From a virus, in the IMG/VR virus record IMGVR_UViG_3300042340_000379, positions 62,001 to 126,000 of that record: a stretch of DNA of 64,000 bases; one strand, 5' to 3'. The notes beneath the pieces were generated by a model. It made no database searches and was not told the origin of the DNA. It worked only from the letters and a program-made list of their open reading frames with translations. This document shows positions 1 through 64,000 of the stretch, piece after piece (within the stretch, counting starts at the first letter, position 1; the number at the start of each line of letters is the position of its first letter). The translations under genes were made by a program, and so were the position numbers.

Positions 1-1
1 T

Positions 2-820
2 GACCCCTCAATGATGTCAGAACTCAGTAATGTTCACTGGGTTTCTCCAGCTCCTATTACTGGGGAGTCCGAATACAAAGCGGCTCAGCACGCTGTCGAG
101 TCTGTCTTTGAAGCTCCATTTGGCTACGGCTCTGACGGACATCTTTTTCTTGTATTCGAGGAAGCGCAGCAACTACGAAATGACACCCTAACTAAACTGC
201 TGCAGTTTGGTGATGTAGACTGCATCGGTAACCATCTAACAATTATTCTTCTATCCATGTCTCCAGAGCGGATTGAGAGCGATATCCGCCAGGCGTTTAG
301 AGGCAGGGGTCAAGAGATCCAACTGCCTAAACCGTCTACCCGACAGCTAAAAGAATACTTGCAAGAAAACTTTCCCGACATGCCAGAGGAAAGTTGTGAT
401 CTAATCTCGAAATACACACAAAACTATCGAGATGCTTTGTCTCGAGTTGAAGTAGCCCAACATTTAGACAAAAAGCTAAGACCAGAAATGGTGGCTATTT
501 CTATTCAACAAATCCCCCGCCAACGGCGATTGGAAATCTGGGAGAAGCTCGCTAACAAATTCACTAAGCGGGCTGACCTTAGAACACTAATTGAAGATAC
601 CGCTGAACAAGTAGACGCCCGTGCGCTGCTGAATCAAATGCTGCAAGACGCTGAAGAAGCATCTGAGACTTTTGAGAACGATATATTTCTTAATCAGTTG
701 TTTATTCAGGTAAGTCAAAACTGGGCATTTATGAAACCTTACAACCTTCTAGTCCAACTAGTAGATCACCCAATCGCCCAACTTACTGTCGATTATCTTG
801 CTGACCTATGCAATCAATAA
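2..820 (+). CDS. Clamp-loader-like AAA+ protein, 5' end cut by window edge
   Basis: Probable clamp-loader ATPase subunit (gamma/tau or delta-prime type), which would load the sliding clamp at the replication fork. The frame is open from base 2 with no stop before the first ATG at 11, so the N-terminal part with the P-loop probably lies outside the window. A hydrophobic strand runs into FEEAQQL, with LTKLL just behind it, the arrangement of Walker B in clamp loaders. About 25 residues later come LLSMSPERI and AFRGRG, placed like sensor 1 and the following RCQ strand. The C-terminal half looks helical, as in the collar domain. The stop overlaps the next gene by 13 bases. The family call rests on motif spacing only; another AAA+ ATPase is possible. 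Confidence 0.5.
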   Translation, partial: DPSMMSELSNVHWVSPAPITGESEYKAAQHAVESVFEAPFGYGSDGHLFLVFEEAQQLRNDTLTKLLQFGDVDCIGNHLTIILLSMSPERIESDIRQAFRGRGQEIQLPKPSTRQLKEYLQENFPDMPEESCDLISKYTQNYRDALSRVEVAQHLDKKLRPEMVAISIQQIPRQRRLEIWEKLANKFTKRADLRTLIEDTAEQVDARALLNQMLQDAEEASETFENDIFLNQLFIQVSQNWAFMKPYNLLVQLVDHPIAQLTVDYLADLCNQ

Positions 821-1815
821 GAGAAAGCTTAGAGCCAGGGGTTCTATATCTAGTCACCGGCTCAGCCCAGCAAGTTCGCTATCTTTTGCCTAATCTACCA
901 ATAGAGCACCTCTATAAGCCAACAACTCAACAGTTCTCCAGAGCTGTAACTGATTCAAGAGAAGAAGAAACGCTGGTTATCATCCAGCCTGACCAGCGAG
1001 TGTATCCAAAGCGTAAAGGAAAGAAAACCACCGAGGCGGATTACAAATATGGATTGCCCCAAGCGTTTGAAGATGAACCTGACCCCGCCGCTTATTTCTT
1101 TATATGCTGCGGGATAGATGCCAAGTCATTCTACAAAAAGTTAGAGGGTGGGCCATACCAGCAACTTGACCTTACAAAGGAGTCCTATGACCTCAAAGAA
1201 CTCGCGCCAGACTCAGACATTCCCAACCTTGAGCAGGCGGCAACAGATTATAGACTTTATCCAACTGGTTTTCTCAACTATCTGGTAAGTTACCCAAACA
1301 TTCAAAGTGATACGGTAACCTATTGGGCAGAGCAGTTCATCCAAGCGCTAGCCGCTGGGCCTCGGCAAGTTGCTCAAATCCCGGCGAGTGAATTGCGCCA
1401 GTACTGTCTTGACCATCTATCCATTAGAGTAGAGACAGAGAATGACCAAGAGGTCTATAGAACCAGCATCCTGTTCAAAAACATGACCGCCGCGTTGGGG
1501 CTAGGAAAGAAAAATCTTGTACCATACAAAAGCTCTCCCTGGGGAGCGCATCAAGAACTCGCTGTCTACATCGGCCCTTTCCTAGAGCTAGCATCAACCA
1601 GGTATCGAAGCAATCCTAAGTTACCTGTAATGGCGTTTGCCAGGTGGGTAGCTGCCGCAAGTAGAGAAACAGGTTATAACAATGGCCTTTCCTTTTACAC
1701 AACAGCGAAAGGTATACGGTACAGTCAATTCAGACCTTCGAGCCAGGCTAAGGAAGCGTGGGCGATACTACTCACACAGCTTCAAAATCCAGTACAATTA
1801 ATAAAGGAACCATAG
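808..1815 (+). CDS. Hypothetical protein, possibly clamp-loader partner
   Basis: Not recognised with confidence. A 335-residue soluble protein with no signal or membrane segment. It begins with a strand-rich stretch (GVLYLVTGS, then ETLVIIQPD and AYFFICCG) and ends in a helical half. A gene of this size translationally coupled to a clamp-loader-like gene (13-base overlap) could be the delta-type subunit, but no diagnostic motif is visible and this is only a guess from position. A near-copy of the phage palindrome (one mismatch) lies inside it at 1516-1530. Confidence 0.75.
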   Translation: MQSIRESLEPGVLYLVTGSAQQVRYLLPNLPIEHLYKPTTQQFSRAVTDSREEETLVIIQPDQRVYPKRKGKKTTEADYKYGLPQAFEDEPDPAAYFFICCGIDAKSFYKKLEGGPYQQLDLTKESYDLKELAPDSDIPNLEQAATDYRLYPTGFLNYLVSYPNIQSDTVTYWAEQFIQALAAGPRQVAQIPASELRQYCLDHLSIRVETENDQEVYRTSILFKNMTAALGLGKKNLVPYKSSPWGAHQELAVYIGPFLELASTRYRSNPKLPVMAFARWVAAASRETGYNNGLSFYTTAKGIRYSQFRPSSQAKEAWAILLTQLQNPVQLIKEP

Positions 1816-1823
1816 AAAATATT

Positions 1824-3509
1824 ATGACTTCAGAACTCGCTACCGTCCAAAATTTAGGCGCTCTTACAACAGAGCAGAAGTCTCAGCTCGCCAATCTCAT
1901 CGGCGTTGATGGAACTAAGTTAGAACGACTCCTCAAGTCTAATCCATCGGCTGTTATCAAGAAAATGAACCTGCTGAAAAATGCAGGCAGTGAAGGCGGT
2001 ACTCTCGACGTTTATACTTTCCCAGTCGTCAAACCTACAAAGGAAGGCTTTCTTGATTTTATTTGGAACGAACGCGACAACGAAGCTGAGCCGGGTAAGA
2101 AAACTGTCAAGTCTTCTAAGTTCAATACCACTCGTCGATTCTTCAAAGTTAGTATTGACGGTAAGAAGAAGTACATTTCTCACCGCTTTGTAGGATTCTC
2201 TGGTGACCCTATTGAGATGAAGCTAACTGCCCGCATGGGAGCAGGCAAAGATCAAGTTGATGTGTTGGAAGGCGAAAACCCTTGGACTCGCTGCCAGAGC
2301 ATTAGATCCGTACAATTCGGCGCGACCAAAAATGACCCTTATCCCCTAGACCCCTCAGTAATAAGTTGGGATCACTTTACTTTTAAGAAAGACAGTGACA
2401 AAAACACTATTCTTGTTGAGCGCGACGAAGACGGAAAAATCACGGGTGAAATTGTCCTTAAGAGCGAAGACTTCGCTGACGCCAAATCTCTAAGCGAAGC
2501 AATCAGACTTGGTGAGCGTGCAGTAAATCATGGCAAAGTGTTTACCGAATTTGGGGTTCAGCTCTTTGGTCGCCCTGATCCTGTGTGGGCTAAGCGCATG
2601 GGTCAAGATGAAGGCATACGTAGCTGCGAAACTTGTCTTGCCAACTCCTGGTTCCAAGAGCGGGACAAAAAGGGGGCTTGGAATCGTTGCGGCATTGAAG
2701 GTTCTGCCTTCTTCCTAGTGCGGGAACTTCTCATGCCCCATCCCATATCTGCTGATGATTTGGACGAAATTACCCATAGCTGGGTAAAAGTCGAAGATTT
2801 GCATCAGTATGGTGTTGAAGGGATTAATGGCCCATTTGTTGTCATGATCCAAATCTCAAACTCGAACTTCAAGTCCACTGAGGGCATTGGCGAAAAAGGA
2901 TATAGAGCAGTACCTAATGAAATGGTGCCTATGCCCAATAAGTACGCTAAGTCACCCGCCCAGTACTGGCGGGACATTCAGAAATTCGATCCTAATCGCT
3001 TTGACCCATTTGCTGAAATTGAAGATGGCCATGCACTTCCTAACTTTCTCGCCGCCCCTACCATCATTCAGCTAGCAAAGCGTACTGACACTGAGTTGGG
3101 TACAGGTTATGTTATCGTCGCTAGCAAAGACGAGCATGAAGGCATCCAAAGTGAAGCAGTCCAGCGTGCCATGCACGCTAACGTGACTTACCTTTGGGAG
3201 AAGTCACTGTCAGCGGGTAATGAAAAGCCTGAAGACCGTCCCAAGTTTGAGACTGAGTTTTATCATGCTGATGAAAACAAAGTCCAAAAAGAAGAAACGG
3301 CGATCGAGGGAGTTGAAACTGTCAACCAAGAAGAACTAGAGGACTTCTTAGACGACGATGATGAAGACAATGTGGCTGTAACCGTTAATCCTAAAGTCGT
3401 CGCCGCGATTGAGGAAGATGACGATGAAGAGGACACAGATCTCTACGAGGTTCTTATCACCGGCTCAGCAGCCAAAAAAGCAGCCGCTAACAATGGCACA
3501 GCTGTTTAA
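1824..3509 (+). CDS. Large acidic-tailed protein, possible ssDNA-binding role
   Basis: The ATG at 1824 is preferred over an upstream in-frame start at 1758, because the previous gene ends at 1815 and the first residues (MTSELATVQN) look like a normal start. The product is about 561 residues. Around two-thirds along is a cysteine cluster, CETC followed by RCGIEG, like a zinc ribbon. The C-terminus carries long Asp/Glu runs (EELEDFLDDDDED, EEDDDEED), the type of tail that phage and bacterial single-strand binding proteins use to recruit partners. Its place between a clamp-loader-like gene and a helicase fits a replication protein. No family was recognised; the ssDNA-binding role is inference. 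Confidence 0.7.
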   Translation: MTSELATVQNLGALTTEQKSQLANLIGVDGTKLERLLKSNPSAVIKKMNLLKNAGSEGGTLDVYTFPVVKPTKEGFLDFIWNERDNEAEPGKKTVKSSKFNTTRRFFKVSIDGKKKYISHRFVGFSGDPIEMKLTARMGAGKDQVDVLEGENPWTRCQSIRSVQFGATKNDPYPLDPSVISWDHFTFKKDSDKNTILVERDEDGKITGEIVLKSEDFADAKSLSEAIRLGERAVNHGKVFTEFGVQLFGRPDPVWAKRMGQDEGIRSCETCLANSWFQERDKKGAWNRCGIEGSAFFLVRELLMPHPISADDLDEITHSWVKVEDLHQYGVEGINGPFVVMIQISNSNFKSTEGIGEKGYRAVPNEMVPMPNKYAKSPAQYWRDIQKFDPNRFDPFAEIEDGHALPNFLAAPTIIQLAKRTDTELGTGYVIVASKDEHEGIQSEAVQRAMHANVTYLWEKSLSAGNEKPEDRPKFETEFYHADENKVQKEETAIEGVETVNQEELEDFLDDDDEDNVAVTVNPKVVAAIEEDDDEEDTDLYEVLITGSAAKKAAANNGTAV

Positions 3510-3533
3510 GTAAGCTACAACTGCAACACTATA

Positions 3534-3559
3534 GGGGGCCCTCGCCCCCTTTATTTTTT
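3534..3559 (+). terminator. Intrinsic terminator
   Basis: GGGGGC (3534-3539), loop CCTC, GCCCCC (3544-3549), then TTTATTTTTT. A GC-only 6-bp stem plus T-tract, 25 bases after the acidic-tailed protein gene, closing the first transcription unit. Confidence 0.85.
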
Positions 3560-3570
3560 AGAAAAAACCC

Positions 3571-5133
3571 ATGACTCACATAAACTATGACGGGCACCTC
3601 TGCTCTTTAATTGACGCTCCCCCAGCCGTTGAAGACGAACTAAAGCAAACGCTTCAATACGTCAACACGTCAGAGATGGGGGAACACATACAGCGTTATG
3701 GTCTGACCCAAGACCAAGCGCGAGAAAAGGCAACCCATTTTATGTATAAGAATGGGTACTTTCTTAGCGGTTACTTACCAAGGGTCAAAAAGATTCTAAA
3801 GGCTCATGGCGTTAAACCTACAGTTACTTATTTGCACGACGCGCCAGAGTTTGTTGACTACGACTTTGATGAACTTCTCCATCGGCTAGAACTTGATAAA
3901 GTAGAGCACCAAGTTGATCTTCTGGAGACTCTTAAAACCAAAAATAGAGGGATAATCTGGATACCAACAGCAGGTGGCAAAGCGTTCTCAGCAGCGTTTG
4001 AGATTAACTACTTCCCTAACGCTAAGATTCTGGTTACAGTTCCAAAAGAGGATCTCCAAGTTCAGCTAATGGACACCCTGTCGTTAGTGTTAAACGAGCC
4101 TATTGGCAAGTTAGGTGGGAAAGGAAAAAACAAAATGGAGCGAGTGACCGTCGCCACACTACAAACAGCCTCTAAGAAACCAGAACTTCTAGAAGATATT
4201 CAAGTATGGGTGGCTGACGAATGCCACGAAATGCCTGAGATGCAGGAAAAGATTTCTGCTGCCATGCCTCAATGCGCGATTCGTTTTGGCTTCACAGCTA
4301 CTCCAAAACGTAAGGATGGAGCGCACTTTAAGATTGAGGGCATTCAAGGGCCAATTATCTACAAGACAACCCGGTCAGAACTAGAAGAGAATGGGTTTAT
4401 TCTAAAACCTTCCTTCTACAACGTTCGGTTTGTACACGAAGACACACGGCAGATTCCGTTTAGTAACGCGATTTCGATAGGAAGTAGTGGATATATCTAC
4501 CATGATAGGTTTGGACGACTCTCTAAACCTAACGAGGCAGAGCATCATGTTACTACTATCATGGAAAATCATGATAGAAACGACATGATCATAGAGCTAT
4601 TTACGTCGTTTCTAGAGTGGCCGGATAGAACCGGGCCTGGAGCCATATTCACAGGAAGAGTTGGACATGCAGAAGCGCTCGCCCGTCGCTTACGAGACTT
4701 GAAATATGATGCATTTGCAATTTCAGCCCCGAGAAACAAAGCAGAAAGAGAATTGCAAAAAGAGGTAATCAAAAAAGCACGCTGTTCAGATATTGACGCG
4801 GTCATTGCCGCTGATATTCTAAATACAGGAACTGACATTCGGACTTTACAATTTGCTCTTATGGCTGAGAGTTGTGCTAACCACACAATTATTACCCAGC
4901 GCATTGGGCGTATCTTACGTTCACCCCGAAACGGGGAAGTAAAATCTGGTGCGTATGTTGTGTTCATTGAAGACGATGAGTACTGGTGGCTAAACGCCAG
5001 AGCTGGGAAAGCCAAAGAGTTTATCAAAACAGAGTTTCCAGACTCACCTATGTATAATATGTCCGTTGACCAATTCAAAAAGCACTTCTTATGCTCTCAG
5101 AAACAATTGAGTTTAACGGGCCAATCCCGCTAG
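3571..5133 (+). CDS. SF2 DNA/RNA helicase (UvsW/RecQ-like architecture)
   Basis: ATP-dependent helicase expected to unwind or remodel branched DNA during replication and recombination. Motif I is PTAGGKAF (about residues 131-138), motif II is DECHE (about 215), motif III region is FTATP, and motif VI is QRIGRILR (about 443); together these define a complete two-lobe SF2 core. The motif I lysine is followed by Ala instead of the usual Thr/Ser (codons GGC AAA GCG), an odd replacement of the Mg-contacting residue. The 120-residue N-terminal extension is unassigned. The gene opens the nucleotide-metabolism and primase operon; its last 43 bases overlap the next small gene. Confidence 0.88.
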   Translation: MTHINYDGHLCSLIDAPPAVEDELKQTLQYVNTSEMGEHIQRYGLTQDQAREKATHFMYKNGYFLSGYLPRVKKILKAHGVKPTVTYLHDAPEFVDYDFDELLHRLELDKVEHQVDLLETLKTKNRGIIWIPTAGGKAFSAAFEINYFPNAKILVTVPKEDLQVQLMDTLSLVLNEPIGKLGGKGKNKMERVTVATLQTASKKPELLEDIQVWVADECHEMPEMQEKISAAMPQCAIRFGFTATPKRKDGAHFKIEGIQGPIIYKTTRSELEENGFILKPSFYNVRFVHEDTRQIPFSNAISIGSSGYIYHDRFGRLSKPNEAEHHVTTIMENHDRNDMIIELFTSFLEWPDRTGPGAIFTGRVGHAEALARRLRDLKYDAFAISAPRNKAERELQKEVIKKARCSDIDAVIAADILNTGTDIRTLQFALMAESCANHTIITQRIGRILRSPRNGEVKSGAYVVFIEDDEYWWLNARAGKAKEFIKTEFPDSPMYNMSVDQFKKHFLCSQKQLSLTGQSR

Positions 5134-5285
5134 ACAAAGATGCAATTGCAGCTGCCATACTAATTAAATTAGCCAGTAGCTGCGGGCGTGATCAAGAAGC
5201 TTGGCTAGAAGCTGCTCAGTTTCCAGGTAAGCCAAGATCTATACTAGTAAATGCGATTGATTACCTCCCTGAACTCGCCAAATGA
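5091..5285 (+). CDS. Small hypothetical protein between helicase and thyA
   Basis: 64 residues, soluble, helical, not recognised. It starts inside the helicase gene in another frame and its stop overlaps the thymidylate synthase start by four bases (ATGA), the usual spacing of this operon, which supports it as a real gene. No clear ribosome binding site precedes it, so it may be translationally coupled. Confidence 0.6.
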   Translation: MLSETIEFNGPIPLDKDAIAAAILIKLASSCGRDQEAWLEAAQFPGKPRSILVNAIDYLPELAK

Positions 5286-6226
5286 TGAAAACCCTTGCCC
5301 CTCTTTTTTCCAATACTGACACTGTGTTTGTTGACATCGTTAACACAATCCACGGTTACGGAACCTGGGAAAAGAATCATACTGGCGTGGATGCTCTGAC
5401 TGTATTTGGCTTAAGTTACCGACTCAAAATTCGGGAGCAAGCTTTCCCTATTCTTACACTCAAGGAAACTAAGTGGAAAGCTGCTCTCATTGAGTTGATT
5501 TGGTATCTCTCAGGAGACCAAAGCATTAAAGAGTTCAGAAACTACTCCAAGATTTGGGATCAATGGGCAGATCCTGATGGCCAACTAGAATCAGCTTATG
5601 GACGCTACTGGAAATCTTACCCCTTACCAGCCCAGTACGTAGGGCGGATTAAAGGAGAAACTAAACATCTTGTCAAAGGCGAGGCGTTTCCTGCAAGCGA
5701 TCATAATGCTGTCAAGTTTAAGGATGGGCTATTTGTCTTTGACCAAGTGACCCATCTAATCAACACACTCAAGCAGCAAGAACGATCGCGCCGAATGATT
5801 ATCTCGGCCTGGTATCCCCCTAATGCTGCTGTAAGTAAACTTCCGGCTTGCCACCACACCGTTACATTCTCTACCCAAATAATTGGTGGGGTAAAAAGGC
5901 TCAACCTACATCTTAATCAACGCTCGATGGATGTTGGGCTTGGGTTTTCCTTTAATCAAGTAGCCTACTCTATTCTGCTATTATTAGTTGCAAGGGAAAC
6001 AGGCTATGAACCTGGTGAGTTTTGGCACACTATTACTGATGCCCATATTTATAAAGACCATCTTGACCCTCTGTTAGAGTGCATCAAGCGGCCCGCGCAT
6101 AACATGCCGTCTATTAAAATCCCGGACGGACTCAGCGTCCTAAATTTAGGCTACGACGACGCGAAGAAGTTTGAATTAGAAGATTACACGTTTGAGCCCT
6201 TTATCAAACTAAAGTCTCATGAGTAA
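5282..6226 (+). CDS. thyA: Thymidylate synthase (ThyA type)
   Basis: Converts dUMP to dTMP with methylene-tetrahydrofolate, giving dihydrofolate. Classic ThyA features are present: the N-terminal folate/dUMP loop and PILTLKETKWK, YLSGDQSIKEF, the arginine pair in SRRMIISAW, the catalytic cysteine in LPACHHTVTF (about residue 190; the usual form is LPPCH), then QRSMDVGLGFSFNQVAYS for dUMP binding and DAHIYKDHLD near the end. 314 residues is slightly longer than typical ThyA, with extra residues between the YGRYW segment and the catalytic half. Followed by a dihydrofolate reductase gene that recycles its product. Well supported. Confidence 0.96.
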   Translation: MMKTLAPLFSNTDTVFVDIVNTIHGYGTWEKNHTGVDALTVFGLSYRLKIREQAFPILTLKETKWKAALIELIWYLSGDQSIKEFRNYSKIWDQWADPDGQLESAYGRYWKSYPLPAQYVGRIKGETKHLVKGEAFPASDHNAVKFKDGLFVFDQVTHLINTLKQQERSRRMIISAWYPPNAAVSKLPACHHTVTFSTQIIGGVKRLNLHLNQRSMDVGLGFSFNQVAYSILLLLVARETGYEPGEFWHTITDAHIYKDHLDPLLECIKRPAHNMPSIKIPDGLSVLNLGYDDAKKFELEDYTFEPFIKLKSHE

Positions 6227-6272
6227 TTAGCTGCGCTTTATACAAACCTTTATGTTTAATTAAATTCTGCAA

Positions 6273-6782
6273 ATGCAACTAATTATCATCGCGGCGATCG
6301 ATTCAAAAGACGGCCTTGGTAAAAACAACAAGCTTGCCTGGAGCTATCCCCAAGACCTACATAGATTCAAGATGACAACCTTAAATCACACTGTAGTCAT
6401 GGGCCGGAAAACTTGGGAGTCATTACCCAAAGCTCTGCCCGGTCGCCGCAATGTTGTAATTACACGGAACCCAGCCAAAGCGTTCGCTGATTACTACAAG
6501 GGGGATACTTCCCACGAAAAACTCCCCGCCGAGTTTTACAATAACCCCCTTCACCCAGACATCTTTGACTCTCCCTTCCAGCTATTAGAGAAAATCTTTT
6601 ACATAGGGGGAGCTGAAATATACAAGCAAGTCATTAATGAAGTAGACCAGCTCCTACTAACCAGAGTGCCGGGAGATCATAACTGCGATGCTTTCTTTCC
6701 AACCATTCCAGTTGGGTTCGCTTTATCTAGTTCAGAATTAAACCCCCCGCTAACCTATGAGCTTTACAAGAGAAGAGATTGA
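6273..6782 (+). CDS. folA: Dihydrofolate reductase
   Basis: NADPH-dependent reduction of dihydrofolate to tetrahydrofolate, regenerating the cofactor spent by the upstream ThyA. The N-terminal strand MQLIIIAAIDSKDGLGKNN, the substrate-binding acidic residue in the WSYPQDLHRFK helix, MGRKTWESLP and LPGRRNVVITR, then FYIGGAEIYKQ near the C-terminus are the standard DHFR order. 169 residues is a normal length. The preceding 46-base gap holds no clear promoter. The last 26 bases overlap the primase gene in another frame. Confidence 0.95.
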   Translation: MQLIIIAAIDSKDGLGKNNKLAWSYPQDLHRFKMTTLNHTVVMGRKTWESLPKALPGRRNVVITRNPAKAFADYYKGDTSHEKLPAEFYNNPLHPDIFDSPFQLLEKIFYIGGAEIYKQVINEVDQLLLTRVPGDHNCDAFFPTIPVGFALSSSELNPPLTYELYKRRD

Positions 6783-7953
6783 GGCCATTAAGAATGATGT
6801 ATCGCTAACTCGAGCCGCCGCCTTTTATAAAATCCCGGTCACAAAAGGACATAGTCGAGGAGGAGGAAATCGAGAGCCCTGCCCGCTATGCCAATCTAGA
6901 ACAGGGTTTGTCACAACCAACGATCGCAACTGGAATTGCTATAGCTGCGGTCAGCATGGAGATGTGTTTACCTTAGTTGGCCTGTGTACAGGAGGAAATG
7001 AGTTCTCCAAAGTAATCCGGCTATCATCAAAGCAGCTAAAGAAAGATGAAACCATTCGGTTGTCTGGAATGGCTGCTGTGTTTAAGCTCTATCAACAAGA
7101 AATTAGACCAGAGCATCTTGAGTATTTTGAAGAGCGCGGGATTCAATTAAAAACTGACGACTGTGGTTTTGCCCCAAGCACCACGTTTCTTCAAGACAAG
7201 GGCTACTCTAAAGAAAATATTGACAAACTCGGGCTATGGTCTGACAGCCAAAAAGAGTTGTTTGAGAATAGAATTGTCTTTCCTATTAAAGATTTCAATG
7301 GTTTCATTACCCATTTTCAAGGGCGCAGTCTAGACCCTAACGAAAAGCTACGATGGAAAGGGTCAAAGGGGGGGCTCCACTCTATTCACGAAATGCTTTA
7401 CAACGCCCATAAACGCTTTAGCAATAAGCACCCGCTGTTTATTACAGAAGGAATTACAGATACTAAATCTCTAGAAACGCTAAGAATGCAAGCGTTAGGC
7501 ACCCTAGGATTAGGGCAGCGGCTAGATGGCTACGCAAATTTGTTAGCCGGACATTCCCTCTACTTTATCTATGACAATACAAAGAAACCCATTGGTCAGA
7601 AAGATGCGGGGAAAGACGTGTCATGGAGCGCTATGCTTCCTAGCATTATTAACCTGCACGCTGCTAGGGGCCCAGGTAGAATCTACTGCCTAAAGATTCC
7701 GCGCTACTCAGGTGTGGAGGATGTTAATGACTTTGCTAACTACATAAACTGGAACTCCAAATACTTTATCCAGTTCGTGAAAGAGAGTCGAGTCTCTATT
7801 GGGCGGTTTGCGCTGGAGTCAAGTTTACCGCTAGAATTAATAGGCAAAGCTGTGGGAGTGAATAAAATCCCAGCTGAGCTAGACGAGTTTTGGGCAAGAG
7901 TGCGTCGTGAGAAAGGTTCGGTTAAACATTACTTATTGGAACTGTTATGCTAA
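6757..7953 (+). CDS. DnaG-type DNA primase
   Basis: Makes RNA primers for the replication fork. A CHC2-type zinc ribbon is at about residues 44-69 (CPLCQS, then CYSCGQHGD). The middle contains EERGIQLKTDDCGFAPS, the DnaG N-terminal catalytic-core style helix. A Toprim fold follows: FITEGITDTKSL (about 229) with the catalytic Glu, ALGTLGLGQRL, and FIYDNT carrying the metal-binding Asp. Unlike T7 gp4 there is no fused helicase. At 398 residues it is shorter than bacterial DnaG, with a reduced C-terminal region. It starts inside the DHFR gene (26-base overlap) and ends 7 bases into the next gene. Confidence 0.93.
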   Translation: MSFTREEIEAIKNDVSLTRAAAFYKIPVTKGHSRGGGNREPCPLCQSRTGFVTTNDRNWNCYSCGQHGDVFTLVGLCTGGNEFSKVIRLSSKQLKKDETIRLSGMAAVFKLYQQEIRPEHLEYFEERGIQLKTDDCGFAPSTTFLQDKGYSKENIDKLGLWSDSQKELFENRIVFPIKDFNGFITHFQGRSLDPNEKLRWKGSKGGLHSIHEMLYNAHKRFSNKHPLFITEGITDTKSLETLRMQALGTLGLGQRLDGYANLLAGHSLYFIYDNTKKPIGQKDAGKDVSWSAMLPSIINLHAARGPGRIYCLKIPRYSGVEDVNDFANYINWNSKYFIQFVKESRVSIGRFALESSLPLELIGKAVGVNKIPAELDEFWARVRREKGSVKHYLLELLC

Positions 7954-8225
7954 CTTTTGACAAAGAAGCCGCTCTTAAAGAGATGGACATCATCTGGCTC
8001 ATAGATAACGGCTGGACAACAGGAGGAAATCTAGCCTTCCGGCATATTCTGCATGAGATGAACAATAGTCTTCCAGACGGAGGCATTCAGACAGAACGCA
8101 TAGAACAGATTATCATTCAGTATGGGGCCGAGAACCAGACTGAAAAAATTAAACAGTCCTTAAGAGAACTCATTCAACTAAAAGCGGAACTTTCCACTAT
8201 AAGGTTCAACCGAAATGAAAACTAA
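7947..8225 (+). CDS. Small hypothetical protein
   Basis: 92 residues, charged and helical, no recognised family. Overlaps the primase stop by 7 bases, so probably co-translated with it; a primase- or replisome-associated role is possible but there is no motif to support it. Confidence 0.65.
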   Translation: MLTFDKEAALKEMDIIWLIDNGWTTGGNLAFRHILHEMNNSLPDGGIQTERIEQIIIQYGAENQTEKIKQSLRELIQLKAELSTIRFNRNEN

Positions 8226-8246
8226 ATATACCCTTCTGGAATTACT

Positions 8247-8477
8247 ATGAAATTGAAATACATTGTCACGTTTCTTGTCGCTTTAATACTAACCGTCTTC
8301 TTTGCTCATGCTCTTGTTGAGTTAGCTGGGGGCGTTCTCTATTTTAAGGATGGCCCAGTAACTCTCAACCCTCCTGACAGCCTACTATTCCATGCAATTT
8401 GGGTACTCATGTCTTGGTGTTTTGCCTCTCTCGTTTTCTTTATCTGGAGTGTTGTTGAGGTAGTCCTGAAGAAGTGA
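8247..8477 (+). CDS. Small membrane protein, two transmembrane segments
   Basis: 76 residues. First hydrophobic segment at about 5-29 (YIVTFLVALILTVFFAHALV), second at about 47-72 (AIWVLMSWCFASLVFFIWSV), with a short polar loop containing KDGPVTLNPPD between. The two-segment plan would fit a holin or a small membrane modifier; the endolysin candidate is 3.6 kb downstream, so the link is weak. Stop overlaps the next start by four bases (GTGA). Confidence 0.65.
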   Translation: MKLKYIVTFLVALILTVFFAHALVELAGGVLYFKDGPVTLNPPDSLLFHAIWVLMSWCFASLVFFIWSVVEVVLKK

Positions 8478-9343
8478 TCTACGCTGCAGCCTACGGTGCA
8501 AAAGTTGCAGCGGGCCCAGGCGTTGTGGCTGTCGTGAAATTCCTTAAACCTTTTAGTCTACCTAAGAGAGTTTTAAGGAACGACATTGATGCGCTAGAAG
8601 AGTATCTTGACCAGATAAAGGTTGGAGAAGATTACGAATCTGATTACCATATGGTTGCGGTGGAAGCGATCGACCGGCTGGGCTACTCTCAAGCTGTATC
8701 TGAAGCCACAAACTTTCTTGTTTCAAAGTTTCAGATGCAGCATCATGACTATGAGACAGTCAGGCTAGCCAAAAACAATGAATCCTTCGGCCATATCGGC
8801 GGCAGCTATCTCTACGCCCAAGATGATGAGAGCTTCTTCGCGTCCTCTTTAGCCAAGTACTATCAGATGTGGTGGATGAAATATTACTTCCACTGCTTCT
8901 ACAAGCAATATGGTTGGGACACTAACTACGGATGGCCGACTCGAGAGCACCAGATTGTTATGCTACAAGAAGGGCCTGTCTTAGGAGTGCATCGCCGCTC
9001 AGGCCTGCGCCAGCTCGCGGCACGATGGCTCGACCAGTGTAGAAACAATTCTCTATGGGCGCTGTGCCAGCCTTGGCTGAATACGTACCCAAAGTGGTGG
9101 AAAAAAGCGTATCCTGGGTATAGCTTTTGTCATTGGCTAACCAATGAACAAGTCGCTGAGCTTAGAACAATGATGAGCCCAGTGTACGATCCTGAGGTTA
9201 GTCGCTGGATGTCAAGAGAAATTCTAACCCTGGGCCTCTCTCCATCAGAGTGGCATCGTTTTGAATCACGACGGCATCGACCTGTCAAAGAAGTCGAAGA
9301 TACGCCGCGCCCTATATACAGCCCTATTGAAACTCACATATGA
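8474..9343 (+). CDS. Hypothetical protein, GTG start
   Basis: 289 residues, unrecognised. Starts with GTG overlapping the previous stop (GTGA) and ends with a four-base overlap with the next gene. The N-terminal 28 residues are mildly hydrophobic (AAYGAKVAAGPGVVAVVKF) and may be a membrane anchor. The centre is rich in Trp, Tyr and His (YYQMWWMKYYFHCFYKQYGWDTNYGW), an unusual composition. No catalytic motif identified. Confidence 0.7.
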   Translation: MIYAAAYGAKVAAGPGVVAVVKFLKPFSLPKRVLRNDIDALEEYLDQIKVGEDYESDYHMVAVEAIDRLGYSQAVSEATNFLVSKFQMQHHDYETVRLAKNNESFGHIGGSYLYAQDDESFFASSLAKYYQMWWMKYYFHCFYKQYGWDTNYGWPTREHQIVMLQEGPVLGVHRRSGLRQLAARWLDQCRNNSLWALCQPWLNTYPKWWKKAYPGYSFCHWLTNEQVAELRTMMSPVYDPEVSRWMSREILTLGLSPSEWHRFESRRHRPVKEVEDTPRPIYSPIETHI

Positions 9344-9813
9344 AAGAGCTACTCGTTTTTGCAAACACATTCCAAGTTGTTGGCGACCTGGACAATGTTC
9401 TAGATTTTGCGCAGCAACATAGTGAAGAATTTTCTATCAGAGCTATCCTCACAAGCTGTCGCTCGGCCCGAATACTAAAGAGCGCTATGAATAAGCTAGG
9501 AATTGAGATTCCCGTTGGCTATCTGGCTAGCCTAACTGAAATGCCTCTACTAGACGGAAGCTCTGTAATGGCCCCGCTACGAGAATTAGAAGAAGGGAAG
9601 CCTCTCGCTCTAAAAGTTCTATACGCTACAAAAGAAAAGAACCTAAGTCTTGTTCTCATGGCTGGGTTCAGAGATCTTGGCCCGTTAGTCCTTGGATACC
9701 CCGGCTTGATGCGCTCCCGTGTCAAAGAAGTTCATATTCTAAATGGGAGGGTGAACGAAACTCTCAACTTCTTTATTGACAGCAAAGTTCCTATCTTTGA
9801 GAATGTCCTATGA
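9340..9813 (+). CDS. Nucleoside-hydrolase-like protein (short, divergent)
   Basis: Resembles inosine-uridine nucleoside hydrolases in pattern. GDLDNVLDFAQQHSEEFSI near residue 16 parallels the DTDxGxDDA calcium-binding start; LTSCRSARILKSAMNKLGIEIPVGYLA parallels the helix leading to the VPVxxG strand; LVLMAGFRDLGPLVL and VKEVHILNGRV parallel the ALGPLTN strand and the following MGG strand. At 157 residues it is about half the family length, so it may lack the C-terminal part of the active site. A salvage role in nucleobase recycling would fit the neighbours. The homology is inferred from motif order, not proved. Confidence 0.5.
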   Translation: MKELLVFANTFQVVGDLDNVLDFAQQHSEEFSIRAILTSCRSARILKSAMNKLGIEIPVGYLASLTEMPLLDGSSVMAPLRELEEGKPLALKVLYATKEKNLSLVLMAGFRDLGPLVLGYPGLMRSRVKEVHILNGRVNETLNFFIDSKVPIFENVL

Positions 9814-10220
9814 ACTCATATCTAAAAACTGCTTTATGGACTACGTCTGCCCTGCTGCTGTTTCCAGAGGCTGCACAAGCTGCTAATTTTCCATTATGCT
9901 CTCAAGCTCAACAGGATCTAAGCAGGATGTTCCCAGGTACACAACTTATTCATAAGGTTGGGCCAACAAGAAATAGTTTCTCAACCAGCTTATACATTAG
10001 TGAAACTGAGCAAGTTGATTGGAGCTCTCCAGATATTCCTAATCTGGTAGAAAGTTTCCTCCAGAGCTGTGGCCTCGTTTCTGTTGAGTTTTACTCTATC
10101 CCAGAGGGCGGCGCGACTGACAACTACCTTCTACCTGGCGCGTTTGGTTTAATCGATGGGCGTGTCTACAGAAAACAAACCTGTCTTGATGCCGCTGGTT
10201 TCCTATCCTACTGTGACTAA
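9810..10220 (+). CDS. Small secreted or periplasmic protein
   Basis: 136 residues with a clear signal peptide: basic start, hydrophobic core (TALWTTSALLLF), then AAQA before NFPLCSQ, a good signal peptidase I site near residue 25. The mature part has several cysteines (PLCSQ, QSCGLVS, KQTCLDAAGFLSYCD) that could form disulfides. Function unknown; export suggests action in the periplasm, for example in lysis or superinfection exclusion, but this is inference. Confidence 0.7.
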   Translation: MNSYLKTALWTTSALLLFPEAAQAANFPLCSQAQQDLSRMFPGTQLIHKVGPTRNSFSTSLYISETEQVDWSSPDIPNLVESFLQSCGLVSVEFYSIPEGGATDNYLLPGAFGLIDGRVYRKQTCLDAAGFLSYCD

Positions 10221-10229
10221 ATAAAACCT

Positions 10230-10796
10230 ATGACTGACTCAAATTTATATAAGGTTGAAGAATCTTTCGAGCAGCTGCTTAATAAAAAAAAGGCTGAGCT
10301 AACCGCTGAAATGAAAGAAAACCAAAGTTTTGCCATGGAGCTTTGGAATGACGACAAAGTCAAAGTTGATATTATCCCCCAAAAAATAGCTCAACAATAC
10401 CGTTACCTCGGATATGCTTCTTTTAGTACTGTCCGAATAGCTAGGGTTATAGTAAAGCACGACAGTCGGTATACAGTAGACGTAGACATAGAAGGGAACG
10501 ATGAAAATGGAGACTACGCCAACTATAAAGATATAGGCACAATTATTTTAGACTCCGATCAAGCCCAAAAATGTGCTGAAGAGCTATGCAGCAGAGCTAA
10601 ATCAAAAAAGGATATTAAAGATCTGCAAATTCCTTGGGAGTTTTATGTCAAAGACCAGTGGAATGAGTACTTAGATAGCTTAGAACAATACAAAGTCCGC
10701 CAAGAAAAAATTGCAGAGCTAAAAATTACTTCAAACAGCCTGCGCGAACAGCTACGCAAAATAGAAACAGAAATAGAGGAGTTAGATGTTGAATGA
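10230..10796 (+). CDS. Hypothetical protein with C-terminal coiled coil
   Basis: 188 residues, highly charged. The C-terminal 45 residues (from YLDSLEQYKVRQEKI to IETEIEELDVE) form a heptad-like coiled coil; the middle is strand-rich (RIARVIVKHDSRYTVDVDIEG). No family recognised. Four-base ATGA overlap with the next gene. Confidence 0.65.
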   Translation: MTDSNLYKVEESFEQLLNKKKAELTAEMKENQSFAMELWNDDKVKVDIIPQKIAQQYRYLGYASFSTVRIARVIVKHDSRYTVDVDIEGNDENGDYANYKDIGTIILDSDQAQKCAEELCSRAKSKKDIKDLQIPWEFYVKDQWNEYLDSLEQYKVRQEKIAELKITSNSLREQLRKIETEIEELDVE

Positions 10797-11263
10797 TTCA
10801 ATCTATCAGCCTTGAAAACCTGCAGGCTCTAGTTGATTCCCAAGACGAAGAGCCAGTAGGAAACCTGTTTAGAGTAGACCTCTTGCTTAAACAACATCTA
10901 GAAAAACGGATTAGATGGGGTCTTTACAAACATAAAGACCCTTTCTTTTTTGACTTCTGGTTAATGATGGAGTGGATTACGCTAGAGTATCAGCGACTTG
11001 TGCCAGGCTTAACAGAGAGGCTGTACAGAGAGACCTTCTTAGGACTCAACACACTAGAGCCAGTCCTTGACTACATCACTCGCTACCACACGCTAGCGTT
11101 TAATCCTGAAGTCAAGCTCGACCTTGAAGAGCATATTCCCTACTACACGTTCTACGTCAACCAACTAAGACCTCATCTTTGGGATTCCCTCAAAGATGAA
11201 TTAAAAATCTACAGCTCTACTGTGTTTGGTATGATAGCGCCTGAAGGAAAACCACCGTTTTAG
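10793..11263 (+). CDS. Hypothetical protein
   Basis: 156 residues, aromatic-rich (FFFDFWLMMEWITLEYQRLV), predicted mostly helical, soluble. No recognised motif. Coupled to the upstream coiled-coil gene by a four-base overlap. Confidence 0.65.
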   Translation: MIQSISLENLQALVDSQDEEPVGNLFRVDLLLKQHLEKRIRWGLYKHKDPFFFDFWLMMEWITLEYQRLVPGLTERLYRETFLGLNTLEPVLDYITRYHTLAFNPEVKLDLEEHIPYYTFYVNQLRPHLWDSLKDELKIYSSTVFGMIAPEGKPPF

Positions 11264-11281
11264 CTTAGAATAGGGTCAACT

Positions 11282-11291
11282 TTCTATATAA
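11282..11291 (+). promoter_or_regulatory. Candidate -10 element TTCTATATAA
   Basis: TTCTATATAA lies five bases upstream of the resolvase ATG at 11296, and the same ten bases occur at 16514 just before the ribonucleotide reductase start. Both are where a transcription start is needed. No convincing -35 box was seen, so this may be a phage-type promoter. Weak evidence from two copies only. Confidence 0.35.
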
Positions 11292-11295
11292 GCAG

Positions 11296-11820
11296 ATGAT
11301 CCTATTCGGAATTGACCCTAGCCTAAGCTCAACTGGGTTAGCTATATTTGACACTGAAAAACTGACCCTTCAAATGGGTGCCCTACCTACCACGGACAAA
11401 AAGAAGTTTAACACCCAAGACAATTTTCAGCGCATGGCTTGGGTAGAAAGTATGATTGACACCTTAATCCTGTCCTATGAACCGAGCATGCTGTTCTTTG
11501 AAGAGCTAATGCAGCGCCCTCTTGGAATCCCTGGGATTAAGATAGACCTTCTTCTGAAGTACAATCTTCTCTACAAAAAATACAACATACCGTTTGAAAC
11601 TATTCCTTGTAGCCGAGATAAGTCATGGTTCAAAATCCTGGGCGCAAAAAGCACTAAGGATAAGTTTGCAGAAGTAATCCAACCCTACTGCAGTTTTACA
11701 ATTACAAAGAAAGATTATGACGCGACAGATGCGACAGGCGTTGTCTTAGCAGGCGCTAAGAATAAAAACTGCTTTGACGGCGACTTGTCTAAATTAACGT
11801 TTACCAAGGAAGTGTTTTAG
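11296..11820 (+). CDS. RuvC-like Holliday junction resolvase
   Basis: Structure-specific endonuclease of the RNase H fold that cuts branched DNA before packaging or during recombination. Catalytic pattern: first Asp in the strand FGIDPSLSSTGLAIF (residue 7), a Glu in MLFFEELM (about 72), and the C-terminal Asp pair in KKDYDATDATGVVLAGA. 174 residues matches RuvC/poxvirus-type resolvases. Preceded by a possible -10 element and followed with no gap by a 61-residue gene. Confidence 0.88.
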   Translation: MILFGIDPSLSSTGLAIFDTEKLTLQMGALPTTDKKKFNTQDNFQRMAWVESMIDTLILSYEPSMLFFEELMQRPLGIPGIKIDLLLKYNLLYKKYNIPFETIPCSRDKSWFKILGAKSTKDKFAEVIQPYCSFTITKKDYDATDATGVVLAGAKNKNCFDGDLSKLTFTKEVF

Positions 11821-12006
11821 ATGAAGCTACAAGTTCAACGGAAGTTTAACGAGGCGATAGAGATTATAGACCTCGATCTTGACCCTAACAGCAAAATACC
11901 AGTAGGGAACAGCTCGAAAAAAGCCCTCTATCTGAGTAGAGGCGAAGCTATCTACATCCCTGGACAGCAGGATGTAATCCCTTGGACAGTCAAAAAGATT
12001 GGCTAG
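11821..12006 (+). CDS. Small hypothetical protein after the resolvase
   Basis: 61 residues, starts on the base after the resolvase stop, so co-translation is likely. Strand-rich C-terminal half (KALYLSRGEAIYIPG, VIPWTVKKI). Not recognised. Confidence 0.6.
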   Translation: MKLQVQRKFNEAIEIIDLDLDPNSKIPVGNSSKKALYLSRGEAIYIPGQQDVIPWTVKKIG

Positions 12007-12032
12007 GTCGAACGGTTCCCATAACTTAAATT

Positions 12033-12047
12033 TTTGTAGCATACAAA
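12033..12047. promoter_or_regulatory. Palindromic operator candidate TTTGTA-N3-TACAAA (copy 1)
   Basis: Perfect 6+3+6 palindrome with spacer GCA, extended to 8+3+8 by flanking T and A (12031-12049). It lies 22 bases before the M15 peptidase start, in a gap of about 60 bases. One of four perfect copies in the window. Confidence 0.6.
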
Positions 12048-12068
12048 AAAGCTATCCCCTAACTCCGC

Positions 12069-12770
12069 ATGTTAATTGAATCAAACGCTCAAACTTACCT
12101 TAAGAAATCTCCAGTTCAAGCCTCTGAGTTAGAACCCTCTCAACTCCACATACTGGAAAAGGGCACCCGACTTACAGTTAAGGCAATTGCTAAAAAAGAA
12201 ACCAGCGGGCACATATTCATTACACTAGACGGCCAATTCAAAGGATTCAATAGCTGGTACATCTACCCACCACACTGGATTAGTGATGAAGGCATTCATC
12301 CTAGCCATGAAGAACCTAAACTAATTCTCCCTGAAAATAAAGGGATTCTAATTGAGATCCCAGGATTAGGGGCTAGATATACAGGCAACCCGATTGATGG
12401 ATGCCCTAACTTTTTGTGGGGAGAAGCAACCGCTAACGGCACGCGCATTCCTGAAAGCCCTGCAATTGCAAACAATATTCTCAAATCAGCAAAAGTGCTA
12501 GAGAATATTCGCTCTGACTACAATGACCGACCTGTAAAAGTTAATAGCTGGTACAGAGATCCGGAGACTAACCGAAGGATAGGCGGGGCATCTCAATCAC
12601 AGCACCTTTCAGGTGGGGCAATCGATTTCAACATTGCTGGCATTAGTCCTTGGGATATTTACGCCCGGTATAACCCAACTTGGACTGGTGGCCTAGCTGC
12701 GGTAGACCGTGGCAGCTACCGTTTTTGTCACATTGATATTCGACCAATTAAATCCCGGTGGAGCTACTAA
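12069..12770 (+). CDS. M15 family metallopeptidase, endolysin candidate
   Basis: Peptidoglycan D,D- or L,D-peptidase expected to cut cell-wall peptides at lysis. The N-terminal half (about 30-80) is an SH3-like strand-rich part (LEKGTRLTVKAIAKKE, HIFITLDGQF). The C-terminal half has SWYRDPETNRRIGG, then SQSQHLSGGAIDF with zinc ligands His and Asp (about residues 178 and 185) and FCHIDIR with the last His (about 221): the SxHxxGxAxD plus HxD pattern of the M15 D-alanyl-D-alanine carboxypeptidase-like family. There is no signal peptide, so a holin would be needed. Preceded by a palindromic operator candidate and followed by a terminator, so it appears to be its own transcription unit. Confidence 0.85.
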   Translation: MLIESNAQTYLKKSPVQASELEPSQLHILEKGTRLTVKAIAKKETSGHIFITLDGQFKGFNSWYIYPPHWISDEGIHPSHEEPKLILPENKGILIEIPGLGARYTGNPIDGCPNFLWGEATANGTRIPESPAIANNILKSAKVLENIRSDYNDRPVKVNSWYRDPETNRRIGGASQSQHLSGGAIDFNIAGISPWDIYARYNPTWTGGLAAVDRGSYRFCHIDIRPIKSRWSY

Positions 12771-12795
12771 GCTTCTGTTTTACCTAATCGACGGG

Positions 12796-12836
12796 AAGCC
12801 TACGCTTATTGGCTAGACAATCAAGCGTAGGTTTCT
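12796..12836 (+). terminator. Intrinsic terminator after the M15 peptidase
   Basis: AAGCCTACGCTT (12796-12807) pairs with AAGCGTAGGTTT (12823-12834), loop of 15 bases, followed by CTT. Long stem, modest T-tract. The remaining gap to 12922 holds no gene that can be supported. Confidence 0.7.
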
Positions 12837-12922
12837 TACAAGCCACCTAAAAGAAAAATGCAATAAATCATTTACTTCTATAAAGAGGTAAGCTAGAGTA
12901 TAGACACTCTGGTCAATTTCTG

Positions 12923-14044
12923 ATGCAAAAAAGAGAATACCTCTCATTTTCAAGCCTGGAACTGTTTGGCAAATGTCAAACAGCGTATAAGCATAAATAT
13001 CTAGACGAGACCCAAGGGCATGAGACGATACAGCAGCCATTAATCCTTGGCTCTCTCATGCACGTTCTTCTAGAATACAGACTGCGGGATCTTCTCTCTA
13101 TTGATGATGCTCTCCAACTCTGTGCGGCGACTTGGGTAGAAAGCAACTGCGGTCTAAAAGTCGCGGATAGCGAAGAGAGGATGAACGCTGGAAAAGGCAT
13201 TTACCTGCCAGCCTTAATCAACTATGCCTGGGAAGTCTCTGGACTATTGCTTCGATGTGCCCCTAACTATAGAGGCAAAGACGCAATTAGAAATCAAGAT
13301 GGAACTCCCCCAAAAGATCCCATTGCATTTCCATCCAAAGCGTGGAAAGAAGCCTACTCAGAATTAGAAGTTTCGGAAGATAGGTACATGATCGATATCA
13401 TTGCCACCCAGTTAAACCCAGACTTCAAAGCGCTCTCTTTAGCTAACATTGCAGCATGGGCTGTAATGATGGCCCGCAACTTTAAGAAACCGAAGGAGGT
13501 GATGACCGTTGGTGTAGAAGATGAGTTCGGTAAAGAAAATCCTGTGTACACTGAAGGGTATTGGTGGAAAGGAGCAAAAGACTGGACAGCTGACCTACCT
13601 GAAGGTTTAGTCCCTGGAGTAGATGGGAAAGCTCGAGCGATCTTTGACCACAAGTCAGGGAAAAAAGAATTTGCAAAGGTTGCTATTCGTCAGCATCCTC
13701 AGTTAAATCTTTATGCTTGGCTTGAATACGAAACAACCGGACGACTACCTGATGTTATTGGCATCTCTCAGCCTTACTTTGGGCGACTTACCTATGAACC
13801 TGTAAATATCGACAATGTGTTTAGGGTAAAAGAATGGGTCACTAACCAAGCTAAAACTCTAAACGCCGCGATCGAGACAGAGACTTTCTCTCAACATCAC
13901 CCAAATGAATACAATAGCCCTTGTATTAATGGGGATTGGAAGACAGGATTAATCAATAGTAGCTGCCCTTACCTGGCTCATTGCTGGCCTGGCTATGCCG
14001 CCGACCTTTCTGAGTTTGAAGGCATTGAGATTCAAGCGCATTAA
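12923..14044 (+). CDS. PD-(D/E)XK nuclease, Cas4/RecB/AddB-like
   Basis: Exonuclease-type protein for DNA end processing or recombination. The N-terminus has SFSSLELFGKCQTAYKHKY then GSLMHVLLE, the RecB-nuclease helix and its His. The core has AIFDHKSGK (Asp plus the E/DxK element) and then QHPQLNLYAWL, the QxxxY motif. Cysteines at the start (KCQTAY) and at the C-terminus (SPCING, SSCPYLAHCW) make a four-cysteine set like the Fe-S cluster of AddB and Cas4. 373 residues, no helicase fused, no CRISPR array or cas1 nearby, so it is a stand-alone replication or recombination nuclease, not part of CRISPR adaptation. Confidence 0.8.
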   Translation: MQKREYLSFSSLELFGKCQTAYKHKYLDETQGHETIQQPLILGSLMHVLLEYRLRDLLSIDDALQLCAATWVESNCGLKVADSEERMNAGKGIYLPALINYAWEVSGLLLRCAPNYRGKDAIRNQDGTPPKDPIAFPSKAWKEAYSELEVSEDRYMIDIIATQLNPDFKALSLANIAAWAVMMARNFKKPKEVMTVGVEDEFGKENPVYTEGYWWKGAKDWTADLPEGLVPGVDGKARAIFDHKSGKKEFAKVAIRQHPQLNLYAWLEYETTGRLPDVIGISQPYFGRLTYEPVNIDNVFRVKEWVTNQAKTLNAAIETETFSQHHPNEYNSPCINGDWKTGLINSSCPYLAHCWPGYAADLSEFEGIEIQAH

Positions 14045-14088
14045 AAACCCCAACTGTTCAGCTGATTGTTCTATACACATCAGCACAA

Positions 14089-14364
14089 ATGAATCACGAA
14101 TGGAATCAAAGCGGGCTTCTTCGCCTGCTCACGTTTAAGAAGCCAATCACCCGCGCCATGGCTAACGCCATTGTTCAGGAAGTATTTGACTTCATTGCAG
14201 TTGGATTAATTCTTGGTAGGGGCCCTGTGTCCTTACCGAGACTAGGTCAATTCACAATTGAGAATGGTGAAATCAAATTTAGCCCTTCAGCTCATCTTAC
14301 AAATTTAGTTCAAGCAGGCCACCGGAATCCTCGCTCACTAAAGGAATCCACTACCAATGGCTAA
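14089..14364 (+). CDS. HU/IHF-like DNA-binding protein
   Basis: 91 residues. Pattern of HU family: a helical N-terminus ending in ANAIVQEVFDFIAVGLILG, then a strand GPVSLPRLGQFTIENG matching the V-L-x-x-F/L-G-x-F strand of HU, then IKFSPSAHLTNLVQ matching the C-terminal KFKPGKALKDAVN. The long positively charged arm of true HU is shortened. Would bend or coat phage DNA. Overlaps the next gene by 8 bases. Confidence 0.65.
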   Translation: MNHEWNQSGLLRLLTFKKPITRAMANAIVQEVFDFIAVGLILGRGPVSLPRLGQFTIENGEIKFSPSAHLTNLVQAGHRNPRSLKESTTNG

Positions 14365-15265
14365 AGTTTGTACAGTACAAAAAAAGAAAACACCAAGCTA
14401 TGAAGTTCGGGATATTCAGTTTGCTGAGCCGCCATTAGCGCTGACAGAAGAGGAAGCTGAAAAGCAAGCAGCTAGGATCATTAAAGATTTTCTTGACCCG
14501 GTTAAAAGCAAAAAGTTAGATAGCCGGTGTAATCGACCTGATGCTATTCGAAAGGAGTTTCTTAAATACCTCCGCGCAGGCTTTGGGTATCAAGAAGACT
14601 TTAAGCACCCGATTTTAGACGAAACGTTCTCTAATCAGCTAGTCCATCAAAAGTTGTTTGAGCTAAAGAATCATTTCGCGCTCAAGGAAAGTAGTCAAAG
14701 CAGCCGACTGTCAAGTCACACAATAGCCAGGTCGTGTTCTTCTGCTGATGTGAGAAACGCTTTCTTAAACTACCTAAAGATTGAGTTTCCAACAGGTGCG
14801 GATTGGAGAAACCCTCTTACTAACAGGACGTACACTAGTATTGAGATTCGCACCACGCTCAAGCACTATCAAGAAGCGTATAACGGAATCAGCTCCTTAC
14901 ATTACAAGTCTCTGTGGTGTCTCTTTACAACCCAAGCCAGCCGAGCCTTCATCGCTAATAACTTTGGGTTTGAAGATAACTCAGTCCTTCGGCTTTGGCA
15001 TGACGCTGTTGATGGAGTCATAGTGCTTTTGGAATACAAAGACTTAAATCCAAATGAGGGGGGCAGCTATCATAAAGACTATCATGCACTCTGGTGTCTA
15101 ATCTCAACTCGAACCACGCGATCGCAGGCGTCAGAATACTTTAATCTGTCAGACTCTTCCATAAAACGACTGTGGAATGACCTGATTGACCCCGTGCTGC
15201 TAACCCTCGCCTACCCAGAATTAAGCATAGAGAAAGCGATGGGTATGTATAGAAATCGGGGTTGA
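14357..15265 (+). CDS. Repeat protein with two pairs of internal repeats, probable DNA-binding
   Basis: 302 residues, no recognised family. Two repeat types: type A at about 60-110 (RKEFLKYLRAGFGYQEDFKHP) and 128-172 (VRNAFLNYLKIEFPTGADWRNP); type B at about 180-230 (SLWCLFTTQASRAFIANNFG) and 243-292 (ALWCLISTRTTRSQASEYFN), each B repeat ending in a W(H/N)D helix. The B units read like helix-turn-helix modules (SRAFIANNFGFEDNSVLRLW, RSQASEYFNLSDSSIKRLW), so DNA binding is likely. A perfect TTTGTA-N3-TACAAA palindrome sits just inside the start, so transcription or translation of this gene may be controlled there. Confidence 0.75.
   Translation: MAKVCTVQKKKTPSYEVRDIQFAEPPLALTEEEAEKQAARIIKDFLDPVKSKKLDSRCNRPDAIRKEFLKYLRAGFGYQEDFKHPILDETFSNQLVHQKLFELKNHFALKESSQSSRLSSHTIARSCSSADVRNAFLNYLKIEFPTGADWRNPLTNRTYTSIEIRTTLKHYQEAYNGISSLHYKSLWCLFTTQASRAFIANNFGFEDNSVLRLWHDAVDGVIVLLEYKDLNPNEGGSYHKDYHALWCLISTRTTRSQASEYFNLSDSSIKRLWNDLIDPVLLTLAYPELSIEKAMGMYRNRG
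14367..14381. promoter_or_regulatory. Palindromic operator candidate TTTGTA-N3-TACAAA (copy 2)
   Basis: Perfect palindrome, spacer CAG, beginning seven bases after the start codon of the repeat protein gene. Inside coding sequence but at the very 5' end, where a repressor could still block transcription or initiation. Confidence 0.55.
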
Positions 15266-15292
15266 GCTACAATAACAATGAATCGTTACCTA

Positions 15293-15320
15293 AGCGGCGG
15301 GAGAACCTGTCGCTTTTTAT
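15293..15320 (+). terminator. Intrinsic terminator after the repeat protein
   Basis: AGCGGCGGG (15293-15301), loop AGAA, CCTGTCGCT (15306-15314) with two G-U pairs, then TTTTAT. It lies in the 5' part of a longer open frame and is the reason for choosing the later start of the next gene. Confidence 0.8.
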
Positions 15321-15334
15321 ATAGGACAAAAATT

Positions 15335-15580
15335 ATGTCAAGACATCCTTATACTTACTCAGCAGATTACATCGCCCATTTTGGGGGCTACGATAAGAAC
15401 GGAATTCAAATAAGCAGGTTCCAAGCGTCTCAAATCCGACAAGGAATTGCAAAAGCGCTTGGTATACCAGATGAAGAGCTAGCTGAAAAACTATCAACGT
15501 ATTACCAAGAAAATATGGATGAACTTTCTCAAGAAGCAGCAAAGCAGCTCTTAAAAGCAATTGGCCTAAATCTTAACTAG
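15335..15580 (+). CDS. Small hypothetical protein
   Basis: 81 residues from the ATG at 15335 (MSRHPYTYSADYIAHFGGYD). An in-frame upstream ATG at 15278 is rejected because a strong terminator hairpin lies between. AGGACA upstream is a plausible ribosome binding site. Helical C-terminal half (EELAEKLSTYYQENMDEL). Unknown function. Confidence 0.65.
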   Translation: MSRHPYTYSADYIAHFGGYDKNGIQISRFQASQIRQGIAKALGIPDEELAEKLSTYYQENMDELSQEAAKQLLKAIGLNLN

Positions 15581-15613
15581 AAAACCCATGAGCGCTATCG
15601 CGGATCTAGAATG

Positions 15614-15635
15614 AGAGATAGCCGAATCTCTTTTT
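15614..15635 (+). terminator. Intrinsic terminator
   Basis: AGAGAT (15614-15619), loop AGCCGA, ATCTCT (15626-15631) running into TTTTT. Closes the unit ending with the 81-residue gene. Confidence 0.7.
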
Positions 15636-15655
15636 GTATGCCTATAGGAAAAACC

Positions 15656-15739
15656 ATGAAAGCATTCCACGGAACATCTGCAGACAATCTTGAAAGTATT
15701 TTAAAAATAGGTTTGCGCCCTGACAAAAAGCCAAACTGA
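15656..15739 (+). pseudogene. 27-residue remnant of an ADP-ribosyltransferase-like gene
   Basis: ATG at 15656 with AGGA ten bases upstream encodes MKAFHGTSADNLESILKIGLRPDKK and then stops. The HGTS...ESILK.GLRP pattern is the N-terminal signature of small mono-ADP-ribosyltransferases and KptA/Tpt1-like enzymes (HGT box plus ESI helix). The rest of such an enzyme is absent in all frames downstream, so this is either a decayed gene whose 5' end and ribosome binding site survive, or a very short peptide gene. Family assignment is from this one motif. Confidence 0.45.
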
Positions 15740-15814
15740 ACTACTTCTAAGGCTGAGTTGAGCACCAAAGCAAGCGTCTCCTTGGAGACAATAGCGTAGT
15801 AAGCTATTGAAAAC

Positions 15815-16513
15815 ATGGAAACAGAGAATCAAGCATTAGAGCATGCTTCTCAGGCGCTCGGCGTTCTAGAGCAGCTAGCTATAACTCACAGGGATATGGA
15901 AGATACTGTCCGAAGTATCCCTGCAACCTATAGAGTAAGCTTTGACCCAATCCTCGAGCGCTTCAAACTTCTAATCGAAGTGCTTGAGGAAGATGACGAG
16001 CTGGTGCCAGAGCTGGTTAAAGGCCGAAGACTCGGAGATGTCGCCAGCTCTAAAATCGAAAGGTTAAAGATTGGCAAACAAATTATACGGCTTAGAGAAG
16101 TTGAAGGTCAGACCTACCAACAGATTGCTGAGCGCATGAATATAGAGGCTACCACTGTCTCTAAGTTCTGCAAATTCTATGACAGTCAGAAGCCAGCCGT
16201 GCGCTCTCGCTATCAGCGCACGAGTATCTTTGATACAAGCCAGAATTTTGAAAATCTGGGTGCTATGATTTATAGATGCCTAGGAAACCTCGAAAACCTA
16301 GACCCTGAGAATCACGTCAAGTACATCTCAGAGTTAAGGCAGACCATCGGGGCCGCGCAGAAGTGGATGGAGCAAGTTAGCTCCCACCACAAGTATGACA
16401 TTCTCAAACAGGCGATCATAGACATTCTCTACGACGAGCTGCCTGAAAAGCGAGAAGCTATCATCAAGAGGTTCCAATCCGTTGGGGCCGCTCAAGTTCT
16501 CACGGGAAGTTAA
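15815..16513 (+). CDS. Helix-turn-helix protein, possible small terminase or regulator
   Basis: 232 residues. Central HTH: IIRLREVEGQTYQQIAERMNIEATTVSKF (about 90-120), the sigma-4/small-terminase style 'tYqqIAe..gi...TVs' pattern. A helical C-terminal half (NLENLDPENHVKYISELRQTIGAAQKWMEQV) is like the oligomerisation helices of small terminase subunits. The large terminase is 38 kb away, so it could equally be a transcription regulator. A palindrome GTCTCC-TT-GGAGAC lies upstream at about 15775. Confidence 0.65.
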   Translation: METENQALEHASQALGVLEQLAITHRDMEDTVRSIPATYRVSFDPILERFKLLIEVLEEDDELVPELVKGRRLGDVASSKIERLKIGKQIIRLREVEGQTYQQIAERMNIEATTVSKFCKFYDSQKPAVRSRYQRTSIFDTSQNFENLGAMIYRCLGNLENLDPENHVKYISELRQTIGAAQKWMEQVSSHHKYDILKQAIIDILYDELPEKREAIIKRFQSVGAAQVLTGS

Positions 16514-16523
16514 TTCTATATAA
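16514..16523 (+). promoter_or_regulatory. Candidate -10 element TTCTATATAA before nrdJ
   Basis: Same ten bases as at 11282. If it is a -10 box, transcription would begin near 16530 and the ATG at 16539 would be the real start of the reductase. Confidence 0.35.
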
Positions 16524-16538
16524 ATGCAAACAGATAAC

Positions 16539-18932
16539 ATGAGCCAAGCTATACAAGTTCCATATATTTCTCAAAAAGATATCCAGGAAGCATCTGTAGT
16601 CCATGAATTCCCAAAGTTTGGCCCTTTAGGCAGTGTTGTTGACTTGCGTACTTATCGACGTTGGTCAGATACAGACAACCGCCGCGAGAGTTTCTGGGAA
16701 CGGAATGCTCGCGTAGCTAACTATAATGCATCTCTTGCGTCAAAGCTCGATCGTCATGTAGAGCAAGATGCTAGAAAAGTATTTGATTTTATGAATCAAT
16801 TTCTAGCCTTTCCAAGTGGAAGAACAATGTGGGTTGGTGGAACAAAAGTCTCAGATGCCCACCCAGCTGCAAATTTCAATTGCAGTGCCCTCGCAATTAA
16901 CCGACTAGGTGCGTTTACAACCCTGTTTGAACTTCTTATGTTAGGAACAGGAGTCGGTTATAGAGTATTCTCTTCTGACATTAGCCAACTACCCAGCATA
17001 AAAGGGTACCCTAATTTGGTTCTTGAGGATTACGCTCCACTTAAAAAATCGAGCCGACAGCAAGAAACAACACAGCACCAAAACTCAGAAGAAGAAACAA
17101 TTTATGTGACTGTAGGGGACTCAAGGCGAGGCTGGATTCAGTCTGTTGAAATTCTACTCAATGTCTGGTTTGGAATTGATGAGAGTACAGAAAGGCCCAT
17201 TAAAAGAATCTCATTTAACCTAAATTCAATCAGACCCATGGGCGAGAGAATCCAAGGTTTTGGAGGAACTGCTTCCGGCCCAGAAGCTCTTGGAACTATT
17301 CTTACAAATATCCAAGATATTCTAAAAGAGTGCCCAACAAATAGACTCCGCAGTATTGACTGCATGGACATCTGTGACTGCATTGCTAAAGGCGTAGTTG
17401 CCGGTTCCTCACGGCGGTCAGCTCTGATCTGCCTATTTGAAGAAGGAGATGATTTGTGCGCCCACGCAAAACGGGGCCTATATAGCAATCCTGAAATGCA
17501 GAAGAAGCTGTATAGAAATCAATCTAATAACACAGAATGTGTTGGTAGTTCAAGGCTTCCAGCTTTTAGAGAGTTTCTAGAAAACAATCCTGACGCAGAC
17601 TGGTTCGATATAAAAAGTTTTATTGGGAAGCATCGCCCATCTATTGAATGGCTCAAAGATAGATTTGAAGTTGTAAAAGCAGAAGGAGAGCCTGGCTTTA
17701 ACAGCATTCTTATGATGGCAGCTAAGCGTTGGAAAGCAGTTAGAGAACACAGACCTGATTGCCCCGTAGAAGAAATCTGGGTTCGCTACTGTAATGTAGT
17801 CACAAACCCATGTCATGAGATTGTTTTATCAGCAGGGTACAGTGAAAAATTAGAGGACTGCGGAAAAGGAGTCTCCTTCTGTAACCTAACAACAATCCCT
17901 CTTCAAAATTACGTTGTAGATAAAAAGCTTCAAAAAGATCTTCTTAAAGAAGCAATCGAACTATGTGTTCGTATAGGGTTACGGCAAACCTGTGTCACCA
18001 TGCCAACTCAAGAACTCAACGAAACTCAAGCAGAAGAAAGGCTACTTGGAGTTAGCGCAACTGGCTGGAGAATGATGTTTGACCTCCTTGGCTGGACAAC
18101 AACATCAGGGGAAGTCAAAGATCTTCAAGCAGATATGAGAGCTTGGGCAAATAATGAAGCTACTCGGTATGCTTTAGAGTTGGGTGTTCCCAGGCCTCTG
18201 CTTGTCACATGTATTAAACCTGAAGGAACGTCTTCAAAAGTATTTGGCTCTACTGATGGTCTCCACTGGGATTGGGCAGAATACTATATTCGGCGCATTC
18301 AAATGTCTACAACTGATGCGTTAGCAAAAACTCTTAAAGCCCAGGGTTTCCCATGGAATCCTAAAGACTACGACATCAATTACCTAATTAAGCCTGAGAG
18401 TAAGCTAAACACTTGGCAAAAGATCGAAGTATTCAATGCGCTTTCTAACAAAGAAAAAGATGACATTTTTGAGCAATCAATGGCAGTTACATTTGATTTT
18501 CCGATTAAGTCACCAGCAAAGATAGCAAGTAGTTCTGTTTCTGCTATTGAGCAGCTAGAGAACATGCTCTCATTCTCAACTTGGTACACTGACCACATGC
18601 CATCCTCAACTATAACGGTGAAGGCTAATGAGTGGGATGGTGTAGCTAACTGGATTCACAACAATTGGACAGAGTACACGACCACGTCCATGTTCTCATA
18701 CTATAACGAGGCTCATCCTCTTCTACCGTATGAAGACATTACCAAGGAAGAGTACTACCAAATGCTGACTCAATTCAAGGAGAAATACAAACACCAATTC
18801 TCTGATGGACGAGTAACCTTTATGGTAGACGAAACACTGTTAGCCCAGAAAGAATACGAGGATGTTCTTAAAGGGCTAGACATTGATGAGTTATTAGATG
18901 CTGGGTGCTCTGTTGGATGTCCCATTCGATAA
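16539..18932 (+). CDS. nrdJ: Adenosylcobalamin-dependent (class II) ribonucleotide reductase
   Basis: Monomeric ribonucleoside-triphosphate reductase that makes dNTPs with a 5'-deoxyadenosyl radical from vitamin B12. Evidence: FPSGRTMWVGG, NFNCSALAI (substrate-site cysteine of the redox pair), GTGVGYRVF, the catalytic loop NPCHEIVL (about residue 424) and FCNLTTIPL, then TCIKPEGTSSKVFG, and a C-terminal redox pair in GCSVGCPIR. Length about 797 residues fits the Lactobacillus-type RTPR family. ATG at 16539 is preferred to 16524 because of a -10-like element directly upstream. It is followed by a hairpin terminator and then by a putative cobalamin adenosyltransferase gene that would provide its cofactor. 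Confidence 0.94.
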   Translation: MSQAIQVPYISQKDIQEASVVHEFPKFGPLGSVVDLRTYRRWSDTDNRRESFWERNARVANYNASLASKLDRHVEQDARKVFDFMNQFLAFPSGRTMWVGGTKVSDAHPAANFNCSALAINRLGAFTTLFELLMLGTGVGYRVFSSDISQLPSIKGYPNLVLEDYAPLKKSSRQQETTQHQNSEEETIYVTVGDSRRGWIQSVEILLNVWFGIDESTERPIKRISFNLNSIRPMGERIQGFGGTASGPEALGTILTNIQDILKECPTNRLRSIDCMDICDCIAKGVVAGSSRRSALICLFEEGDDLCAHAKRGLYSNPEMQKKLYRNQSNNTECVGSSRLPAFREFLENNPDADWFDIKSFIGKHRPSIEWLKDRFEVVKAEGEPGFNSILMMAAKRWKAVREHRPDCPVEEIWVRYCNVVTNPCHEIVLSAGYSEKLEDCGKGVSFCNLTTIPLQNYVVDKKLQKDLLKEAIELCVRIGLRQTCVTMPTQELNETQAEERLLGVSATGWRMMFDLLGWTTTSGEVKDLQADMRAWANNEATRYALELGVPRPLLVTCIKPEGTSSKVFGSTDGLHWDWAEYYIRRIQMSTTDALAKTLKAQGFPWNPKDYDINYLIKPESKLNTWQKIEVFNALSNKEKDDIFEQSMAVTFDFPIKSPAKIASSSVSAIEQLENMLSFSTWYTDHMPSSTITVKANEWDGVANWIHNNWTEYTTTSMFSYYNEAHPLLPYEDITKEEYYQMLTQFKEKYKHQFSDGRVTFMVDETLLAQKEYEDVLKGLDIDELLDAGCSVGCPIR

Positions 18933-18950
18933 AAGCTAGTTACACAAACT

Positions 18951-18994
18951 GGGAAGGAAGAACGTCTAAGCGAACTTTCCTTCCCATCCTTTTC
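18951..18994 (+). terminator. Hairpin terminator after nrdJ
   Basis: GGGAAGGAA (18951-18959) pairs with TTCCTTCCC (18977-18985), loop 17 bases, followed by ATCCTTTTCT. Moderate because the loop is long. Confidence 0.6.
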
Positions 18995-19031
18995 TACTGG
19001 GGAGCTACAAAATGGCACCCCAGTTTTCAAC

Positions 19032-19059
19032 TTCTCATAGTGGCCTACGACTATGAGAA
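19032..19059. repeat. Inverted repeat upstream of the PduO-like gene
   Basis: TTCTCATAGT (19032-19041) and ACTATGAGAA (19050-19059), 8-base loop. No T-tract on either strand, so it is more likely a leader RNA hairpin or protein site than a terminator; it lies 35 bases before the gene at 19095. Confidence 0.5.
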
Positions 19060-19094
19060 AAAATCCGTCCGAACATTTGCCCTAAGAGACTTTC

Positions 19095-19796
19095 ATGGAA
19101 TTAAGAGAATCAACCCCGCGTATCACATCAGGCTACTGCGAAGGATCTGGAAAGAAAAAGCCAGGTTACTCAGAAATTCTAAAGGGTGAGCAGCTTCCTA
19201 AATCCGACCCAGCTTGCAAGCTTCAGTCTCTCGGCTGGAAAGTCGCAATCCTTTCTGCCCGCTGTGTGGCTGAGATGCCAATACCAGATGCAGAAGCTAG
19301 TCACTTTCTAACTTGGATTAACAGCAACTTCTTCTCGCTAGGAGCATACGCTTTTAATAAAGGGAATACAGACCATAGAGTATTTCCCACTAACTGCGTA
19401 CAGCAACTGGAAGCCGAAGTTCAAAGAATGAAAACCTTCATTACTCGTGAGACAGGCCGAGCAGCAACAGACTTCATTAGACTCAAATCTTCTTATGGTC
19501 TTCTTGTAGAAGAAACCCAGCTAACCGTTAGGGAAACAGAGGCAGAGTTTGTAAGCTGGATGTACGACATCCGAATCGTGTCAGATTTTTACAGTCATCT
19601 AGATAAAGATAGTGAAAGCGCGTTTGTTCGCTACAAACGAATGCGAACCCTTGGTGACTTTCTAAACAGGCTGTCTACCTACCTGTTCTGGATGAATCAG
19701 TATCACGCTCTTCTATTTCAAATAGCTGAAGGACTTCCATTTGAGTACGCTGAGTGGAAATCGAATATTGAAGTCGGCCTTTTATTTCCTGAATAA
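19095..19796 (+). CDS. Divergent PduO-type cob(I)alamin adenosyltransferase-like protein
   Basis: 233 residues. Aligns by eye along the PduO family: N-terminal TPRITSGYCEGSGKKKPG and GEQLPKSDPACKLQSLG (family: TxTGDxGxT, then xKDDPRxxAxG); NSNFFSLGAYAFN (family: QxxLFxLGAxLA); VQQLEAEVQRMKTFITRETGRAATDFIRL (family: LExxIDxLxxxxxFILPGG, AaxLHxAR); and LGDFLNRLSTYLFWMNQY (family: YLNRLSDxLFxxARY). The RRAER helix is poorly conserved here (SSYGLLVEETQ), so ATP/cobalamin catalysis may be altered. The next gene after a B12-dependent reductase is exactly where a B12 adenosyltransferase would be useful. Assignment is inference from motif order and context. Confidence 0.5.
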   Translation: MELRESTPRITSGYCEGSGKKKPGYSEILKGEQLPKSDPACKLQSLGWKVAILSARCVAEMPIPDAEASHFLTWINSNFFSLGAYAFNKGNTDHRVFPTNCVQQLEAEVQRMKTFITRETGRAATDFIRLKSSYGLLVEETQLTVRETEAEFVSWMYDIRIVSDFYSHLDKDSESAFVRYKRMRTLGDFLNRLSTYLFWMNQYHALLFQIAEGLPFEYAEWKSNIEVGLLFPE

Positions 19797-19799
19797 CCT

Positions 19800-20015
19800 A
19801 TGCATTCACTAGAAATTGATATCTATGATGATGGTATTGACATCGGTTTTGCTGGATACAGCACTGCCTGTGTACCTGAATCAGCAGTTGTGTATATTGA
19901 AATGCGCAATGGCATCCCTTTTGTTTTGATATGGGCTGACATTAATCAAGAAGATCCAACTCATACTATCTCTCTTGAAAATGCTAAAGAGAGCATGCGA
20001 AAAAAGAAAGACTAA
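19800..20015 (+). CDS. Small hypothetical protein
   Basis: 71 residues, acidic N-terminal strand region (LEIDIYDDGIDIGFAGY) and a basic C-terminus (ESMRKKKD). Starts three bases after the previous stop. Not recognised. Confidence 0.6.
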   Translation: MHSLEIDIYDDGIDIGFAGYSTACVPESAVVYIEMRNGIPFVLIWADINQEDPTHTISLENAKESMRKKKD

Positions 20016-20032
20016 CTTCTAGTTGCCCACTT

Positions 20033-20071
20033 AACCCCCAAACCTCCACACTAGAATTAGCGTGGGGGTTT
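20033..20071 (+). terminator. Hairpin before the GGDEF-EAL gene
   Basis: AACCCCCA (20033-20040) pairs with TGGGGGTT (20063-20070). It ends seven bases before the ATG at 20078, so it may terminate the upstream operon or act as an attenuator on the c-di-GMP gene; the T-tract is short. Confidence 0.55.
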
Positions 20072-20077
20072 AACTAT

Positions 20078-21697
20078 ATGCCAGACACATCTTGGGACGC
20101 TATCTTCAACGCGACTCATACCATTCTTATTTCAGAATCAGGGAGAATCACCAAAAGCTCTCAAGGATTCGCTAATCTTCTAGGCTACACTCAATCAGCC
20201 TTAGAAGAAATGAACTATCGCAACATTGTCCATCTTGCTGATCGCGATCAAGATGAAGCTTTGTTTAAGGATCTTTTTAACGGAAACCAAACTCATTTTA
20301 ATTCCGAAGAGCGCTACATCCATAAAGAGGGATATACCATTTGGGTTCATATCATTAGCACTCTCTATGTTGAAGATGGGGCTAGGTTTATTGTAACTGT
20401 CCATGACATCACTACTCAAAAAGAGAAAGAGCTGTGTGTAGAACATTTATCTACACACGATGGTTTAACAAATCTCTACAACCGAGCCTTTTTCACAGAA
20501 TCCCTAAAGCAGACAATTGTAAAATGCTCGCGCTATTCTTGTGAAGACTATCTGTTCTACCTAGATATCAACACGTTTAAGCAAATTAATGACGACTATG
20601 GCCAAGAGGTCGGTGACCTCTGCTTAAAAATTATTGCCTCTAGGTTAACAAGTATATTTAGAAATACAGATGAAATCTTTAGAGTGAGCGGCGATGAGTT
20701 TGCCATCATTGTTCATAACGTCCAGAGTGAAGAAGCGCTTACGTACCTAATCTCAAGAATACAAAAAGAGCTTGATAAACCCATTCTCTCTGTAGCCAAC
20801 AACTTAACTGTTTCAATAACTCTGTCTCTCAGTCTGGGTGTGTGCAAACTAACTCATATATCCTCTCCATCAGATGCTCTCGCCATTGTTCAAAGATCTC
20901 TTCAGAAATCTAAAGCTGCGGAAGGGCAAACTATAGAGTGGGCATCATCTAAAGAAATCTATGAAGAGATAGAACTTGAACGGGAGATCCGTCAAGCAAT
21001 CCTCAAAGAAGACTTTGTTGTTTATTATCAGCCAATCAGAAATCTAAGTGACATGTCTCTCGCGGGGCATGAAGCGCTGCTCAGATGGCCTAAGAAAAAC
21101 ATATCCCCGATTACTATCTTAGAGATAGCCGAAAAGCTCAATCTAGTAGAACAACTTGAATGGAACTTATTTAAAAAGATTTTGAAGGTTGCTTCTTCTG
21201 AAGGGCTAGCCAAAAGATGGATTTCTGTTAATCTAAATTCACTGCTGCACGCTAAAAACTTTCGGGCAGAACTTACCCAACTTCTAAAAGACTACGATGT
21301 AAATCGAGACAGTATTGCGTTCGAGGTTATTGAAACTATCCGGCATAGCGACCCGGTTGTGCGCCTTTTAATAGACATTCAAAATGACGGCCACTCTCTT
21401 AAGCTAGATGACTTTGCACGCGATTATGCCTCGTTTGTATGGTTAAAGACACTCCCTCTAGATAGCGTAAAAATTGACCGTGAGTTTATCCACGGTATTG
21501 CTAAGGATAAACACAAAAAGCTGCAAGCTATCACCAGCGCTATGATTGATGTCTGCCACTCTCTTGGAATAAAGGTTGTCGCGGAAGGAATTCAAAGAGC
21601 TGATGATCTTGAGTGGCTAAAGCTAGCGGGCTGCGATCAAGGGCAGGGATTTCACCCATCTTTAGGAATACCTAGTAAAGATTTGCAGAAAAGATAG
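20078..21697 (+). CDS. PAS-GGDEF-EAL cyclic-di-GMP protein
   Basis: Bifunctional second-messenger enzyme, rare in phages. PAS-like sensor at about 1-115 (SESGRITKSSQGFANLLGY, HIISTLYVEDGARFIVTVHDIT). GGDEF domain at about 125-290: LDINTFKQINDDYGQEVGD for nucleotide binding, active loop SGDEF, and an RNTD placed five residues before it, matching the inhibitory RxxD site. EAL domain at about 300-535: EALLRW, VNLN, FEVIET, KLDDFA, VKID, VAEGI and GQGF, so the metal and catalytic residues of a phosphodiesterase are all in place (DDFA instead of the usual DDFG). No membrane segments, so cytosolic. It would set host c-di-GMP level during infection; direction of the net activity cannot be read from sequence. 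Confidence 0.93.
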   Translation: MPDTSWDAIFNATHTILISESGRITKSSQGFANLLGYTQSALEEMNYRNIVHLADRDQDEALFKDLFNGNQTHFNSEERYIHKEGYTIWVHIISTLYVEDGARFIVTVHDITTQKEKELCVEHLSTHDGLTNLYNRAFFTESLKQTIVKCSRYSCEDYLFYLDINTFKQINDDYGQEVGDLCLKIIASRLTSIFRNTDEIFRVSGDEFAIIVHNVQSEEALTYLISRIQKELDKPILSVANNLTVSITLSLSLGVCKLTHISSPSDALAIVQRSLQKSKAAEGQTIEWASSKEIYEEIELEREIRQAILKEDFVVYYQPIRNLSDMSLAGHEALLRWPKKNISPITILEIAEKLNLVEQLEWNLFKKILKVASSEGLAKRWISVNLNSLLHAKNFRAELTQLLKDYDVNRDSIAFEVIETIRHSDPVVRLLIDIQNDGHSLKLDDFARDYASFVWLKTLPLDSVKIDREFIHGIAKDKHKKLQAITSAMIDVCHSLGIKVVAEGIQRADDLEWLKLAGCDQGQGFHPSLGIPSKDLQKR

Positions 21698-21734
21698 AAG
21701 CTGTTAGTATAAAAGTAATTAATAGCTTGAGTTT

Positions 21735-22115
21735 ATGGTTGCTCTTAGAAATGCTCCTCCTTTCCGCCAGTCGTCTACACCACGTCCTGCCTACAAAACA
21801 TACTCCCCAACGGCTCGCCTCCAACCTCGGCAGATGGCCCCAAGGAAACAGCAAAACTTGCTGATTTATTCCCTTGTCTGGGGATTTGCTTTTTACCTAG
21901 TGACATCCACCGCATATAGCCTAGCTCTTGGCAAACTCGAGCCTATCTACTTTATGGGATTGATAGCCGTGGCGCTAATTATGGTAATCAACGCATTTGG
22001 GGAGCAGCTTGGCTTGTCGTTATGGTTTAGAATATTAGCTAGCTTCGCGATGGGCTGGCTGATTCCGACCTTTATGAGCGGGCTTTACTTTTTTCAAAAC
22101 CACATCGCGATGTAA
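21735..22115 (+). CDS. Small membrane protein, three transmembrane segments
   Basis: 126 residues. The first 40 residues are polar and basic (RPAYKTYSPTARLQPRQ), followed by three hydrophobic stretches at about 42-65, 71-90 and 95-120. This could be a holin or a membrane-modifying protein; there is no decisive motif. An imperfect hairpin (AAGCTGTTA ... TAATAGCTT) lies between this gene and the upstream one at 21698-21727. Confidence 0.65.
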   Translation: MVALRNAPPFRQSSTPRPAYKTYSPTARLQPRQMAPRKQQNLLIYSLVWGFAFYLVTSTAYSLALGKLEPIYFMGLIAVALIMVINAFGEQLGLSLWFRILASFAMGWLIPTFMSGLYFFQNHIAM

Positions 22116-22125
22116 TCCTGTTAAC

Positions 22126-22140
22126 TTTGTATAGTACAAA
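22126..22140. promoter_or_regulatory. Palindromic operator candidate TTTGTA-N3-TACAAA (copy 3)
   Basis: Perfect palindrome, spacer TAG, ending three bases before the MazG-like ATG at 22144. It covers the normal ribosome binding site position, so a bound repressor (or the RNA hairpin) would directly control this gene. Confidence 0.65.
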
Positions 22141-22143
22141 AAC

Positions 22144-23037
22144 ATGACCCGACCCTTAGATCAAATCGTGGCCGCTGTTCAGGCCGAGCAGTCGATCACC
22201 TGGCACGAATTCTGTCTCGCCGCTAACCGCACCGCCAGCAAAGAGAAATTCCCTTCTGGGTATCCCGCTGACCTTGCTGTCAGCGTTATGGGGCAGTTTA
22301 CCTATATTGGCCAAGAGCTAGATAAACTCAAAAAGGCATTGTTCTATGGAAAGAGTATGCCAGAACTTGTCGCAGCGCATCGCGTAACTATTGGAGAATC
22401 AGACCAGTACTCAGGCGAAGACTGGCCTGATAATATCTCACCTGACATTATTCACTGGATTTTGGGTGAGGCCACTGAGTCTGTTGAGCTAGTTGAAGCA
22501 CTAATCAAAGGGATGGTTGATGGTGAATCCCTTGATGCCATCAATCTTATGGAAGAAGAGGGTGACGGGCACTGGTACCGCGCTCTTCCTTACATTCACG
22601 CATTGGAAACAAAAGGCTTTGACCCAGAAGAACGCAAACAGCTAGTCTGGCGCAAAGTTCTCCTCAAGCTCATCACTCGCTACGGCGATAAGTTTAGCGC
22701 TACCGCTGCAATCGAACGGAATACTAACCTAGAGCGCGAAGTTCTAGAGGCGGGCATTGTTATGCCTAACGGAGAAATCAATTCCGCGATCGAGCAGCAA
22801 ATCATTCTCACCTCAGAACCTGATTTGGAAACTGCCCGCCAGGCACTCTCCGCTCTAGCTCGAGCAGAGCAGCAACTGCAAGACGCTCACACTGAGATCC
22901 TGACAGAAGCCGAGCAATACCTAAACATACTTTTGCTTCAGCATGTACTTCCCAGCACGATCGCTGAAATGGAAATGCCAGTTTTAATAAAGCAGCAAGT
23001 ACTAAAAATGGTACAAGCAGCCTCGACTACAAACTAA
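22144..23037 (+). CDS. MazG-like NTP pyrophosphohydrolase
   Basis: All-alpha nucleotide pyrophosphatase that hydrolyses (d)NTPs or ppGpp-like nucleotides; phage MazG proteins are thought to tune the nucleotide pool during infection. The signature ExxE...ExxD appears as GEATESVELVEAL followed about 25 residues later by NLMEEEGDGHWY, then LITRYGDKFSATAAIERN, the K/R-R-Y-x-x-F helix of the family. N- and C-terminal extensions of about 100 residues each are unassigned; 297 residues is long for a single-domain MazG. The gene has the palindromic operator candidate at its start. Confidence 0.78.
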   Translation: MTRPLDQIVAAVQAEQSITWHEFCLAANRTASKEKFPSGYPADLAVSVMGQFTYIGQELDKLKKALFYGKSMPELVAAHRVTIGESDQYSGEDWPDNISPDIIHWILGEATESVELVEALIKGMVDGESLDAINLMEEEGDGHWYRALPYIHALETKGFDPEERKQLVWRKVLLKLITRYGDKFSATAAIERNTNLEREVLEAGIVMPNGEINSAIEQQIILTSEPDLETARQALSALARAEQQLQDAHTEILTEAEQYLNILLLQHVLPSTIAEMEMPVLIKQQVLKMVQAASTTN

Positions 23038-23058
23038 TTCGGGTAATAAGCTAAAATG

Positions 23059-23083
23059 GGCCTAGCTAGTAAACTAGGCCTTT
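23059..23083 (+). terminator. Hairpin in the nblA leader
   Basis: GGCCTAG (23059-23065), loop CTAGTAAA, CTAGGCC (23074-23080), then TTT. It stands between the mazG-like stop and the nblA ribosome binding site (GGAGA). Short T-tract, so it may be a weak terminator or an mRNA 5' stabilising hairpin. Confidence 0.55.
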
Positions 23084-23102
23084 GCCGTATCTGGAGATAA
23101 AA

Positions 23103-23309
23103 ATGTCAGATCAATCACAACCCGTACAACTCTCTTTGGAACAACAGTTTAGTCTGCGATCGTTTGAAGCTCAAGTTAACCGCATGAATCTTGAGCAGGC
23201 CCAGCAGTTTCTAGTCATGCTCTACGAGCAGATGATGTACAGAGAAAATACGTATAAGTCCTTAATCAAATCAGATCTACTAGGCATAAGCCGACCAATG
23301 TACCCATGA
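23103..23309 (+). CDS. nblA: NblA phycobilisome degradation protein
   Basis: 68 residues from the ATG at 23103, with GGAGATAAAA just upstream; a TTG seven codons earlier is rejected. The sequence has the NblA family core: LSLEQQFSLRSFEAQVNRMN, then QAQQFLVMLYEQMMYRE and YKSLIKSDLLG. NblA is a small helical adaptor that brings phycobiliproteins to the Clp protease so that phycobilisomes are dismantled. Phage-borne nblA is known from freshwater cyanophages; it would release amino acids and reduce light harvesting in the host. Its presence is the best host indicator in the window. Confidence 0.92.
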   Translation: MSDQSQPVQLSLEQQFSLRSFEAQVNRMNLEQAQQFLVMLYEQMMYRENTYKSLIKSDLLGISRPMYP

Positions 23310-23548
23310 AACAAACAGGCACATTACTTAAAGACAAAGGAATCTTATTTCTTGTTACGGAAGAAGGCAAGTTCAAGATCAACTCTATGGACGCGCCCAA
23401 GTTTGAAAGATATCCTGACGGAACGCCAATGGAAGGAAATATCAGGAACGATTATCCTCCTGACCAACTAGTCAAACTTAAATGGGACTATCAGGGCACC
23501 GTGCATCCAAGCCACATTCGAGTCATCAAACAAGCCGTCGCTCAATAA
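23306..23548 (+). CDS. Small hypothetical protein after nblA
   Basis: 80 residues, strand-rich (GILFLVTEEGKFKIN, VKLKWDYQGTVHPSHIRVI), resembling a small beta-barrel. Four-base ATGA overlap with nblA, so co-expressed. Function unknown. Confidence 0.65.
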   Translation: MKQTGTLLKDKGILFLVTEEGKFKINSMDAPKFERYPDGTPMEGNIRNDYPPDQLVKLKWDYQGTVHPSHIRVIKQAVAQ

Positions 23549-23554
23549 GCTATC

Positions 23555-23752
23555 ATGACGTTAAAAGTCAAATGAGTTCGTTCAAGCGCAAACGGAACTC
23601 TAATTCCCTACTATCAGGAAAAAGTTGGTGACTTATGGTCAAAATATACCAGCCACCCTCAACGTAAACCAGACATTCCCGGCCACTCCCTAGGAATGGA
23701 AACGTTTAAACATTTGTTAAGTCTTGGGGCCGAGGTAGTTAAAGATGGCTAG
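23555..23752 (+). pseudogene. Reading frame broken by an early in-frame TGA
   Basis: From the ATG at 23555 the frame gives six codons, a TGA at 23573-23575, and then a further 58 open codons (ending LSLGAEVVKDG) to a TAG at 23750-23752. The post-TGA part reads like a real protein (PYYQEKVGDLWSKY, GHSLGMETFKHLL), and its stop overlaps the next ATG (23745) by eight bases as expected of a coupled phage gene. No alternative ATG, GTG or TTG start exists early in the open part. Either a nonsense-mutated gene or a recoded stop. Confidence 0.45.
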
Positions 23753-23945
23753 ATCTAAAACAATTCGCCCGGTTGGATTTAAGCTGACCTTTCACGCGGG
23801 CCAGTGGTACGGCTTCAACTGGAAGGGCGGATTGTTTGTCGGCCTTGTTGGTATTTCATTAACAAGAGAAAATGCTCTATCAAAATCTAAGAGTAGCCTC
23901 CGCCGTTCTAACAACGATGGGCTTTGCTTTCGGCCTAAGCGATAG
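23745..23945 (+). CDS. Small hypothetical protein
   Basis: 66 residues; basic start, then WYGFNWKGGLFVGLVGISL, a single weak hydrophobic stretch. The last 25 codons overlap the next gene in another frame, so the C-terminus is less certain. Not recognised. Confidence 0.45.
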   Translation: MARSKTIRPVGFKLTFHAGQWYGFNWKGGLFVGLVGISLTRENALSKSKSSLRRSNNDGLCFRPKR

Positions 23946-24126
23946 AATTAGCGCTTATAATCAAAGTCGAGACCCGGTAGAGTTCTCGTTAATATTCATC
24001 GCGCTCGCTTTCGCTGTGAACATTTCGATTAACTATCCTTGGGAACGATTTCAATCTACTTATAAACTCATTACACAATTATGTCTGACAAAGAAACTCG
24101 ATACGAACATTCGTCCTACGGATTAA
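23872..24126 (+). CDS. Small membrane protein, two transmembrane segments
   Basis: 84 residues with hydrophobic stretches at about 8-23 (VASAVLTTMGFAFGLS) and 37-54 (FSLIFIALAFAVNISINY). It overlaps both neighbours in other frames (74 and 46 bases), more than is usual here, so its ends are uncertain. Confidence 0.5.
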   Translation: MLYQNLRVASAVLTTMGFAFGLSDRISAYNQSRDPVEFSLIFIALAFAVNISINYPWERFQSTYKLITQLCLTKKLDTNIRPTD

Positions 24127-24794
24127 TTAGCTTCAGCCGGTTTAATGGCGTAACCAACTTCTTTGGCGTCGAGCCCACCCTCAGTGGTGGGATTTCAATG
24201 ACTATCCACGCCGCTGAAGTTAACCATGACCTAAACCGTGATTGGTATTTTGGAAGATCGCGGCTTGTTGAAATTGAGATGAGCGCTCATCAATTTGCTG
24301 AACTCATCACAAATATGAATCGCGGGCCGGGTATTCCCTGCACAATCAAGCACATCGCGGGGCATGACATAGAAAAGTATGTCCCAATGCCTACCGTTAG
24401 AGAAAAGTTTGACGAAAATTTAACGGATAGTCTTTCTGAGCTTGAACGTAGGGCCGCAGCTCTTCATCAAGAAATTGCCGACCTCAAAAATGATAAAGGT
24501 AAAGCCGGTAAAAAAGATCTGGAAGTTCTTACTGGAAAAGCAGAGATGTTACTCAGGCAAATTAAGAGCAACCTGCCCTTCCTGACGCAATCGTTCTCAG
24601 AACAGCTGGACAACCAAGTGCTTAAAGCAAAGGTTGAGTTTACAGCCTATGTTGATAGTCAAGTCTACGCTCATGGGCTTGACGCCCTGGGAATTCAAGC
24701 AACCCTACCCGCCGCTGAAGAAAGTCCCGAGCAGGTTGACACTCCCCGACCTGAAGGTGCGGGGATTCTTGGTTCACTGACCGGACTTAACTAA
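24081..24794 (+). CDS. Hypothetical phage protein with an insertion-element-derived C-terminus
   Basis: 237 residues as it stands. The first 218 codons form a helical protein (SAHQFAELITNMNRGPGIPC, ERRAAALHQEIADLKNDKG). From 24736 on, the DNA is the right end of a TnpB element inserted on the opposite strand, so the last 19 residues (VDTPRPEGAGILGSLTGLN) are encoded by the element. Removing the element 24736-26045 joins codon 218 plus one base to ACCCAGTTTTTTGA and gives a short natural end, ...SPEQDPVF, stop. Function unknown. Confidence 0.75.
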   Translation: MSDKETRYEHSSYGLISFSRFNGVTNFFGVEPTLSGGISMTIHAAEVNHDLNRDWYFGRSRLVEIEMSAHQFAELITNMNRGPGIPCTIKHIAGHDIEKYVPMPTVREKFDENLTDSLSELERRAAALHQEIADLKNDKGKAGKKDLEVLTGKAEMLLRQIKSNLPFLTQSFSEQLDNQVLKAKVEFTAYVDSQVYAHGLDALGIQATLPAAEESPEQVDTPRPEGAGILGSLTGLN

Positions 24795-24860
24795 GCAGGA
24801 TTTCTCCAACTTAGTCAGAGGCTCAATCTCCCCAAGCGTTATAGTTTGGATCTGCCCGAC
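24716..24860 (-). ncRNA. Predicted omega/re-RNA of element 1
   Basis: TnpB proteins use an RNA from the element's right end followed by a guide from flanking DNA. Here the scaffold would overlap the tnpB 3' end, end at TCAA (24739-24736 on the minus strand), and the guide would be the next bases, 24735-24716 read on the minus strand. The 5' limit is approximate. Inference from family knowledge. Confidence 0.45.
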
Positions 24861-26045
24861 CCTACTTAATCCAAGTTTCAGGATGTTAATGGCTGCATTT
24901 ACGTCTCTATCTTCCATGTAGCCACAGTTAGGGCAAACGTGGGTTCTGACAGAGAGTGCTTTCTTAACTCTTGTTCCACAGTTAGAGCAATCTTGACTGG
25001 TATAGTGTGCGGGAACGGCGACAGCAATCTTTCCGTACTTACCAGCAAAATATTCTAACCATTTACGAAACGTTGACCATCCTGAATCACTAATCGACTT
25101 AGCTAGGTGGCGATTCTTAACCAACCCTTTCACATTCAAGTCTTCATAGGCGATCAAATCGTTAGATTGAACTAAACGCAGTGCCTTATTTTTAAGCCAC
25201 TCAACACGCTGCCTACTTACTCTTAAATGATTTAGGACGTACCGCTTTCTAGCTTTCTGATAGTTCTTGGATTGAGGTTTAGATCCTTTACGGAATTTCT
25301 TAGACTTTCTACGGTTGGCTCTATTCAACTGCTCCTCAGATTTGCGGTAAAACTTGGGGGATTCTACAAACTCGCCATTGCTAGTGGCGAAGAAGTATTT
25401 AATCCCTAAGTCAATCCCGACCGTGTTGTGGGTAGGCTCCGACTCTACTGTGCTGTCTGCCTGAATGCAGAATTGAACGTAGTAACCGTCAGCCCGCTTA
25501 ACCAAACGAACACGCTTGATCTGACTTTCATTATAGAAAGATAGATCATAGGTGCCAATTAAGCGTAACTCCCCAATATCAAAACCATCGGTAAACTTAA
25601 TCCGTTTTGGCTCAAGTAACTTCCATCCAGAGGTTTTGTATTCTACTGAACGTCCATTCTTTTTGAACTTAGGGAATCCTTTCTTACCCTTGGTTTTCTT
25701 TTTGCAGTTGTCATAGAACCGACTGATTGAACTCCAAGCCCTCTCAGCCGAAGCTTGCCGAGCCATAGAGTTGAGTTTTTTAGCAAACGGAAATTCCTCA
25801 GCTAACTCCTTGCAGAGTTTGTTGAGATCATATTTTCCTACTTTCTCATTATCCATCCAGTAACGAAGCGCTTTATTCCTCACGAATTGACTCGTGCGAA
25901 TGGCTTCGTCAATAGCTGACGATTGAGAAGGTTTTGTCCGTGCTTTGAACTCTAGTACAATCATATTCTTATGCTAACAGCTTCAGCATAAAATGACAAC
26001 AAAATAGCTAATTAACTAAGCCGTCCTAGAAGGACGGGGTTTTAG
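24736..26045 (-). mobile_element. TnpB-only IS200/IS605-type element 1
   Basis: Bounded by TCAA at the right end (TTGA on the plus strand, 24736-24739) and by TGGGT on the left flank (ACCCA at 26046-26050 on the plus strand). The right end has GAATCCCC...GGGGAGTGTCAA with a hairpin; the left end has the hairpin CCGTCC-TTCT-AGGACGG at about 26022-26038. No TnpA (Y1 transposase) gene is present, so movement needs TnpA in trans. It interrupts the gene at 24081. Elements 2 and 3 share the same end motifs. Confidence 0.85.
24774..25964 (-). CDS. tnpB: TnpB RNA-guided nuclease (intact)
   Basis: 396 residues. RuvC-type catalytic residues: Asp in VGIDLGIKYFF (about 187), Glu in IAYEDLNVKGL (about 272), Asp in EDRDVNAAINI (about 351). 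Four-cysteine zinc finger: CSNCGTRVKKAL then CPNCGYMEDRD. Basic N-terminal wedge region rich in Lys. TnpB cuts DNA matching its guide next to the transposon-associated motif and so helps the element keep its site after excision. All key residues are present, so it may be active. Its 3' end overlaps the plus-strand host gene by 21 bases. Confidence 0.93.
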   Translation of the reverse strand: MIVLEFKARTKPSQSSAIDEAIRTSQFVRNKALRYWMDNEKVGKYDLNKLCKELAEEFPFAKKLNSMARQASAERAWSSISRFYDNCKKKTKGKKGFPKFKKNGRSVEYKTSGWKLLEPKRIKFTDGFDIGELRLIGTYDLSFYNESQIKRVRLVKRADGYYVQFCIQADSTVESEPTHNTVGIDLGIKYFFATSNGEFVESPKFYRKSEEQLNRANRRKSKKFRKGSKPQSKNYQKARKRYVLNHLRVSRQRVEWLKNKALRLVQSNDLIAYEDLNVKGLVKNRHLAKSISDSGWSTFRKWLEYFAGKYGKIAVAVPAHYTSQDCSNCGTRVKKALSVRTHVCPNCGYMEDRDVNAAINILKLGLSRVGQIQTITLGEIEPLTKLEKSCLVKSGQ

Positions 26046-26091
26046 ACCCAGTTTTTTGATAAACTAGAAGGGTAGCATTCCACGCTCTTCT

Positions 26092-26313
26092 ATGTATGAC
26101 ATCTTGTTCAACTGGAAATCAGGAACCGTTAGATACAGACTCACAGAGCTTGTATTAGTTCCTGTTTCTGTTCTAGCGTGCGCTTTTATGGCGGGCTTAG
26201 TATTCTTTCTTGTCTATAAGCTAATTGGGCTTATCCTCAGCCTTTTTCTGGTCAGCCCAATTAGTCTCGCCATTATTATCTTCGGAGGAATTGTATGGAA
26301 AAAGACGGTGTAG
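26092..26313 (+). CDS. Small membrane protein, two transmembrane segments
   Basis: 73 residues; hydrophobic stretches at about 19-44 and 46-69 nearly fused (VPVSVLACAFMAGLVFFLVY, LILSLFLVSPISLAIIIFG). Overlaps the next gene by 19 bases. Unknown role. Confidence 0.6.
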   Translation: MYDILFNWKSGTVRYRLTELVLVPVSVLACAFMAGLVFFLVYKLIGLILSLFLVSPISLAIIIFGGIVWKKTV

Positions 26314-26570
26314 AAAAATATCCGCTTGGAGTCCTGGTTAAAGAGAATTTTCAGTGGGTATTTCACGTTGAGAATTCAGAGAACTATTATCTGTATTTAG
26401 AACTTCGTAAGGGCAGCGATGACATTCGAGTGACTCGAGTATGCACTCTTCGCAATCATGCTGGAGATACGATTTTAGATATTGGGTTTTATACATCCGA
26501 GAAATTCATTGAGTTATGTGAGCGGAATTGCTCAGGAAAACTTTTAGAAGGAGTCGAATTTTTCGGCTAA
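26295..26570 (+). CDS. Small hypothetical protein
   Basis: 91 residues, strand-rich (WVFHVENSENYYLYLELRKG, IRVTRVCTLRNHAGDTILDIGF). GGAGGAA before the start is a good ribosome binding site. Not recognised. Confidence 0.6.
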   Translation: MEKDGVEKYPLGVLVKENFQWVFHVENSENYYLYLELRKGSDDIRVTRVCTLRNHAGDTILDIGFYTSEKFIELCERNCSGKLLEGVEFFG

Positions 26571-26591
26571 GCAAACCCTACCTACTTACCC

Positions 26592-26732
26592 ATGTCCCTA
26601 CTTAATCAAAACTCCATGACAAACTACTGGTGGGACTGCCCCTCTTGTGGAACCACCAAAATCTCTTCTGTGCTTCACTCAGAAAATGGGGAGATTTTAG
26701 GAGCCACAATGTGCTGCCCCGAATGTTCTTAC
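26592..26732 (+). pseudogene. 5' part of a zinc-ribbon gene split by TnpB element 2
   Basis: 47 codons: MSLLNQNSMTNYWWDCPSCG then about 20 residues and CCPECSY, a CxxC...CxxC zinc ribbon. The open frame runs on into the element, but everything after 26732 is element DNA. It joins exactly in frame to 28220 if element 2 is removed, giving a 116-residue protein. As it stands the product would be the ribbon plus an element-encoded tail. Confidence 0.65.
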
Positions 26733-26860
26733 TTGATACTCCCCGCCCTAAAGAGACGTGGATTCTTGAGCAATCCAAATTTGGATTCTCAAAGGCGCAA
26801 TCAAAGCACCCCTACTGACTCCATCGAGGTTGACCCTCAACTTTGCCGCTACTTTTCTCA
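26713..26860 (-). ncRNA. Predicted omega/re-RNA of element 2
   Basis: Right-end hairpin and TCAA as in element 1; the guide would be 26732-26713 on the minus strand, matching the interrupted zinc-ribbon gene. Probably without a working partner because this tnpB is frameshifted. Approximate 5' limit. Confidence 0.4.
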
Positions 26861-28219
26861 GGATATTCGCCGCGCCATTGCAGTCAGCGTTGATCTTGAT
26901 GCCATCTTTAGATCGATACAGACCACGCTTAACCCGCTTACCAGACTCTTGCCACCCTTCGGGTTTTGCACCGAATGTAGGTAGTTCATCTTGGTCGATA
27001 AAGCTGGCTTTACTAGCGTAGCTTTCCTCAGTCTCGACAAAAACGATCCCGTACTGCTCACATAATTGAGCGATCCGATCCTTTAGTCGGCCTGTTGGGA
27101 TCTGGACAAACTTTTGATTTGTCTTGCTACCCAGGTTGATTCCTTGGCGCTGCCCCTGGTTCCAACCAAAAACAACAGAGCCGATCCTTTTCTCAATGCA
27201 ATGGTTGATCACAATCCGGGCTGTTTTATTTACAGCATCCCTAACTTGACGGTTTCTCTTCTCAGTAATCCCGGCTAGCTGCTTAGACCAAAAACCCTGT
27301 GGTTGATTTTCCTTAAGGATCGAAACCCTTTTGTTATACCACTGGTTCAAAGACTTTAAGTGCAGGCCATCCACAAAAAAGGACGTGCCCACATTGCTGA
27401 CACAAGTGATCCAGTTATTCAGACCTGGGTCAATCCCCAGCACGTTAGCGGGGTCTACGTCAGTCTTTACTGGCTCTACCTTATAGATCAATTCAAGGTA
27501 GAAAACACCATTCCTAGGCAAAATCCGATATTCCCGGATCGACTTAAAATCAAGGTTTGTGGGCATTGGCATATAGAAGGCGTCTAAGCCAAACCACGCT
27601 TTAACCTGACGACCCAGGGGGAACCGTAGACCTTCAGGCTTTAACTCAACGTCAGCCCCTGGGTAGGTGACTAAGTTTAACCCAGGCTTCCGGTAGTTTG
27701 GCAGCTTAGGCTTCTGAGAGACTGTCCCTTTTTCACGCCTTTTAGCAAACCGAAGAAGGACTTAAAAGACTCTGCTACTGTGGTCAAACATTGCTGGGAA
27801 ACGTGAGACTGCATCGCCTTAAAATGGGGGTTCCCTTTTAACTCACGGTGTAAATCAAACTTGGACGGAGCTTTACCTATCTTGAAGTAAAGTTGACGAG
27901 ACAAATAGGTACCACAGTTATGTAGCTTATTTGACTCCCCACAAAGAAACTCAAGGACTCCTTTTAGCTGGGGGTCTGGGTTGATTAAAACTTGCTGGCA
28001 TCCAAACATATTGTTTTATTCCCTCCTATCTCTTATAATAGCATAGTGTTATTACTTTAGGGGCACAATGCCAACAAAAAAACATCCTATCCCTGCTTAC
28101 CTAGATGATGCAGAATTTCAGATGCTAAGGAAGATCGCAGAAGACTGGGGCTGTAGCCTATCGGCAGCAATTAAGCGATTAATCCGGGAAGAAAGCCGTC
28201 CTGAAGGACGGGGCTTGTG
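26733..28219 (-). mobile_element. TnpB-only IS200/IS605-type element 2 (decayed)
   Basis: Right end TCAA at 26736-26733 (minus strand) preceded by GAATCC...GGGGAGTA; left end hairpin CCGTCC-TTC-AGGACGG at about 28197-28211 (plus-strand form GCCGTCCTGAAGGACGG), flank TGGGT (ACCCA at 28220-28224 on plus). Carries a frameshifted tnpB on minus and a small ribbon-helix-helix-like gene on plus. No tnpA. It splits the zinc-ribbon gene. Confidence 0.85.
26748..28009 (-). pseudogene. tnpB: Frameshifted tnpB of the rearranged-glutamate type
   Basis: The N-terminal part is read from 28009 to about 27720 (MFGCQQVLINPDPQLKGVL ... SFFGLLKGVKKG). Continuation is in another frame (VSQKPKLPNYRKPGLNLV, then LDFKSIREYR and LGIDPGLNNWITCVS) to 26748, so one indel near 27710-27730 breaks the gene. 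The usual RuvC-II Glu is replaced in VVFGWNQGQRQG; a Glu in VETEESYASKASF probably takes its place, as known for a subset of TnpBs. The second CxxC zinc finger is missing. The last Asp is in NADCNGAANI. Non-functional unless the shift is a sequencing error or programmed. Confidence 0.85.
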
Positions 28220-28220
28220 A
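28068..28220 (+). CDS. Small ribbon-helix-helix-like protein in TnpB element 2
   Basis: 50 residues (starts MPTKKHPIPAYLDDAEFQML, then IAEDWGCSLSAAIKRLIREE), the strand-helix-helix plan of CopG/Arc-type DNA-binding proteins. Divergent from the tnpB on the other strand, with TATAAT at about 28034. The last ten codons and the stop are made by the element's left-end hairpin, so a bound protein or transcription here would affect the transposon end. Similar small genes accompany TnpB in cyanobacterial elements as far as I recall; role unproved. Confidence 0.6.
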   Translation: MPTKKHPIPAYLDDAEFQMLRKIAEDWGCSLSAAIKRLIREESRPEGRGL

Positions 28221-28426
28221 CCCATTTATTTAGTGAGCTCACAATTCGGGAAGCTTTGAATATAGACAGGACTAAAGAAACATCAGCAGCCGTTGATAAA
28301 ATTCTCTCTCGCATAGTTGGAATGGGCACCTCTGTTGACACGCCCTTCCTCGAAATGCAAGAAGCAGATTATGATAAAGCCTGCTTAATAGCTGAGCATG
28401 TTCTAGAAGAAATGGAAATAAACTAA
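28220..28426 (+). pseudogene. 3' part of the zinc-ribbon gene split by TnpB element 2
   Basis: 68 codons from ACC at 28220 (THLFSELTIREALNIDRTKE ... HVLEEMEIN), in frame with 26592-26732 once element 2 is removed. A GTG at 28217, made by the element end, could let this half be translated alone as 69 residues. Helical; the tail overlaps the next gene by one base. Confidence 0.6.
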
Positions 28427-28758
28427 TGAAACTCAATGATCCCAAGCGCACAACCTGGCCTTATGAGTATGCTTATGGCCTTAATCGCAAAGCTTGTACA
28501 GACCCAACCCAGTTTAGCCATCACTCATATGACCTTCATAGATTAAAAGATAACCCTCTAGAGGCTCAAGCACTTCAGAAGTGGATTGAGATTAACAAAC
28601 GCTCAGATATTCTCGCCTACCTTCTTTCAGACAAAGTAAATGAAGCTCAACATGACAGGCTAAGCCAGCGCGATCTAGAAGTCGCCGCCACGCTTATGCA
28701 ATGGCTTGGCAGTCCTGTTGGGCAAGGATTCTTGCGTGACGCAGGGCTCAAAGACTAA
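28426..28758 (+). CDS. Hypothetical protein
   Basis: 110 residues, helical and charged (EAQALQKWIEINKRSDILAY, SQRDLEVAATLMQWLG). Starts on the last base of the previous stop codon (TAATG). Followed by a strong terminator. Not recognised. Confidence 0.65.
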   Translation: MKLNDPKRTTWPYEYAYGLNRKACTDPTQFSHHSYDLHRLKDNPLEAQALQKWIEINKRSDILAYLLSDKVNEAQHDRLSQRDLEVAATLMQWLGSPVGQGFLRDAGLKD

Positions 28759-28775
28759 CAAAACGTCACATCTTC

Positions 28776-28811
28776 AAAAAAGCCACCTCTGATTTCTAGA
28801 GGTGGCTTTTT
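28776..28811 (+). terminator. Strong intrinsic terminator
   Basis: AAAAAGCCACCTCT (28777-28790), loop GATTTCT, AGAGGTGGCTTTTT: 14-bp perfect stem with T-tract. Confidence 0.92.
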
Positions 28812-28813
28812 GC

Positions 28814-29240
28814 TAAACGGCTGAGAAAAATGGATAACAAGGCTGATAAGAATAGACATAGGAGGTTTAAGTTGAAACTTAGTCTATAGTTTAACCCACT
28901 TTTAAGTAAAGCAGTAAGTAACGCTTTAGTGATATCAACGTCAAGTGCCTAAAACTTATAGCTGACAAGACTTTCAAAATCAACATAATCCTCTGGTGCT
29001 ACCTGCGCAGTAGCACTAGGAAAACAAAAAACTTCTTAGCTTATAAAAGTTGAGAGCCGTGGAACCCTTGATGTGTCTACGTTCCAGCCTTATAAATATA
29101 AAAGGCAGTTCTAAACACAGGATAAGGATAGACAAAAATTCGTAGAAATTAGTAAAAATCTGCGCCTATTTAAGGAAATTTTTAAGTAAGGGGTTTTTCC
29201 TTAATGTTGGGCAGATGCTTGAAAAGGCAAGAGTGTAAGA
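28814..29240. other. Non-coding region rich in hairpins, upstream of the recombinase
   Basis: No open frame longer than a few dozen codons. It holds the hairpin GTGCTAC-CTGCGCA-GTAGCAC (28996-29016), a GGAAC...GTTCC pair near 29060-29095, GCCTT...AAAGGC near 29090-29110, and AAGGAAA...TTTCCTT at about 29174-29201. Candidates are a structured RNA, the promoter region of the following genes, or the phage attachment site, which is often next to the recombinase gene. None can be chosen from sequence alone. Confidence 0.4.
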
Positions 29241-29270
29241 TTGGAAAGAACATCTAGAGAAAAATCTCCT

Positions 29271-29582
29271 ATGCTATCCCTAGCCAAAGCGTTTGCAATC
29301 CTGAGCATTATGAACAACCTGAAAGGCGAATATGATAAAGCTATGAAAGATGGTGAGCTGACTTTTGAAGAGCTCAGTGACCTTATCATTGGTTTTATCG
29401 TCGGCCTTGCCAAAGCCCTTATGCCCAGCATGCCCGATCAAGTTGTTGCAAAGCTAGAGGCTCTTGTCGAATCTCTAGCAAATTCCAAAGAAAAAGTTGA
29501 AGCTCGAGTTATGGAAGTGACCGCAATTCTTGATAAAGCCGACGGGGTTTACGAGAAGTTTCAGGCCCAAGTTCGAGCCTAG
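29271..29582 (+). CDS. Small helical hypothetical protein
   Basis: 103 residues from the ATG at 29271 (MLSLAKAFAILSIMNNLKGE); a TTG ten codons earlier is less likely. Amphipathic helices (LSDLIIGFIVGLAKALMPSM, VVAKLEALVESLANSKEKVEA) suggest a helical bundle or membrane-associated protein. Not recognised. AAATCTGGTTTTACCAGA (a small hairpin) follows at about 29613. Confidence 0.65.
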   Translation: MLSLAKAFAILSIMNNLKGEYDKAMKDGELTFEELSDLIIGFIVGLAKALMPSMPDQVVAKLEALVESLANSKEKVEARVMEVTAILDKADGVYEKFQAQVRA

Positions 29583-29632
29583 CTTAAAGGCGGTCTCCTT
29601 AAGCAAATGCTAAAATCTGGTTTTACCAGAAC

Positions 29633-30976
29633 ATGGCAAGTAGTATTGAGGCCGACTTAAATCGGGCTAACGAACAGCTTAAATCAGAGAGGGTTTCCGT
29701 TAAGATTAAACGTCGCGGGAACGCTCTCTTTTTAGTTGGTACCCTCCCACCTAAACCTTCCTCTAAAAAACAAAAGCCTCACCAACAAGAAATCTCTCTC
29801 AAGAAACTTCAAGCAGAACACGCCAATATTCTTTACGCGCAAGAACAGGCCCGCCGAGTTGATAGAGACCTGAAGAACAGTAAGTTTGATTGGAGCGAAT
29901 ACTCTTCTAAAATCTATGCAGAAACCCACAAAACAATTGGGGTACTTCTAGAAGAGTTTAAAAAAGACTATTGGCAAATGCACCCAAAAGGTAAGACTAG
30001 CGAGATTAACTGGCATAGATCCTACTGGGCTTTCTTTAAAAAATTAGACTTAAAAGCAGAACTTAGCCTCAAAGAACTTATTAAAGTTATTGAGAAATAC
30101 GAGCCTGATACTCAGAGCCGGTCAAAGTGCTGCCAAAAATTTGTAAAGTTTGCTGAGTGGTGCGATCTACCTACGTCTGACATTAGAAAAATCCGCTCTC
30201 TAAAAGGAAAGTACGGAATCTCCAAAACTAGAAAAAGAAAAATCCTAACTGATCAACAAATTGTAGATCTTAGAGTTCAAATTCCTCCCGGCCCCCTGAG
30301 ATGGATGTTTGAAGTCTTAGTCGTGTGGGGACTTAGACCCCACGAGGTCTATGAGATTGATATGGAGAAACTTGCGGTAGAACGAGACGGCATTATAACA
30401 GTTTTTAGCCAAAAGACTAAACGGGAGCGCATTGTATCAGCCATTTACCCTGAATGGTTTAAGAGGTGGGAGTTGTGGAAAGGAATGCCACCTCCCACCA
30501 ACAGAGAAAGAGAAAAAGGCAAAACAGTTACTTACTACTTTAAGAAACTCAACCTCGAAATTTATCCTTATGATCTAAGGCATGCTTGGGCTGTTAGAGC
30601 TCTCTACTACCCAAAAATTGATGAGGCTCAAGCCGCCGCTCAGATGGGGCATTCTCTAAAAATCCACCAACAAGTTTACGAATACTGGATTACAGAGCAA
30701 CGAGCTCGAGCAGAACAACTTAAGAGAATGTACGGAGATGAAAAGATTGAGGTTCCTGACGACCCTCCAGAAGGAGATTACCGGCAAATTCGCCTTAAAG
30801 ACGACCCCCTTAACGCGGAACGCCACCCACAAAACTACTCTTTAATCCCATGCCCAAAGTGCGGGTCAAACTCAGTCATCTGGAATGGCTGGGCGATCAA
30901 CCAAGATAAACTTTATGGGCGCAGACAGAAATGCCAAGTATGTAATTTCATCAAGACGATCAAGCCCACAGCTTAG
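29633..30976 (+). CDS. Tyrosine recombinase/integrase with C-terminal zinc ribbon
   Basis: 447 residues. N-terminal SAM-like core-binding region at about 100-190. Catalytic domain: Arg I in VWGLRPHEVYEID (about 233), the beta-hairpin Lys in SQKTKRER, box II YPYDLRHAWA (about 312; the usual HxxR begins with His, here Tyr), MGHSLKIHQQVY (His/Trp-type position), and nucleophile Tyr near VYEYW (about 348-350). A zinc ribbon follows at about 406-440 (CPKCGSNSVIW ... CQVCNF), unusual for phage integrases. It would integrate or resolve phage or mobile DNA. Convergent with an HTH gene that could be its directionality factor. Confidence 0.85.
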   Translation: MASSIEADLNRANEQLKSERVSVKIKRRGNALFLVGTLPPKPSSKKQKPHQQEISLKKLQAEHANILYAQEQARRVDRDLKNSKFDWSEYSSKIYAETHKTIGVLLEEFKKDYWQMHPKGKTSEINWHRSYWAFFKKLDLKAELSLKELIKVIEKYEPDTQSRSKCCQKFVKFAEWCDLPTSDIRKIRSLKGKYGISKTRKRKILTDQQIVDLRVQIPPGPLRWMFEVLVVWGLRPHEVYEIDMEKLAVERDGIITVFSQKTKRERIVSAIYPEWFKRWELWKGMPPPTNREREKGKTVTYYFKKLNLEIYPYDLRHAWAVRALYYPKIDEAQAAAQMGHSLKIHQQVYEYWITEQRARAEQLKRMYGDEKIEVPDDPPEGDYRQIRLKDDPLNAERHPQNYSLIPCPKCGSNSVIWNGWAINQDKLYGRRQKCQVCNFIKTIKPTA

Positions 30977-31235
30977 CGCAAGCCTCTACGTTGTACTCGT
31001 AATGAGTATACTTTGGCAGCGGCTGACCGCGCTTGAATTTTGTACTATGCAAAATTCGGAAGTGAGTTCCGGGCTTTAGATACCCACTCTGCCGATAGGC
31101 TTTTAGGGTTGAAGGGCTGACTTTCAGCAGTTTCGCCGCCCGCCCAGGCTTCATCCAGCCAGCAGCCTGACCCGGCAGGTTGGCTTGGCTTAGTCTCTTA
31201 ACAAGCTCAACTAAAAATTCGTCGTTCGCTATCAT
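30960..31235 (-). CDS. Excisionase/MerR-like helix-turn-helix protein
   Basis: 91 residues with a winged-helix type HTH: KPGRAAKLLKVSPSTLKAYR followed by SGYLKPGTHFRIL, typical of excisionases and MerR-like proteins that contact DNA with the wing. Overlaps the recombinase 3' end by 17 bases, convergent, and is divergent from the DUF932 gene 24 bases away. A near-copy (one mismatch) of the phage palindrome lies inside the gene at 31039-31053. Best guess: recombination directionality factor. Confidence 0.65.
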   Translation of the reverse strand: MIANDEFLVELVKRLSQANLPGQAAGWMKPGRAAKLLKVSPSTLKAYRQSGYLKPGTHFRILHSTKFKRGQPLPKYTHYEYNVEACAKLWA

Positions 31236-31259
31236 TGTCCTTCTTAAGCTATTATTGAT

Positions 31260-32651
31260 ATGACCCTTTCACAAGATACTAACCCCATGTTTGACGACCA
31301 ACAAGCTACAAGCCCCGCTCTCACTTCCACTCCCTATGATGAAAATGGTCAACCTATTGGCTATCAATGGACTGGTGTAATTACCGGGGCCATGGTTCAC
31401 GGAGACCAAAGTGTTGTTAAAGGCTCAAAAACTTTACAGACCGAATCAACCGCCCTGCGCGACGAAACCAGCGCTACAGACATGAATCTGTACTACGGTC
31501 AAGAGCGGGACTTTATCGGCACCCCTATCGCAACTTCTGTGGATGAGCCAGATGCGGCCAAGTCTATCCTGAATGAAGCTGGCCTGAACTGGCCTGTTCA
31601 CACTCTTGATGGACTAACCGGCTCTTGGGAATACGCCAACAAGCGCGTACCTCGCCACGTCTACCGACTAGTTCCTGGCAAAATGGTCACTAGCGCTGGT
31701 CTACCTACTACTGACCCCGAACAAGCTGATCATGAGCGCTCAGGGAAAAAGCTATTCACTGTTGCGGTTAGTGATCGCTGGAAGCCTGTTCAAAACGATC
31801 GTCTGATTGAGGACATTGTCACCTTTGCCAAAGAGAGTAACACCCAAATCCAACGAGTGGGTACCCTAATGGACGAGACTAAAGTCTTCGCTGTGCTTGA
31901 CGTGGGTGAGGATTTTGTTCTGCGTAATGAAGACCGCACAACCGCAAAGATGATCGTCAGCAATACTCACTGTCCTGGTGGCTTAGACTTCCGTCTTATG
32001 GCCCTTCGCCAAGTTTGCAGCAATACGTTGGTGAACCCTGTTCGCTTGAAGACCAAGAAAATGACGCACGTAACCAACATTACGAGCACTCAAATTCTGG
32101 CTGTGATGCGGGCGATGCGCTCTGAGTTTGAAGGCTTCCATGTTGGAGCTGAACTTACCTCTCAGGTTCCCTCCACTCTTAGTTCGCTAGGCACCATGGC
32201 CAACTACCAAGACAAAGTCTTTAAGGTTCGAGCCTTTGCGCTGGAAAAGTTTGGCAGCAAGAACACTGATGGTACTCCCAAAGCTATGGCTGAACAGCCT
32301 GTATGGCTGCGTGAGATGATCAAAAACGACGAGCATCTTCTGGCCAGCATCGTTGCTATTGCAGCAGTGAAGAAAACCAGTCCCTCTCAATTTGAGCATG
32401 ACACTGAGTTTGAGAATCTCCCTCAAGCCTACAAAGACATCATGGGTCTTTACCAAAAAGAGACCCTCATCAGCAGCTTTAACACTGTCTGGGGAGCGGT
32501 AAACGGAGTGACCGGCTATGTCGATCACTTCTCTCGGACTCGCAACGGGTTGGAAGGCCACTACCAGTCCAACTGGTACGGGGCCAAAGCTGGTGCTAAA
32601 ATGGAAGCGTTCAAAACAGCCCAAACTGTTTCGGCTATGGTTCTAGCCTAG
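31260..32651 (+). CDS. DUF932 family phage/plasmid protein
   Basis: 463 residues. The middle and C-terminal parts match the DUF932 pattern: DRLIEDIVTFAKES, GTLMDETKVFAVLDVG, MIVSNTHCPGGLDFRLMALR with VCSNTLVNP, then HVTNITSTQILAVMRAM and a long helical tail. DUF932 proteins are common in phages and plasmids and are of unknown function, often near recombination or replication genes. The ATG at 31260 is used; another in frame is at 31287. Confidence 0.85.
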   Translation: MTLSQDTNPMFDDQQATSPALTSTPYDENGQPIGYQWTGVITGAMVHGDQSVVKGSKTLQTESTALRDETSATDMNLYYGQERDFIGTPIATSVDEPDAAKSILNEAGLNWPVHTLDGLTGSWEYANKRVPRHVYRLVPGKMVTSAGLPTTDPEQADHERSGKKLFTVAVSDRWKPVQNDRLIEDIVTFAKESNTQIQRVGTLMDETKVFAVLDVGEDFVLRNEDRTTAKMIVSNTHCPGGLDFRLMALRQVCSNTLVNPVRLKTKKMTHVTNITSTQILAVMRAMRSEFEGFHVGAELTSQVPSTLSSLGTMANYQDKVFKVRAFALEKFGSKNTDGTPKAMAEQPVWLREMIKNDEHLLASIVAIAAVKKTSPSQFEHDTEFENLPQAYKDIMGLYQKETLISSFNTVWGAVNGVTGYVDHFSRTRNGLEGHYQSNWYGAKAGAKMEAFKTAQTVSAMVLA

Positions 32652-32660
32652 GTTAATTTT

Positions 32661-32692
32661 GTATCGTACAAGAATTGATTCTTGTGCGATAC
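32661..32692 (+). repeat. Inverted repeat between DUF932 gene and tRNA
   Basis: GTATCGTACAAGAAT (32661-32675) and ATTCTTGTGCGATAC (32678-32692) with one G-U type mismatch: a 15-bp stem with almost no loop. No T-tract. It overlaps a one-mismatch copy of the phage palindrome (32658-32672). Could be an RNA processing hairpin before the tRNA or a protein-binding site. Confidence 0.6.
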
Positions 32693-32696
32693 TCAA

Positions 32697-32769
32697 GCCG
32701 TGTTAGCTCAGTTGGTAGAGCAGTTGGCCTGTACCCAACGTGTCGCGGGTTCGAGCCCTGCATACGGCT
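32697..32769 (+). tRNA. tRNA-Thr (UGU) with C33
   Basis: Cloverleaf: acceptor GCCGTGT/ATACGGC (one G-U), D arm GCTC/GAGC, anticodon stem GTTGG/CCAAC, T arm GCGGG-TTCGAGC-CCTGC, discriminator T, no encoded CCA. The seven-base anticodon loop CCTGTAC places TGT at positions 34-36, so Thr reading ACA; A37 fits. Position 33 is C instead of the near-universal U. Reading GTA (Tyr) would give U33 but breaks the anticodon stem and lacks the long variable arm of bacterial tRNA-Tyr. Confidence 0.8.
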
Positions 32770-32789
32770 TTAACAATCAATAAGAAAAT

Positions 32790-32852
32790 ATGAATATCAC
32801 AATACGGCACTGCCTGCGATCTGTAGAAGAAAGAATCATCGAAGAAATGGGT
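32790..32852 (+). pseudogene. Possible small gene interrupted by TnpB element 3
   Basis: ATG at 32790 gives MNITIRHCLRSVEERIIEEMG up to the element boundary. With element 3 removed the frame continues RRVKQSR and stops at 34141-34143, a 28-residue peptide. As it stands the frame runs into the element and stops near 32903. Too short to be sure it is a gene. Confidence 0.3.
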
Positions 32853-34119
32853 CTGAAACCCCGCCGTTTTAGGGCGGCTTGCATTTTACGTGCTAGAATG
32901 TGAGCATGACACAGAAAGCGTTTAAGTACCGATTCTATCCAACACCTGAGCAGGAATCTTTGCTCAGGCGAACGATGGGCGGCACCCGTCTTGTCTATAA
33001 CCGAGCACTGGCCGCAAGGACTGAAGCTTGGTATGAACGACAGGAACGGGTGGGGTACGTTGAAACGTCGGCTATGCTCACCGAATGGAAAAAAGATGAA
33101 AGTCTTTTGTTCCTGAATGAAGTGAGTTGTGTGCCTCTGCAACAAGGGTTGCGGCATCTGCAAACCGCCTTCACAAATTTCTTTGCGGGTCGGGCGAAAT
33201 ATCCCAACTTCAAGAAGAAGAGGAATGGTGGTAGTGCTGAGTTCACCAAGTCAGCGTTTAGGTTCAAGGACGGTCAGGTATTCCTGGCCAAGTGCTCTGA
33301 ACCATTGCCGATTCGCTGGAGTCGTGCCCTGCCTGAGGGTGCTGAACCCTCCACAATAACGATCAAGCTGACTCCCTCTGGGAAGTGGTTTGTCTCGTTG
33401 TTGGTGGATGTTGAGATTGAACCTTTGCCTACGGTTATGGCCAAGATCGGCCTTGACCTGGGCATCAATAGTTTGTTGGCGCTGAGCACTGGGGAGAAGG
33501 TCGCCAACCCGAAGATCTTTCGGGCTAAGCACAAAGCTCTCAAGAAAGCTCAGAAAGCGCTGGCACGTAAGCAGAAAGGGTCTAACAATCGCTACAAGGC
33601 ACGGCTCAAAGTAGCCCGTGCTCACGAAGCGATTGTCAACGCCCGCAAAGATTTCCTTCACAAGCTGACAACTCGATTGGTGCGCGAAAACCAAACCATC
33701 GCCGTCGAAGACTTGGCTGTGAAGAATATGGTGAAGAACCGTAGCCTCGCCCTCTCCATCAGTGATGCGAGTTGGGGTGAGTTGGTTCGGCAGCTTGAGT
33801 ACAAGTGCGATTGGTACGGCAGGGAATTGGTCAAGATTGACCGTTGGTTCCCATCCTCGAAGCGGTGCAGCCAATGCGGCCACACCGTCGAAAAACTGCC
33901 TCTCAACATTCGCTCTTGGGATTGCCCTAGTTGTGGTGCTCACCATGATCGGGATGTCAATGCTGCAAAAAATGTCTTGGCCGCTGGGCTAGCGGTGTCA
34001 GTCTGTGGAGCGACCGTAAGACCCGAACAGAGTAAGTCTGTGAAGGCTGGTGCTACGAAGCAGAAAAACTCCTGAGCGATCAGGGGAATCCCCTTCCTTT
34101 AGGTGGGGGAGCATGTCAA
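32853..34119 (+). mobile_element. TnpB-only IS200/IS605-type element 3
   Basis: Left flank TGGGT (32848-32852); left-end hairpin CCGCC-GTTTTA-GGGCGG at about 32861-32876; right end GAATCCCC...GGGGGAGCATGTCAA, ending at 34119. No tnpA. By eye it is richer in G and C than the flanking phage DNA, which suggests a more recent arrival than element 2. Confidence 0.85.
32906..34075 (+). CDS. tnpB: TnpB RNA-guided nuclease (intact)
   Basis: 389 residues from the ATG at 32906 (a GTG two codons earlier is possible). Starts MTQKAFKYRFYPTPEQESLL, the standard TnpB/OrfB opening with RFYPTxEQ. Catalytic Asp in IGLDLGINSLLAL (about 184), Glu in IAVEDLAVKNMV (about 268), Asp in HDRDVNAAKNV (about 348). Zinc finger CSQCGHTVEKL and CPSCGAHHD. 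All key residues are present. It follows the tRNA and interrupts a short frame. Confidence 0.94.
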   Translation: MTQKAFKYRFYPTPEQESLLRRTMGGTRLVYNRALAARTEAWYERQERVGYVETSAMLTEWKKDESLLFLNEVSCVPLQQGLRHLQTAFTNFFAGRAKYPNFKKKRNGGSAEFTKSAFRFKDGQVFLAKCSEPLPIRWSRALPEGAEPSTITIKLTPSGKWFVSLLVDVEIEPLPTVMAKIGLDLGINSLLALSTGEKVANPKIFRAKHKALKKAQKALARKQKGSNNRYKARLKVARAHEAIVNARKDFLHKLTTRLVRENQTIAVEDLAVKNMVKNRSLALSISDASWGELVRQLEYKCDWYGRELVKIDRWFPSSKRCSQCGHTVEKLPLNIRSWDCPSCGAHHDRDVNAAKNVLAAGLAVSVCGATVRPEQSKSVKAGATKQKNS

Positions 34120-34139
34120 CGAAGAGTTAAACAATCACG
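33990..34139 (+). ncRNA. Predicted omega/re-RNA of element 3
   Basis: Scaffold from the tnpB 3' end through the right-end hairpin (GAATCCCC/GGGGGAG) to TCAA at 34119; the guide would be 34120-34139. The 5' limit is approximate. Inference from the TnpB family. Confidence 0.45.
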
Positions 34140-34668
34140 GTGAGACTACTCTTCTAGCTGAGTCTCATAAGTACATTTAGTTCGCCAAACAATATATTCT
34201 TAAAAAGAATAAAGTTTGCACAACCAGAGAAACGCAGGGATGCCTCGCTGTAAATACACAACAGGCCGATCAGCTTAACGTTATTGACAAGGATTGCATC
34301 TATTTGTAGTTCCATTAATTAATTTCTCCCAAACTCCGCACTAGCATAACTTGCTTGCGGAGTTTCTTTTTGCGCAAAGCCTGAGTCGCAATTGAAGTAA
34401 GACGATTTTGATTAATCATTAATTTCTTCTGAGTCATTCTGTAACAATGGCTACATTTTAACTTAAAATAGTAGTGAAAGCCACTAGGTTAAACAGATAG
34501 CCGCGCTTACTCCCTACTAGGCTAAGAAGAGTTTTAGGCATAAGCATGGTTGTTCTAACTAAGCTGCCCGGACAAACCGCTATCCACAATGCAAAAACTA
34601 ACATAGGGGCTAGATAGAGACTGATCATCTTTATTAAAAAGGTTTTCTCGATAGAGACTGTCAAAAAA
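34120..34668. other. Non-coding region with hairpins and a terminator
   Basis: No gene can be supported over about 550 bases. It contains GTGAGACT...AGTCTCAT (34140-34168), a nested hairpin around TATTCTTAAAAAGAATA (about 34190-34206) with outer CAAAC/GTTTG, and a strong terminator at 34331. A transcript ending at that terminator without any open frame suggests a small RNA or simply a long 3' trailer of the tRNA or tnpB transcript. Confidence 0.4.
34331..34371 (+). terminator. Strong intrinsic terminator
   Basis: AAACTCCGCA (34331-34340) pairs with TGCGGAGTTT (34356-34365), loop 15 bases, then CTTTTT. Ten perfect base pairs. Confidence 0.85.
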
Positions 34669-34902
34669 ATGTATTTGGCCAGAAAAGGCAAAACTCCATC
34701 TGGGTTCAATAAAACATATCTGGGAATAGCTCCCGATGGAACGAGAGTAGTTTTTGAAAACGCTGTTGAGTTTGCTTCTCAACATCCGCCTCTAGCCGCG
34801 TGTTGTATAAGAGACTGCGCTAGGGGAACGCAAAAAAACATAGAGGATGGACATTCTCTTATTGTTCCCCATAGTCAATTAATTATCCAGAGGTTTTTAT
34901 GA
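34669..34902 (+). CDS. Small protein with NUMOD-like pattern
   Basis: 77 residues. FENAVEFASQHPPLAACCIRDCARGTQKNIEDGHSL resembles the short NUMOD/HTH modules of homing-endonuclease accessory domains (pattern: EAA, hydrophobic, I-xx-C-xxG-K, G-H/Y). No nuclease domain is attached. The first gene of the plus-strand structural block, four-base overlap with the next gene. The domain idea is tentative. Confidence 0.5.
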   Translation: MYLARKGKTPSGFNKTYLGIAPDGTRVVFENAVEFASQHPPLAACCIRDCARGTQKNIEDGHSLIVPHSQLIIQRFL

Positions 34903-35339
34903 TTGGAAATGGCGTCTATAACACTGTAATCCACCAAGGCTCAACATTTGAGCTTTCTATCACGCTTACAGACTTTGATTTAACAGATCTCAATGTTCGA
35001 GCCCAGCTTCGTGAAAAGCTTAACAGCTCCGCAGCAACTGATTTTGTATGCAGCGTTGTAGATACAAGTCCCTCTGGTGTAATCAAACTTAGCCTTACTT
35101 CTACAGTAACCGCCGCGCTCAAAGCCAACATTGAAGCCGTGAATTACAAAGCGCTTAAAGCAGCCTTACCCTGGGACTCTCTCATTCAAGAACTCACCCC
35201 TGATGAAAAAAAGAAATATCTCATCAGCGGCAAAGATCCCTACTACTGGGACTTGGAAGTCTTTGAGCTGGGTAGTCCAGAAGTTGTCAACAGATTTTTA
35301 ACAGGACGGGTACTTGTTACAACTGAGGTGACCCGTTGA
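34899..35339 (+). CDS. Structural-type protein (baseplate/fibre-associated fold)
   Basis: 146 residues. The N-terminus VYNTVIHQGSTFELSITLTD and LTDLNVRAQLREK follows the plan of BppU-like N-terminal domains (QGDTFxxxFTxxD, DLTG, A-x-IR). The C-terminal half ends in strands FLTGRVLVTTEVTR. Probably a virion component. Its stop TGA overlaps the TTG start of the next gene. Confidence 0.6.
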   Translation: MIGNGVYNTVIHQGSTFELSITLTDFDLTDLNVRAQLREKLNSSAATDFVCSVVDTSPSGVIKLSLTSTVTAALKANIEAVNYKALKAALPWDSLIQELTPDEKKKYLISGKDPYYWDLEVFELGSPEVVNRFLTGRVLVTTEVTR

Positions 35340-35824
35340 GCAACGTAGAAATTATACAACCAGAAGAAATTATAGTTTCAATAGAAATTCCTGAAGTTGT
35401 TGAGGTTTCTATTGAGCCCAACGCTGTTGTCGAAGTTTCTATTGAACCTGGAAGCGTATCATACCGACCGATTAGAACAACTCGGCGGGGATTCTTAGCT
35501 GCTGAAAATGTGTCAGCTTTAAGAATAGTCGTATTAAATTCAAACAACACCGTTAGCTATGCCAGCGCATCAAACGTTAATCACTCAAATAGAGTGAAAG
35601 GATTAACCGTTGCAGCTGCTTTAGCTGGGCAGTCAGTTGAAGTCATTGAAGAGGGGCCCTACACAGACTCTAGTTGGGATTGGGGCTCTAATCAAGCTAT
35701 CTTTCTTTCAGAGAATGGGATTATGTCTGTGTTGCCTCCCACATCAGGATTTTACATGCAAGTTGCTCAGTCAGAAACGCCAGATACTCTCTACATTAAT
35801 ATTCAAAGACCTATTCTTATATAA
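35336..35824 (+). CDS. Structural-type protein, TTG start
   Basis: 162 residues. The TTG start (35336) overlaps the previous stop. N-terminal short repeats: EIIVSIEIPEVVEVSIEPNA, then VVEVSIEPGSV. The C-terminal part (RRGFLAAENVSALRIVVLNS and later YTDSSWDWGSNQAIFLSENG) is like phage capsid-decoration or fibre-tip domains that precede the next gene's type. Function by resemblance only. Confidence 0.6.
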   Translation: MSNVEIIQPEEIIVSIEIPEVVEVSIEPNAVVEVSIEPGSVSYRPIRTTRRGFLAAENVSALRIVVLNSNNTVSYASASNVNHSNRVKGLTVAAALAGQSVEVIEEGPYTDSSWDWGSNQAIFLSENGIMSVLPPTSGFYMQVAQSETPDTLYINIQRPILI

Positions 35825-36336
35825 TGGCCACAAACAAATTTTTGACAATTGTTGGCAATGCTGTTCGGCTTGTACAAGCTGTAGTAAGTTCGGCTGGGCC
35901 AAGCGATGCTAACAAACTAATCTCAACTAACTCTGGCGGTGTCATTGACCCTTCTCTTCTTCCCGCTGGCGTAGAACTACAAGTTCAAGCTATTCAAACG
36001 ACAGAAAATCTTTCGGCTGGAAATTTCGTAAATATCTACTTAGACGCAGGAAATAAGCGTTGTCGGCTAGCTGATGCAAGCAATAATCGCCCAGCTAATG
36101 GATATGTAATCGCAGCGTTTACTTTAGGAAATCCTGCTAATGTGTACTTCTCTGGAAAAAACAGCGCTTTAACAGGACTAACTGCTGGAGTCCAGTTTCT
36201 AAGTGCAACTATTGCTGGAACTTCTACTGCAACGGCTCCCTCTGCAGCTGGAACTTTGCGCCAATCTTTAGGAAATGCTATCAGCGCAACCGAACTTACC
36301 TTTGAGTACAACGAACCCATCTACATAGATGCCTAA
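35824..36336 (+). CDS. Structural-type decoration/fibre protein
   Basis: 170 residues. Pattern LSAGNFVNIYLDAGNKRCRL, ASNNRPANGYVIAAF, NVYFSGKNSALTGLTAG and LRQSLGNAISATELTFEYNE is typical of small phage fibre-tip or decoration domains. Shares its C-terminal design with the preceding gene (NVSALRIVVL). One-base overlap upstream, 8-base overlap downstream. Confidence 0.65.
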   Translation: MATNKFLTIVGNAVRLVQAVVSSAGPSDANKLISTNSGGVIDPSLLPAGVELQVQAIQTTENLSAGNFVNIYLDAGNKRCRLADASNNRPANGYVIAAFTLGNPANVYFSGKNSALTGLTAGVQFLSATIAGTSTATAPSAAGTLRQSLGNAISATELTFEYNEPIYIDA

Positions 36337-36730
36337 CGCGCTCTCCCTTGTTGGCAATCAGGTTAGGGCAGTTAAAGGAGAGCGCACCCTATCTCCTGAG
36401 TACCAGCTCGTCAGCGGGATTCTAGCAAATTACCCTGAAGCTTATACAGAATTTACTTATACTGGGTCAAACTTAACAGGAATTTCTATCTGGGCAAGTT
36501 TAGCAAAAGTAACCCTGCTAGTAACAAAAACTTTTAGTTACTCAGGGGGCAATTTAGTTAGCAAAGTTGTTACTGACGAAATAACCTTAAAAACTATAAC
36601 TGTAACTTACGGATACACGGGTTCAAATTTAACTTCAAAAGCTACTACTTTTTCTTCTTTAGTATATATAAATTTTGATTTTTCTAACAGAAATAGTTCG
36701 TTGACATTTGGTTTGCTAGGAAATTTGTAA
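36329..36730 (+). CDS. Small beta-repeat structural protein
   Basis: 133 residues with repeated YTGSNLTGI, YSGGNLVSK and YTGSNLTSK units (about 47, 73 and 96), the short strand-turn repeats seen in YD/RHS-like and fibre proteins. Starts MPNALSLVGNQVRAV, like the previous gene's FLTIVGNAVRLV, hinting at a shared N-terminal docking element. Convergent with the tail-fibre gene, 11 bases apart. Confidence 0.6.
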   Translation: MPNALSLVGNQVRAVKGERTLSPEYQLVSGILANYPEAYTEFTYTGSNLTGISIWASLAKVTLLVTKTFSYSGGNLVSKVVTDEITLKTITVTYGYTGSNLTSKATTFSSLVYINFDFSNRNSSLTFGLLGNL

Positions 36731-36741
36731 AGTGCCAAAAA

Positions 36742-39700
36742 TTAAAGACCAGCAACCGCAGCATTCTTAGCAGCAGTTGCAATTGTTTTAACTTCAGATA
36801 GCTCATTGATTAGTGCAGATGATGTGGCTAGCCCTGCCACCGCCGAATCAAGCTCTGCCTTAGTTGGGCCATCATAGTCAGCCAAGGCCGCATCAACCTC
36901 CGCGTTGACCTGGGCCGTGCTGAGGTTATTGAGCCCAGCGATCGCCCCTGTGACCGTCCCTATATCGCTGGTCAACTCTGCCCGTGTCGGCGGGTCGTAG
37001 GCGTTGAGGGCCGCTGCTGCCGCCGCCTGGGTAGCCGTAGAATCAAGGGCATTGTTTCGGGCTACCAGGGTATCTAGGTCGGCATCGACACTGCCTGCCG
37101 CTGGAGAGCCCGCTGTAGGTGCCAGCTTAAGAGCATCGCGTACCTGTTGAGCCGTTAGGCCGCCGCCGCCGCCCGAGGGTGCATTAGCCAGGGCCGCTGT
37201 ACTAAATACTCCGGTCGTTTGCAATGTGGCGGCTAGATCGGCTAGGTCTTCAGCCTCACCCGCCGTCAAGCCACTGGTGCCTGATTCAAACGTCAGCAAA
37301 GTTCCTAGGCTCAGTGCGTTCGGGTTAATGCCGCCGGTGCCGGTCTGCGTTGGTGCTACCAGCGAACTGCCATCAGCGCTGGTGGCATTGCCCCCTACAA
37401 TATTCAGCCGGGTGCTGCTGGTGTTGTCAATCTCGAAGTTGGCAAAGACGAAGTTACTTGCGGTAATAGCGATCGAAGTATCCGCATTAATTAATCGAAT
37501 CCCTGGGGCCGTTGAAGATACCCACACACCCCAAATATAAAGGTCTTGCCATAGGCTCAGACCATCTGCGTCAGAAGCGTTTACCTGCACCCTACCGCCA
37601 CCACCCTCTAGCCCAAAACTGTAGGGGCCACCATTAGAAGCATCAAGCGTACTACCGTCATTAGCAGCAGTGAGTTCTGTCACCACCGTACCGCTAGCGT
37701 TTTTGATCCGCCCCCCGAGTTGCACAGAGGTTGAGGCGACAATATCTTCATGCACCAAATTCAATTCAATCGCCGGATTTACCACCACCGGGTCGTTAAT
37801 CCCTGCGGTCGCACTCCACAAAAAATCTTGGATATATAGCGGGGTAGCTGTGGCAATGCCGCCCGGATTATCCCAGTAAATTGCTTTGCGAATCACCCTG
37901 TCTCCATTGGCCAGAGTTAGCACAACACTGGCCCCGCTGCCACCGCTAACCACCGCATTATGCTTCTGGGTTTCAGTGATCAGCGTAAAAATAGAGCCGC
38001 TTGCGTTTGTGCCTGTTGTGGATATTGTGATAGGCGTTGCAGGGATGTCGGCTTCTTTAATAAATAGCGTGATAGCTCCAGCAGAAATGGTGGCATAGTA
38101 ACGCCCGCCATCGACTATCTGCGGGCTAGTCGTGGGCAGTGTGGCCCCTGCTGTGGCCTGGATTTTTACATTGGTGTAGGGGCTACCCGTAGCGAATGCT
38201 GGGGGACGGCTGTTGCTGTCGTTGCCTAGGGTTATGGTATCGGTGCCAGTATTTACGGCTGCGCTGGCGACTAGAAACGATTGTTGATGGGCTAGGTATA
38301 GGCGGGTGCCATCGACTAGGCTGGTGGAGGTGTAGGCGATAACTGGTGCAGATAATGTCACCCCTGTGCCTAAGACCAGTCCCGGATCAGGGTATGGAAT
38401 TGTTAGCGTAAACCCTGACCCTGTAACAGTCACTCCAGACTCTAGAACAAACTCAGATGTAAGAATAGTATTCGCCGTGATTTTTAGCTCAGCGCCACTT
38501 TTCACTGTTACGGAATCTGCATAAGTCCCTTTGCTGCTTAGTCGGCAAAAACGGCCTGAAGCTATATTTATTCTATAATTCCCGATTATGGCAGATGAAG
38601 CCCCGCTCATCTCAAAATCTTCACCATCAAATGTCACGACCGTATCTTCTGAAATAGTGATTTGATAATTAAATGTTGTGGTTGTTGTACCCGTACTTAA
38701 AACGCCTCTACCACTAATTAAATAGCGAAAAAATGAAAAATCATCAATTGATGAATTGCCTAATACAATTGGGCCTGAGCCTGTTTTTCGGATAGGCGAC
38801 GAATCGCCAAATGTTAATGCGCTAATGGTATTACGATTATCAAGAATCCTGGTTAATGCCCCCTTCCAAATACTGATAGCTGGGATACCGGCTCGATTAA
38901 CAGCAACTACAGTGGATAGATCCCCAGCCTCATCTAGTAGCGCATGATTAACAGTCCCTGTAGAGACGTATTCAAAACTTAAAAACTCGTTTAATGTGCT
39001 AAAAGATTGGGGATTTAATATTAAGCCCCCAACAACTGACGGAGCTGGAAGTGATGCTATTAATACATGCCGAGTTGATGAAATTTTAGTTATGTTAAAA
39101 TTGGTAAAACCAAAGTTTTGCGTACCACTCCTAACGATTGCGCTAGGTGCATAAGAAACTGTTCCTAACACTGTATCAGGATTAAATGTTCTAAAAACAA
39201 ATTTTTGCAGACTATCGGAGAGGTCTAGCATCATGGCGGCGATGTAACTGTTTGCCCCATCCACAGCCATATCAATTGCAGCTAAGGGACTTCCAGTATT
39301 GAAAGAGAATGAAGCTGTATGTACTGTTCCAGTCGTGCTAATTGTTGATGGATTAAATCTCCAAAAACGAACAAAAGCAAAATTCAGAGCAGCCAAATAC
39401 CCTACAGTTGCACTTAAGTGATGATACGAACATATTGTCATCCCACCTGTCCCAGCAAATGTGGCACGAAGGAGGGACGCTCTAGTGTTAGCGCTAGTTA
39501 TACCTGTGGCGCTAAACTCCAGCATGTCAACGCGATTGTTAGCGGTGTCCGTTGAAAACAAATAACTGTTGGCACCATTCAAATGAGCTTGGAGTCCTCG
39601 GATAGTGCCCATGCCCGTAATTGTTGCCGTTGATGCTACGGTTCCAGATACAGTGGATGGGTTAAATCTAAAAATAGTAATTGTATCAGTTGAATTTCCA

Positions 39701-39996
39701 GAAGAATGGAATAATAAGCTATTTGCTCCATTTTCTTTGAATAGGATTAAAGCACTCGGACTACCCGTTGGAACTGTAAATGTTGCGACTGGGGTGGGTG
39801 TTCCGCTTGCCACAGTGTCGGGATTGATTTCATGTAGCTCGATAGCAGCGGCTGAAGTCGAACAAGTATAGATTTGGAGCCGGGTCGAGCTTATTTTATT
39901 TAATTGGCAATAAGATGAATTATTGGCCAGCGTTAAAGTTGCGTTAATGTTGGCCAGAGGCAATGTAGCTGGTTGCCGTTTTGTTTGTAGCGCCAT
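36742..39996 (-). CDS. Tail fibre-like protein, compositionally mosaic
   Basis: 1084 residues. The N-terminal half (to about 500) repeats a unit of 45-60 residues with FNPSTVSGT, INPDTVASG and FNPDTVLGT at its centre, a beta-propeller-like repeat. The middle has single-strand beta-helix type sequence (DTVVTFDGEDFEMSG, GNYRINIASGRF). The C-terminal part is Ala-rich helical coiled coil (AQQVRDALKLAP, VDADLDTLVARNNAL, AEVDAALADYDGPTKAELD), as in phage fibres. By eye, bases 36.8-38.4 kb (C-terminal half) are clearly more GC-rich than 38.45-39.96 kb, indicating a swapped module. It lies directly after a 47-residue gene. Confidence 0.75.
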   Translation of the reverse strand: MALQTKRQPATLPLANINATLTLANNSSYCQLNKISSTRLQIYTCSTSAAAIELHEINPDTVASGTPTPVATFTVPTGSPSALILFKENGANSLLFHSSGNSTDTITIFRFNPSTVSGTVASTATITGMGTIRGLQAHLNGANSYLFSTDTANNRVDMLEFSATGITSANTRASLLRATFAGTGGMTICSYHHLSATVGYLAALNFAFVRFWRFNPSTISTTGTVHTASFSFNTGSPLAAIDMAVDGANSYIAAMMLDLSDSLQKFVFRTFNPDTVLGTVSYAPSAIVRSGTQNFGFTNFNITKISSTRHVLIASLPAPSVVGGLILNPQSFSTLNEFLSFEYVSTGTVNHALLDEAGDLSTVVAVNRAGIPAISIWKGALTRILDNRNTISALTFGDSSPIRKTGSGPIVLGNSSIDDFSFFRYLISGRGVLSTGTTTTTFNYQITISEDTVVTFDGEDFEMSGASSAIIGNYRINIASGRFCRLSSKGTYADSVTVKSGAELKITANTILTSEFVLESGVTVTGSGFTLTIPYPDPGLVLGTGVTLSAPVIAYTSTSLVDGTRLYLAHQQSFLVASAAVNTGTDTITLGNDSNSRPPAFATGSPYTNVKIQATAGATLPTTSPQIVDGGRYYATISAGAITLFIKEADIPATPITISTTGTNASGSIFTLITETQKHNAVVSGGSGASVVLTLANGDRVIRKAIYWDNPGGIATATPLYIQDFLWSATAGINDPVVVNPAIELNLVHEDIVASTSVQLGGRIKNASGTVVTELTAANDGSTLDASNGGPYSFGLEGGGGRVQVNASDADGLSLWQDLYIWGVWVSSTAPGIRLINADTSIAITASNFVFANFEIDNTSSTRLNIVGGNATSADGSSLVAPTQTGTGGINPNALSLGTLLTFESGTSGLTAGEAEDLADLAATLQTTGVFSTAALANAPSGGGGGLTAQQVRDALKLAPTAGSPAAGSVDADLDTLVARNNALDSTATQAAAAAALNAYDPPTRAELTSDIGTVTGAIAGLNNLSTAQVNAEVDAALADYDGPTKAELDSAVAGLATSSALINELSEVKTIATAAKNAAVAGL

Positions 39997-40140
39997 CTAC
40001 CGCACCCTCCCCAGCCATTGCACCGCCCGATCGCGCCATGCCAGTGCCCACGCTACCGCCAGCGCCAGGTGCCACCGCCAGCCGGATAGGGGGCGGAGTC
40101 GGGCTTTTTCGTCGGGGGTGGGTGGGCCTGGGGTATACAT
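39997..40140 (-). CDS. Small one-segment membrane protein
   Basis: 47 residues: MYTPGPPTPDEKARLRPLSG, then a hydrophobic Trp/Ala/Leu stretch (WRWHLALAVAWALAW) and a basic end. TAG is immediately followed by the tail-fibre ATG (TAGATG), so the two are coupled. Very GC-rich, like the C-terminal half of the fibre gene, so possibly acquired with it. Confidence 0.5.
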   Translation of the reverse strand: MYTPGPPTPDEKARLRPLSGWRWHLALAVAWALAWRDRAVQWLGRVR

Positions 40141-40286
40141 AAGCGCGATTGCTCTAGACTAATAGCTCAGAAAAATGACTGCTGCAGGGCGGTCAGAGTG
40201 TAGGAATATAAAAGTCAATAAACTTAATAGCTTACTTAGGGAACTGTAGATAAAAGAGCCCAAACTAAGGTGAGCAACCTACACAA

Positions 40287-43200
40287 TTAAACCAAAAGAG
40301 CAACAAAAGATGGATCTGCAGTATTACTAGCCGCTACTCGGTTGCTAGCATGGAAATGATCCGATGCAGACTGTTGTTGTTTAATTGAGATTCTGTTTGA
40401 TTGGGCGTCATAAGAAACTACATGTTCAGTATTTTGAGAAGCTGAAGGCCTTGGATTAGGATTTGAGGGTTGTCTACTTGAAACTTGTTGAACAGAAACA
40501 GTTCCGCGAACAGGCTGAACTTCAGGAGCTTTAACTTCTTGTGGAGTATAAGTTTGAACTGCAGCTCCAACTGTCATTGGTAATTCTTGTGCTCGTTGTC
40601 TCGCTTGAGTTTCACGCACTCTTACTCTTTGAGCCCCTCTTCTAAATAGATCCAATCCAAGAGTTAGGCCAGGAATAAACGTAGAAGCTAAAGCCCGCGC
40701 TGACTGATTAAACAAGTTAAACGCCCGCTTGAAAAACCCTGGCTTCTCTTTTGTGTAAGAAGAGGGGGATCGGTTAGCTACTTGGTCGATATAGCTTTCA
40801 GCATTTGTGTTATCACCAACCAGCCGCTGCTGGATAGATCCTCCCAAAAGTCGGTCAACAGCTTCTCGAGCATCCCTAAGAAGTCGGTCTGGGTGAGATT
40901 TGTAATAGCTAGCTGTTCCTAAAACTGAGCCTAATTTCCGACCTCCATAATTTGCCAGGTCAGAACCAAGAGTGTCAATAGTAACGCCAAGCGCAATCAT
41001 GCCAAGACCAAGGCCCGCACCTACACCAGTTGCCGTTACAGCCGCTCCCGTTGCGTAAAGACTTTTAGCTAAAATTGACATGGGAAGCGTAGCCGCTAAT
41101 CGAAACGCACCCCCAACTGCTTGAGAATAAGCCAGTTGATGCTGCTCTTTTGAAGAGCCATAATTAAGAGAAAAAGCTTTCTTTAAACCAGAGAACACAT
41201 CATAAGCCCCGATGCCATATTCAACAACATCAAAAATCCTCCCAGCAAACCAAGCCCCACTCTTAGCCACCTTAGTCGCACTAATAGCTTTTGTTGTATT
41301 CGCAGTCCAGCTAGCCGCGCCAATGCCTAACCGCCCTAAAGCTCGACCTCCTCGTCCAACCCCTCGGGCTACTCTACTTGATTGCTCAGCCTGTCGAGCT
41401 GCTTGAAGAGAAAGATGGAGTCCAGACTTAGCTGCTTGCTGCACAGCTTGATTTGAATTAACCGCTCCAGCTCGAAGCGCTTCGTACAGGCGAGCAGTTT
41501 TTGTATTCCGGCTAGCAACTGACTGAGTATAAGAACTCATCATATTAAACAGATCGTCGGTCTGATTTAACATCCCAGATTCTCGGGCGTAGCTCATTGA
41601 CCTAGACATTCTGGAAAACTCAGCATTCTGGGCATAATTTACTAAGGGCTCGAGATTACCAGATGCTCTACCTGCTTTAGCCAAAGAGAGAAGTTGGGGA
41701 GCATGTCGAATTAATCGAGAAGTCTTAAGGCTAAAGAGAGTGTTAGACACAGCCCCCACAACTAGATCTGTTTCAGTAGCTCTTCCCTTAGCCATAAATT
41801 CAGCTCGCCGCTCAGACCTAGCTGCTATTAGTGGGGCAAGTCCAATAGAAGCGAGCACACCTACAAGATCATTCTTAAACGCCGCTGTTATACCAAAGGC
41901 CGCTATTGTTTGAAGAGCTGAAGAGTATGTTGATTTAACATATCGTTCGCGAGTACCGCCAGAGAAATTATCGGCTCCCATTAATAACCGCATGTTATTA
42001 GCCATTCCTACGCCAAGAACGCCGTAACTACCAACTCTAAACGCTCCAGAAAGAACTCCCCCTCTGCGCATAGCGTAATCAAGCGCTTTGTGGCGAACTC
42101 CCCCAGTCACCGCGCCTCTAAATAGTTGAGCAAATATTTTGGTGTGCATAGCTTGAGCAGGTTTAGCTAAATACGCTAGCCCTATACCAACCGCAGCTCC
42201 TACATAAGCCCCTTTAGAATCATCATCATCAAGGCTATTTCCAATAAGATGACCCACCATAGCGCCAATGCCAGCCATTCCTATATAACGGTTAAAAACT
42301 CGGAAAGAACTTCTTACCTGATTTCGAGCACCGTATTGAGTTGCGGCAGAAATTCCCCCAGCAATAGCCGCACCTGCTACTCCAGTAACAGAAATCCCAT
42401 CATTTTCTCTACTAGAGAAACGATCACCTATTAGATAACCTAAAGCTCCAAAACCTCCAGTAAATCCAGCCTGAGATAGAGGGGCTAACAGTGAAGACAA
42501 TCGCTTAGCCTGAGACATGTAAGCAGCCCCAGCAAAAGCAGCGACGGTCGCGCCGACCATTACATTAATGTTTCCCTCAAACAATTTGTTGTAAGCGGCT
42601 ACTGAGAGGCCAGCCGCAATTGCTGCCATAGCTGCTGCCGTTCCCAGTTTGAAGCCTTTAGCCAGATTGATAGTAAGAGAACGCTGCTTAGCTAGCTTCT
42701 GAAAAATTCCTGAAGACTTAACCCGATTAAGTAAACCTGAAAACCGGCTTTGTCTAGCTATATGACCAGAAGCTATAAGCTCAATCGCAGTATGGCGAAT
42801 AGACCCGCTATAAACTAAAGCAGCGGTCGCAGCACCCCCGGCCCCCGCCAGTAAAAAACTCTTTTCGTCATCATTTTGTAAGTAGTAAAGTGCAGCCATA
42901 GACAAAGCGCCCGCGACTAGTGATCGCCCACCTCCTGACCTAAAAATTCCCCCTTCTAGGTAGCGTTCATACTCAAAAGCCGCGACTGAGTTTATAACGT
43001 TTTGTAGAGAACGGGTTGCTTGACGCACACCCTTAAACCCAAACTTATGCTTGACCGCGTAAGTGATAAGATTATCAACCGTTCCGCTTAGCTGGGGTAA
43101 AAGTAGATGAGCCTTTTTCTGAGCTAATGAGAGAATCTGGGTTTTGTATAAACCTGAGGCACCCCCAAGTGCTAAACCTAAAACAGTTCCGTACACTCCA

Positions 43201-46200
43201 AAAGTAGAACCAAACTGCGCTCCAATAGCCGCTCCAACAAAACTTGAAGCAGTAAGTGTGGTAGGAGAGCGGTACTTAAGAATTTGAGAAGCACTTAAAG
43301 CGCCAGTCACACCAAACGCGATGTTAGTAAGCTTTTGAGTACTACGGTCGTCCGGACTAGACGCAATTAAACCTAAAGCTGCACCACCCAAAGCTATAGA
43401 GAACACTTTCCGATTCATTAGCCCAAGCTTAATCCGACCTTTAAGATCAGGACGGGTTACAGCCAAAACGTTGCCAGTCGGATTTGTTAGATTTCCTCTA
43501 TATGTCGAGATTGAGGAAGCTTGAGACATGTAACCCGATCGCGCCATGGGAGGAAGAATTGCTATACCAGCTCCAATAGAACCCCCTAACATAATGCCAA
43601 AAGTGTTTCTATCATCGCGGCCCCCATCTCGGGTATAGCCATAACCAAAAGCGTGTCTGGCAAGAATAGAGCCAGCTAAAAACCCGGCTCCTGCTCGTGC
43701 GCCATACTTAGCTGTCTGCTTAGCAAGATACACACCGGGTTTTTCAATCCCTTGCTTGCCAAGATGCTCAGCTACTCTAGTTTTTAACCCTAAAACAACA
43801 CCCTTAACTTTAGGCAGGGTTCTTTGAATATCATCGTTAAGAGCAGGCGCTGCCATCCGAAGCGTGAACTCAGTCGAAACACCCGGCATAATAATACCGT
43901 CAGCCGATGCGTCTCTCATCACCTCGCTAATGTAGTCGTTACCTCGCCCGGTGATGTCAAGACCTAAAAACTGCCCACCAAAACCGATCGCGTATAGAAG
44001 TGCTTTACTCCCTGCTGCTAGGCCTGCCATAGAGCCAATAAAAGAGAGCATTGCGCCCTGGTTTTGACTCACATTAGTTTGAGCAATCTCAACAGCTCGT
44101 GAAACCCGACCTCCAGTTGGTCGGGGATCTAGCATGTACTGATAAAAGTCAGCTCGGTTACGATATGTAGCGAACAAGTTTAGAGCTGGATCAGCGATGC
44201 TCATTACATCCGCCGCGCCCAAACGACTACCAGAGTACAACTTTGCAGCTGGTAAAACACCCTCTGCCTGTTTAACCAGAGCCCCTCCTTGAGAAGCTTC
44301 ATAGTTGTTCTTTGTTTGAAGAAGCTCAGCTTCTAACTCAAGACGCTTATTGTAAGAAAGGTCGGGGTTTAGAAGCTCAGCTTCTATTCGGGTCTTTATA
44401 TTTTCAGACCGCGCCATTTCCTGATTAATCAAATCAAGCTCATCAGCTTTGATGGTATACGAGCGACTCGAAATATCAGGATTATTTAGGTGCTTAATGA
44501 GACCCTGGTAAACATCAACGTTAGCGTTAACGTCAGCCATAGCAGTGTGAGCGTTTTGCAGTGGCTCTCCCGCGATTGCCTCATAAATAGAGCCAAGGTT
44601 GGAGCGAGCAGCACCTAATTCTCTATACCGCTTGGGGTCAATATCATTAAGCGTGTCAATATAGCGGCCTTGAGTTACTGCTTTATCCAGTTTTTTAACC
44701 AAGTCATGCCGACCCAGCCGGTGCATTGTCGCTTGGAGAACTGGAATGTCAAACTTAGAAATGTTGTGGCCAGCTAGAACAGCACCATCAAGCTGACCCA
44801 TTAATTCTTCAAGAACATCTCCTGCTGCCTTACCTTTAGCCAGATCATCTAAGTTAAACTTACCCCCGGTCATTTCACTGGGGTCATAGTAGGGCTGCAC
44901 AAGATAACGATTCTCAGAAAGACTTTGAACCCGCCCAGTTTGAGTGTCTATAGTAATTTTTCGGTAGGCTACTTCCGCAATAGGAGGGCGCGATCCTGGA
45001 TCAGTCTCAGAAAGATCTGTTCGAGCTGAGTAGGATGTTTCAAGGTCAAAGAATAAAAGATTTTGATAGCGGGGTAAGTCTTTGATTGTTTTTAGCTTTG
45101 GCGGATCAGCATGATTTACTAGCTTGTCAATTGGAGTGTTAGTTCTAGACTTTACTGACTGGAGGTCAGGATTCATTACTGAAGTAAACTCAGCGCGATC
45201 AAAATCTCGAATACCATCGCTGCTCTTACTTTGAGAAGATCGTTTGGCTGATTTGCTTTGGTCTTTACGCCCAATCGTCCGCTTAATAGGGTCCTCAGAA
45301 CCACTGGATAAATCGTGGATGCTCTGAACCATGTGACCCGATTCAAACGAGAACGTTCCATCGTGATAAGTAGCCCCCTGCATAAGGCGGTCGAAAATAG
45401 GATGGGTGTTATCTAACTGGATAGCATTAGCACCAAGCTTGTCTAAGTTCCCTTGGAATAGACCAGTCTTAGTGTTCTGATATCCTTCAAATCGGCCCCT
45501 ACTCTGCCGATCATCTATAGTTTGGACAATACGGCTAGCGCGGGAAACACCGTACTTGTTACGCTGCTTGATAAATGCGCGAGAGTTAGCCTCAAACTCC
45601 TGCTCATAAATTTGCTGATAACCAATATGGTCGAGATTTTGATTGTTAGCTAATGCCCCTTGAGCTGAGCGTTGAGCCAACCTATCAATAGATGTAATAA
45701 CGTCAGAAGATGCGCCTGCTTGAGTCAAGAGCTTCTGATTGCCAAGAAGATCCCGACTCGCCGTAAAGCCTGGGCGATTAAATTCCTTAAGATGCTTTCT
45801 AGCCTGGCGAACGTGCATCTTCTCGTGAAGAAGCTCAAATTCAGCCATCTGGTAGCGCATCGAGTTACGGGGAGACTTGAGCCTCGCCTGCAAACTCTCG
45901 CTCATATCGATTCGAGGATTCCCGTTACCATCAAACGACACCTCACTTCTGGAGAGGTTAGCAATCATTCGAGAACGAATAGTCGAGTAAACCGAGAGGC
46001 TTGAAGCGATAATCGCGGAGGCGTAGAGTTTATTGCGGCTATCCTTATATTCATGGACATCATATTGAGCCATCCGGTAGCCCATGCGGTCGCCTATCGC
46101 AAAACCCATGACACCTAAAGCGACAACCGACAAAAGCGATCGCCCTTGAAGCGCACCAATAGAACTGGCGATAGCGCTGAACGAAGAACCCAAAGATTCT

Positions 46201-49200
46201 CTATAAGCCGCAGCGACATTCTCACCCGTCTGCCGGTCAGGCTGACTCTCCATTACTCGGCGGGTCGCGCCAAACATAGAGTACATATCAATAAAAGCTG
46301 GGCCCATGTCTTTAAGAACAGTGCCTGTCTGGCGCAAGTTTCTCCCCATACGAGAAGAAGTCTTACGTAAGCGCATAGCCAAAATCTGACCGTCAGTTAA
46401 AGCAGGGCCAACAGCAGAAGGGGCTGGAGGCAGCAAACCAAAAGGGGTAAACTCTTTAACAGGCTGCAAAAGTCCAAACGGAGTAAAAGCCGCTGGGGCA
46501 TAACCAGGGCTAACAGGTGTCTGGATTTGAGGGACGTTCTTAATCGCGTCGTAGATTTTACCCACTCCGCCCGCCGCTTCATTAATAACAGTGGATGAAA
46601 TAAATGATGAGGCAGTAGAGACACCCAAGAATGCAGCCGTTGCAAGTTTCTGCATTTCAAACAGAGTCTGGCTAGCGACAGGTTCAAAAAACCGCCCGAC
46701 CTGTTGAATAGGTAATAGCACTCCTGGCCGATGAGTAACGTAACGAAGGTTCCTCATCCCTCGGGAAAAGCCTCTCCGCGCAATTCTCGTCTGAACTTTA
46801 AAGCTCGGAATGGTCACATCAGGAAAAATAACTTGCACGTTAGGCAAGTGCATCCCAAACTTAGGTCGCCGCATTAGCATTTGGCGTCTAAATAACTGAC
46901 CGGGATTAGCAGCTTGAAGATTCTTTGCTCCCTTTACATACCCAGAAATGTCGGCAAACTCTTCTCTTAGTTGAGGGAGAATACTGCTGTTCAGTTGCCG
47001 AGCCATTTTTGAAGTGGAAGCATAGGCAGACATTAAGCCTAAAGCTACCCGATTATCTTCAGCAGGCGCAGGCCGACGCATCATTGCACCATATATTGCG
47101 TAATTACCCATGTCCTGACGCCGCTCAAGAGCCATTCTCATCGTCGGACTTAAACGATTCATGCTTGAGATAGAAAAGCTCGAGATAATAGAAGGCATAA
47201 TTCTCTCTCGAGAATTAAAGTAGCGCTCACTGTAGTAGTTGTCTAAAAATCCATAAGCAGAACCACGCACGTTTGCTTGAACCGGAATCTCTCCACCCAC
47301 AGACATAAAACTAGATAAGCCCCGACTCATCTTGTTTCTGTGGTAGATGTCCTGGTTATAAACAAACGGCTCTGAGCCTGTAAACGTTTTTTGGGCTTCT
47401 TTATAAATCTGCTGTTTGTATAGAGATTGGGGTAAAAGAATGCTAGTAGCAATCGCCATCGCCATACTACGGGAGCCCTTAGCATAAGTCTCACCAATCT
47501 TTTCTCCCATAGGCTCAAAGATTGTACCAACTAAAGCATCTCCTAATGGGCCGGTTGCTTTGCTGACTAGGCTGCTAACACCTGAGACTAAGCCAGCTGC
47601 AAAAGATGTAAATCCACGCTCGACAGAAACAATACCTTGGGCTAATCTAGAATTTTTAAAAGACTCAAAGTTGACGGACATGATTGCACCCGCCAAGAGC
47701 ATAGCTGGTAAATTAGCCTTTCCACTAAATAAAACCTTTGAGATAACCCGCTCAAGACCATAGGCAAGACCTAGCTGACTAGACGCTCGAACTAACTGAA
47801 GAGATGCCTGGTCGCGGAGACGATCTTCACTTGATAGTAAGTAAGCAGATGATTCAGCAAGAGTATAAACATCCTGACCGTAGGAAGCATAAAATGCAGT
47901 AACTCTACCTGCTCCCATTACAGCGTTCATCACATCTTCCGTGATAGGTCGAACAGTTGGAGCACCTCTAACAGTCTCAAAGACTTTCTCGACTTTTACA
48001 TTGTTTGTGGTGTCTATCTCACCTAGTCGCATCATATGTTGCTCAAAAGCCTGAGCTTCAAGCTGAGCCCGCCGAATGTTTAGGCGAGACAGCCTATCTC
48101 CAGATGAGAGGCGTCTATTATTCTTGAGCGTATTAGCATAGTCTTCCAGCTCACCATAAGACTCAGGGGCAATCATCGCCTCAAGCTTTTGGGTAAAATC
48201 GCCAGTGTAAAGCACTTCATAGCGCTTTGGATTTAACCCCATTGTTTCTTCTAACAAAGGCTCTTGCATAAACGCATAAATCTTCTGCTGAAAATCTGAT
48301 GCAAGATTACTTTTAACATCCCGGCCCTCTAGCAAATCCTGCATGTACGGAGACATAGAACCAATATGGTCAGCTACCGTGCGCGTTAAAGTACCATAGG
48401 TTTTCATAACCTGATACCAATATGCTCTTTGAGTAAGCTGCATGCCCTCAGGCATAGCAATCTTATAAGCCGCTGTAATAACCTCTTTGTCTTTAGAAAA
48501 GAGCTGGGCGACAGCTTTAGTGTCAGATTTATGAGTATCAAACCGCCCGCTTCGAGCTACTCTATAGAAATCTCGAACAACATCCTTAAGCGCGTCGTTT
48601 CTAAGCCCTATACTCTCACCTAAAAACGCTCGTTCCATCCCACCCGTAACCGTAGCTAATGCAATACCCGTTGAAGCTAAAGTACCAATCGATAAGGCTG
48701 TAGAAATAGAACCAAGCAAAGCGGTTGAACCAGCGGTCTGCCCCTGGTCGCTATAGGCTTTATTTATCCCCCCGATTTGAGTAAAGAAACCGGATTTAGC
48801 AGTGTAATAATGTTGAGATGTAATATTAACTATCAAATCATCTAGGGTTTCGCGGCTCCCTCTTGCTGTGTAAGTTCCCTGAAAAGCGCTGGCTAAGTCA
48901 ATAGATAAAGCCTGAAGTGGGTCATATCCTTGATAGGGAACTTTTCCTAGAGATGTTGAAGTACGCCCTAGAAGAATACCTTCCTTAAGTTGGTCAATCG
49001 CAAGCTCACTTGCCCGCTGCATAGAAATCCAGCGCATGGTAAATTCGCGTCGGGCAAATGCAGTTTGAAGAGTAGAGCTAGTCAGCGCTCGCTGCTCATA
49101 CATTGTTATACCGTCAACCCGCATCTTTTTGCGACGAGAGACAGCGCCTCTATACATCGCAAGAATTTCTTCTGCAGCAGCAGGACTTTCATCAAGCCTA

Positions 49201-52200
49201 TTCATGTTGTAATCAAGAACAGCTGAAAGTTGCTGCATCGCTTCTTTTGACATTTCATAGTTAAACATCCCGTAAGATGCATAAGAAATGTCAGAAGTTG
49301 GAGAGGCTATTTGAGAATAAAACCGAACTTGGGAGTTGGTTTGATCCATTGATGCCCCAGTTGGATAGAGCAACGGCGTAAATAGGTTTGGCGTATCTAC
49401 ATAAAGACCCGTAAGCTTTTCGAGATTCACCCCCGTTAGCTTCTTAATCAAAGAAGATGTAGTTTGAAAGACGGCTCGAAGGGGATTGCCACGCTGCTCA
49501 GCATATTGAGTAGGGTCTGGGCCAGCTAGTCTTAGTGCGGGTAGAAGTTTGTACAATCCTTCAAGACCAGCTTGGCCAAACATTTCTCCTGCAAGACGGG
49601 TGCCCAAAGTAGCTGTAAGACCAGCCGTTACTAGCAACGTGCCCGCAAGTTTCATCCGAGCTGACGAACGACGAAAAAGATTAGTCGAAGAAGCAATCGC
49701 TTGCTGTTGTTCTAAAAGTCCGGGTACAAGCTCAAGTACTTTTTGACTAGGCCCTCTTAGTCTAATCTGAGAAGCAACGTCGCCCGCGCTGGAGTAAACA
49801 CCAGACTGCATTCCAAGATAACCAACATATCCCAACTGCGCAGCCGCAAGCCCGCGCTGAAACGGGTTCTCAAATGCTTCATGACTTCCTGGGCCAGTAT
49901 CAGGATCTGTCAAAGCCAGACTTGCCATCGCGGTTAGATAAAAAGGGAGAGCTCTACCTACACCTTTAGGAATGTTAAATGAGCTATTCAGCTTTTGAGC
50001 AATTCCAGTTCCTTGAATAAATGCTTTACCACCGGCCATCATTGCTTGGGGAACAGCGACTGAGAAGCCAGTCATAATCCCGGTCATCGATTCAATAGTT
50101 CTAAAACCCGTTCCCAAAACCTTCATCATAGGAGAAAGGTACTTTGATTCTCTCTGGGCTAGATTTGAAAGGTTATAAAGCATAGACCCAGGGCGAGAGC
50201 CTTTCATAGCTGCTTGGGTACGCTGAATAGTTCCCCTAGCTAGAGTTGCGGCACCTAAGAATCCAAGCGCTGCTTCTACCTGGCTTCCTTCTGAGTACAC
50301 AAAAGAATTAAAAAAGGCTAGCCCAGCTGCTTGATTTAATAGCTGCTCACCTGTGCCAAGTACTGTCCCTAATGGGCCGTTAGGGTTTATTCCAGAATTA
50401 GCTAAGGTTTGGTTCAGATAGTTGTTTTTTTCGTTAGCTCTTAAACGCAGTGCAATAGGTAGAGTAGGGTTTACACCCATACCTAGCATAGGCAGCAACT
50501 GCATACCAAACGAGAGAGTTGTCTGGTTGCTAGTTGGGTCAGTGCGCAGCAAGGTAGCAAACTGAACAAAGCCTAAGTTTGTCTGCTGAGCAATCGAGTA
50601 AACATTCATTCCAATCGCGGCGGTTGGATCACCTGATTGAAGCTCTTTTAGAACATGCCCTAGCACCCCTCTAGTCGCAACAGAAGAGGGGGTAATATCA
50701 GCAAGCAATCCTTGGCCGGTTGTATATCGAGTTTTGTTTAGGGTTGCTTTAATCAGGCCAGCGACTGATTCAGTCTCAGAGTCTAGCTCACGTCCTGGTT
50801 GCCGATTATGAATATTGTTTAGAAGCGCAGAGACCGCAACGTAAGCAACTTTTGCTGACACCAAACCCATAACCGCGCCGACCGCAGCTGACCTCATGTT
50901 AAACTTAGCCTTAACAGAGACAATGTCTTTAGTAAGCTGCTGAGCTTGGTCAAGTGATCGGGATAAAGCTTTAAGACCAGAAGATTGAGTAGCGACTCTA
51001 TACGTCCGAAGATGGTCACCCATGTGGTAAAGCATCTTACCGACCGTGCTGTTCTCCAGTCGGGTCTTAGCAAAATAGGGGAAGAGACTACCAGTCGCCA
51101 AACCTGCAACACCTGCTACTCCTAAAGCAGTAGCCGCAGGCATCGCCCCGTTAAATTTGAAGGCCATCACTTGGCCTTCATCATTACGGACAGCATCAAA
51201 GAGCTTCATTTGAGAATGGAGTGAAGCGCCTTGAGTCCTTAAAATAAATTGGTCAAAAAGATAATCAGCGCCAAGAACACCCCCGACAACCAGAAGCGTT
51301 CTGATATTCTTTTTGAATCGAGATGATCTAGCCGTAATAATTTGGTCAGCGTCTTGGCCTAGGTTATAACCTACATAGCTGCTGGCCTGAGTGTTCATCA
51401 ACTTTGTTTGCTGAACAAGACTCGACCCTGCCATCGCGTTGGAAGTAGAAACCATTGTCTCTAGCAGTTGGGTTGTGTCCCTCAAAACTTGAGGCCGGGA
51501 AGAAGAGTAATCAGCTTTAATGCCGCGAATGTTGTCTCTAAGAGATTTTGTGTACTGCTGCTCTAATTGAACTAAAGAGCGTGAGTCTTCAAAAAGCTTC
51601 ATAGCTGCACGGTAAGACTGGATAGGCTGCTTAATTATGTTTGCGGTAACCCTGGCCGTCACATCAAATTTAATCAGCATATTCTGCATGAGGTTATCGC
51701 CAAACACCTCAGCAATCGAATTGTCGTCAGCCGTCGTTACGCCCATCCACTGCCGCATACTCGGAATCCAGTAGATAGGATTTGAGGGTACTGCCCGCGC
51801 AATCTTATCTACTTCTTGGGCCAAGTCTTGAACTCGACTACGCCCAAAATTAACCAGACCATCTTCTCGTACAGAAACAGGTTGCTTAATTCTCTTGGCA
51901 AGGTTGGTAAGCGCCTCATTAGCGCCAGCTCTATCGGCAGCAGGTACGACAATATCAATCATCGAGCCACCAATAGTCCGAACAATCTCTGATTCGTATC
52001 GTCTTAAAGAGTTGATAAATCCAAGAGGAGTTCCAATGTCAGCATGCTTTGTAGCAATCCTGACGCTTAATTTGTCGGGATCGTTAAGTGTAACTTGATG
52101 CGCCCGCTTGAGAATCTCAGCGGCTCCAACATTCTCTCCTGTTCCAACAAGCTGATCTTTAACATAGTCAATTGCAGCATCCATCTGCCGAGACTCAGGC

Positions 52201-53492
52201 GTGGAAAATACACCTCGAAATATATTCTGAAGAGGAGTTCTCTGCTGAGTTGTCTGGCTAGAAAGGTAAGCAAGACCCTCCTCTTGGATAGCCATAATAC
52301 CAAGTTGAGAAGCAAACGACGCTCCATATCCAACAATTGCAACCGCAATTCCTTTTGCTGCATCAGTAGAAGCGCCCAGCATCTTCTCGATAGGGCCCGC
52401 TTCTAGAGAATTGTCTCTATACTGAGTACGGTGAAATGCAAGTGGTGTGCCCTCAAGCCGCCCTTCACGCACCATCTTCTCGTACTGAAAAGCATGAAAG
52501 CCTGTCACATTGTCTAGAAAACGCCCAGCTGAACGAGCTGCCGAACCTAGAATGCCGTAACCTTCATGGTAAAACTTAAACCCAAGAGCCCGATTAATTT
52601 GGTGCCCCAAAGAAGGAGTTCCGATCTCCCGATCAGCGGTAATAACGGCGGTAGGTGCTGTCTGAGATGTAAACATCTCATAGGTCGCTGTGGTAGATCT
52701 ATACATGGGTAGAGATCTACCAATATATCGGTCAAAGAAAGATTCCTTTAATTGAGTCGGCATGTAGGGTAAAGAAACTCCCTGCCCTAGTCTATCTTGA
52801 GATAAAGAGTCTACCTGACTATAAGTCGTCTTGCGAAGAGACCCAAACTCGCCTAAATCATAAGAGTTAAGAACGGGAGGCTTAGGAGGACTTGGCTTTA
52901 ATGCCTTTGATTTTTGCTTCTGATAATTTAGTTGCTTCTTAGCCTGAAGAATCTCCTGAGGATCTCCACCCTCCCGTGCTTTCTTCAAATTCTGCTTAGC
53001 AGAATCTAAATACATTACACGCTGACGAAAATCACTGGGCGTTTCACCCAGACCATAAACAGCCCCTCCCTGCTTATACGCTTTGAGAGCTGCCTTAGAA
53101 TAAGCATCAGCTTTATTCCGGTCTGAAAATATAGTTTGGGAAGGGATGTGAGCAAGCCCTGCTTCAACAATCCGAAGGTTTACAGAACCCTGAGCGTTAT
53201 GTATTTCACCAAGAGTTCGTCCGTATTGGTCAGTTCCTTGAGACTCAATCTGAGCTTGGCTTCCAATAGGAGCCAAGCTTCTAGCATAGTCTGTGGCCCT
53301 ATCTCCGTAACGCTGCCCTTTTGTTCCCCTACCATGGGAAGTTTCAGGCGCATCAATATAAGAGAGACGAACTGTGCGCTTCTCTCCAAACTTATCTTGA
53401 ACAACAAAAGTGTCAGCATCTTCAATCCCAACAACAGTCCCTGACATGTCAGGACGATTATGGCTGCTGAGTCTATTGACAAACGAGTCCAT
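40287..53492 (-). CDS. Giant 4401-residue virion-type protein: thermonuclease + HExxH + DEDDh exonuclease + glycine-zipper membrane segments
   Basis: Not a known single family. N-terminal staphylococcal-nuclease-like domain (about 15-160): DADT (25-28), R42 and E50 in VRLSYIDAPE, R92 in YGRTLGE, matching the catalytic residues of thermonuclease. H2556-E-x-x-H2560 in LLHEKMHVRQ is a zincin-type site. A DEDDh exonuclease lies at about 2810-2995: D2816 and E2818 in FFDLETS, D2915 in HNISKFDIP, H2982 and D2987 in AHTAMAD, all five catalytic residues. Many Gly/Ala-rich hydrophobic segments occur before and especially after the exonuclease (for example GAAIGAQFGSTFG, GAAVGIGLAYLA). The size and position among tail genes fit a tape measure or an ejected protein. 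Starts three bases after the upstream gene's stop. Confidence 0.85.
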   Translation of the reverse strand: MDSFVNRLSSHNRPDMSGTVVGIEDADTFVVQDKFGEKRTVRLSYIDAPETSHGRGTKGQRYGDRATDYARSLAPIGSQAQIESQGTDQYGRTLGEIHNAQGSVNLRIVEAGLAHIPSQTIFSDRNKADAYSKAALKAYKQGGAVYGLGETPSDFRQRVMYLDSAKQNLKKAREGGDPQEILQAKKQLNYQKQKSKALKPSPPKPPVLNSYDLGEFGSLRKTTYSQVDSLSQDRLGQGVSLPYMPTQLKESFFDRYIGRSLPMYRSTTATYEMFTSQTAPTAVITADREIGTPSLGHQINRALGFKFYHEGYGILGSAARSAGRFLDNVTGFHAFQYEKMVREGRLEGTPLAFHRTQYRDNSLEAGPIEKMLGASTDAAKGIAVAIVGYGASFASQLGIMAIQEEGLAYLSSQTTQQRTPLQNIFRGVFSTPESRQMDAAIDYVKDQLVGTGENVGAAEILKRAHQVTLNDPDKLSVRIATKHADIGTPLGFINSLRRYESEIVRTIGGSMIDIVVPAADRAGANEALTNLAKRIKQPVSVREDGLVNFGRSRVQDLAQEVDKIARAVPSNPIYWIPSMRQWMGVTTADDNSIAEVFGDNLMQNMLIKFDVTARVTANIIKQPIQSYRAAMKLFEDSRSLVQLEQQYTKSLRDNIRGIKADYSSSRPQVLRDTTQLLETMVSTSNAMAGSSLVQQTKLMNTQASSYVGYNLGQDADQIITARSSRFKKNIRTLLVVGGVLGADYLFDQFILRTQGASLHSQMKLFDAVRNDEGQVMAFKFNGAMPAATALGVAGVAGLATGSLFPYFAKTRLENSTVGKMLYHMGDHLRTYRVATQSSGLKALSRSLDQAQQLTKDIVSVKAKFNMRSAAVGAVMGLVSAKVAYVAVSALLNNIHNRQPGRELDSETESVAGLIKATLNKTRYTTGQGLLADITPSSVATRGVLGHVLKELQSGDPTAAIGMNVYSIAQQTNLGFVQFATLLRTDPTSNQTTLSFGMQLLPMLGMGVNPTLPIALRLRANEKNNYLNQTLANSGINPNGPLGTVLGTGEQLLNQAAGLAFFNSFVYSEGSQVEAALGFLGAATLARGTIQRTQAAMKGSRPGSMLYNLSNLAQRESKYLSPMMKVLGTGFRTIESMTGIMTGFSVAVPQAMMAGGKAFIQGTGIAQKLNSSFNIPKGVGRALPFYLTAMASLALTDPDTGPGSHEAFENPFQRGLAAAQLGYVGYLGMQSGVYSSAGDVASQIRLRGPSQKVLELVPGLLEQQQAIASSTNLFRRSSARMKLAGTLLVTAGLTATLGTRLAGEMFGQAGLEGLYKLLPALRLAGPDPTQYAEQRGNPLRAVFQTTSSLIKKLTGVNLEKLTGLYVDTPNLFTPLLYPTGASMDQTNSQVRFYSQIASPTSDISYASYGMFNYEMSKEAMQQLSAVLDYNMNRLDESPAAAEEILAMYRGAVSRRKKMRVDGITMYEQRALTSSTLQTAFARREFTMRWISMQRASELAIDQLKEGILLGRTSTSLGKVPYQGYDPLQALSIDLASAFQGTYTARGSRETLDDLIVNITSQHYYTAKSGFFTQIGGINKAYSDQGQTAGSTALLGSISTALSIGTLASTGIALATVTGGMERAFLGESIGLRNDALKDVVRDFYRVARSGRFDTHKSDTKAVAQLFSKDKEVITAAYKIAMPEGMQLTQRAYWYQVMKTYGTLTRTVADHIGSMSPYMQDLLEGRDVKSNLASDFQQKIYAFMQEPLLEETMGLNPKRYEVLYTGDFTQKLEAMIAPESYGELEDYANTLKNNRRLSSGDRLSRLNIRRAQLEAQAFEQHMMRLGEIDTTNNVKVEKVFETVRGAPTVRPITEDVMNAVMGAGRVTAFYASYGQDVYTLAESSAYLLSSEDRLRDQASLQLVRASSQLGLAYGLERVISKVLFSGKANLPAMLLAGAIMSVNFESFKNSRLAQGIVSVERGFTSFAAGLVSGVSSLVSKATGPLGDALVGTIFEPMGEKIGETYAKGSRSMAMAIATSILLPQSLYKQQIYKEAQKTFTGSEPFVYNQDIYHRNKMSRGLSSFMSVGGEIPVQANVRGSAYGFLDNYYSERYFNSRERIMPSIISSFSISSMNRLSPTMRMALERRQDMGNYAIYGAMMRRPAPAEDNRVALGLMSAYASTSKMARQLNSSILPQLREEFADISGYVKGAKNLQAANPGQLFRRQMLMRRPKFGMHLPNVQVIFPDVTIPSFKVQTRIARRGFSRGMRNLRYVTHRPGVLLPIQQVGRFFEPVASQTLFEMQKLATAAFLGVSTASSFISSTVINEAAGGVGKIYDAIKNVPQIQTPVSPGYAPAAFTPFGLLQPVKEFTPFGLLPPAPSAVGPALTDGQILAMRLRKTSSRMGRNLRQTGTVLKDMGPAFIDMYSMFGATRRVMESQPDRQTGENVAAAYRESLGSSFSAIASSIGALQGRSLLSVVALGVMGFAIGDRMGYRMAQYDVHEYKDSRNKLYASAIIASSLSVYSTIRSRMIANLSRSEVSFDGNGNPRIDMSESLQARLKSPRNSMRYQMAEFELLHEKMHVRQARKHLKEFNRPGFTASRDLLGNQKLLTQAGASSDVITSIDRLAQRSAQGALANNQNLDHIGYQQIYEQEFEANSRAFIKQRNKYGVSRASRIVQTIDDRQSRGRFEGYQNTKTGLFQGNLDKLGANAIQLDNTHPIFDRLMQGATYHDGTFSFESGHMVQSIHDLSSGSEDPIKRTIGRKDQSKSAKRSSQSKSSDGIRDFDRAEFTSVMNPDLQSVKSRTNTPIDKLVNHADPPKLKTIKDLPRYQNLLFFDLETSYSARTDLSETDPGSRPPIAEVAYRKITIDTQTGRVQSLSENRYLVQPYYDPSEMTGGKFNLDDLAKGKAAGDVLEELMGQLDGAVLAGHNISKFDIPVLQATMHRLGRHDLVKKLDKAVTQGRYIDTLNDIDPKRYRELGAARSNLGSIYEAIAGEPLQNAHTAMADVNANVDVYQGLIKHLNNPDISSRSYTIKADELDLINQEMARSENIKTRIEAELLNPDLSYNKRLELEAELLQTKNNYEASQGGALVKQAEGVLPAAKLYSGSRLGAADVMSIADPALNLFATYRNRADFYQYMLDPRPTGGRVSRAVEIAQTNVSQNQGAMLSFIGSMAGLAAGSKALLYAIGFGGQFLGLDITGRGNDYISEVMRDASADGIIMPGVSTEFTLRMAAPALNDDIQRTLPKVKGVVLGLKTRVAEHLGKQGIEKPGVYLAKQTAKYGARAGAGFLAGSILARHAFGYGYTRDGGRDDRNTFGIMLGGSIGAGIAILPPMARSGYMSQASSISTYRGNLTNPTGNVLAVTRPDLKGRIKLGLMNRKVFSIALGGAALGLIASSPDDRSTQKLTNIAFGVTGALSASQILKYRSPTTLTASSFVGAAIGAQFGSTFGVYGTVLGLALGGASGLYKTQILSLAQKKAHLLLPQLSGTVDNLITYAVKHKFGFKGVRQATRSLQNVINSVAAFEYERYLEGGIFRSGGGRSLVAGALSMAALYYLQNDDEKSFLLAGAGGAATAALVYSGSIRHTAIELIASGHIARQSRFSGLLNRVKSSGIFQKLAKQRSLTINLAKGFKLGTAAAMAAIAAGLSVAAYNKLFEGNINVMVGATVAAFAGAAYMSQAKRLSSLLAPLSQAGFTGGFGALGYLIGDRFSSRENDGISVTGVAGAAIAGGISAATQYGARNQVRSSFRVFNRYIGMAGIGAMVGHLIGNSLDDDDSKGAYVGAAVGIGLAYLAKPAQAMHTKIFAQLFRGAVTGGVRHKALDYAMRRGGVLSGAFRVGSYGVLGVGMANNMRLLMGADNFSGGTRERYVKSTYSSALQTIAAFGITAAFKNDLVGVLASIGLAPLIAARSERRAEFMAKGRATETDLVVGAVSNTLFSLKTSRLIRHAPQLLSLAKAGRASGNLEPLVNYAQNAEFSRMSRSMSYARESGMLNQTDDLFNMMSSYTQSVASRNTKTARLYEALRAGAVNSNQAVQQAAKSGLHLSLQAARQAEQSSRVARGVGRGGRALGRLGIGAASWTANTTKAISATKVAKSGAWFAGRIFDVVEYGIGAYDVFSGLKKAFSLNYGSSKEQHQLAYSQAVGGAFRLAATLPMSILAKSLYATGAAVTATGVGAGLGLGMIALGVTIDTLGSDLANYGGRKLGSVLGTASYYKSHPDRLLRDAREAVDRLLGGSIQQRLVGDNTNAESYIDQVANRSPSSYTKEKPGFFKRAFNLFNQSARALASTFIPGLTLGLDLFRRGAQRVRVRETQARQRAQELPMTVGAAVQTYTPQEVKAPEVQPVRGTVSVQQVSSRQPSNPNPRPSASQNTEHVVSYDAQSNRISIKQQQSASDHFHASNRVAASNTADPSFVALLV

Positions 53493-53495
53493 AAA

Positions 53496-54044
53496 TTAAT
53501 ACTGGAATCTAGCTAAGCCAGAATTACGTTCAGGAATTTCAATAAGCTGATCAAGAGTAACTGCAGCCGTGTAAGCAATACTAATCTCAGTTCCAACTGG
53601 AGGATTATTTGTAATCCAATTTAATTGATTGCTGAGAATCTCAAAAGTTCCATTCCAACTGGGGTCTAGACTTGAAAAGTAATCATCGGGAAGTGGAATA
53701 GAAGCACCGGATGTAGAGACATGCCAAACAAAATTGCGGGTTCCTTTGCGCTCTGGAACTAGCCACTGCTGACGGTCAATAGGTTGAGGGTTCCCTGGCC
53801 TGTAATAGTTAATTTGATACCGTCCTAATGGAAAGTATCGATCAGAGGGCAAAAGCTTCAAACGCAAATCTTCCCCAACCGTTGCTGTAACTATTACTTT
53901 ATCCTGAATGCTTTGGTATGTCCCTGGTCGATTTCCTCTAGGAAACAGAATCTCTAGAATGTATTCCGTTTCAATAAGCGGATTATCTTCCGCATCCAAA
54001 GCTGGACTCTGGAAGTTAACAAGAATTTCGGTGTACTCAATCAT
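53496..54044 (-). CDS. Hypothetical tail/baseplate protein upstream of the giant gene
   Basis: 182 residues, strand-rich, Pro-rich (ILFPRGNRPGTYQSIQDKVI, GRYQINYYRPGNPQPIDRQQ, then VPERKGTRNFVWHVSTS). Resembles beta-sandwich virion components, but no family was identified. Its stop is three bases before the giant gene start, so one operon. Confidence 0.6.
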   Translation of the reverse strand: MIEYTEILVNFQSPALDAEDNPLIETEYILEILFPRGNRPGTYQSIQDKVIVTATVGEDLRLKLLPSDRYFPLGRYQINYYRPGNPQPIDRQQWLVPERKGTRNFVWHVSTSGASIPLPDDYFSSLDPSWNGTFEILSNQLNWITNNPPVGTEISIAYTAAVTLDQLIEIPERNSGLARFQY

Positions 54045-54156
54045 GTTTGTCCCAACGCTGCTGCTAGTTTAGAGTGCGGGCTTAGTAGTTGAGTACCCAA
54101 CTTGCTCACTCTTAGCCTAAAAATAAATATAGGATAGTCCTAGACTAGGAACAGCT
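54045..54156. promoter_or_regulatory. Divergent intergenic region
   Basis: 112 bases between the minus-strand tail operon and a plus-strand small gene; must hold promoters for both directions. Contains AGAGTG...CACTCT (about 54070-54112) enclosing GTTG-AGTACC-CAAC. A -10-like TATAGG is near 54128 on plus. Confidence 0.45.
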
Positions 54157-54393
54157 ATGGCAGAAAACGATTTCTTAGAAGATGTGCAAGACAGGCTCTC
54201 AGACTTAATCTGGAAGGGATTAATTTGGGCCCTAGTTGCTACGTTCGGTTGGGGTGTAAGAACGGCTCTTCAAGTTAATGATCTTGCGGCTCTAGCTAAA
54301 GAGTCTACCGTTGAAGTGAGCGTGCTTAAAGATAAAGTTGATGCTCTAAATCTACGTGTAATCGTGCTTGAAACAAAGTTAGAAAAAAACTAA
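54157..54393 (+). CDS. Small membrane protein with coiled coil, holin-like plan
   Basis: 78 residues: an N-terminal acidic helix (MAENDFLEDVQDRLSDLIW), one hydrophobic segment (KGLIWALVATFGWGVRTAL), then a heptad coiled coil (VEVSVLKDKVDALNLRVIVL). The only plus-strand gene in the minus-strand tail block, 4-base convergent overlap with the next. A single-segment plus coiled-coil plan occurs in some small phage lysis and spanin-type proteins; not proved. Confidence 0.55.
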   Translation: MAENDFLEDVQDRLSDLIWKGLIWALVATFGWGVRTALQVNDLAALAKESTVEVSVLKDKVDALNLRVIVLETKLEKN

Positions 54394-54698
54394 AACGTTC
54401 CGCCATTAATAAACGAGCTTCTATAATACTCCGTTCCGTTAGCATTCGATGTCACAAAGCTTGCGTAGGTTGCGTTAGTACTTAAAGGCACCTCCAAAAA
54501 ATCCTCAGCGGCAGTAATTTCTAAATAAGTATCTTCAGCATCTTGGGTTGTTAAAAAATCCTCAATACCTGAGTTTGGTGCATAGTTATCTTTAATAAAA
54601 GACAAGACGGCCCTCACCCGTGCAGGCGTAATAAAGTTCTCAACGTTGTCAGGAAGATTGGTTGTAATTAACGCTTGAAGGTCTTCTGGTTCAGCCAT
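54390..54698 (-). CDS. Small tail-fibre-associated protein
   Basis: 102 residues. The N-terminal LQALITTNLPDNVENFITPA and RVRAVLSFIKDNY follow the motif of phage fibre/structural proteins (LP.N....ITP...R..L..I..N). Overlaps the terminase start by 8 bases. Role inferred. Confidence 0.55.
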   Translation of the reverse strand: MAEPEDLQALITTNLPDNVENFITPARVRAVLSFIKDNYAPNSGIEDFLTTQDAEDTYLEITAAEDFLEVPLSTNATYASFVTSNANGTEYYRSSFINGGTF

Positions 54699-57600
54699 AG
54701 TCTCGAATTGAGTTCCACTGTTGTTCTATATCTTGCGCTACAGCAGCGTAGCTTTTAGGACGAAACTCATTCAAATACTGATTACGATCTGATACTGAGT
54801 TTGTCTCGCTTGACGTTTGACTAGAATACACGACAGGAGTAACTGCAAAGCGTGCATTCTTACCTGTTAACTGCCAGGCAACCCCAGCGACGGCATCTGC
54901 TAAATCTTTGCTGCCCGTAGAATCGTGATCAATTTTCCTACCTTTTATAAGCTTAAGGCGAGTAAGCTCGTCTAGCAGCAGGTTTTTGAACGCTGAGTTT
55001 GATGGAAACGTAATCCTACTTTCATGCAAAAGCAGTCGCAAGTTGTCATACATCTCGAGCTGTAGCTTCTGAGAGAAGTACAAAGACTCAGACTTAATAC
55101 CATACATCCTAAACCGCTCAAGCGTTTCCCATGAGTTGTGATGGTCAGCGCTTATTTTGCTGATGGGCCTGGAGCTATGAATCTTAAAGATAATATCTTG
55201 AACATTCGTAATAGAGACAGCCGCTGTCGGATCAGGCCTCCACGCGATTAGACCATCAATAACAACAAGTGTTGGGTCTTGATAATCACCGCTTATCGTT
55301 TCGGCATGACCAATAGCAAATCCGTAAGAGTCAGTAACTACAGACGGGTCTAAATGAACTATAGATAGATAGTCGTTGCAGGGTTCAATCTTTTCAATAG
55401 AGACTCTTATAAGACCGTCGGGGTCAGAAGACTGAGTAGTGAAAATCTTGTTTGAGCCACGAAACGCTCGAGTAACTTCATCTTGGTCAAAGAAGGCATC
55501 TTCAGCTACTCCTCGAACTCCTTCACATTCAAGAGCCGCTCGCCTTGGGTCTAGATTATACTCAGAGGCAATAAGGGCATTTTCTCTGTTATAGATTGGA
55601 TTGACATCCCAAGTCCTTAGCCGAAATCCTAACCAAGTATTATCTGATGCCGAGCTTTGGTACAGTTTCTGAATCGCGTCCCCCTCATACCAAGCAGAAG
55701 AGATAGCTAATCGCTTCGCGTCAGCTCCAAAGTTAATTCCACTAATCCCAATGTTGCTCCATAACTCAAGGGCATTAGAGTCTCCATCAATATCCTTAAA
55801 TCTAGTTACCTCGTCCATTGCTAAGAGGATAACTGATTGCCCTACCTGGCTACTAGACTGGGAGTTACCTGAGTAGATGTAGAGAAGCTTTTTCTCAAAC
55901 TTAATCTCTTCTTGACCTACAGTAATTAGTTGTTGCTCAATAAGCCGCTCAAAGTATTTGCATACTCGCATCATCCCAATAACTTGTTTAAAAATGGTTC
56001 GCTTAGCTTGAGCAGCAGACGTAGCTAGAACAAGAATCGAGATAGGAGTTGAGGAGGCTATACCATAGTGTTTTTGGGGTTCGGGAAGGTGGCAAAGTCG
56101 ATAGAACTCATAGACAATAATTACAGACGAGAGCATCGTGTTGTGGTTAGTAAACCCATTCGCGATGTACTGATTGGTTTCGGGCACAGACAAGTCGAAG
56201 CATTCAGCCCGAGACTCCTCTACCAAGACAATAGGGTCAAAGAAGTAATTTAGACTCTGGATCTCCTGAAAGTGTTGAATAGCTTGAGTATCTAAACCAT
56301 GTTTTGTAGAGTACAAAATAAGGTCATCTAGCCTGTAATAGGAAAAATGCTTCTTACATCCAGCTTTAATCGAGTTACCTACAATCGCTCGCAAACCAGC
56401 TCGAATGTTCTCTAGCTTTGGAAGAGACTTTTGGAGCTCTGGGTCATTCGATTTATAAGCATGACTACCAGGCTGCTTACCTCGATTACTCGGAGCTGAT
56501 GCTCTTAGTTGCTTGAGCCAGTCTTGCTGGTAAGGTATCCTCTCAGTATCTCCTCCATCTTTTTTACCCAAAGAGTTCTGAACGTAAGTCTCAAGTCTAT
56601 TTTGTTTCCGTGTTGTTTTTAGCTTAATCTTCCAATAGAAATTCAGAATAGACTTCTTACCACGAACCTGAACTTCGTAGTAACCCTGCCCATCAACTTT
56701 TTTTGTTGTGATGACAGAAACGATCCCTAGGTTTAAGAGCATAACCTGAGTCTCTTCAGCTAACTTAATAGAAGCTGTGGATAATGAGATGGTTTTTCCA
56801 TCTTGGGAAACCGTACCATCCCCGTCAAACAATCCAGCTAGATAGCTACACACAGCTGACATAGATGAACGTCTGATAGCCCAAGGCGTAATTTTACCTC
56901 GAACAGATGACCCAGTTTTCCATCCTAGGTTATCTAAAAACTTTCTAGCTTGGACGCTATTAAGACAAACTTGATAACCATGGTCAGAGGTTTGTTTGAA
57001 TCGAATGTTCCCTTCTGGAAATATTGCCTGGTACGCCGCTTTGTAGATTTCGAGATCTGCATCATAAAGATGGCACTCAACTCTATTGGGTAAATTCCAA
57101 CTTCCATTCGCAGTCAATATGCCAAGTAAATAGCCCAATTGGGTATCTAAAGTGAAAGGAAGATCAAGTATATTCGCATTAGCTGCAAATTCTTTCTCAC
57201 TTGGAAGATAGGTGCTTATATCAAGGTCTTGCTCAGGAAAGCAGAGATTTCCTCGGTTAATACAAGCATAATCTCCTACCTGCAGGTCAGCAAAGTATTT
57301 CCACTGAATAGTTCCATCTTGAGTCATTACCTTAATTCGATGTTCAGGAGTAGCTTCTAGCTTATAACCAGCAGCTGTCTTAATCTTTCGGGTTGCAGTG
57401 ACTCCTTTATAGTAGAGACCGTTTGCTTCAACTGGAAGGGCTTCTCCTGGTTGGGCAACTTTTGAAGAGAAAGATGATAAGTAGGAGGTAGGCTCTAAAT
57501 CTACAACTTTATCAAGTCTGTCTTCAAGTAGCACAAAAGAATCTGTGTTAGGCATATAGTTAGAAAAAAGTTCATAACCATATACCAACCCATGAGACTG

Positions 57601-57954
57601 GTCGATGTGCATGGATGAGAGAGACCGGCATTTGCCCGCCCTTCTTCCGCATTCCAATACAAGTGATTGGTATTGATCGTGGTCTTTAGTCCAAGTAGAG
57701 CGATCTTGCTCTTTCCAGCTCTCAAGAATAGATTCTTCTTCTATTGTGAGCTCAACGCCGTAGAAAGCTTTTAGAATTGCCCACTGCCGAACGTTAGGAC
57801 TTATACCCCACTTCTCTTGGTCAATTTCTGTTTCAATAAACTCAACAATATTTTTAAGAGTACTAGAACTTGCAAACTGAGACGTAAGGTCAAAGGCTAA
57901 ATCTTTAAAAAGCTGATCTGGTTCAATCTCAATGTCGCTCGGTCGTTTAGGCAT
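54691..57954 (-). CDS. terL: Terminase large subunit interrupted by an intein
   Basis: DNA-packaging motor ATPase and nuclease, 1087 residues with the intein, 590 without. Extein: GRRAGK immediately followed by the intein (Cys109-Asn605), then TMLSS, so splicing restores the Walker A GRRAGKT. Walker B LLAMDEVTRF follows in the C-extein. The nuclease has LDPSVVTDSYG, ISADHHNS and SKDLADAVAG with the three metal-binding Asp. Upstream in the operon (higher coordinates) are tail and baseplate genes; the small terminase is not adjacent. The order with tail genes on the same strand suggests a late operon. Confidence 0.92.
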   Translation of the reverse strand: MPKRPSDIEIEPDQLFKDLAFDLTSQFASSSTLKNIVEFIETEIDQEKWGISPNVRQWAILKAFYGVELTIEEESILESWKEQDRSTWTKDHDQYQSLVLECGRRAGKCRSLSSMHIDQSHGLVYGYELFSNYMPNTDSFVLLEDRLDKVVDLEPTSYLSSFSSKVAQPGEALPVEANGLYYKGVTATRKIKTAAGYKLEATPEHRIKVMTQDGTIQWKYFADLQVGDYACINRGNLCFPEQDLDISTYLPSEKEFAANANILDLPFTLDTQLGYLLGILTANGSWNLPNRVECHLYDADLEIYKAAYQAIFPEGNIRFKQTSDHGYQVCLNSVQARKFLDNLGWKTGSSVRGKITPWAIRRSSMSAVCSYLAGLFDGDGTVSQDGKTISLSTASIKLAEETQVMLLNLGIVSVITTKKVDGQGYYEVQVRGKKSILNFYWKIKLKTTRKQNRLETYVQNSLGKKDGGDTERIPYQQDWLKQLRASAPSNRGKQPGSHAYKSNDPELQKSLPKLENIRAGLRAIVGNSIKAGCKKHFSYYRLDDLILYSTKHGLDTQAIQHFQEIQSLNYFFDPIVLVEESRAECFDLSVPETNQYIANGFTNHNTMLSSVIIVYEFYRLCHLPEPQKHYGIASSTPISILVLATSAAQAKRTIFKQVIGMMRVCKYFERLIEQQLITVGQEEIKFEKKLLYIYSGNSQSSSQVGQSVILLAMDEVTRFKDIDGDSNALELWSNIGISGINFGADAKRLAISSAWYEGDAIQKLYQSSASDNTWLGFRLRTWDVNPIYNRENALIASEYNLDPRRAALECEGVRGVAEDAFFDQDEVTRAFRGSNKIFTTQSSDPDGLIRVSIEKIEPCNDYLSIVHLDPSVVTDSYGFAIGHAETISGDYQDPTLVVIDGLIAWRPDPTAAVSITNVQDIIFKIHSSRPISKISADHHNSWETLERFRMYGIKSESLYFSQKLQLEMYDNLRLLLHESRITFPSNSAFKNLLLDELTRLKLIKGRKIDHDSTGSKDLADAVAGVAWQLTGKNARFAVTPVVYSSQTSSETNSVSDRNQYLNEFRPKSYAAVAQDIEQQWNSIRDYG
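56140..57630 (-). other. Intein in TerL Walker A (497 residues) with LAGLIDADG endonuclease
   Basis: Starts with Cys109 (TGC at 57630-57628) after GRRAGK and ends ...FTNHN with Asn605 (56142-56140), next residue Thr, the canonical C1/HN/T splice junctions. Homing endonuclease motifs are LGYLLGILTANGS (about 273) and YLAGLFDGDGT (about 370). In the first the usual Asp is Asn, so one of the two catalytic acids seems lost. The C-terminal Hint part contains ECFDLSVPETNQYIANG. A perfect copy of the phage palindrome lies inside at 56303-56317. Confidence 0.93.
56303..56317. promoter_or_regulatory. Palindromic motif TTTGTA-N3-TACAAA (copy 4, inside intein)
   Basis: Perfect palindrome, spacer GAG, in coding sequence of the intein. 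It could be an operator brought in with the intein, a site for the same regulator, or chance; in coding DNA chance is less easy to exclude than for copies 1 and 3. Confidence 0.4.
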
Positions 57955-57958
57955 AAAG

Positions 57959-58759
57959 TTAGATTGCGACTACATCTAGCTGATAGGAAAGCCTGACTAA
58001 GTTAATAGGGTTAAAAACCTGCAGATAAACCGCATCATCCTGCTCTACGCCAACAGCGCCAACAGAGTAAGTCTGTCTACCTACCTGAGTGAGCGTATTC
58101 ATTGGGGTGAGGTAAGAAAACTCTTCTCCATTACGAGCGAGCCGAAGTCCCGCCGATCGGTTGACAGAGTTAGTCTCCCACTGCGGTAGGATATGAAACT
58201 TTGTAACTCGAAACTTAAACGGAGCGCTGAGAAACAAAGGAAAAGATTGACTTGGAATTGATAGAGGAGGTTGGCCTAAAAGCGCCATCAAATCACTCAA
58301 ATTTTCAGGTGATAAAATTGACGGGTTACTAGTGCTGACTGGAACTGTGCCAGTAAATGAGTGGGTAAGCGCAGACTTTAGAGTATCAGGACGAATAAAT
58401 CCTGCCTGATCATCTAATCGAGTAAGTTGGTTGCTCCCCTCGGTACAAGAGACAAGCGGATATGTTACGTCATTAATTACTAAATCGCCAACACCGCTCG
58501 CGCTAGCCTGAGTAGTAATTTCGAGGTAGTTTTCTGTTATAGAAAGAACTGTAGGAGTATTTGAAACCCCGGTATAAGCAAGCACTTCCTCACCATCGAT
58601 ATAAAGAGCGGCTTCATCGCCAATCTCTATAGGCTCATAAAGAAAGTTGCTAAAAGCTGCATTGTCGTGGGTGTGACTGTTATATTTCTGAAAGGCTCTA
58701 CGAGTAGAGTCTCCTCCATACCCAGTGGTTGAAGAACCTAAAAAGACTTTTGGCTTCAT
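57959..58759 (-). CDS. Virion structural-type protein
   Basis: 266 residues. Opens MKPKVFLGSSTTGYGGDSTR, then strand-rich sequence and a Ser/Thr-rich middle (THSFTGTVPVSTSNPSILSP); the C-terminal half is beta-sandwich-like (FKFRVTKFHILPQW ... YSVGAVGVEQDDAVYLQVFN), as in carbohydrate-binding fibre domains. No precise family. Confidence 0.6.
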   Translation of the reverse strand: MKPKVFLGSSTTGYGGDSTRRAFQKYNSHTHDNAAFSNFLYEPIEIGDEAALYIDGEEVLAYTGVSNTPTVLSITENYLEITTQASASGVGDLVINDVTYPLVSCTEGSNQLTRLDDQAGFIRPDTLKSALTHSFTGTVPVSTSNPSILSPENLSDLMALLGQPPLSIPSQSFPLFLSAPFKFRVTKFHILPQWETNSVNRSAGLRLARNGEEFSYLTPMNTLTQVGRQTYSVGAVGVEQDDAVYLQVFNPINLVRLSYQLDVVAI

Positions 58760-58760
58760 A

Positions 58761-59195
58761 TTAAAATTCTCGAATGGTTAGGTCACCCGGCTTAAAGCTT
58801 TGAGGACTCTCTTTGCTAATGGCAAGACTAGTTTCTAAAGAAGACCAGTACATTAGATAGCCTTCTACTCGCTCTGTCCAAATAGCTATATGAGTTGCAA
58901 GCCACGAACTGGTGTCTGTGGGATACGGAAGAATGATCTCAAGAGTGTTATAAATCAAAGCGTGCTGAGTCTCTCCTGAAGATATAGTTGGAGGAACTTT
59001 TACCCAGCTTGGAATCTTTACTCGAGAGCCCAAAACTCGCAAAGTACCAATCTCAGCATCTTCTGCTAATGGAAAGCTAGAGCTAGCCGTATTTGATAGC
59101 AGCTCTAGCCACCAACAACAAGGAGTCTCTAAAGGCTGTTCCTTAAAAAGGTGGTCTAGGATTTTACTTTCTAGAGTGGCTGATTTTCCAGACAT
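58761..59195 (-). CDS. Small tail-associated protein
   Basis: 144 residues. The pattern KILDHLFKEQPLE, WWLELLSNTASSSF, WVKVPPTISSG and LIYNTLEIILPYPTD with a final FKPGDLTIREF matches the short tail/fibre proteins common in cyanophages and other phages (segment ...GDxxxFxxGxLxI at the end). Function unknown. Stop is one base before the neighbour start. Confidence 0.6.
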   Translation of the reverse strand: MSGKSATLESKILDHLFKEQPLETPCCWWLELLSNTASSSFPLAEDAEIGTLRVLGSRVKIPSWVKVPPTISSGETQHALIYNTLEIILPYPTDTSSWLATHIAIWTERVEGYLMYWSSLETSLAISKESPQSFKPGDLTIREF

Positions 59196-59578
59196 TAAAG
59201 AGGAGCCGTGTACGAAAAACTAAGAATCGCCAAACTCTGATTCTGAAGAATTAGAGCGTCTTCAGTTTCAATCTCCCAGTCTGCTCCAGAATCTGGGCCA
59301 CCCATAGTGCCTTTAAGAATCAGAATTGAAGTACCAGCTTCTAAAATTCGCCAAGCTACACCCTCTCCAGTAGCTAAAACAATTGTAGGAGCAATGGTTG
59401 TTGCCACAATAGTGCCGTTTGTCGGAGTATTAAAAGCTGGAGAACCTAGCGTAAACTCTGCCAGCTTTGTGCCAGTAAAATTTGTCGTGCCCCAAACTTG
59501 AAGAGCAGCTCCAGCAGAGCGGGTTCTAACTAATGAACAAATGTCGTTTCTAACAGTCGGCCCGAACAGAAAGGCCAT
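59195..59578 (-). CDS. Small structural-type protein
   Basis: 127 residues, beta-rich: LVRTRSAGAALQVWGTTNFT, ILEAGTSILILKGTMGG and SLAILSFSYTAPL. The shape of a small tail or fibre domain; not assigned. One-base overlap with the next gene downstream. Confidence 0.55.
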   Translation of the reverse strand: MAFLFGPTVRNDICSLVRTRSAGAALQVWGTTNFTGTKLAEFTLGSPAFNTPTNGTIVATTIAPTIVLATGEGVAWRILEAGTSILILKGTMGGPDSGADWEIETEDALILQNQSLAILSFSYTAPL

Positions 59579-59595
59579 AGGAAAATATCTCTAGT

Positions 59596-59618
59596 TACTA
59601 ATTAGAGATTAGTAATTC
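59596..59618. repeat. Inverted repeat between tail genes
   Basis: TTACTAAT (about 59596-59603) and ATTAGTAA (59609-59616), loop TAGAG. It lies between the stop of the 716-residue gene and the start of the 127-residue gene on minus. There is a weak T-tract (TATTTT) on the minus side, so it may be a partial terminator within the operon. Confidence 0.5.
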
Positions 59619-59636
59619 CATATAGGGAGCTTGTAG

Positions 59637-61787
59637 TCAATCTGTCTCGACTGTTTGATAAGTGCAGATAGTCAGACTAATTCCATAAGGAATTAACCCT
59701 ACCACTTTTCTAAAAACAGGGGGGCTGCTAATTTTTACCTGGGCTGACAAATTGGAGAGGGGAAGAAGGGCAAACGGTGAGTCAGCTGTTATATCTAGAT
59801 GACTCTCAACAGTAAAGTCTGAAGAGGCATCTAAATAATAAGAGAACCCCGGTATAGGCCGAATAACATCTTGGGTCAGGTCACCTTCCCCATCAACTGC
59901 GCGAGTTAGCTCTTGGTAAAATAAATTGTTGACTTCGTTAGGTCGAATAGGATTAAATTGTTTCTCTGTGTAGTCTAAATTGTAATCAAAGTGGTCATAT
60001 AGAATTGGATAGTCCCAAACGTCAACATGCTTATAGCGCAAATTTAAATAAGCATCAGTCGTAGGTTCATCAGCAGATATAAGATCGCTAGCTAACTGGT
60101 CAGAACGGTCAGCCGACAAAAGCAGATGGTCTTCCTGGTAAAACTCAAAGTCTCGCAATCCCCAGTGGTCGGCCTTTTCTGAGAAATCTGTTAGCTTTTT
60201 ACTTCTAATAATCCAAGAAGACCAATATTGGTCTGAGCAAAATAGGGGCTTTTCAAAATAAGCTTGAAGATAGTGAGCTTGAAGGCGATCAACCCGATTA
60301 GCATTCTGGAGCATAAAGAGCTCTAGCGCGTAATCAAAGGCTGAAGCGGCAAACATTTTAAACAGAGCGTAGAGAATACCATAGTTGGTAGATTCCTCAG
60401 AAGGCCACATTCTACCAGTCGGCCACATGTAAACCGCCCACTGGTAAAGATAATCAGTAAATGCTTCAGCTTCATAAGCGTGAAGATAGAACGTAGGCTC
60501 TGAGCATAAGCTTAAAGTTGATTCAGACCATAAGCTTAAAGATTCCTCAGCCAGATTTGATGGGTTAGATATAGATATTTCCTCATGAAGAAGAGCCGCC
60601 CACCAAAATTGGGAGAGTTGATCGCATAAAATGTGAGATTCATGATAGGCCAAACTTTTGCTTGTATCCTGCCCATACATCTGAGCCCACAAAAAACGAG
60701 TGCTCTGTATTAAACTCTCAGATATCTCATCAGATACTTGAGAAGGCCCGTCTAGAGTCAGGAATATTCGGGCAGCTGTGGCGTGAATACTGCGCTCATA
60801 ACTAATAGAAAGGATTTCTCCTAGAGCAATAGAGGCCCAAAGAGTTGAGTACTCAGATGGAACCGGGTCGTAGATCCAAGCAGATAGCTTGTCAGTGCTG
60901 GCCTGGATTAGATTTCCTATCCCTTGTAAAATTGCTCGTAGTGAATCATAAACAGTAATGTCTATGCCAACCGCAGCAGGCCTGTTTCTAAAGTACTTAA
61001 TAACTTGAACTAGAGAGTAAGCTAGAAAACTATTCTGATAAACAGAGACTTCAGCATCATTTACTTTAAGGTCATACCTATAGAATTTTTTAGGAAAACC
61101 TAGTTTATAGGAAGGCTGAAGATTACCCGCTACTCTTTCAATTAAAGAAAACGATTCGGCCATCCGAACGATTGAGAGTAGCTGAGCTCCCATCAGCTCG
61201 TGGTCTTGTTCTGCCAGAGCGTATAGAAGACCATAGCCTAAAGCTTCAGGAGACGTTGTCCTATCTGACAAAGTTAGACTTGGAATAGGTTGATTAAAAA
61301 CCTCAGCAACTAACTCGTCATTTTGATAGAAAGAAACAAAGGTAACTCCATTTTCCGGCATAAACGGAGTTAGGTTTACATTCTCAGAATAGGAAAGCTC
61401 TCTTGGTGAGCGCAAAACAAATCGGTCAAAATCATTAGAAATTCGATGTTGATCATCAATTGGGTCTAGAGAATCTGCCGTGAGTCTTTCTTGTACGGTA
61501 CCAAATTGAGAGTAAGCTGGAATCTCGATTAGATTAGGGTTCTCGATTAATTCACTCCCTGAGGCAGAGACTGTTTCCTCAAGCTGATAGGTTGCCTCCT
61601 GAATTGTACTTATAGAAACTGGGTCATCAGCCGTTAGAACATCAGAACCATAAAAAGGCTTAGAGTACTCAGTTCTTGCTACATACCTAAAAGGAGATTC
61701 TGCTTCAACCTGAAGAGCCAAAGACCCAATAGATAGACTTACCTCAAGACTTCCTGAGTAAAGATGAGTAAAGTAAGGGCTAGTCAT
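59637..61787 (-). CDS. Large tail/baseplate structural-type protein
   Basis: 716 residues, unrecognised. Strand-rich N-terminus (FTHLYSGSLEVSLSIGSLAL) and a long helical aromatic-rich middle (SAWIYDPVPSEYSTLWASIA, FWWAALLHEEISIS, QWAVYMWPTGRMWPSEE) that is unusual for a fibre. The C-terminal end is strand-rich again. Overlaps the baseplate-J gene by 8 bases, so most likely a baseplate or tail-tip component. Confidence 0.65.
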   Translation of the reverse strand: MTSPYFTHLYSGSLEVSLSIGSLALQVEAESPFRYVARTEYSKPFYGSDVLTADDPVSISTIQEATYQLEETVSASGSELIENPNLIEIPAYSQFGTVQERLTADSLDPIDDQHRISNDFDRFVLRSPRELSYSENVNLTPFMPENGVTFVSFYQNDELVAEVFNQPIPSLTLSDRTTSPEALGYGLLYALAEQDHELMGAQLLSIVRMAESFSLIERVAGNLQPSYKLGFPKKFYRYDLKVNDAEVSVYQNSFLAYSLVQVIKYFRNRPAAVGIDITVYDSLRAILQGIGNLIQASTDKLSAWIYDPVPSEYSTLWASIALGEILSISYERSIHATAARIFLTLDGPSQVSDEISESLIQSTRFLWAQMYGQDTSKSLAYHESHILCDQLSQFWWAALLHEEISISNPSNLAEESLSLWSESTLSLCSEPTFYLHAYEAEAFTDYLYQWAVYMWPTGRMWPSEESTNYGILYALFKMFAASAFDYALELFMLQNANRVDRLQAHYLQAYFEKPLFCSDQYWSSWIIRSKKLTDFSEKADHWGLRDFEFYQEDHLLLSADRSDQLASDLISADEPTTDAYLNLRYKHVDVWDYPILYDHFDYNLDYTEKQFNPIRPNEVNNLFYQELTRAVDGEGDLTQDVIRPIPGFSYYLDASSDFTVESHLDITADSPFALLPLSNLSAQVKISSPPVFRKVVGLIPYGISLTICTYQTVETD

Positions 61788-62838
61788 AACAGATTGAGAT
61801 ATCCGATAGCTGCGGAAGTTGATCAGGTCTTAGTTGGATAGGGCGAGAAGGTTTATCCATCTGAACACTTGAGACATAGGAACTAATTAGAGATCTCAAT
61901 GCTTCAGGATGGACAACTTGCCCTGGTTCAAAAGAAGAGAAGTGCATTTCTAAAGCTTGACGAATATCTAAATCTGGTGTGGTATCTGAATAAGCTTCTA
62001 CCCTTACAGCAATTTCTATGGGGCGAAGACTCGCTCTTTCAAAAGACACTGCTACGCCTAAAGGAAGAAATGGCAAAACTCTCTGGCGGAGCTGATCTTG
62101 AAACTCATCTGTCAGTGGAGAGTCTAAATCAAGATAAACTCTAACAAAGCCAGGAGCTAGCGTTGTTACCCAAGCCCGATTAACTGGGAGATAAGAACTG
62201 ATAGCGCTTTCAAGCGTTGGCCCCTGCCCGTCCTTAAACTCAGCAATCCGTTGACGGAGGGCCACGTCTGTTTCTTGAATTGTCCCGCCTGAAAGATTTC
62301 CGCAGATAGACCCGTCAGAAGCTCTTTCATATCCAACAATCGCCTTTACTTGTAAGAGGCTAGGATTATTTGTCGCATTAAGGTAAAGGGGAGTCCCAGA
62401 GGCTAAATTTGCCTCAGCTCCCTCAGCCACACTTAAAACATCTACAGTTATGTCTAAAGTTGGAGTAACAGTAATCGGGCCTTCAACAGTGATGTACTGA
62501 AGCCCTCGATTAAGCTCTGTAAGAAGTGTGCCTCTAGGTACGATTAAAGAAACATTTGCGTCAGTAGAAAAAATAACAGTACCTCTAGCCAAAGTTCCAG
62601 GCTTTCGGTAGATATTAAATTGAGCCACCGCGTAGTCGTCAAGATATGAACCTGACATTTTAGCTGGGTCTAAATTGTCTAAAGTTTCTTGAAGACGGTT
62701 ATCTTGTTCTAGAGTAACTGAAGAGGCTGAACGGACTATTGCACTTAAAACAGACCCAGGGCTCAGATCATCGGCGGGAGAGTTCGCAATAGTTAGAGCG
62801 GCTATCATAGCCTGCTGAATTTCTTCTAGAGATCTCAT
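61780..62838 (-). CDS. Baseplate J-like protein (gpJ/gp6 family)
   Basis: 352 residues, wedge component of the tail baseplate. Family signature: SPADDLSPGSVLSAIVRSAS, LDNLDPAKMSGSYLDDYA, RGTVIFSTDANVSLIVPRGT and VDVLSVAEGAEANLASGTPL; later CGNLSGGTIQETDVALRQRI and AISSYLPVNRAWVTTLAPGF; C-terminal LDIRQALEMHF. The clear baseplate J arrangement suggests a contractile or complex baseplate. Followed by the 716-residue gene. Confidence 0.9.
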   Translation of the reverse strand: MRSLEEIQQAMIAALTIANSPADDLSPGSVLSAIVRSASSVTLEQDNRLQETLDNLDPAKMSGSYLDDYAVAQFNIYRKPGTLARGTVIFSTDANVSLIVPRGTLLTELNRGLQYITVEGPITVTPTLDITVDVLSVAEGAEANLASGTPLYLNATNNPSLLQVKAIVGYERASDGSICGNLSGGTIQETDVALRQRIAEFKDGQGPTLESAISSYLPVNRAWVTTLAPGFVRVYLDLDSPLTDEFQDQLRQRVLPFLPLGVAVSFERASLRPIEIAVRVEAYSDTTPDLDIRQALEMHFSSFEPGQVVHPEALRSLISSYVSSVQMDKPSRPIQLRPDQLPQLSDISICYD

Positions 62839-63317
62839 AGCTGGTAATTAAGTAATTGAATAGCGTCCCGGCCTCGAATACGGTACTTAATCTCAAATGT
62901 AAGAGGGGAGTTCATAGAACCTTTATTCCCTGTCACATTCAAGATTTCAATCCGGCCATCTATCTCAGCCGCCTTTTTCAAGTAATTAATAATCTCATTT
63001 ACTAAAGCATCTGACTTTAACGAGGATAGCTTTGAGTAAGTCTTATTTTCAAGATTAGAATTAACAAGTCGGATGCCTGTATGAGCTCTATAGTACCGTT
63101 CATAACCTCCAGTCCCTGTGGATAGCCTCCGCATTAGAGAGGTAATAATTGACCGCGCTCCAGATGCTAAGGCAAGATCTCCTTCTGAAATACCTAACTC
63201 AAAGTTCTCGCTTTGGTAATCAATCGTAATGTCAGAGCCTAGCCAAGGCTCAACATCAGCTACCTTAAAGGGTCTCGGTGTGCCAGCAAGAGAAGTAGAG
63301 TTGCGATCGTAGAACAT
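62835..63317 (-). CDS. gp25-like baseplate protein
   Basis: 160 residues. Start MFYDRNSTSLAGTPRPFKV, then EGDLALASGARSIITSLMRR, GIRLVNSNLENKTYSKLSSL and the C-terminal FEIKYRIRGRDAIQLLNYQ. This order is that of gp25/lysozyme-like wedge proteins, which always precede baseplate J genes; four-base overlap with that gene supports it. No lysozyme catalytic residues claimed. Confidence 0.7.
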   Translation of the reverse strand: MFYDRNSTSLAGTPRPFKVADVEPWLGSDITIDYQSENFELGISEGDLALASGARSIITSLMRRLSTGTGGYERYYRAHTGIRLVNSNLENKTYSKLSSLKSDALVNEIINYLKKAAEIDGRIEILNVTGNKGSMNSPLTFEIKYRIRGRDAIQLLNYQL

Positions 63318-63854
63318 TTACGCCAAGTTTATAGCTGAAATAGCCGCGCCCATCTTACATTCTAAAGTTGATGTTGGACTGGGAACTGTCCAACATTTCT
63401 CAACTTGCTTTATAGGACTCTGATTCAAATACTGAGTAACCCTTAATCTGTACGTGCCTTCCGGAAAAGAACCTCGTACTTGAGCTTTACAGTAGCCAGG
63501 GTTTAGCTCATCATTGCCAGTTAAGATTAATCTAGAGCCATAGAAGAGTTGCCATCTGATTCCACCCTGGCGACTAGTAATGCATTGAGCGCAAAATTTA
63601 GACTCCTCGGTACCAACAAAAAATAACTGGGGAACCAAAATAGTAAATGACGGCTGGGCTAGTTTCCACCAGGTTAAAACTTTTCCAACTGAAACAGAAG
63701 AGGAGTTAGATAGTTTTACACCGTAAGTTGTGTCATTATAAGTTTGGGTAATAATTCCGAAGCTTGACTCAAATTGAACTCGTGCGCCAATAGCTAGCTT
63801 TCTAAAACTAGAAACGGTGGCGTAATCTTCTTCTTGACTTACAACAGTAATCAT
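63318..63854 (-). CDS. Hypothetical tail/baseplate protein
   Basis: 178 residues, beta-rich (RVQFESSFGIITQTYNDTTY, FTILVPQLFFVGTEESKFCA, KAQVRGSFPEGTYRLRVTQY), with cysteines in CAQCITS. ATG overlaps the upstream stop (ATGA). Not assigned; baseplate position suggests a structural role. Confidence 0.6.
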   Translation of the reverse strand: MITVVSQEEDYATVSSFRKLAIGARVQFESSFGIITQTYNDTTYGVKLSNSSSVSVGKVLTWWKLAQPSFTILVPQLFFVGTEESKFCAQCITSRQGGIRWQLFYGSRLILTGNDELNPGYCKAQVRGSFPEGTYRLRVTQYLNQSPIKQVEKCWTVPSPTSTLECKMGAAISAINLA

Positions 63855-64000
63855 AAAGTAGGTCTAGTTATAGATTGATCAGGCAAATTCTCATCTCGGT
63901 TATAAACCGGGGCGGTGATAGGAGAGGTTGAAATTCTTCCAGCAGGAGAGATACCGGCATAAGCTCCTGCTGTTCCCTGAGGTGGTGATACAACTTCTTG
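63851..64000 (-). CDS. Partial CDS at the right edge
   Basis: Open minus-strand frame from the window edge, ending YNRDENLPDQSITRPTL at a TGA that overlaps the next ATG (ATGA). 49 residues visible, Pro- and Gly-rich. The coupled stop makes it a real gene end; function unknown. Confidence 0.6.
   Translation of the reverse strand, partial: QEVVSPPQGTAGAYAGISPAGRISTSPITAPVYNRDENLPDQSITRPTL

Follow-up and report, generated by a model that had tools for sequence, protein, structure and literature searches.

Known cyanophage genes include some that affect light harvesting by the host, such as that of NblA, a protein that degrades phycobilisomes, and an effect of phage MazG on alarmone levels is suspected. 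Among the described GGDEF-EAL hybrids, A. xylinum DGC2 is a net cyclase that also has the catalytic EAL residues and a degenerate loop 6. MbaA of Vibrio cholerae appears to be active in both directions in vivo, synthesising as well as degrading c-di-GMP (PMC8079147). EAL domains without loop-6 conservation are grouped as class 2 and considered potentially activatable (PMC3229569); the glycines of this loop bond to a stabilising Glu and are tied to loop 6 positioning (PMC2994820), and phosphodiesterase (PDE) activity has been linked to an intact loop 6 (PMC10874727, PMC12943098). On the host side, c-di-GMP is essential in Anabaena, with one threshold for cell size, a lower lethal one and no growth effect of high levels (PMC13075795), and Microcystis has c-di-GMP enzymes together with PilZ receptors (PMC7063779). 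A diguanylate cyclase has been published in a Mu-like virus from the Cariaco Basin (PMC7785012), and we found no published cyanophage case of such a gene in the literature searched. Here we analysed a PAS-GGDEF-EAL gene at 20078..21697 (+) of a 64,000-nucleotide window, which corresponds to positions 62001-126000 in a virus record of 207,855 bases.

The contractile-tail sheath of this virus matched only Microcystis phages of the Ma-LMM01/MaMV group and Microcoleus phage My-WqHQDG in the databases, and the same phages were the best matches of its terminase. The record further holds thymidylate synthase, primase, helicase, RIIA-like and class II ribonucleotide reductase (RNR) genes, and more than 25 of its ORFs have a match in Ma-LMM01, in My-WqHQDG or in an IMG/VR relative of 172 kb; identities are mostly 21-42%, and gene order is partly shared. 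Scans with the RNR and terminase proteins disclosed no close phage relatives, and apart from Ma-LMM01-like contigs a search with the terminase alignment returned a single relative, of 172 kb. Judged from its proteins, the record is a true myophage and a new, distant relative of the Ma-LMM01 cyanophage group, outside the genus of Ma-LMM01 itself (Fukuivirus), with core shared proteins about 21-42% identical. The host is a phycobilisome-bearing cyanobacterium, because the phage has NblA, as Ma-LMM01 does, and it also carries a TnpB similar to cyanobacterial ones.

Several other features of the record are worth reporting in their own right. Three TnpB/OrfB genes lie at 24774-25964 (-), 26748-27572 (-) and 32900-34075 (+); the last shares 70-74% identity with Nostocales and Microcystis TnpBs and, being a codon-usage outlier, is probably a recent arrival. 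The large terminase gene (54691-57954) holds a 497-aa intein at 56140-57630 (-), directly inside the Walker A motif GRRAGK, which starts with C, ends with HN, is followed by T, contains LAGLIDADG-like motifs and does not occur in Ma-LMM01 or My-WqHQDG. Two ORFs are very large for a phage, one of 4401 aa at 40287-53492 (-) and another of 3360 aa at record positions 156772-166854. Separately, a tRNA covariance match at L003 7141-7270, spread over 130 nt (model 1-71) and not called by ARAGORN, could be a tRNA gene interrupted by a short insert.

The gene of interest sits in a same-strand series. A class II (B12-dependent) RNR (16524..18932, +) is followed by a PduO-type cobalamin adenosyltransferase-like ORF (19095..19796, +; Pfam E 1.4e-5, above cut-off; FLNRLSTYLF motif), a small ORF, the PAS-GGDEF-EAL gene itself, a small membrane protein with no assigned function (21735..22115, +), a MazG-like pyrophosphatase (22144..23037, +; phrog_229, E 5e-21) and NblA (23082..23309, +; PF04485, E 1e-22), so that nblA is three ORFs downstream of the PAS-GGDEF-EAL gene. 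These neighbours form a host-takeover cassette directed at nucleotides and light harvesting, into which a signalling enzyme fits naturally. The adjacency of the RNR and adenosyltransferase-like ORFs (16524-19796, +) points to possible adenosylcobalamin synthesis by the phage itself; in a related phage (G007) the corresponding genes are about 3 kb apart. Neither a PilZ c-di-GMP receptor in the phage nor, in the record up to its last 22 kb, a c-di-GMP riboswitch was found, and any effect of the enzyme must therefore act through the host.

The gene encodes a 539-aa protein without a transmembrane segment, in which Pfam recognised PAS_9 (aa 15-112, 20120..20413, +; E 5e-11), GGDEF (aa 126-282, 20453..20923, +; E 2e-33, 115.9 bits vs a cut-off of 23.8) and EAL (aa 302-526, 20981..21655, +; E 2e-48) domains. 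The AlphaFold2 model, built from 36 input sequences, reached a mean pLDDT of 86, and its best PDB matches were the GGDEF-EAL enzymes PA0575 (Z 30.9) and MorA (Z 29.9). This ORF with its motifs is thus real and not a chance frame, and the product of the phage-borne gene is predicted to be cytoplasmic. Inspection of the translation revealed no LOV flavin cysteine motif (NCRFLQ-type) in aa 1-120. Upstream, a predicted hairpin would cover the likely GGGGG ribosome-binding site (20040..20071, +), weakly set off from shuffled sequences (z -1.86), and a coding-strand scan found no sigma-70 promoter, which is uninformative for a phage.

The earlier note had read the gene as phage-encoded and named a host chromosomal origin of the contig, together with loss of activity in assays, as what would speak against its reading. 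We considered such an origin and rejected it: sheath, terminase, RNR, RIIA-like and primase genes are present in the record, phage-type genes flank the locus on both sides, and codon usage is phage-like. Indeed, the gene ranks third closest to the phage average in codon usage among 28 length-matched genes, and its GC3 is also phage-like. Codon usage thus suggests a long residence in the phage.

To describe the active sites, we aligned the protein with 124 homologues, of which 38 came from genomes, 4 from plasmids, 80 from viral loci and two from other sources. As the earlier note had stated, the SGDEF motif (aa 204-208, 20687..20701, +), an RxxD I-site and the full EAL metal and catalytic set are all there. 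The I-site reads RNTD (aa 195-198, 20660..20671, +), with R195 and D198 placed five residues before SGDEF. Within GGDEF, D163, K168, N171, D172, D180, D206, E207 and K279 are kept, D180 being the residue that we take to mark c-di-GMP rather than cGAMP synthesis. By analogy, the serine of SGDEF is compatible with cyclase activity (PMC8079147). The EAL domain has every catalytic residue (E332, R336, N385, E416, E419, D444, D445, K465, D467, E503 and Q523 among those kept); an E506Q change is probably harmless, because change of the equivalent E706 was without effect (PMC12943098). When all 12 EAL catalytic positions are set against columns of equal conservation, their joint retention has a P of about 0.03, which speaks modestly for selection acting on the chemistry. 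The claim that the gene is under selection is plausible, given that these residues persist along a very long branch.

The further claim that both active sites are intact holds for the catalytic residues and fails around them. EAL loop 6 (aa 444-453, 21407..21436, +) reads DDFARDYASF instead of the canonical DDFGTGYSSL, so that both glycines are missing. The glycine at position 447 is present in 90/90 homologues and that at position 449 in 87/90, and in none of the 90 are the two lost together. Class 1 EALs are defined by a loop 6 of the form DFG(T/A)GYSS, which is DFARDYAS here; with both glycines lost, the domain falls into class 2, that is, conditional. More broadly, the protein breaks seven of 33 strongly conserved EAL columns, against a mean of 1.1 in the others, and only one of 90 homologues breaks as many. 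Among the 30 GGDEF columns at 80% conservation it breaks eight (mean of the others, 1.7). In this domain the ADxALY helix motif is lost and reads VQRSLQ, G283 replaces the phosphate-contact Arg (PleD-R446 equivalent), and S204 and Q176 depart from consensus as well. The helix and the Arg, both absent here, are further signature positions of GGDEF domains, though not strictly defining ones. Outside the catalytic residues, therefore, this protein departs more than nearly all other homologues. Overall, the gene is a genuine phage gene in a favourable setting, and the description of its sites as intact needs a loop-6 caveat.

The earlier note had also called such enzymes very rare in phages, which proved overstated. 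Scanning IMG/VR with the GGDEF-EAL alignment yielded at least 470 confirmed relatives; many of these are situated at the ends of contigs, where they could belong to flanks of prophages or to host DNA. Among the matches listed, several are in contigs of 120-543 kb, and several GGDEF-EAL genes adjoin phage genes in contigs of 180-540 kb: RIIA and terminase near that of L148, and RNA ligase, a Dda-like helicase, a DnaB-like helicase and a homing endonuclease beside those of L138, L159, L177 and L182, respectively. The precedent in large phages rests on these contigs with phage genes next door, since a PF03237 terminase was found in only 1/15 long contigs with a GGDEF-EAL domain, and some may thus not be phages. 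In addition, phages G, SP-15 and CN1 have GGDEF proteins among the entries of BFVD, those of the first two likewise speaking against rarity, and several PHROGs families match the protein. GGDEF-EAL genes thus recur in large phages, a trait little described. Another 208-kb IMG/VR phage, L002, which has a phage tubulin gene, carries at 4968-6411 two overlapping ORFs, one hemerythrin-like and the other a stand-alone GGDEF with an I-site, a possible oxygen-sensing cyclase pair. We did not use as precedent a 25%-identical GGDEF-EAL in draft contig DQ115821 of cyanophage AS-1, because this 1.7-kb contig is unplaced, with no other matching phage record, and possibly host DNA. The enzyme kind is known, with phage precedent and no earlier case found in this cyanophage group.

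How the gene reached this phage is less readily traced. None of the 11 records of its own relatives that were checked, some of them fragments, has a GGDEF or EAL gene, and no homologue above about 33% identity was found in cells or viruses (cyanobacterial genomes were not searched directly). In the tree the protein has a branch of 3.75 against a median of 0.97 and stands beside another long branch without a supported position; a phage-specific clade with other jumbo-phage GGDEF-EALs was accordingly rejected. The absence from related phages and the lack of a close relative are what one would expect of a host gene recently picked up or of a chimeric contig. Nonetheless, the intact 539-codon frame, the phage-like codon usage and GC3, and the same-strand phage-type genes on both sides make a passenger or assembly artefact very improbable; the missing cellular homologue, within the search scope just given, also led us to reject a recent transfer from a cell.

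Sequence and model features suggest a PAS-gated c-di-GMP enzyme used in infection, probably a net producer or a conditional regulator. Its PAS domain would respond to a small ligand or to the infected cell's redox state and set GGDEF dimerisation; the SGDEF site would make c-di-GMP from GTP under RxxD product inhibition; and the EAL barrel, its chemistry kept but its loop 6 broken, would work weakly or only if activated. The net effect would be that c-di-GMP in the infected cell is held at a level chosen by the phage. Our tentative preference is that this enzyme of the takeover cassette fixes the cell's c-di-GMP, most likely by keeping it from falling; this direction is favoured because low c-di-GMP shrinks and then kills Anabaena whereas excess is harmless, and loop 6 adds a slight lean the same way. 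High c-di-GMP would benefit a phage whose 200-kb genome requires a large living cell, and lower levels would benefit one that disperses its hosts. The domains and their retained residues, D180 and the I-site included, the SGDEF precedent of MbaA, the high-confidence predicted fold resembling solved hybrids, the broken loop 6, the phage cassette with its cyanobacterial host and the phage-like codon usage speak for the preferred reading. The departures from GGDEF consensus (S204, Q176, the ADxALY helix and G283) count against it, as do the negative receptor and riboswitch searches described above and the absence of the gene from related phages. Rather unlikely as a whole is the fuller proposal that a lytic cyanophage uses a sensor enzyme of its own to set host c-di-GMP, within a nucleotide and light programme that also includes the MazG-like protein and NblA, and so holds the cell above its size and survival threshold. 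A c-di-GMP enzyme in the NblA/MazG-like cassette would add a third signal, and the effects on motility, phototaxis and defence that the earlier note envisaged are possible in a cyanobacterial host.

The conserved positions lost in both domains outside the catalytic residues, along with the retained I-site and EAL substrate residues, would also suit a non-catalytic c-di-GMP/GTP-binding regulator resembling FimX or LapD, which would bind at the I-site and EAL pocket and serve as a sponge or engage a partner in the host, for instance the type IV pilus system. However, FimX/LapD-type domains lose catalytic residues and all of them are kept here, so we regard this as improbable. The retained EAL chemistry could instead remove the cyclic dinucleotide alarm of a CBASS-type host defence, and phages do carry nucleotide-degrading counter-defence enzymes; yet such a role does not need PAS and GGDEF domains, the gene lies in a metabolic cassette and, to our knowledge, known anti-CBASS nucleases are not EAL proteins, which leaves counter-defence highly improbable. 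Doubtful, but a serious possibility, is a net phosphodiesterase in which GTP binding by GGDEF and a PAS signal switch on the EAL domain and lower c-di-GMP in the host; this would favour motility or dispersal, or would drive the cell below its size or survival threshold late in infection. All EAL catalytic residues stayed although about 70% of the protein diverged (the P of 0.03 above), E506Q is probably harmless (PMC12943098), CC3396 offers a precedent for a GTP-activated EAL, as mentioned in PMC8079147, and GGDEF-EAL hybrids such as PA0285 can be net phosphodiesterases (PMC10874727), which also counts against the preferred, level-keeping reading. What weighs against phosphodiesterase output is loop 6, whose double glycine loss is matched by 0/90 homologues and whose integrity goes with such activity (PMC10874727, PMC12943098).

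Compared with the solved Pseudomonas hybrids PA0861/RbdA and PA0575 (PDB 5xge, 5m3c), the protein has the domain order, fold (Z 27-31) and catalytic residues in common, but identity is about 30% or less and the loop-6 glycines, the ADxALY helix and the transmembrane part are missing here. It resembles MbaA (SGDEF-EVL) in being an SGDEF hybrid, whereas MbaA is membrane-bound with periplasmic input and ours is a soluble PAS protein. Ma-LMM01 (Fukuivirus), My-WqHQDG and IMG/VR 3300047552_001097 have sheath, terminase, other virion genes and primase related to those of our phage, and Ma-LMM01 also carries NblA as our phage does, yet all three are without a GGDEF or EAL gene and their core proteins are only ~21-42% identical. 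A phage-borne diguanylate cyclase domain, as here, occurs in Bacillus phage G (gp350), Bacillus phage SP-15, Bordetella phage CN1 and the Mu-like virus (PMC7785012), although these match the GGDEF part only and none is a cyanophage. The large IMG/VR phages (L138, L148, L159, L177, L182 and others) are without NblA, belong to another lineage and have GGDEF-EALs about 25-31% identical to ours with a canonical or near-canonical loop 6, but it is they that display the same hybrid architecture.

Follow-up and report, generated by a model that had tools for sequence, protein, structure and literature searches.

E1 and E3, two TnpB loci of a large cyanobacterial virus, are very probably non-autonomous IS200/IS605 elements that carry tnpB and an omegaRNA between IS605 ends and no tnpA, with E2 as a decayed third and TnpA supplied in trans. 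The three loci lie within one window, the stretch of 64,000 nucleotides analysed here (positions 62,001 to 126,000 of the 207,855-bp record IMGVR_UViG_3300042340_000379), to which coordinates refer unless stated otherwise. The phage terminase is 31% identical to that of Ma-LMM01, which indicates a different phage lineage. No close phage relative was found through the DUF932 protein, the thymidylate synthase or the gene interrupted by E2, nucleotide comparison with phages gave no match to the E1-E3 phage, and E1, E2 and E3 themselves yielded no empty site. The boundaries listed here therefore rest on relatives and on a code linking target and guide. A slash marks a junction.

24736..26058, minus strand: element E1, TnpB-only, IS200/IS605-type, 1323 bp with corrected ends, TTAT/CAAAAAACTGGGT...GTGTCAA/ (family logo, relatives' empty sites)
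24774..25964, minus: E1 TnpB, 396 aa, intact (Pfam PF01385, PF07282)
24736..24868, minus: E1 omegaRNA region, tnpB 3' end plus right end (covariance model R1, 38.6 bits, E 3e-7)
26059..26062, minus: E1 left target tetranucleotide TTAT, predicted TAM (family covariation)
26046..26050, minus: E1 TGGGT box, internal at +9 to +13, not flank (family logo)
24736-24739, minus: E1 right end TCAA (sequence)
24716..24735, minus: E1 predicted guide CCTGCTCGGGACTTTCTTCA (directly after TCAA)
Predicted E1 empty-site join TTTAT/CCTGCTCGG (corrected boundaries)

26733..28232, minus: element E2, decayed, 1500 bp, TCAC/TAAATAAATGGGT...TATCAA/, left edge certain to about 1 nt
26748..28009, minus: E2 tnpB, frameshifted (ORFs 27677-28009 and 26748-27572)
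26733..26843, minus: E2 omegaRNA region, weak (R1, 22.9 bits, E 0.002)
28068..28220, plus: small ribbon-helix-helix-like ORF, 50 aa, within E2 and divergent from tnpB (RHH_7 below cut-off)
28220..28224, minus: E2 TGGGT box, internal (sequence)
28233..28236, minus: E2 left tetranucleotide TCAC (sequence)
26733-26736, minus: E2 right end TCAA (sequence)
26713..26732, minus: E2 predicted guide GTAAGAACATTCGGGGCAGC (directly after TCAA)

32840..34119, plus: element E3, TnpB-only, 1280 bp with corrected ends, TCAT/CGAAGAAATGGGT...CATGTCAA/ (empty site of a 72%-identical relative)
32900..34075, plus: E3 TnpB, 391 aa, intact (Pfam PF12323, PF01385, PF07282; TnpB 8h1j, E 3e-81)
33959..34119, plus: E3 omegaRNA region (R1, 31.1 bits, E 2e-5)
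32836..32839, plus: E3 left target tetranucleotide TCAT, predicted TAM (relative's empty site)
32848..32852, plus: E3 TGGGT box, internal (family logo)
34116-34119, plus: E3 right end TCAA (sequence)
34120..34139, plus: E3 predicted guide CGAAGAGTTAAACAATCACG (directly after TCAA)
Predicted E3 empty-site join ATCAT/CGAAGAG (corrected boundaries)

Shared ends and gene content

The left box TGGGT-NN-NAARCCCCGYC has exactly three matches in the record of 207,855 bp and none in 60 random genomes that share its dinucleotide composition. The right-end pattern GAATC...GGGGAG...TCAA is present six times against 0.05 expected, so that three right ends lie outside those of the preliminary description. 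A GAAT guide and a TCAA cleavage site are found in all three elements, together with subterminal hairpins whose folds are weak for E2 and E3. Matches to R1, the omegaRNA covariance model built in the present analysis, end exactly at TCAA in E1, E3 and E2, and the omegaRNA overlaps the 3' end of tnpB; Rfam returned nothing but tRNAs for the window region and for L001/L002.

Alignment to solved TnpB chains places DLG, YEDL and DRD of RuvC in the E1 protein, and the three acidic motifs are kept in both E1 and E3. A single -1 frameshift splits the tnpB of E2, the two frames joining at GVKKG/TVSQ in tblastn against the intact relatives kac68 and L119. The small ORF divergent from tnpB is similarly arranged in the Nodularia phages kac68v161 and kac65v151. 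Y1_Tnp (PF01797) is absent from the whole record, and a TnpA profile built for this analysis also had no match there; since they lack a Y1 HUH TnpA, E1-E3 are non-autonomous derivatives rather than complete IS605 elements. The record may be incomplete, in which case TnpA could sit in the missing part.

Part of the preliminary description is borne out by these results. Of its three TnpB-only elements, E1 and E3 are intact and E2 is frameshifted; TCAA is indeed an IS200/IS605-type right end, preceded by GAAT and a hairpin in all three; no element carries TnpA; and the guide coordinates stand, as they follow from the right ends. The proposed dependence on an outside transposase is likely, there being no TnpA in the record.

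The absence of TnpA, with the frameshift and broken code of E2, would also suit immobile remnants, old arrivals that have become fossils or that the phage retains for a different role, for example as a domesticated nuclease. We consider this unlikely, as E1 and E3 retain intact TnpB including the RuvC motifs, the right-end motifs and an intact code, and the family is mobile in bacteria, where it shows presence and absence between related genomes as well as TnpA-bearing copies. Phage-encoded TldR-like TnpB derivatives exist (PMC13418256), but a nuclease-dead, guide-RNA repressor role is highly improbable for E1 and E3 given their three RuvC acidic motifs and their predicted guides, which match only their own flanks in the record. 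At up to 4 mismatches, the phage has no off-target site for the guides.

The left boundary

Where relatives have empty sites, in phages of Microcystis and in genomes of Planktothrix and Nostoc, the joins are TCAT/...TCAA/ or TTAT/...TCAA/, 13 bp outside a boundary at TGGGT. The filled site of MaMV-DH01, TCAT/CGAAAATTTGGGT...TCAA/CAGTG, corresponds to the empty TCAT/CAGTG of MaMV-CH02. The Planktothrix join TTCAT/AACCT (L101) is ungapped over 240 nt in two genomes (99.6-100%), a Nostoc join (L074) is ungapped in six genomes, and that of L073 is found in four, with small indels only outside the junction. These relatives show that the element goes in 3' of the tetranucleotide and duplicates no target sequence. 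For E1-like elements, MaMV-DH01 offers a clean right junction (empty site TTTAT/TTAGAAG) and a rearranged left flank; in Nodularia kac68/kac65 the element follows TTTAT, and 75 additional bases, ending in CTTAT, are present in the empty counterpart of its flank, a comparison that fits TTAT but is not clean.

The preliminary description had placed TGGGT in the left flank, as left cleavage site and TAM, with the element starting right after it. TGGGT is common to E1, E2 and E3, and joining E2 there, not at TCAC, keeps an in-frame ORF of 115 aa open across the site, but this boundary has very little probability left and is already refuted for the E3 family: empty sites of four insertions from relatives place the 13 bp through TGGGT inside the element, left-end conservation begins at the outer boundary and extends 12 nt upstream of TGGGT, and the guide/target code works only with the outer boundary. 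The joined ORF was rejected as support, being about a one-in-three event, and in E3 it favours the outer boundary (36 aa against 28 aa). The box is therefore internal, at +9 to +13, and the earlier edge lay 13 bp too far in. The comparison with empty sites by which that description proposed to judge its boundaries, run here on relatives, gave joins at TCAT/CGAAAATTTGGGT...TCAA/ that do not match TGGGT...TCAA. The same ends had been claimed for all three elements; TCAA and TGGGT are shared, whereas the left tetranucleotides differ (TTAT, TCAC and TCAT in E1, E2 and E3). With the left edge 13 bases further out, the motif needed beside the target differs from TGGGT and is predicted to be TTAT for E1 and TCAT for E3.

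The target/guide code

In a set in which the left-end pattern missed 32 of 93 sequences, the left target covaries without exception with the guide at about +16 (TCAT with GAAA in 36, TTAT with AAAA in 20, TTAC with AAAG in 2; Fisher 1e-15). The distance to the guide tetranucleotide is 15 nt in most cases, which equals that of IS608; in two E3 relatives CTCC replaces TGGGT and TCAT stands at a shorter spacing. IS608 pairs TTAC with AAAG (PMC5934647), the guide starting at +16, through A+16:T-3 and A+17:T-4.

E1 and E3 keep the code, with TTAT matched by AAAA and TCAT by GAAA at +16. E2 breaks it at one pair: opposite TCAC, the guide CAAG (at +16) leaves a single C:C mismatch. The element also starts with T, whereas C is the first base in nearly all relatives. 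The cognate target of CAAG would be TGAC; this pairing was predicted first, from the E2 guide, and 17 loci were then seen to have it. Of the 30 CAAG-box loci, 8 lack TNAY and have a different conserved sequence upstream (AGCGGAACA or similar), and 5 resemble chance coding matches. E2 also departs from its own TnpB lineage: its TGGGT-type left end is not seen in the other members, most of which bear TnpA.

Proposed life cycle

TnpA has matches in all 15 cyanobacterial genomes with E3 relatives, and a TnpA+TnpB element of Microcystis wesenbergii (L150) shares the left end of E1, TTAT/CGAAAATTTGGGTTAAAACCCC, with TTAT matched by AAAA. Beside bacterial E3-relative loci, the flanking sequence examined holds no TnpA (0 of 80). 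The cycle that we infer for E1 and E3, from mobilisation in trans and expression to nuclease activity and biological role, would begin with a Y1 (HUH) TnpA acting in trans, whose most likely source is the cyanobacterial host or an element resident in the same cell. This TnpA would read the left end, where the guide at +16 to +19 would pair with the target (TTAT for E1, TCAT for E3), and would cut directly after the target tetranucleotide and directly after TCAA. The conserved TGGGT, which lies within the element, is a box of the left-end structure. Guided by the omegaRNA derived from the 3' end of its gene, TnpB would cut insertion-free phage copies beside TTAT or TCAT, and recombination would then restore the element.

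Stand-alone omegaRNA units

R1 also detects two further stand-alone omegaRNA units, 97% identical, in the phage at record positions 14404-14569 (plus) and 28070-28235 (minus); the predicted guides of these units A and C are ATCTATTTTGCATCGCTATA and ATCTCTATGGTGTAAATGTT, and the units could serve TnpB in trans. A cyanobacterial genome (G171), which encodes TnpA and TnpB elsewhere, has four identical 178-nt insertions made of left end, omegaRNA and right end without a protein gene, all at different sites, each after TGAC and with the guide CAAG at +16. We tentatively suggest that such units are guide-RNA-only mobile elements, with IS605 ends and a complete omegaRNA, that borrow TnpA and TnpB in trans and gain a new guide at each insertion site; this is quite possible, if slightly short of an even chance. 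A limited literature search found no description of omegaRNA-keeping units without tnpA and tnpB.

Comparison with known systems

E1, E3 and their relatives share the end geometry of IS608 of Helicobacter pylori, namely TCAA and GAAT, a 4-nt guide from +16 and C favoured after the cleavage site (PMC5934647). Differences from IS608 are the lack of tnpA in E1-E3, the target (TTAT or TCAT, against TTAC) and the additional TGGGT box, which the passages on IS608 consulted for this comparison do not mention. Cyanobacterial TnpB-only (IS1341-type) relatives of E3 (TnpB 70-83% identical) have the same ends and the same absence of TnpA across the 80 loci, whereas E1-E3 sit in a phage. As is predicted for E1 and E3, ISDra2 has a RuvC nuclease that is guided by a right-end RNA (reRNA), with a TAM equal to the left target site (PMC8612924), but the TAM predicted for E1 and E3 is TTAT or TCAT, not TTGAT. 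Microcystis and Nodularia phages (MaMV-DH01, kac65v151) hold relatives of E1 (53-65%), E2 (69%) and E3 (72%) at several places per genome. The G171 element and units A and C resemble PATE/MITE-type IS200/IS605 derivatives in having ends without tnpA or tnpB, yet the 178-nt element and both phage units keep a complete omegaRNA.

Implications

With TNAY as target and NAAR at about +16, the left end of any member of the cyanobacterial family suffices to read off its target and hence its likely TAM. Used as the motif in a plasmid cleavage assay, TGGGT would be expected to yield a false negative. The stand-alone units show that a guide RNA can persist, and in one bacterium spread, without the gene for the nuclease, and so open guide sharing between elements to test.

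TnpB genes and their phage setting

The window spans bases 62001-126000 of a 207,855-bp IMG/VR virus record. Searching the whole record by tblastn with TnpB proteins recovered exactly three TnpB loci (window coordinates):

24736-26058, minus strand: TnpB element E1
26733-28232, minus strand: TnpB element E2
32840-34119, plus strand: TnpB element E3

The preliminary description of three TnpB elements holds for the loci and for the intact proteins of E1 and E3, whereas E2, compared with two intact relatives, carries one -1 shift at AAAAAGGG that breaks its gene into two ORFs. Its claim that TnpA is missing was confirmed by a whole-record search, which found none. The phage terminase gives a match of about 31% to the Microcystis phage Ma-LMM01 group, and nucleotide and marker-protein comparison with database phages found no close relative.

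A 50-aa ribbon-helix-helix-like ORF (28068-28220), divergent from E2 tnpB, occupies the TnpA position of other members; an ORF of this kind also adjoins relatives without TnpA in Nodularia phages. A gene for tRNA-Thr (anticodon TGT, 32696-32770) lies directly upstream of the small ORF carrying the E3 insertion. The window further encodes a class II (B12-dependent) ribonucleotide reductase (16524-18932), a PAS-GGDEF-EAL protein (20078-21697; cyclic-di-GMP signalling domains, all three types exceeding Pfam cut-offs), a 4401-aa protein (40287-53492) whose sole Pfam match is an N-terminal staphylococcal-nuclease domain, and a terminase-like protein (54691-57954) containing an intein with a LAGLIDADG homing endonuclease.

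Element boundaries

The TGGGT and TCAA motifs stand where they had been placed and are not due to chance. Alignment on TGGGT of 80 cyanobacterial loci, whose TnpB shares 70-83% identity with that of E3, showed a further 12 nt conserved outward of it (TYAT-C-RRAAAA-nn-TGGGT), after which conservation ends. Empty sites decide the question (^, junction): cyanophage MaMV-DH01, filled by an E3 relative, reads ATATCAT^CGAAAATTTGGGTCTGAAACCCC...GATGTCAA^CAGTGTAG, and the syntenic empty site of MaMV-CH02 reads ACATCAT^CAGTGTAG. The joined flanks of a Planktothrix insertion (TTCAT^AACCT) matched ungapped over 240 nt in two genomes, and the empty joins of two Nostoc insertions, TTAT^ACCAG and TTAT^AATT, are present in six and four genomes, respectively. 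The Planktothrix element and the first Nostoc element start with C and their right flanks with A, which leaves no doubt that the cut falls after TCAT or TTAT. TGGGT, previously taken as the left boundary, therefore lies inside the element, at +9 to +13. E1-E3 belong to a known kind; their left boundary had been misread.

The site occupied by a TnpA+TnpB element in Ma-LMM01 holds in MaMV-DC (locus L114, about 25430-25456) no more than a short palindrome, GACACTCCCCG...CGGGGAGTGTCAA, resembling an isolated right-end hairpin.

A readable target code

In IS608, the guide AAAG, with first bases at +16 and +17, reads the left site TTAC (PMC5934647). As in IS608, the tetranucleotide preceding E3-family elements agrees with that preceding the left hairpin in every case found: TCAT with GAAA (36), TTAT with AAAA (20) and TTAC with AAAG (2). 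For the two main classes the significance of the association (Fisher, 1e-15) is overstated, since related sequences are not independent. Spacing to the guide is 15 nt in 33/57, 14 in 13/57 and 16 in 7/57, and exactly 15 nt in each of E1, E2 and E3.

The E2 guide, CAAG, predicts the target TGAC; searching 292 cyanobacterial genomes with TGGGT-n-CAAGCCCCG after this prediction yielded 17 left ends preceded by TGAC. E2's own left tetranucleotide, TCAC, makes one mispair with CAAG, which fits its frameshift, and E2 looks decayed. An E2-type left end was seen in none of 20 relatives of E2 TnpB.

omegaRNA and mobilisation

Right-end RNAs of cyanobacterial TnpB elements were aligned with the two phage units described below (alignment A1; compensatory change in 15 of 29 pairs) and used to train a covariance model, R1. 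It matches the right ends of E1 (38.6 bits), E3 (31.1) and E2 (22.9), each time stopping exactly at TCAA, so the guide positions first proposed are unaffected. On the model of ISDra2, in which the TAM, the motif beside the TnpB target, equals the TnpA target (PMC8612924), the predicted TAMs are TTAT for E1 and TCAT for E3. TnpB may cut copies lacking the insertion, so that the element would be restored or driven, a role proposed here from studies of ISDra2 (PMC8612924) and of plasmids (PMC11870625).

No TnpA occurs in any of the 80 E3-family loci, and mobilisation in trans, which we infer, therefore seems to be the rule in this lineage. All 15 cyanobacterial genomes with E3 relatives that were tested have TnpA matches (in one, a single weak match). 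One of these matches, in Microcystis wesenbergii, belongs to a TnpA+TnpB element whose left end is TTAT^CGAAAATTTGGGTTAAAACCCC and whose right end is TCAA; it shares the TGGGT box and the E1 code.

Stand-alone omegaRNA units

Scanning the record for the right-end pattern revealed three right ends beyond E1-E3, all without tnpB and outside the window (record coordinates):

14404-14569, plus strand: stand-alone omegaRNA L001 (unit about 14380-14569)
28070-28235, minus strand: stand-alone omegaRNA L002 (unit about 28070-28254)
193960-194064, plus strand: third right end (locus L008, 8060-8164; R1, 30.5 bits)

L001 and L002 belong to a unit of about 190 bp, situated between genes, whose copies are 97% identical. 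Their R1 score (116.7 bits, E 2e-26) is that of members of its training set; independently of R1, blastn gives 70-83% similarity to bacterial loci. Relative to these, the first hairpin has changed in pairs (at columns 11/52, G-C to U-A), whereas the coding frame has not survived, the pattern that retention of the RNA rather than the protein would give. Both units are preceded by a TATAAT box, the guides after TCAA differ, and neither has a recognisable left end. R1 matches in the cyanophages Nodularia phage kac65v151 (L116, 23288-23375; no annotated transposase over the match) and IMG/VR virus 3300032431_000001 (L120, 5958-6075; no TnpB matched nearby) may be further such units.

In bacteria, R1 matches 56 of 194 genomes. 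At five of 30 loci looked at, the flanks examined have no TnpB similarity, and at several more it is limited to a stretch overlapping the RNA. One genome (G171) carries four identical copies of a 178-nt element (L273-L276, positions 443-620 in element orientation) that consists solely of an omegaRNA between a left and a right end. Each copy follows TGAC, with CAAG at +16 and TCAA at the right end, in four different flanks and with four different guides; TnpA and TnpB genes lie elsewhere in the genome. That stand-alone units function as guide-only mobile elements is a real possibility, if somewhat short of an even one.

Stand-alone omegaRNAs of IscB have already been described. Corrected ends, a readable target code and omegaRNA-only units are the useful results of this analysis, and the last of these is the part that goes beyond known kinds.

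Follow-up and report, generated by a model that had tools for sequence, protein, structure and literature searches.

The minus strand of the window (the whole analysed stretch of 64,000 nucleotides, positions 62001-126000 of a virus record of 207,855 bases) encodes a giant protein in which a single chain bears two domains for cutting DNA, membrane hairpins in rows and possibly a protease. Its gene follows the terminase gene, as do the genes of its relatives wherever the upstream side is readable, and its body is that of a family in which the nuclease module at the N terminus is exchanged. Since the nuclease is swapped for unrelated ones in relatives, the giant probably enters the host by injection, breaches its membrane and attacks nucleic acid there. 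We consider it a carrier of exchangeable nucleases that is ejected and inserts into membranes, a reading to which we assign a probability of slightly more than one half.

Genome and gene neighbourhood

Identities of about 27-43% connect the capsid protein, sheath, tube and terminase with those of Microcystis phage Ma-LMM01 (LMM01) and its relatives. By these matches the record is a large contractile-tailed phage of the Ma-LMM01 group, distant from LMM01 itself and presumably infecting a cyanobacterium. The uncultured phage G002 is closer than LMM01 (capsid protein 82%, sheath 61%).

The giant reading frame comprises 4401 codons with zero internal stops and begins 3 bases past the stop of the preceding gene, in agreement with the single gene of the preliminary description (features in Table 1). 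The 182-aa product of that preceding gene has no sequence match in LMM01 or G002. According to an alignment with the terminases of G002 and LMM01 (gp118), the intein of the terminase is inserted directly after the GK of Walker A. The terminase ORF of the phage with the family member L084 (L091 2714-7738, 1674 aa) likewise much exceeds the length of a terminase and probably bears an intein. A single tRNA-Thr (TGT) gene lies at 32696-32770 (+). A 1024-aa protein (L006:7598-10672, -) consists of M23 peptidase, lysozyme/endolysin (phrog_90, 6e-35) and LMM01 gp93-like parts, which are separate genes in LMM01 and partly so in G002.

Table 1. Features of the giant gene and its neighbours (window positions; aa, residues of the giant protein where a range is given)
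Feature	Position	Strand	Basis
1084-aa fibre-like protein, next after the giant	36742..39996	-	G002 homologue directly follows the terminase
Giant ORF, 4401 aa	40287..53492	-	Single ORF; profile comparison to the LMM01 gp120 family
Predicted hairpin array (six Gly-zipper hairpins of two segments, acidic turns), aa 3267-3776	42165..43694	-	Count against shuffles
DEDDh 3'-5' exonuclease domain, aa 2757-3030	44403..45224	-	phrog_192, RNase_T, TREX1
Zincin-like region, aa 2500-2650; HEKMH at aa 2556-2560	45543..45995	-	Motif only
Conserved family body block 3, aa 1334-1526, motif FYxQ..S..SDISxAxY	48915..49493	-	hhalign score 49, E=1e-4
Conserved family body block 2, aa 967-1015	50448..50594	-	hhalign score 33, collinear
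Conserved family body block 1, aa 263-762	51207..52706	-	hhalign probability 95.8, E=8e-9, score 83
SNase domain, aa 18-141	53070..53441	-	PF00565; PDB staphylococcal nuclease
182-aa protein just upstream of the giant, at the LMM01 gp119 position	53496..54044	-	Layout
Terminase large subunit with LAGLIDADG intein inside	54691..57954	-	phrog_17415 4e-23; PF14528 1.6e-17

The family of giants

In LMM01, terminase gp118, gp119 (211 aa) and gp120 (2898 aa) are consecutive. MaMV-DH01 and My-WqHQDG share this layout, with giants of 2899 and 4151 aa, and scans of viral contigs yielded the further members L051 (3215 aa), L069 (4392 aa), L070 (2963 aa), L084 (3570 aa) and L071 (5486 aa), so that family lengths range from 2898 to 5486 aa. 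Wherever the upstream side is readable, the giant lies 1-3 small genes downstream of the terminase; the order terminase, then giant is found in this phage, LMM01, MaMV-DH01, My-WqHQDG, L051, L069, L070 and L084, and for L071 the terminase is not within the stretch read upstream. Gp120 (YP_851134.1), the annotated member nearest to the protein, is phrog_29513 in PHROGs, with its function listed there as unknown; it and its homologues in MaMV-DC, MaMV-DH01 and My-WqHQDG are annotated as hypothetical.

Near-DNA and single-protein searches with the 4401-aa protein recovered no close relative, and no copy was found in bacterial genomes; the relatives were reached via capsid protein, terminase and body alignments. 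Aligned by hhalign to a profile of the seven other members, the protein matches in three body blocks (Table 1), for which shuffles score at most 23. Plain blastp against L070 gives E=9e-12, spanning SNase plus body. By these alignments the protein is a diverged member of the LMM01 gp120-type giants. Where the GRLYKDExG motif block of the family aligns, it has KFYHEGYGILGSAARSAGRFLD, which may be a diverged form of that block. Past about aa 1530 the resemblance to relatives is only weak: L070 has about 1000 residues there, this protein about 2900, and this region unique to the phage holds the HExxH motif, the DEDDh domain and the hairpin array. The tree position of the body of this phage is unsure owing to its long branch, and the AlphaFold model of the body is too poor for interpretation or structure search. 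The most domain-rich member seen is L071 (L087:2987-19447, +), with two HExxHxxQ motifs, a GDSL hydrolase, PLD and the family body on 5486 aa.

Enzyme domains

The preliminary description had read a complete thermonuclease-like site and a complete DEDDh exonuclease from the letters of the gene, and both assignments, made from sequence, are secure. D25, A26, D27, T28, R42, E50 and R92 stand where they were placed, the SNase domain matches Pfam PF00565 (E=9.8e-13) and staphylococcal nuclease in the PDB (E=4e-9), and its catalytic set D27, R42, D47, E50 and R92 is complete. The key residues are identical in four diverged members (this protein, L070, L051 and L084). All five residues of the D-E-D-H-D set (D2816, E2818, D2915, H2982, D2987) are likewise present in the DEDDh domain, which is matched by phrog_192 (E=3.3e-15), by RNase_T (6.8e-6, segment query) and by TREX1 (3e-4).

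The zincin of the same description is a motif-level call. Histidines 2556 and 2560 are in place, composition alone would predict 0.026 HExxH motifs in the protein, and the surroundings read HExxHxxQ with E-x-E-A downstream, which makes a plausible context. The profile search with this region gave no profile above its threshold and the PDB search nothing credible, an AlphaFold model of the segment from three sequences (pLDDT 40) is too poor to interpret or search with, and a profile comparison with the two HExxH regions of L071 scores at shuffle level; the call therefore stays with the motif. Elsewhere in the family HExxH is found in L071 only, close to the N terminus.

A very improbable explanation is that the giant is a structural protein whose SNase, zincin and DEDDh regions survive as relics and have lost their activity. 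It draws on the zincin being just a motif and on enzyme assignments made from sequence, against which stand SNase key residues that are invariant in four diverged members and a DEDDh set with five of five residues.

Membrane segments

Eight paired Gly-rich segments with acidic turns are present in the giant protein, six of them forming the array in Table 1, whereas shuffles contain a mean of 0.6 and a maximum of 3. With a loose hydropathy cut 25 segments are found (shuffle mean 17, maximum 22); a strict cut passes only 4. The many Gly-zipper membrane segments noted earlier thus hold as predicted hairpins, far above shuffles, but strict helices are few.

Exchange of nuclease modules

SNase modules are carried by this phage, L070 (9e-14), L051 (1.7e-13) and L084 (1.9e-7), and PLD-type modules by L069 (1e-9), My-WqHQDG (1.2e-11) and, by motif, L071, which possesses in addition a GDSL hydrolase (4e-23) and two HExxH motifs. 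The PLD of gp120 is tentative, with a single HxK motif and zero Pfam matches. Two unrelated folds, SNase and PLD, thus sit in the same place ahead of the same body.

The borders of the exchange are sharpest between L051 and My-WqHQDG, whose DNA is collinear at 73-80% identity through terminase and giant body and whose proteins are 71% identical over 2963 residues. After a common leader of about 20 residues, L051 continues with 0.72 kb (SNase) and My-WqHQDG with 3.6 kb (PLD, Gly-zippers), which reads in the alignment as a clean SNase/PLD cassette exchange. Both are sisters in the tree (100/100 support), on which the SNase and PLD labels require at least two changes. Nucleic-acid cleavage is probably the selected function of the swapped module, as it is the activity common to SNase and PLD nucleases.

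The constant closeness to the terminase gene could also reflect a late intracellular, membrane-bound enzyme outside the virion, or a packaging or head-maturation factor, with nucleases that act on host DNA or on packaged DNA ends. We regard this as improbable: the exchange of SNase and PLD and the additions of GDSL or DEDDh suit arms-race cargo better, membrane hairpins are not needed for packaging, and G002 has a similar terminase with no giant nearby.

The giant as a possible tape measure

A further explanation, unlikely in our judgement, takes the giant for the tail tape-measure protein with fused enzymes, which would set the tail length and then be ejected, like gp96 of Thermus phage P23-45. 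A contractile tail always requires a tape measure, and no other long, Pro-poor and helix-leaning product stands out among those structural genes of LMM01 and My-WqHQDG that were examined. According to PMC10770324, tape measures commonly contain metallopeptidase and membrane segments, and fused enzymes have a precedent in gp96 itself, with its enzyme, metallopeptidase and membrane parts.

The tail of about 660 nm that the preliminary description derived for such a protein is weakened by its relatives. With its 2899 aa the homologue in MaMV-DH01 would imply 435 nm (0.15 nm per residue), against a tail of 230-260 nm (PMC9927357, whose text has 230 nm and whose abstract has 260 nm). Moreover, the giant gene follows the terminase, outside the sheath-tube-baseplate run, and lengths within the family vary mainly through added enzyme regions. 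G002 keeps the head-tail module and is without a giant at that locus, where the terminase is followed, after about 0.5 kb, by the homologue of the fibre gene that here comes after the giant. In the whole 172-kb G002 contig no giant could be detected; at minimum, the part corresponding to genome 76-98.7 kb is missing from this contig, and since it is incomplete, the giant could have moved. A small + ORF (about 106 aa, one hydrophobic segment and a coiled coil) lies between terminase and fibre gene of G002 (L018:4471-5000), in the place that the giant takes in this phage. The tape measure is kept as the main rival because of the P23-45 gp96 precedent and because no other clear candidate was found.

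Two LMM01 proteins were rejected as tape measures: gp108 (1359 aa, 204 nm) is strand-leaning, and the 923-aa protein of this phage has no similarity to gp98 (1177 aa, 177 nm). Outside the window, at genome positions 156763-166854 (+; L007/L008), lies a second giant ORF (3363 aa from stop to stop), which contains the GGDFDGD motif known from two-barrel RNA polymerases. It has counterparts in G002, in LMM01 gp80 (3562 aa) and in the first ORF of My-WqHQDG, and could encode a virion RNA polymerase, or a tape measure fused to one as in P23-45.

Proposed role

The ejected membrane-inserting nuclease that the preliminary description gave as its alternative fits best, with a body that is kept and an SNase that is swapped for PLD-type modules; residence in the virion, ejection, membrane insertion and the target of the giant are what we infer from this pattern. 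The place after the terminase, the lack of bacterial copies among the search results and the hairpins also speak for this reading. The giant would be made late, sit in the virion and exit together with the DNA or before it. Its body and Gly-zipper hairpins would enter host membranes and may help to make or line a passage. The cargo would thereby reach the host side, namely the N-terminal SNase and, in this phage, the DEDDh exonuclease and possibly the zincin peptidase. The delivered nucleases would break down nucleic acid of the host, of plasmids or of rivals, and the possible peptidase may cut the chain, freeing or trimming cargo.

A point against the carrier is that an unspecific nuclease, if it entered alongside the phage DNA, would have to be restrained from cutting it. 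Another is that PLD-fold proteins can be lipases. Furthermore, the giant may not be indispensable, as G002 is without the gene at the syntenic place, in a contig that is incomplete.

Giant ejected multi-enzyme phage proteins are a known theme (PMC5512222, PMC10172136, PMC10770324). The homologues in LMM01 (gp120), MaMV-DC, MaMV-DH01 and My-WqHQDG resemble the protein in their place after the terminase, giant size, collinear body blocks and a nuclease-like module ahead of the body, but possess PLD-type modules (that of gp120 tentative) and neither an HExxH nor a DEDDh region. P23-45 gp96 (5002 residues) is by description likewise giant, with an N-terminal enzyme, metallopeptidase and membrane segments; its enzyme, however, is an RNA polymerase, and gp96 serves a very long tail as tape measure (PMC10770324). 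Polyvalent proteins of phages and conjugative elements, in which zincin-like peptidases are commonest (Iyer et al. 2017, PMC5512222), combine several distinct enzyme domains per chain and are thought to be injected. The predicted SNase and DEDDh domains give the giant the former trait. SNase, DEDD and PLD are absent as terms from the main text of PMC5512222, and no description of membrane hairpin arrays or of a nuclease exchange linked to the terminase was seen in that paper. The crassvirus cargo proteins gp45-gp50 (PMC10172136) are also very large virion proteins whose ejection is expected, partly as a membrane channel, but they are podovirus RNA-polymerase-related or channel proteins with no described nuclease cassette.

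The preliminary description had known no family with this combination. This stands for the exact domain set and not for the wider context, as the family of giants exists (gp120, phrog_29513) and the injected multi-enzyme theme is described. The open-access papers searched yielded no family that is linked to the terminase and bears interchangeable nuclease cassettes on a conserved, membrane-like body, and no SNase plus DEDDh member of such a family.

For the giants of the Ma-LMM01 group in general we tentatively suggest, at a little less than even odds, an injected, membrane-inserting delivery chassis with exchangeable SNase or PLD and added DEDDh, zincin or GDSL modules, whose N-terminal cassette is replaced as a unit and which would be to contractile phages what polymorphic toxins are elsewhere. 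A family of giant genes that had been anonymous in phages of bloom-forming cyanobacteria thereby becomes a testable system, with a conserved body predicted to be membrane-active and a nuclease end that can be replaced. As LMM01 and MaMV-DC are available in culture, the contents of their virions, the nuclease activity and the consequences for host DNA are directly testable.
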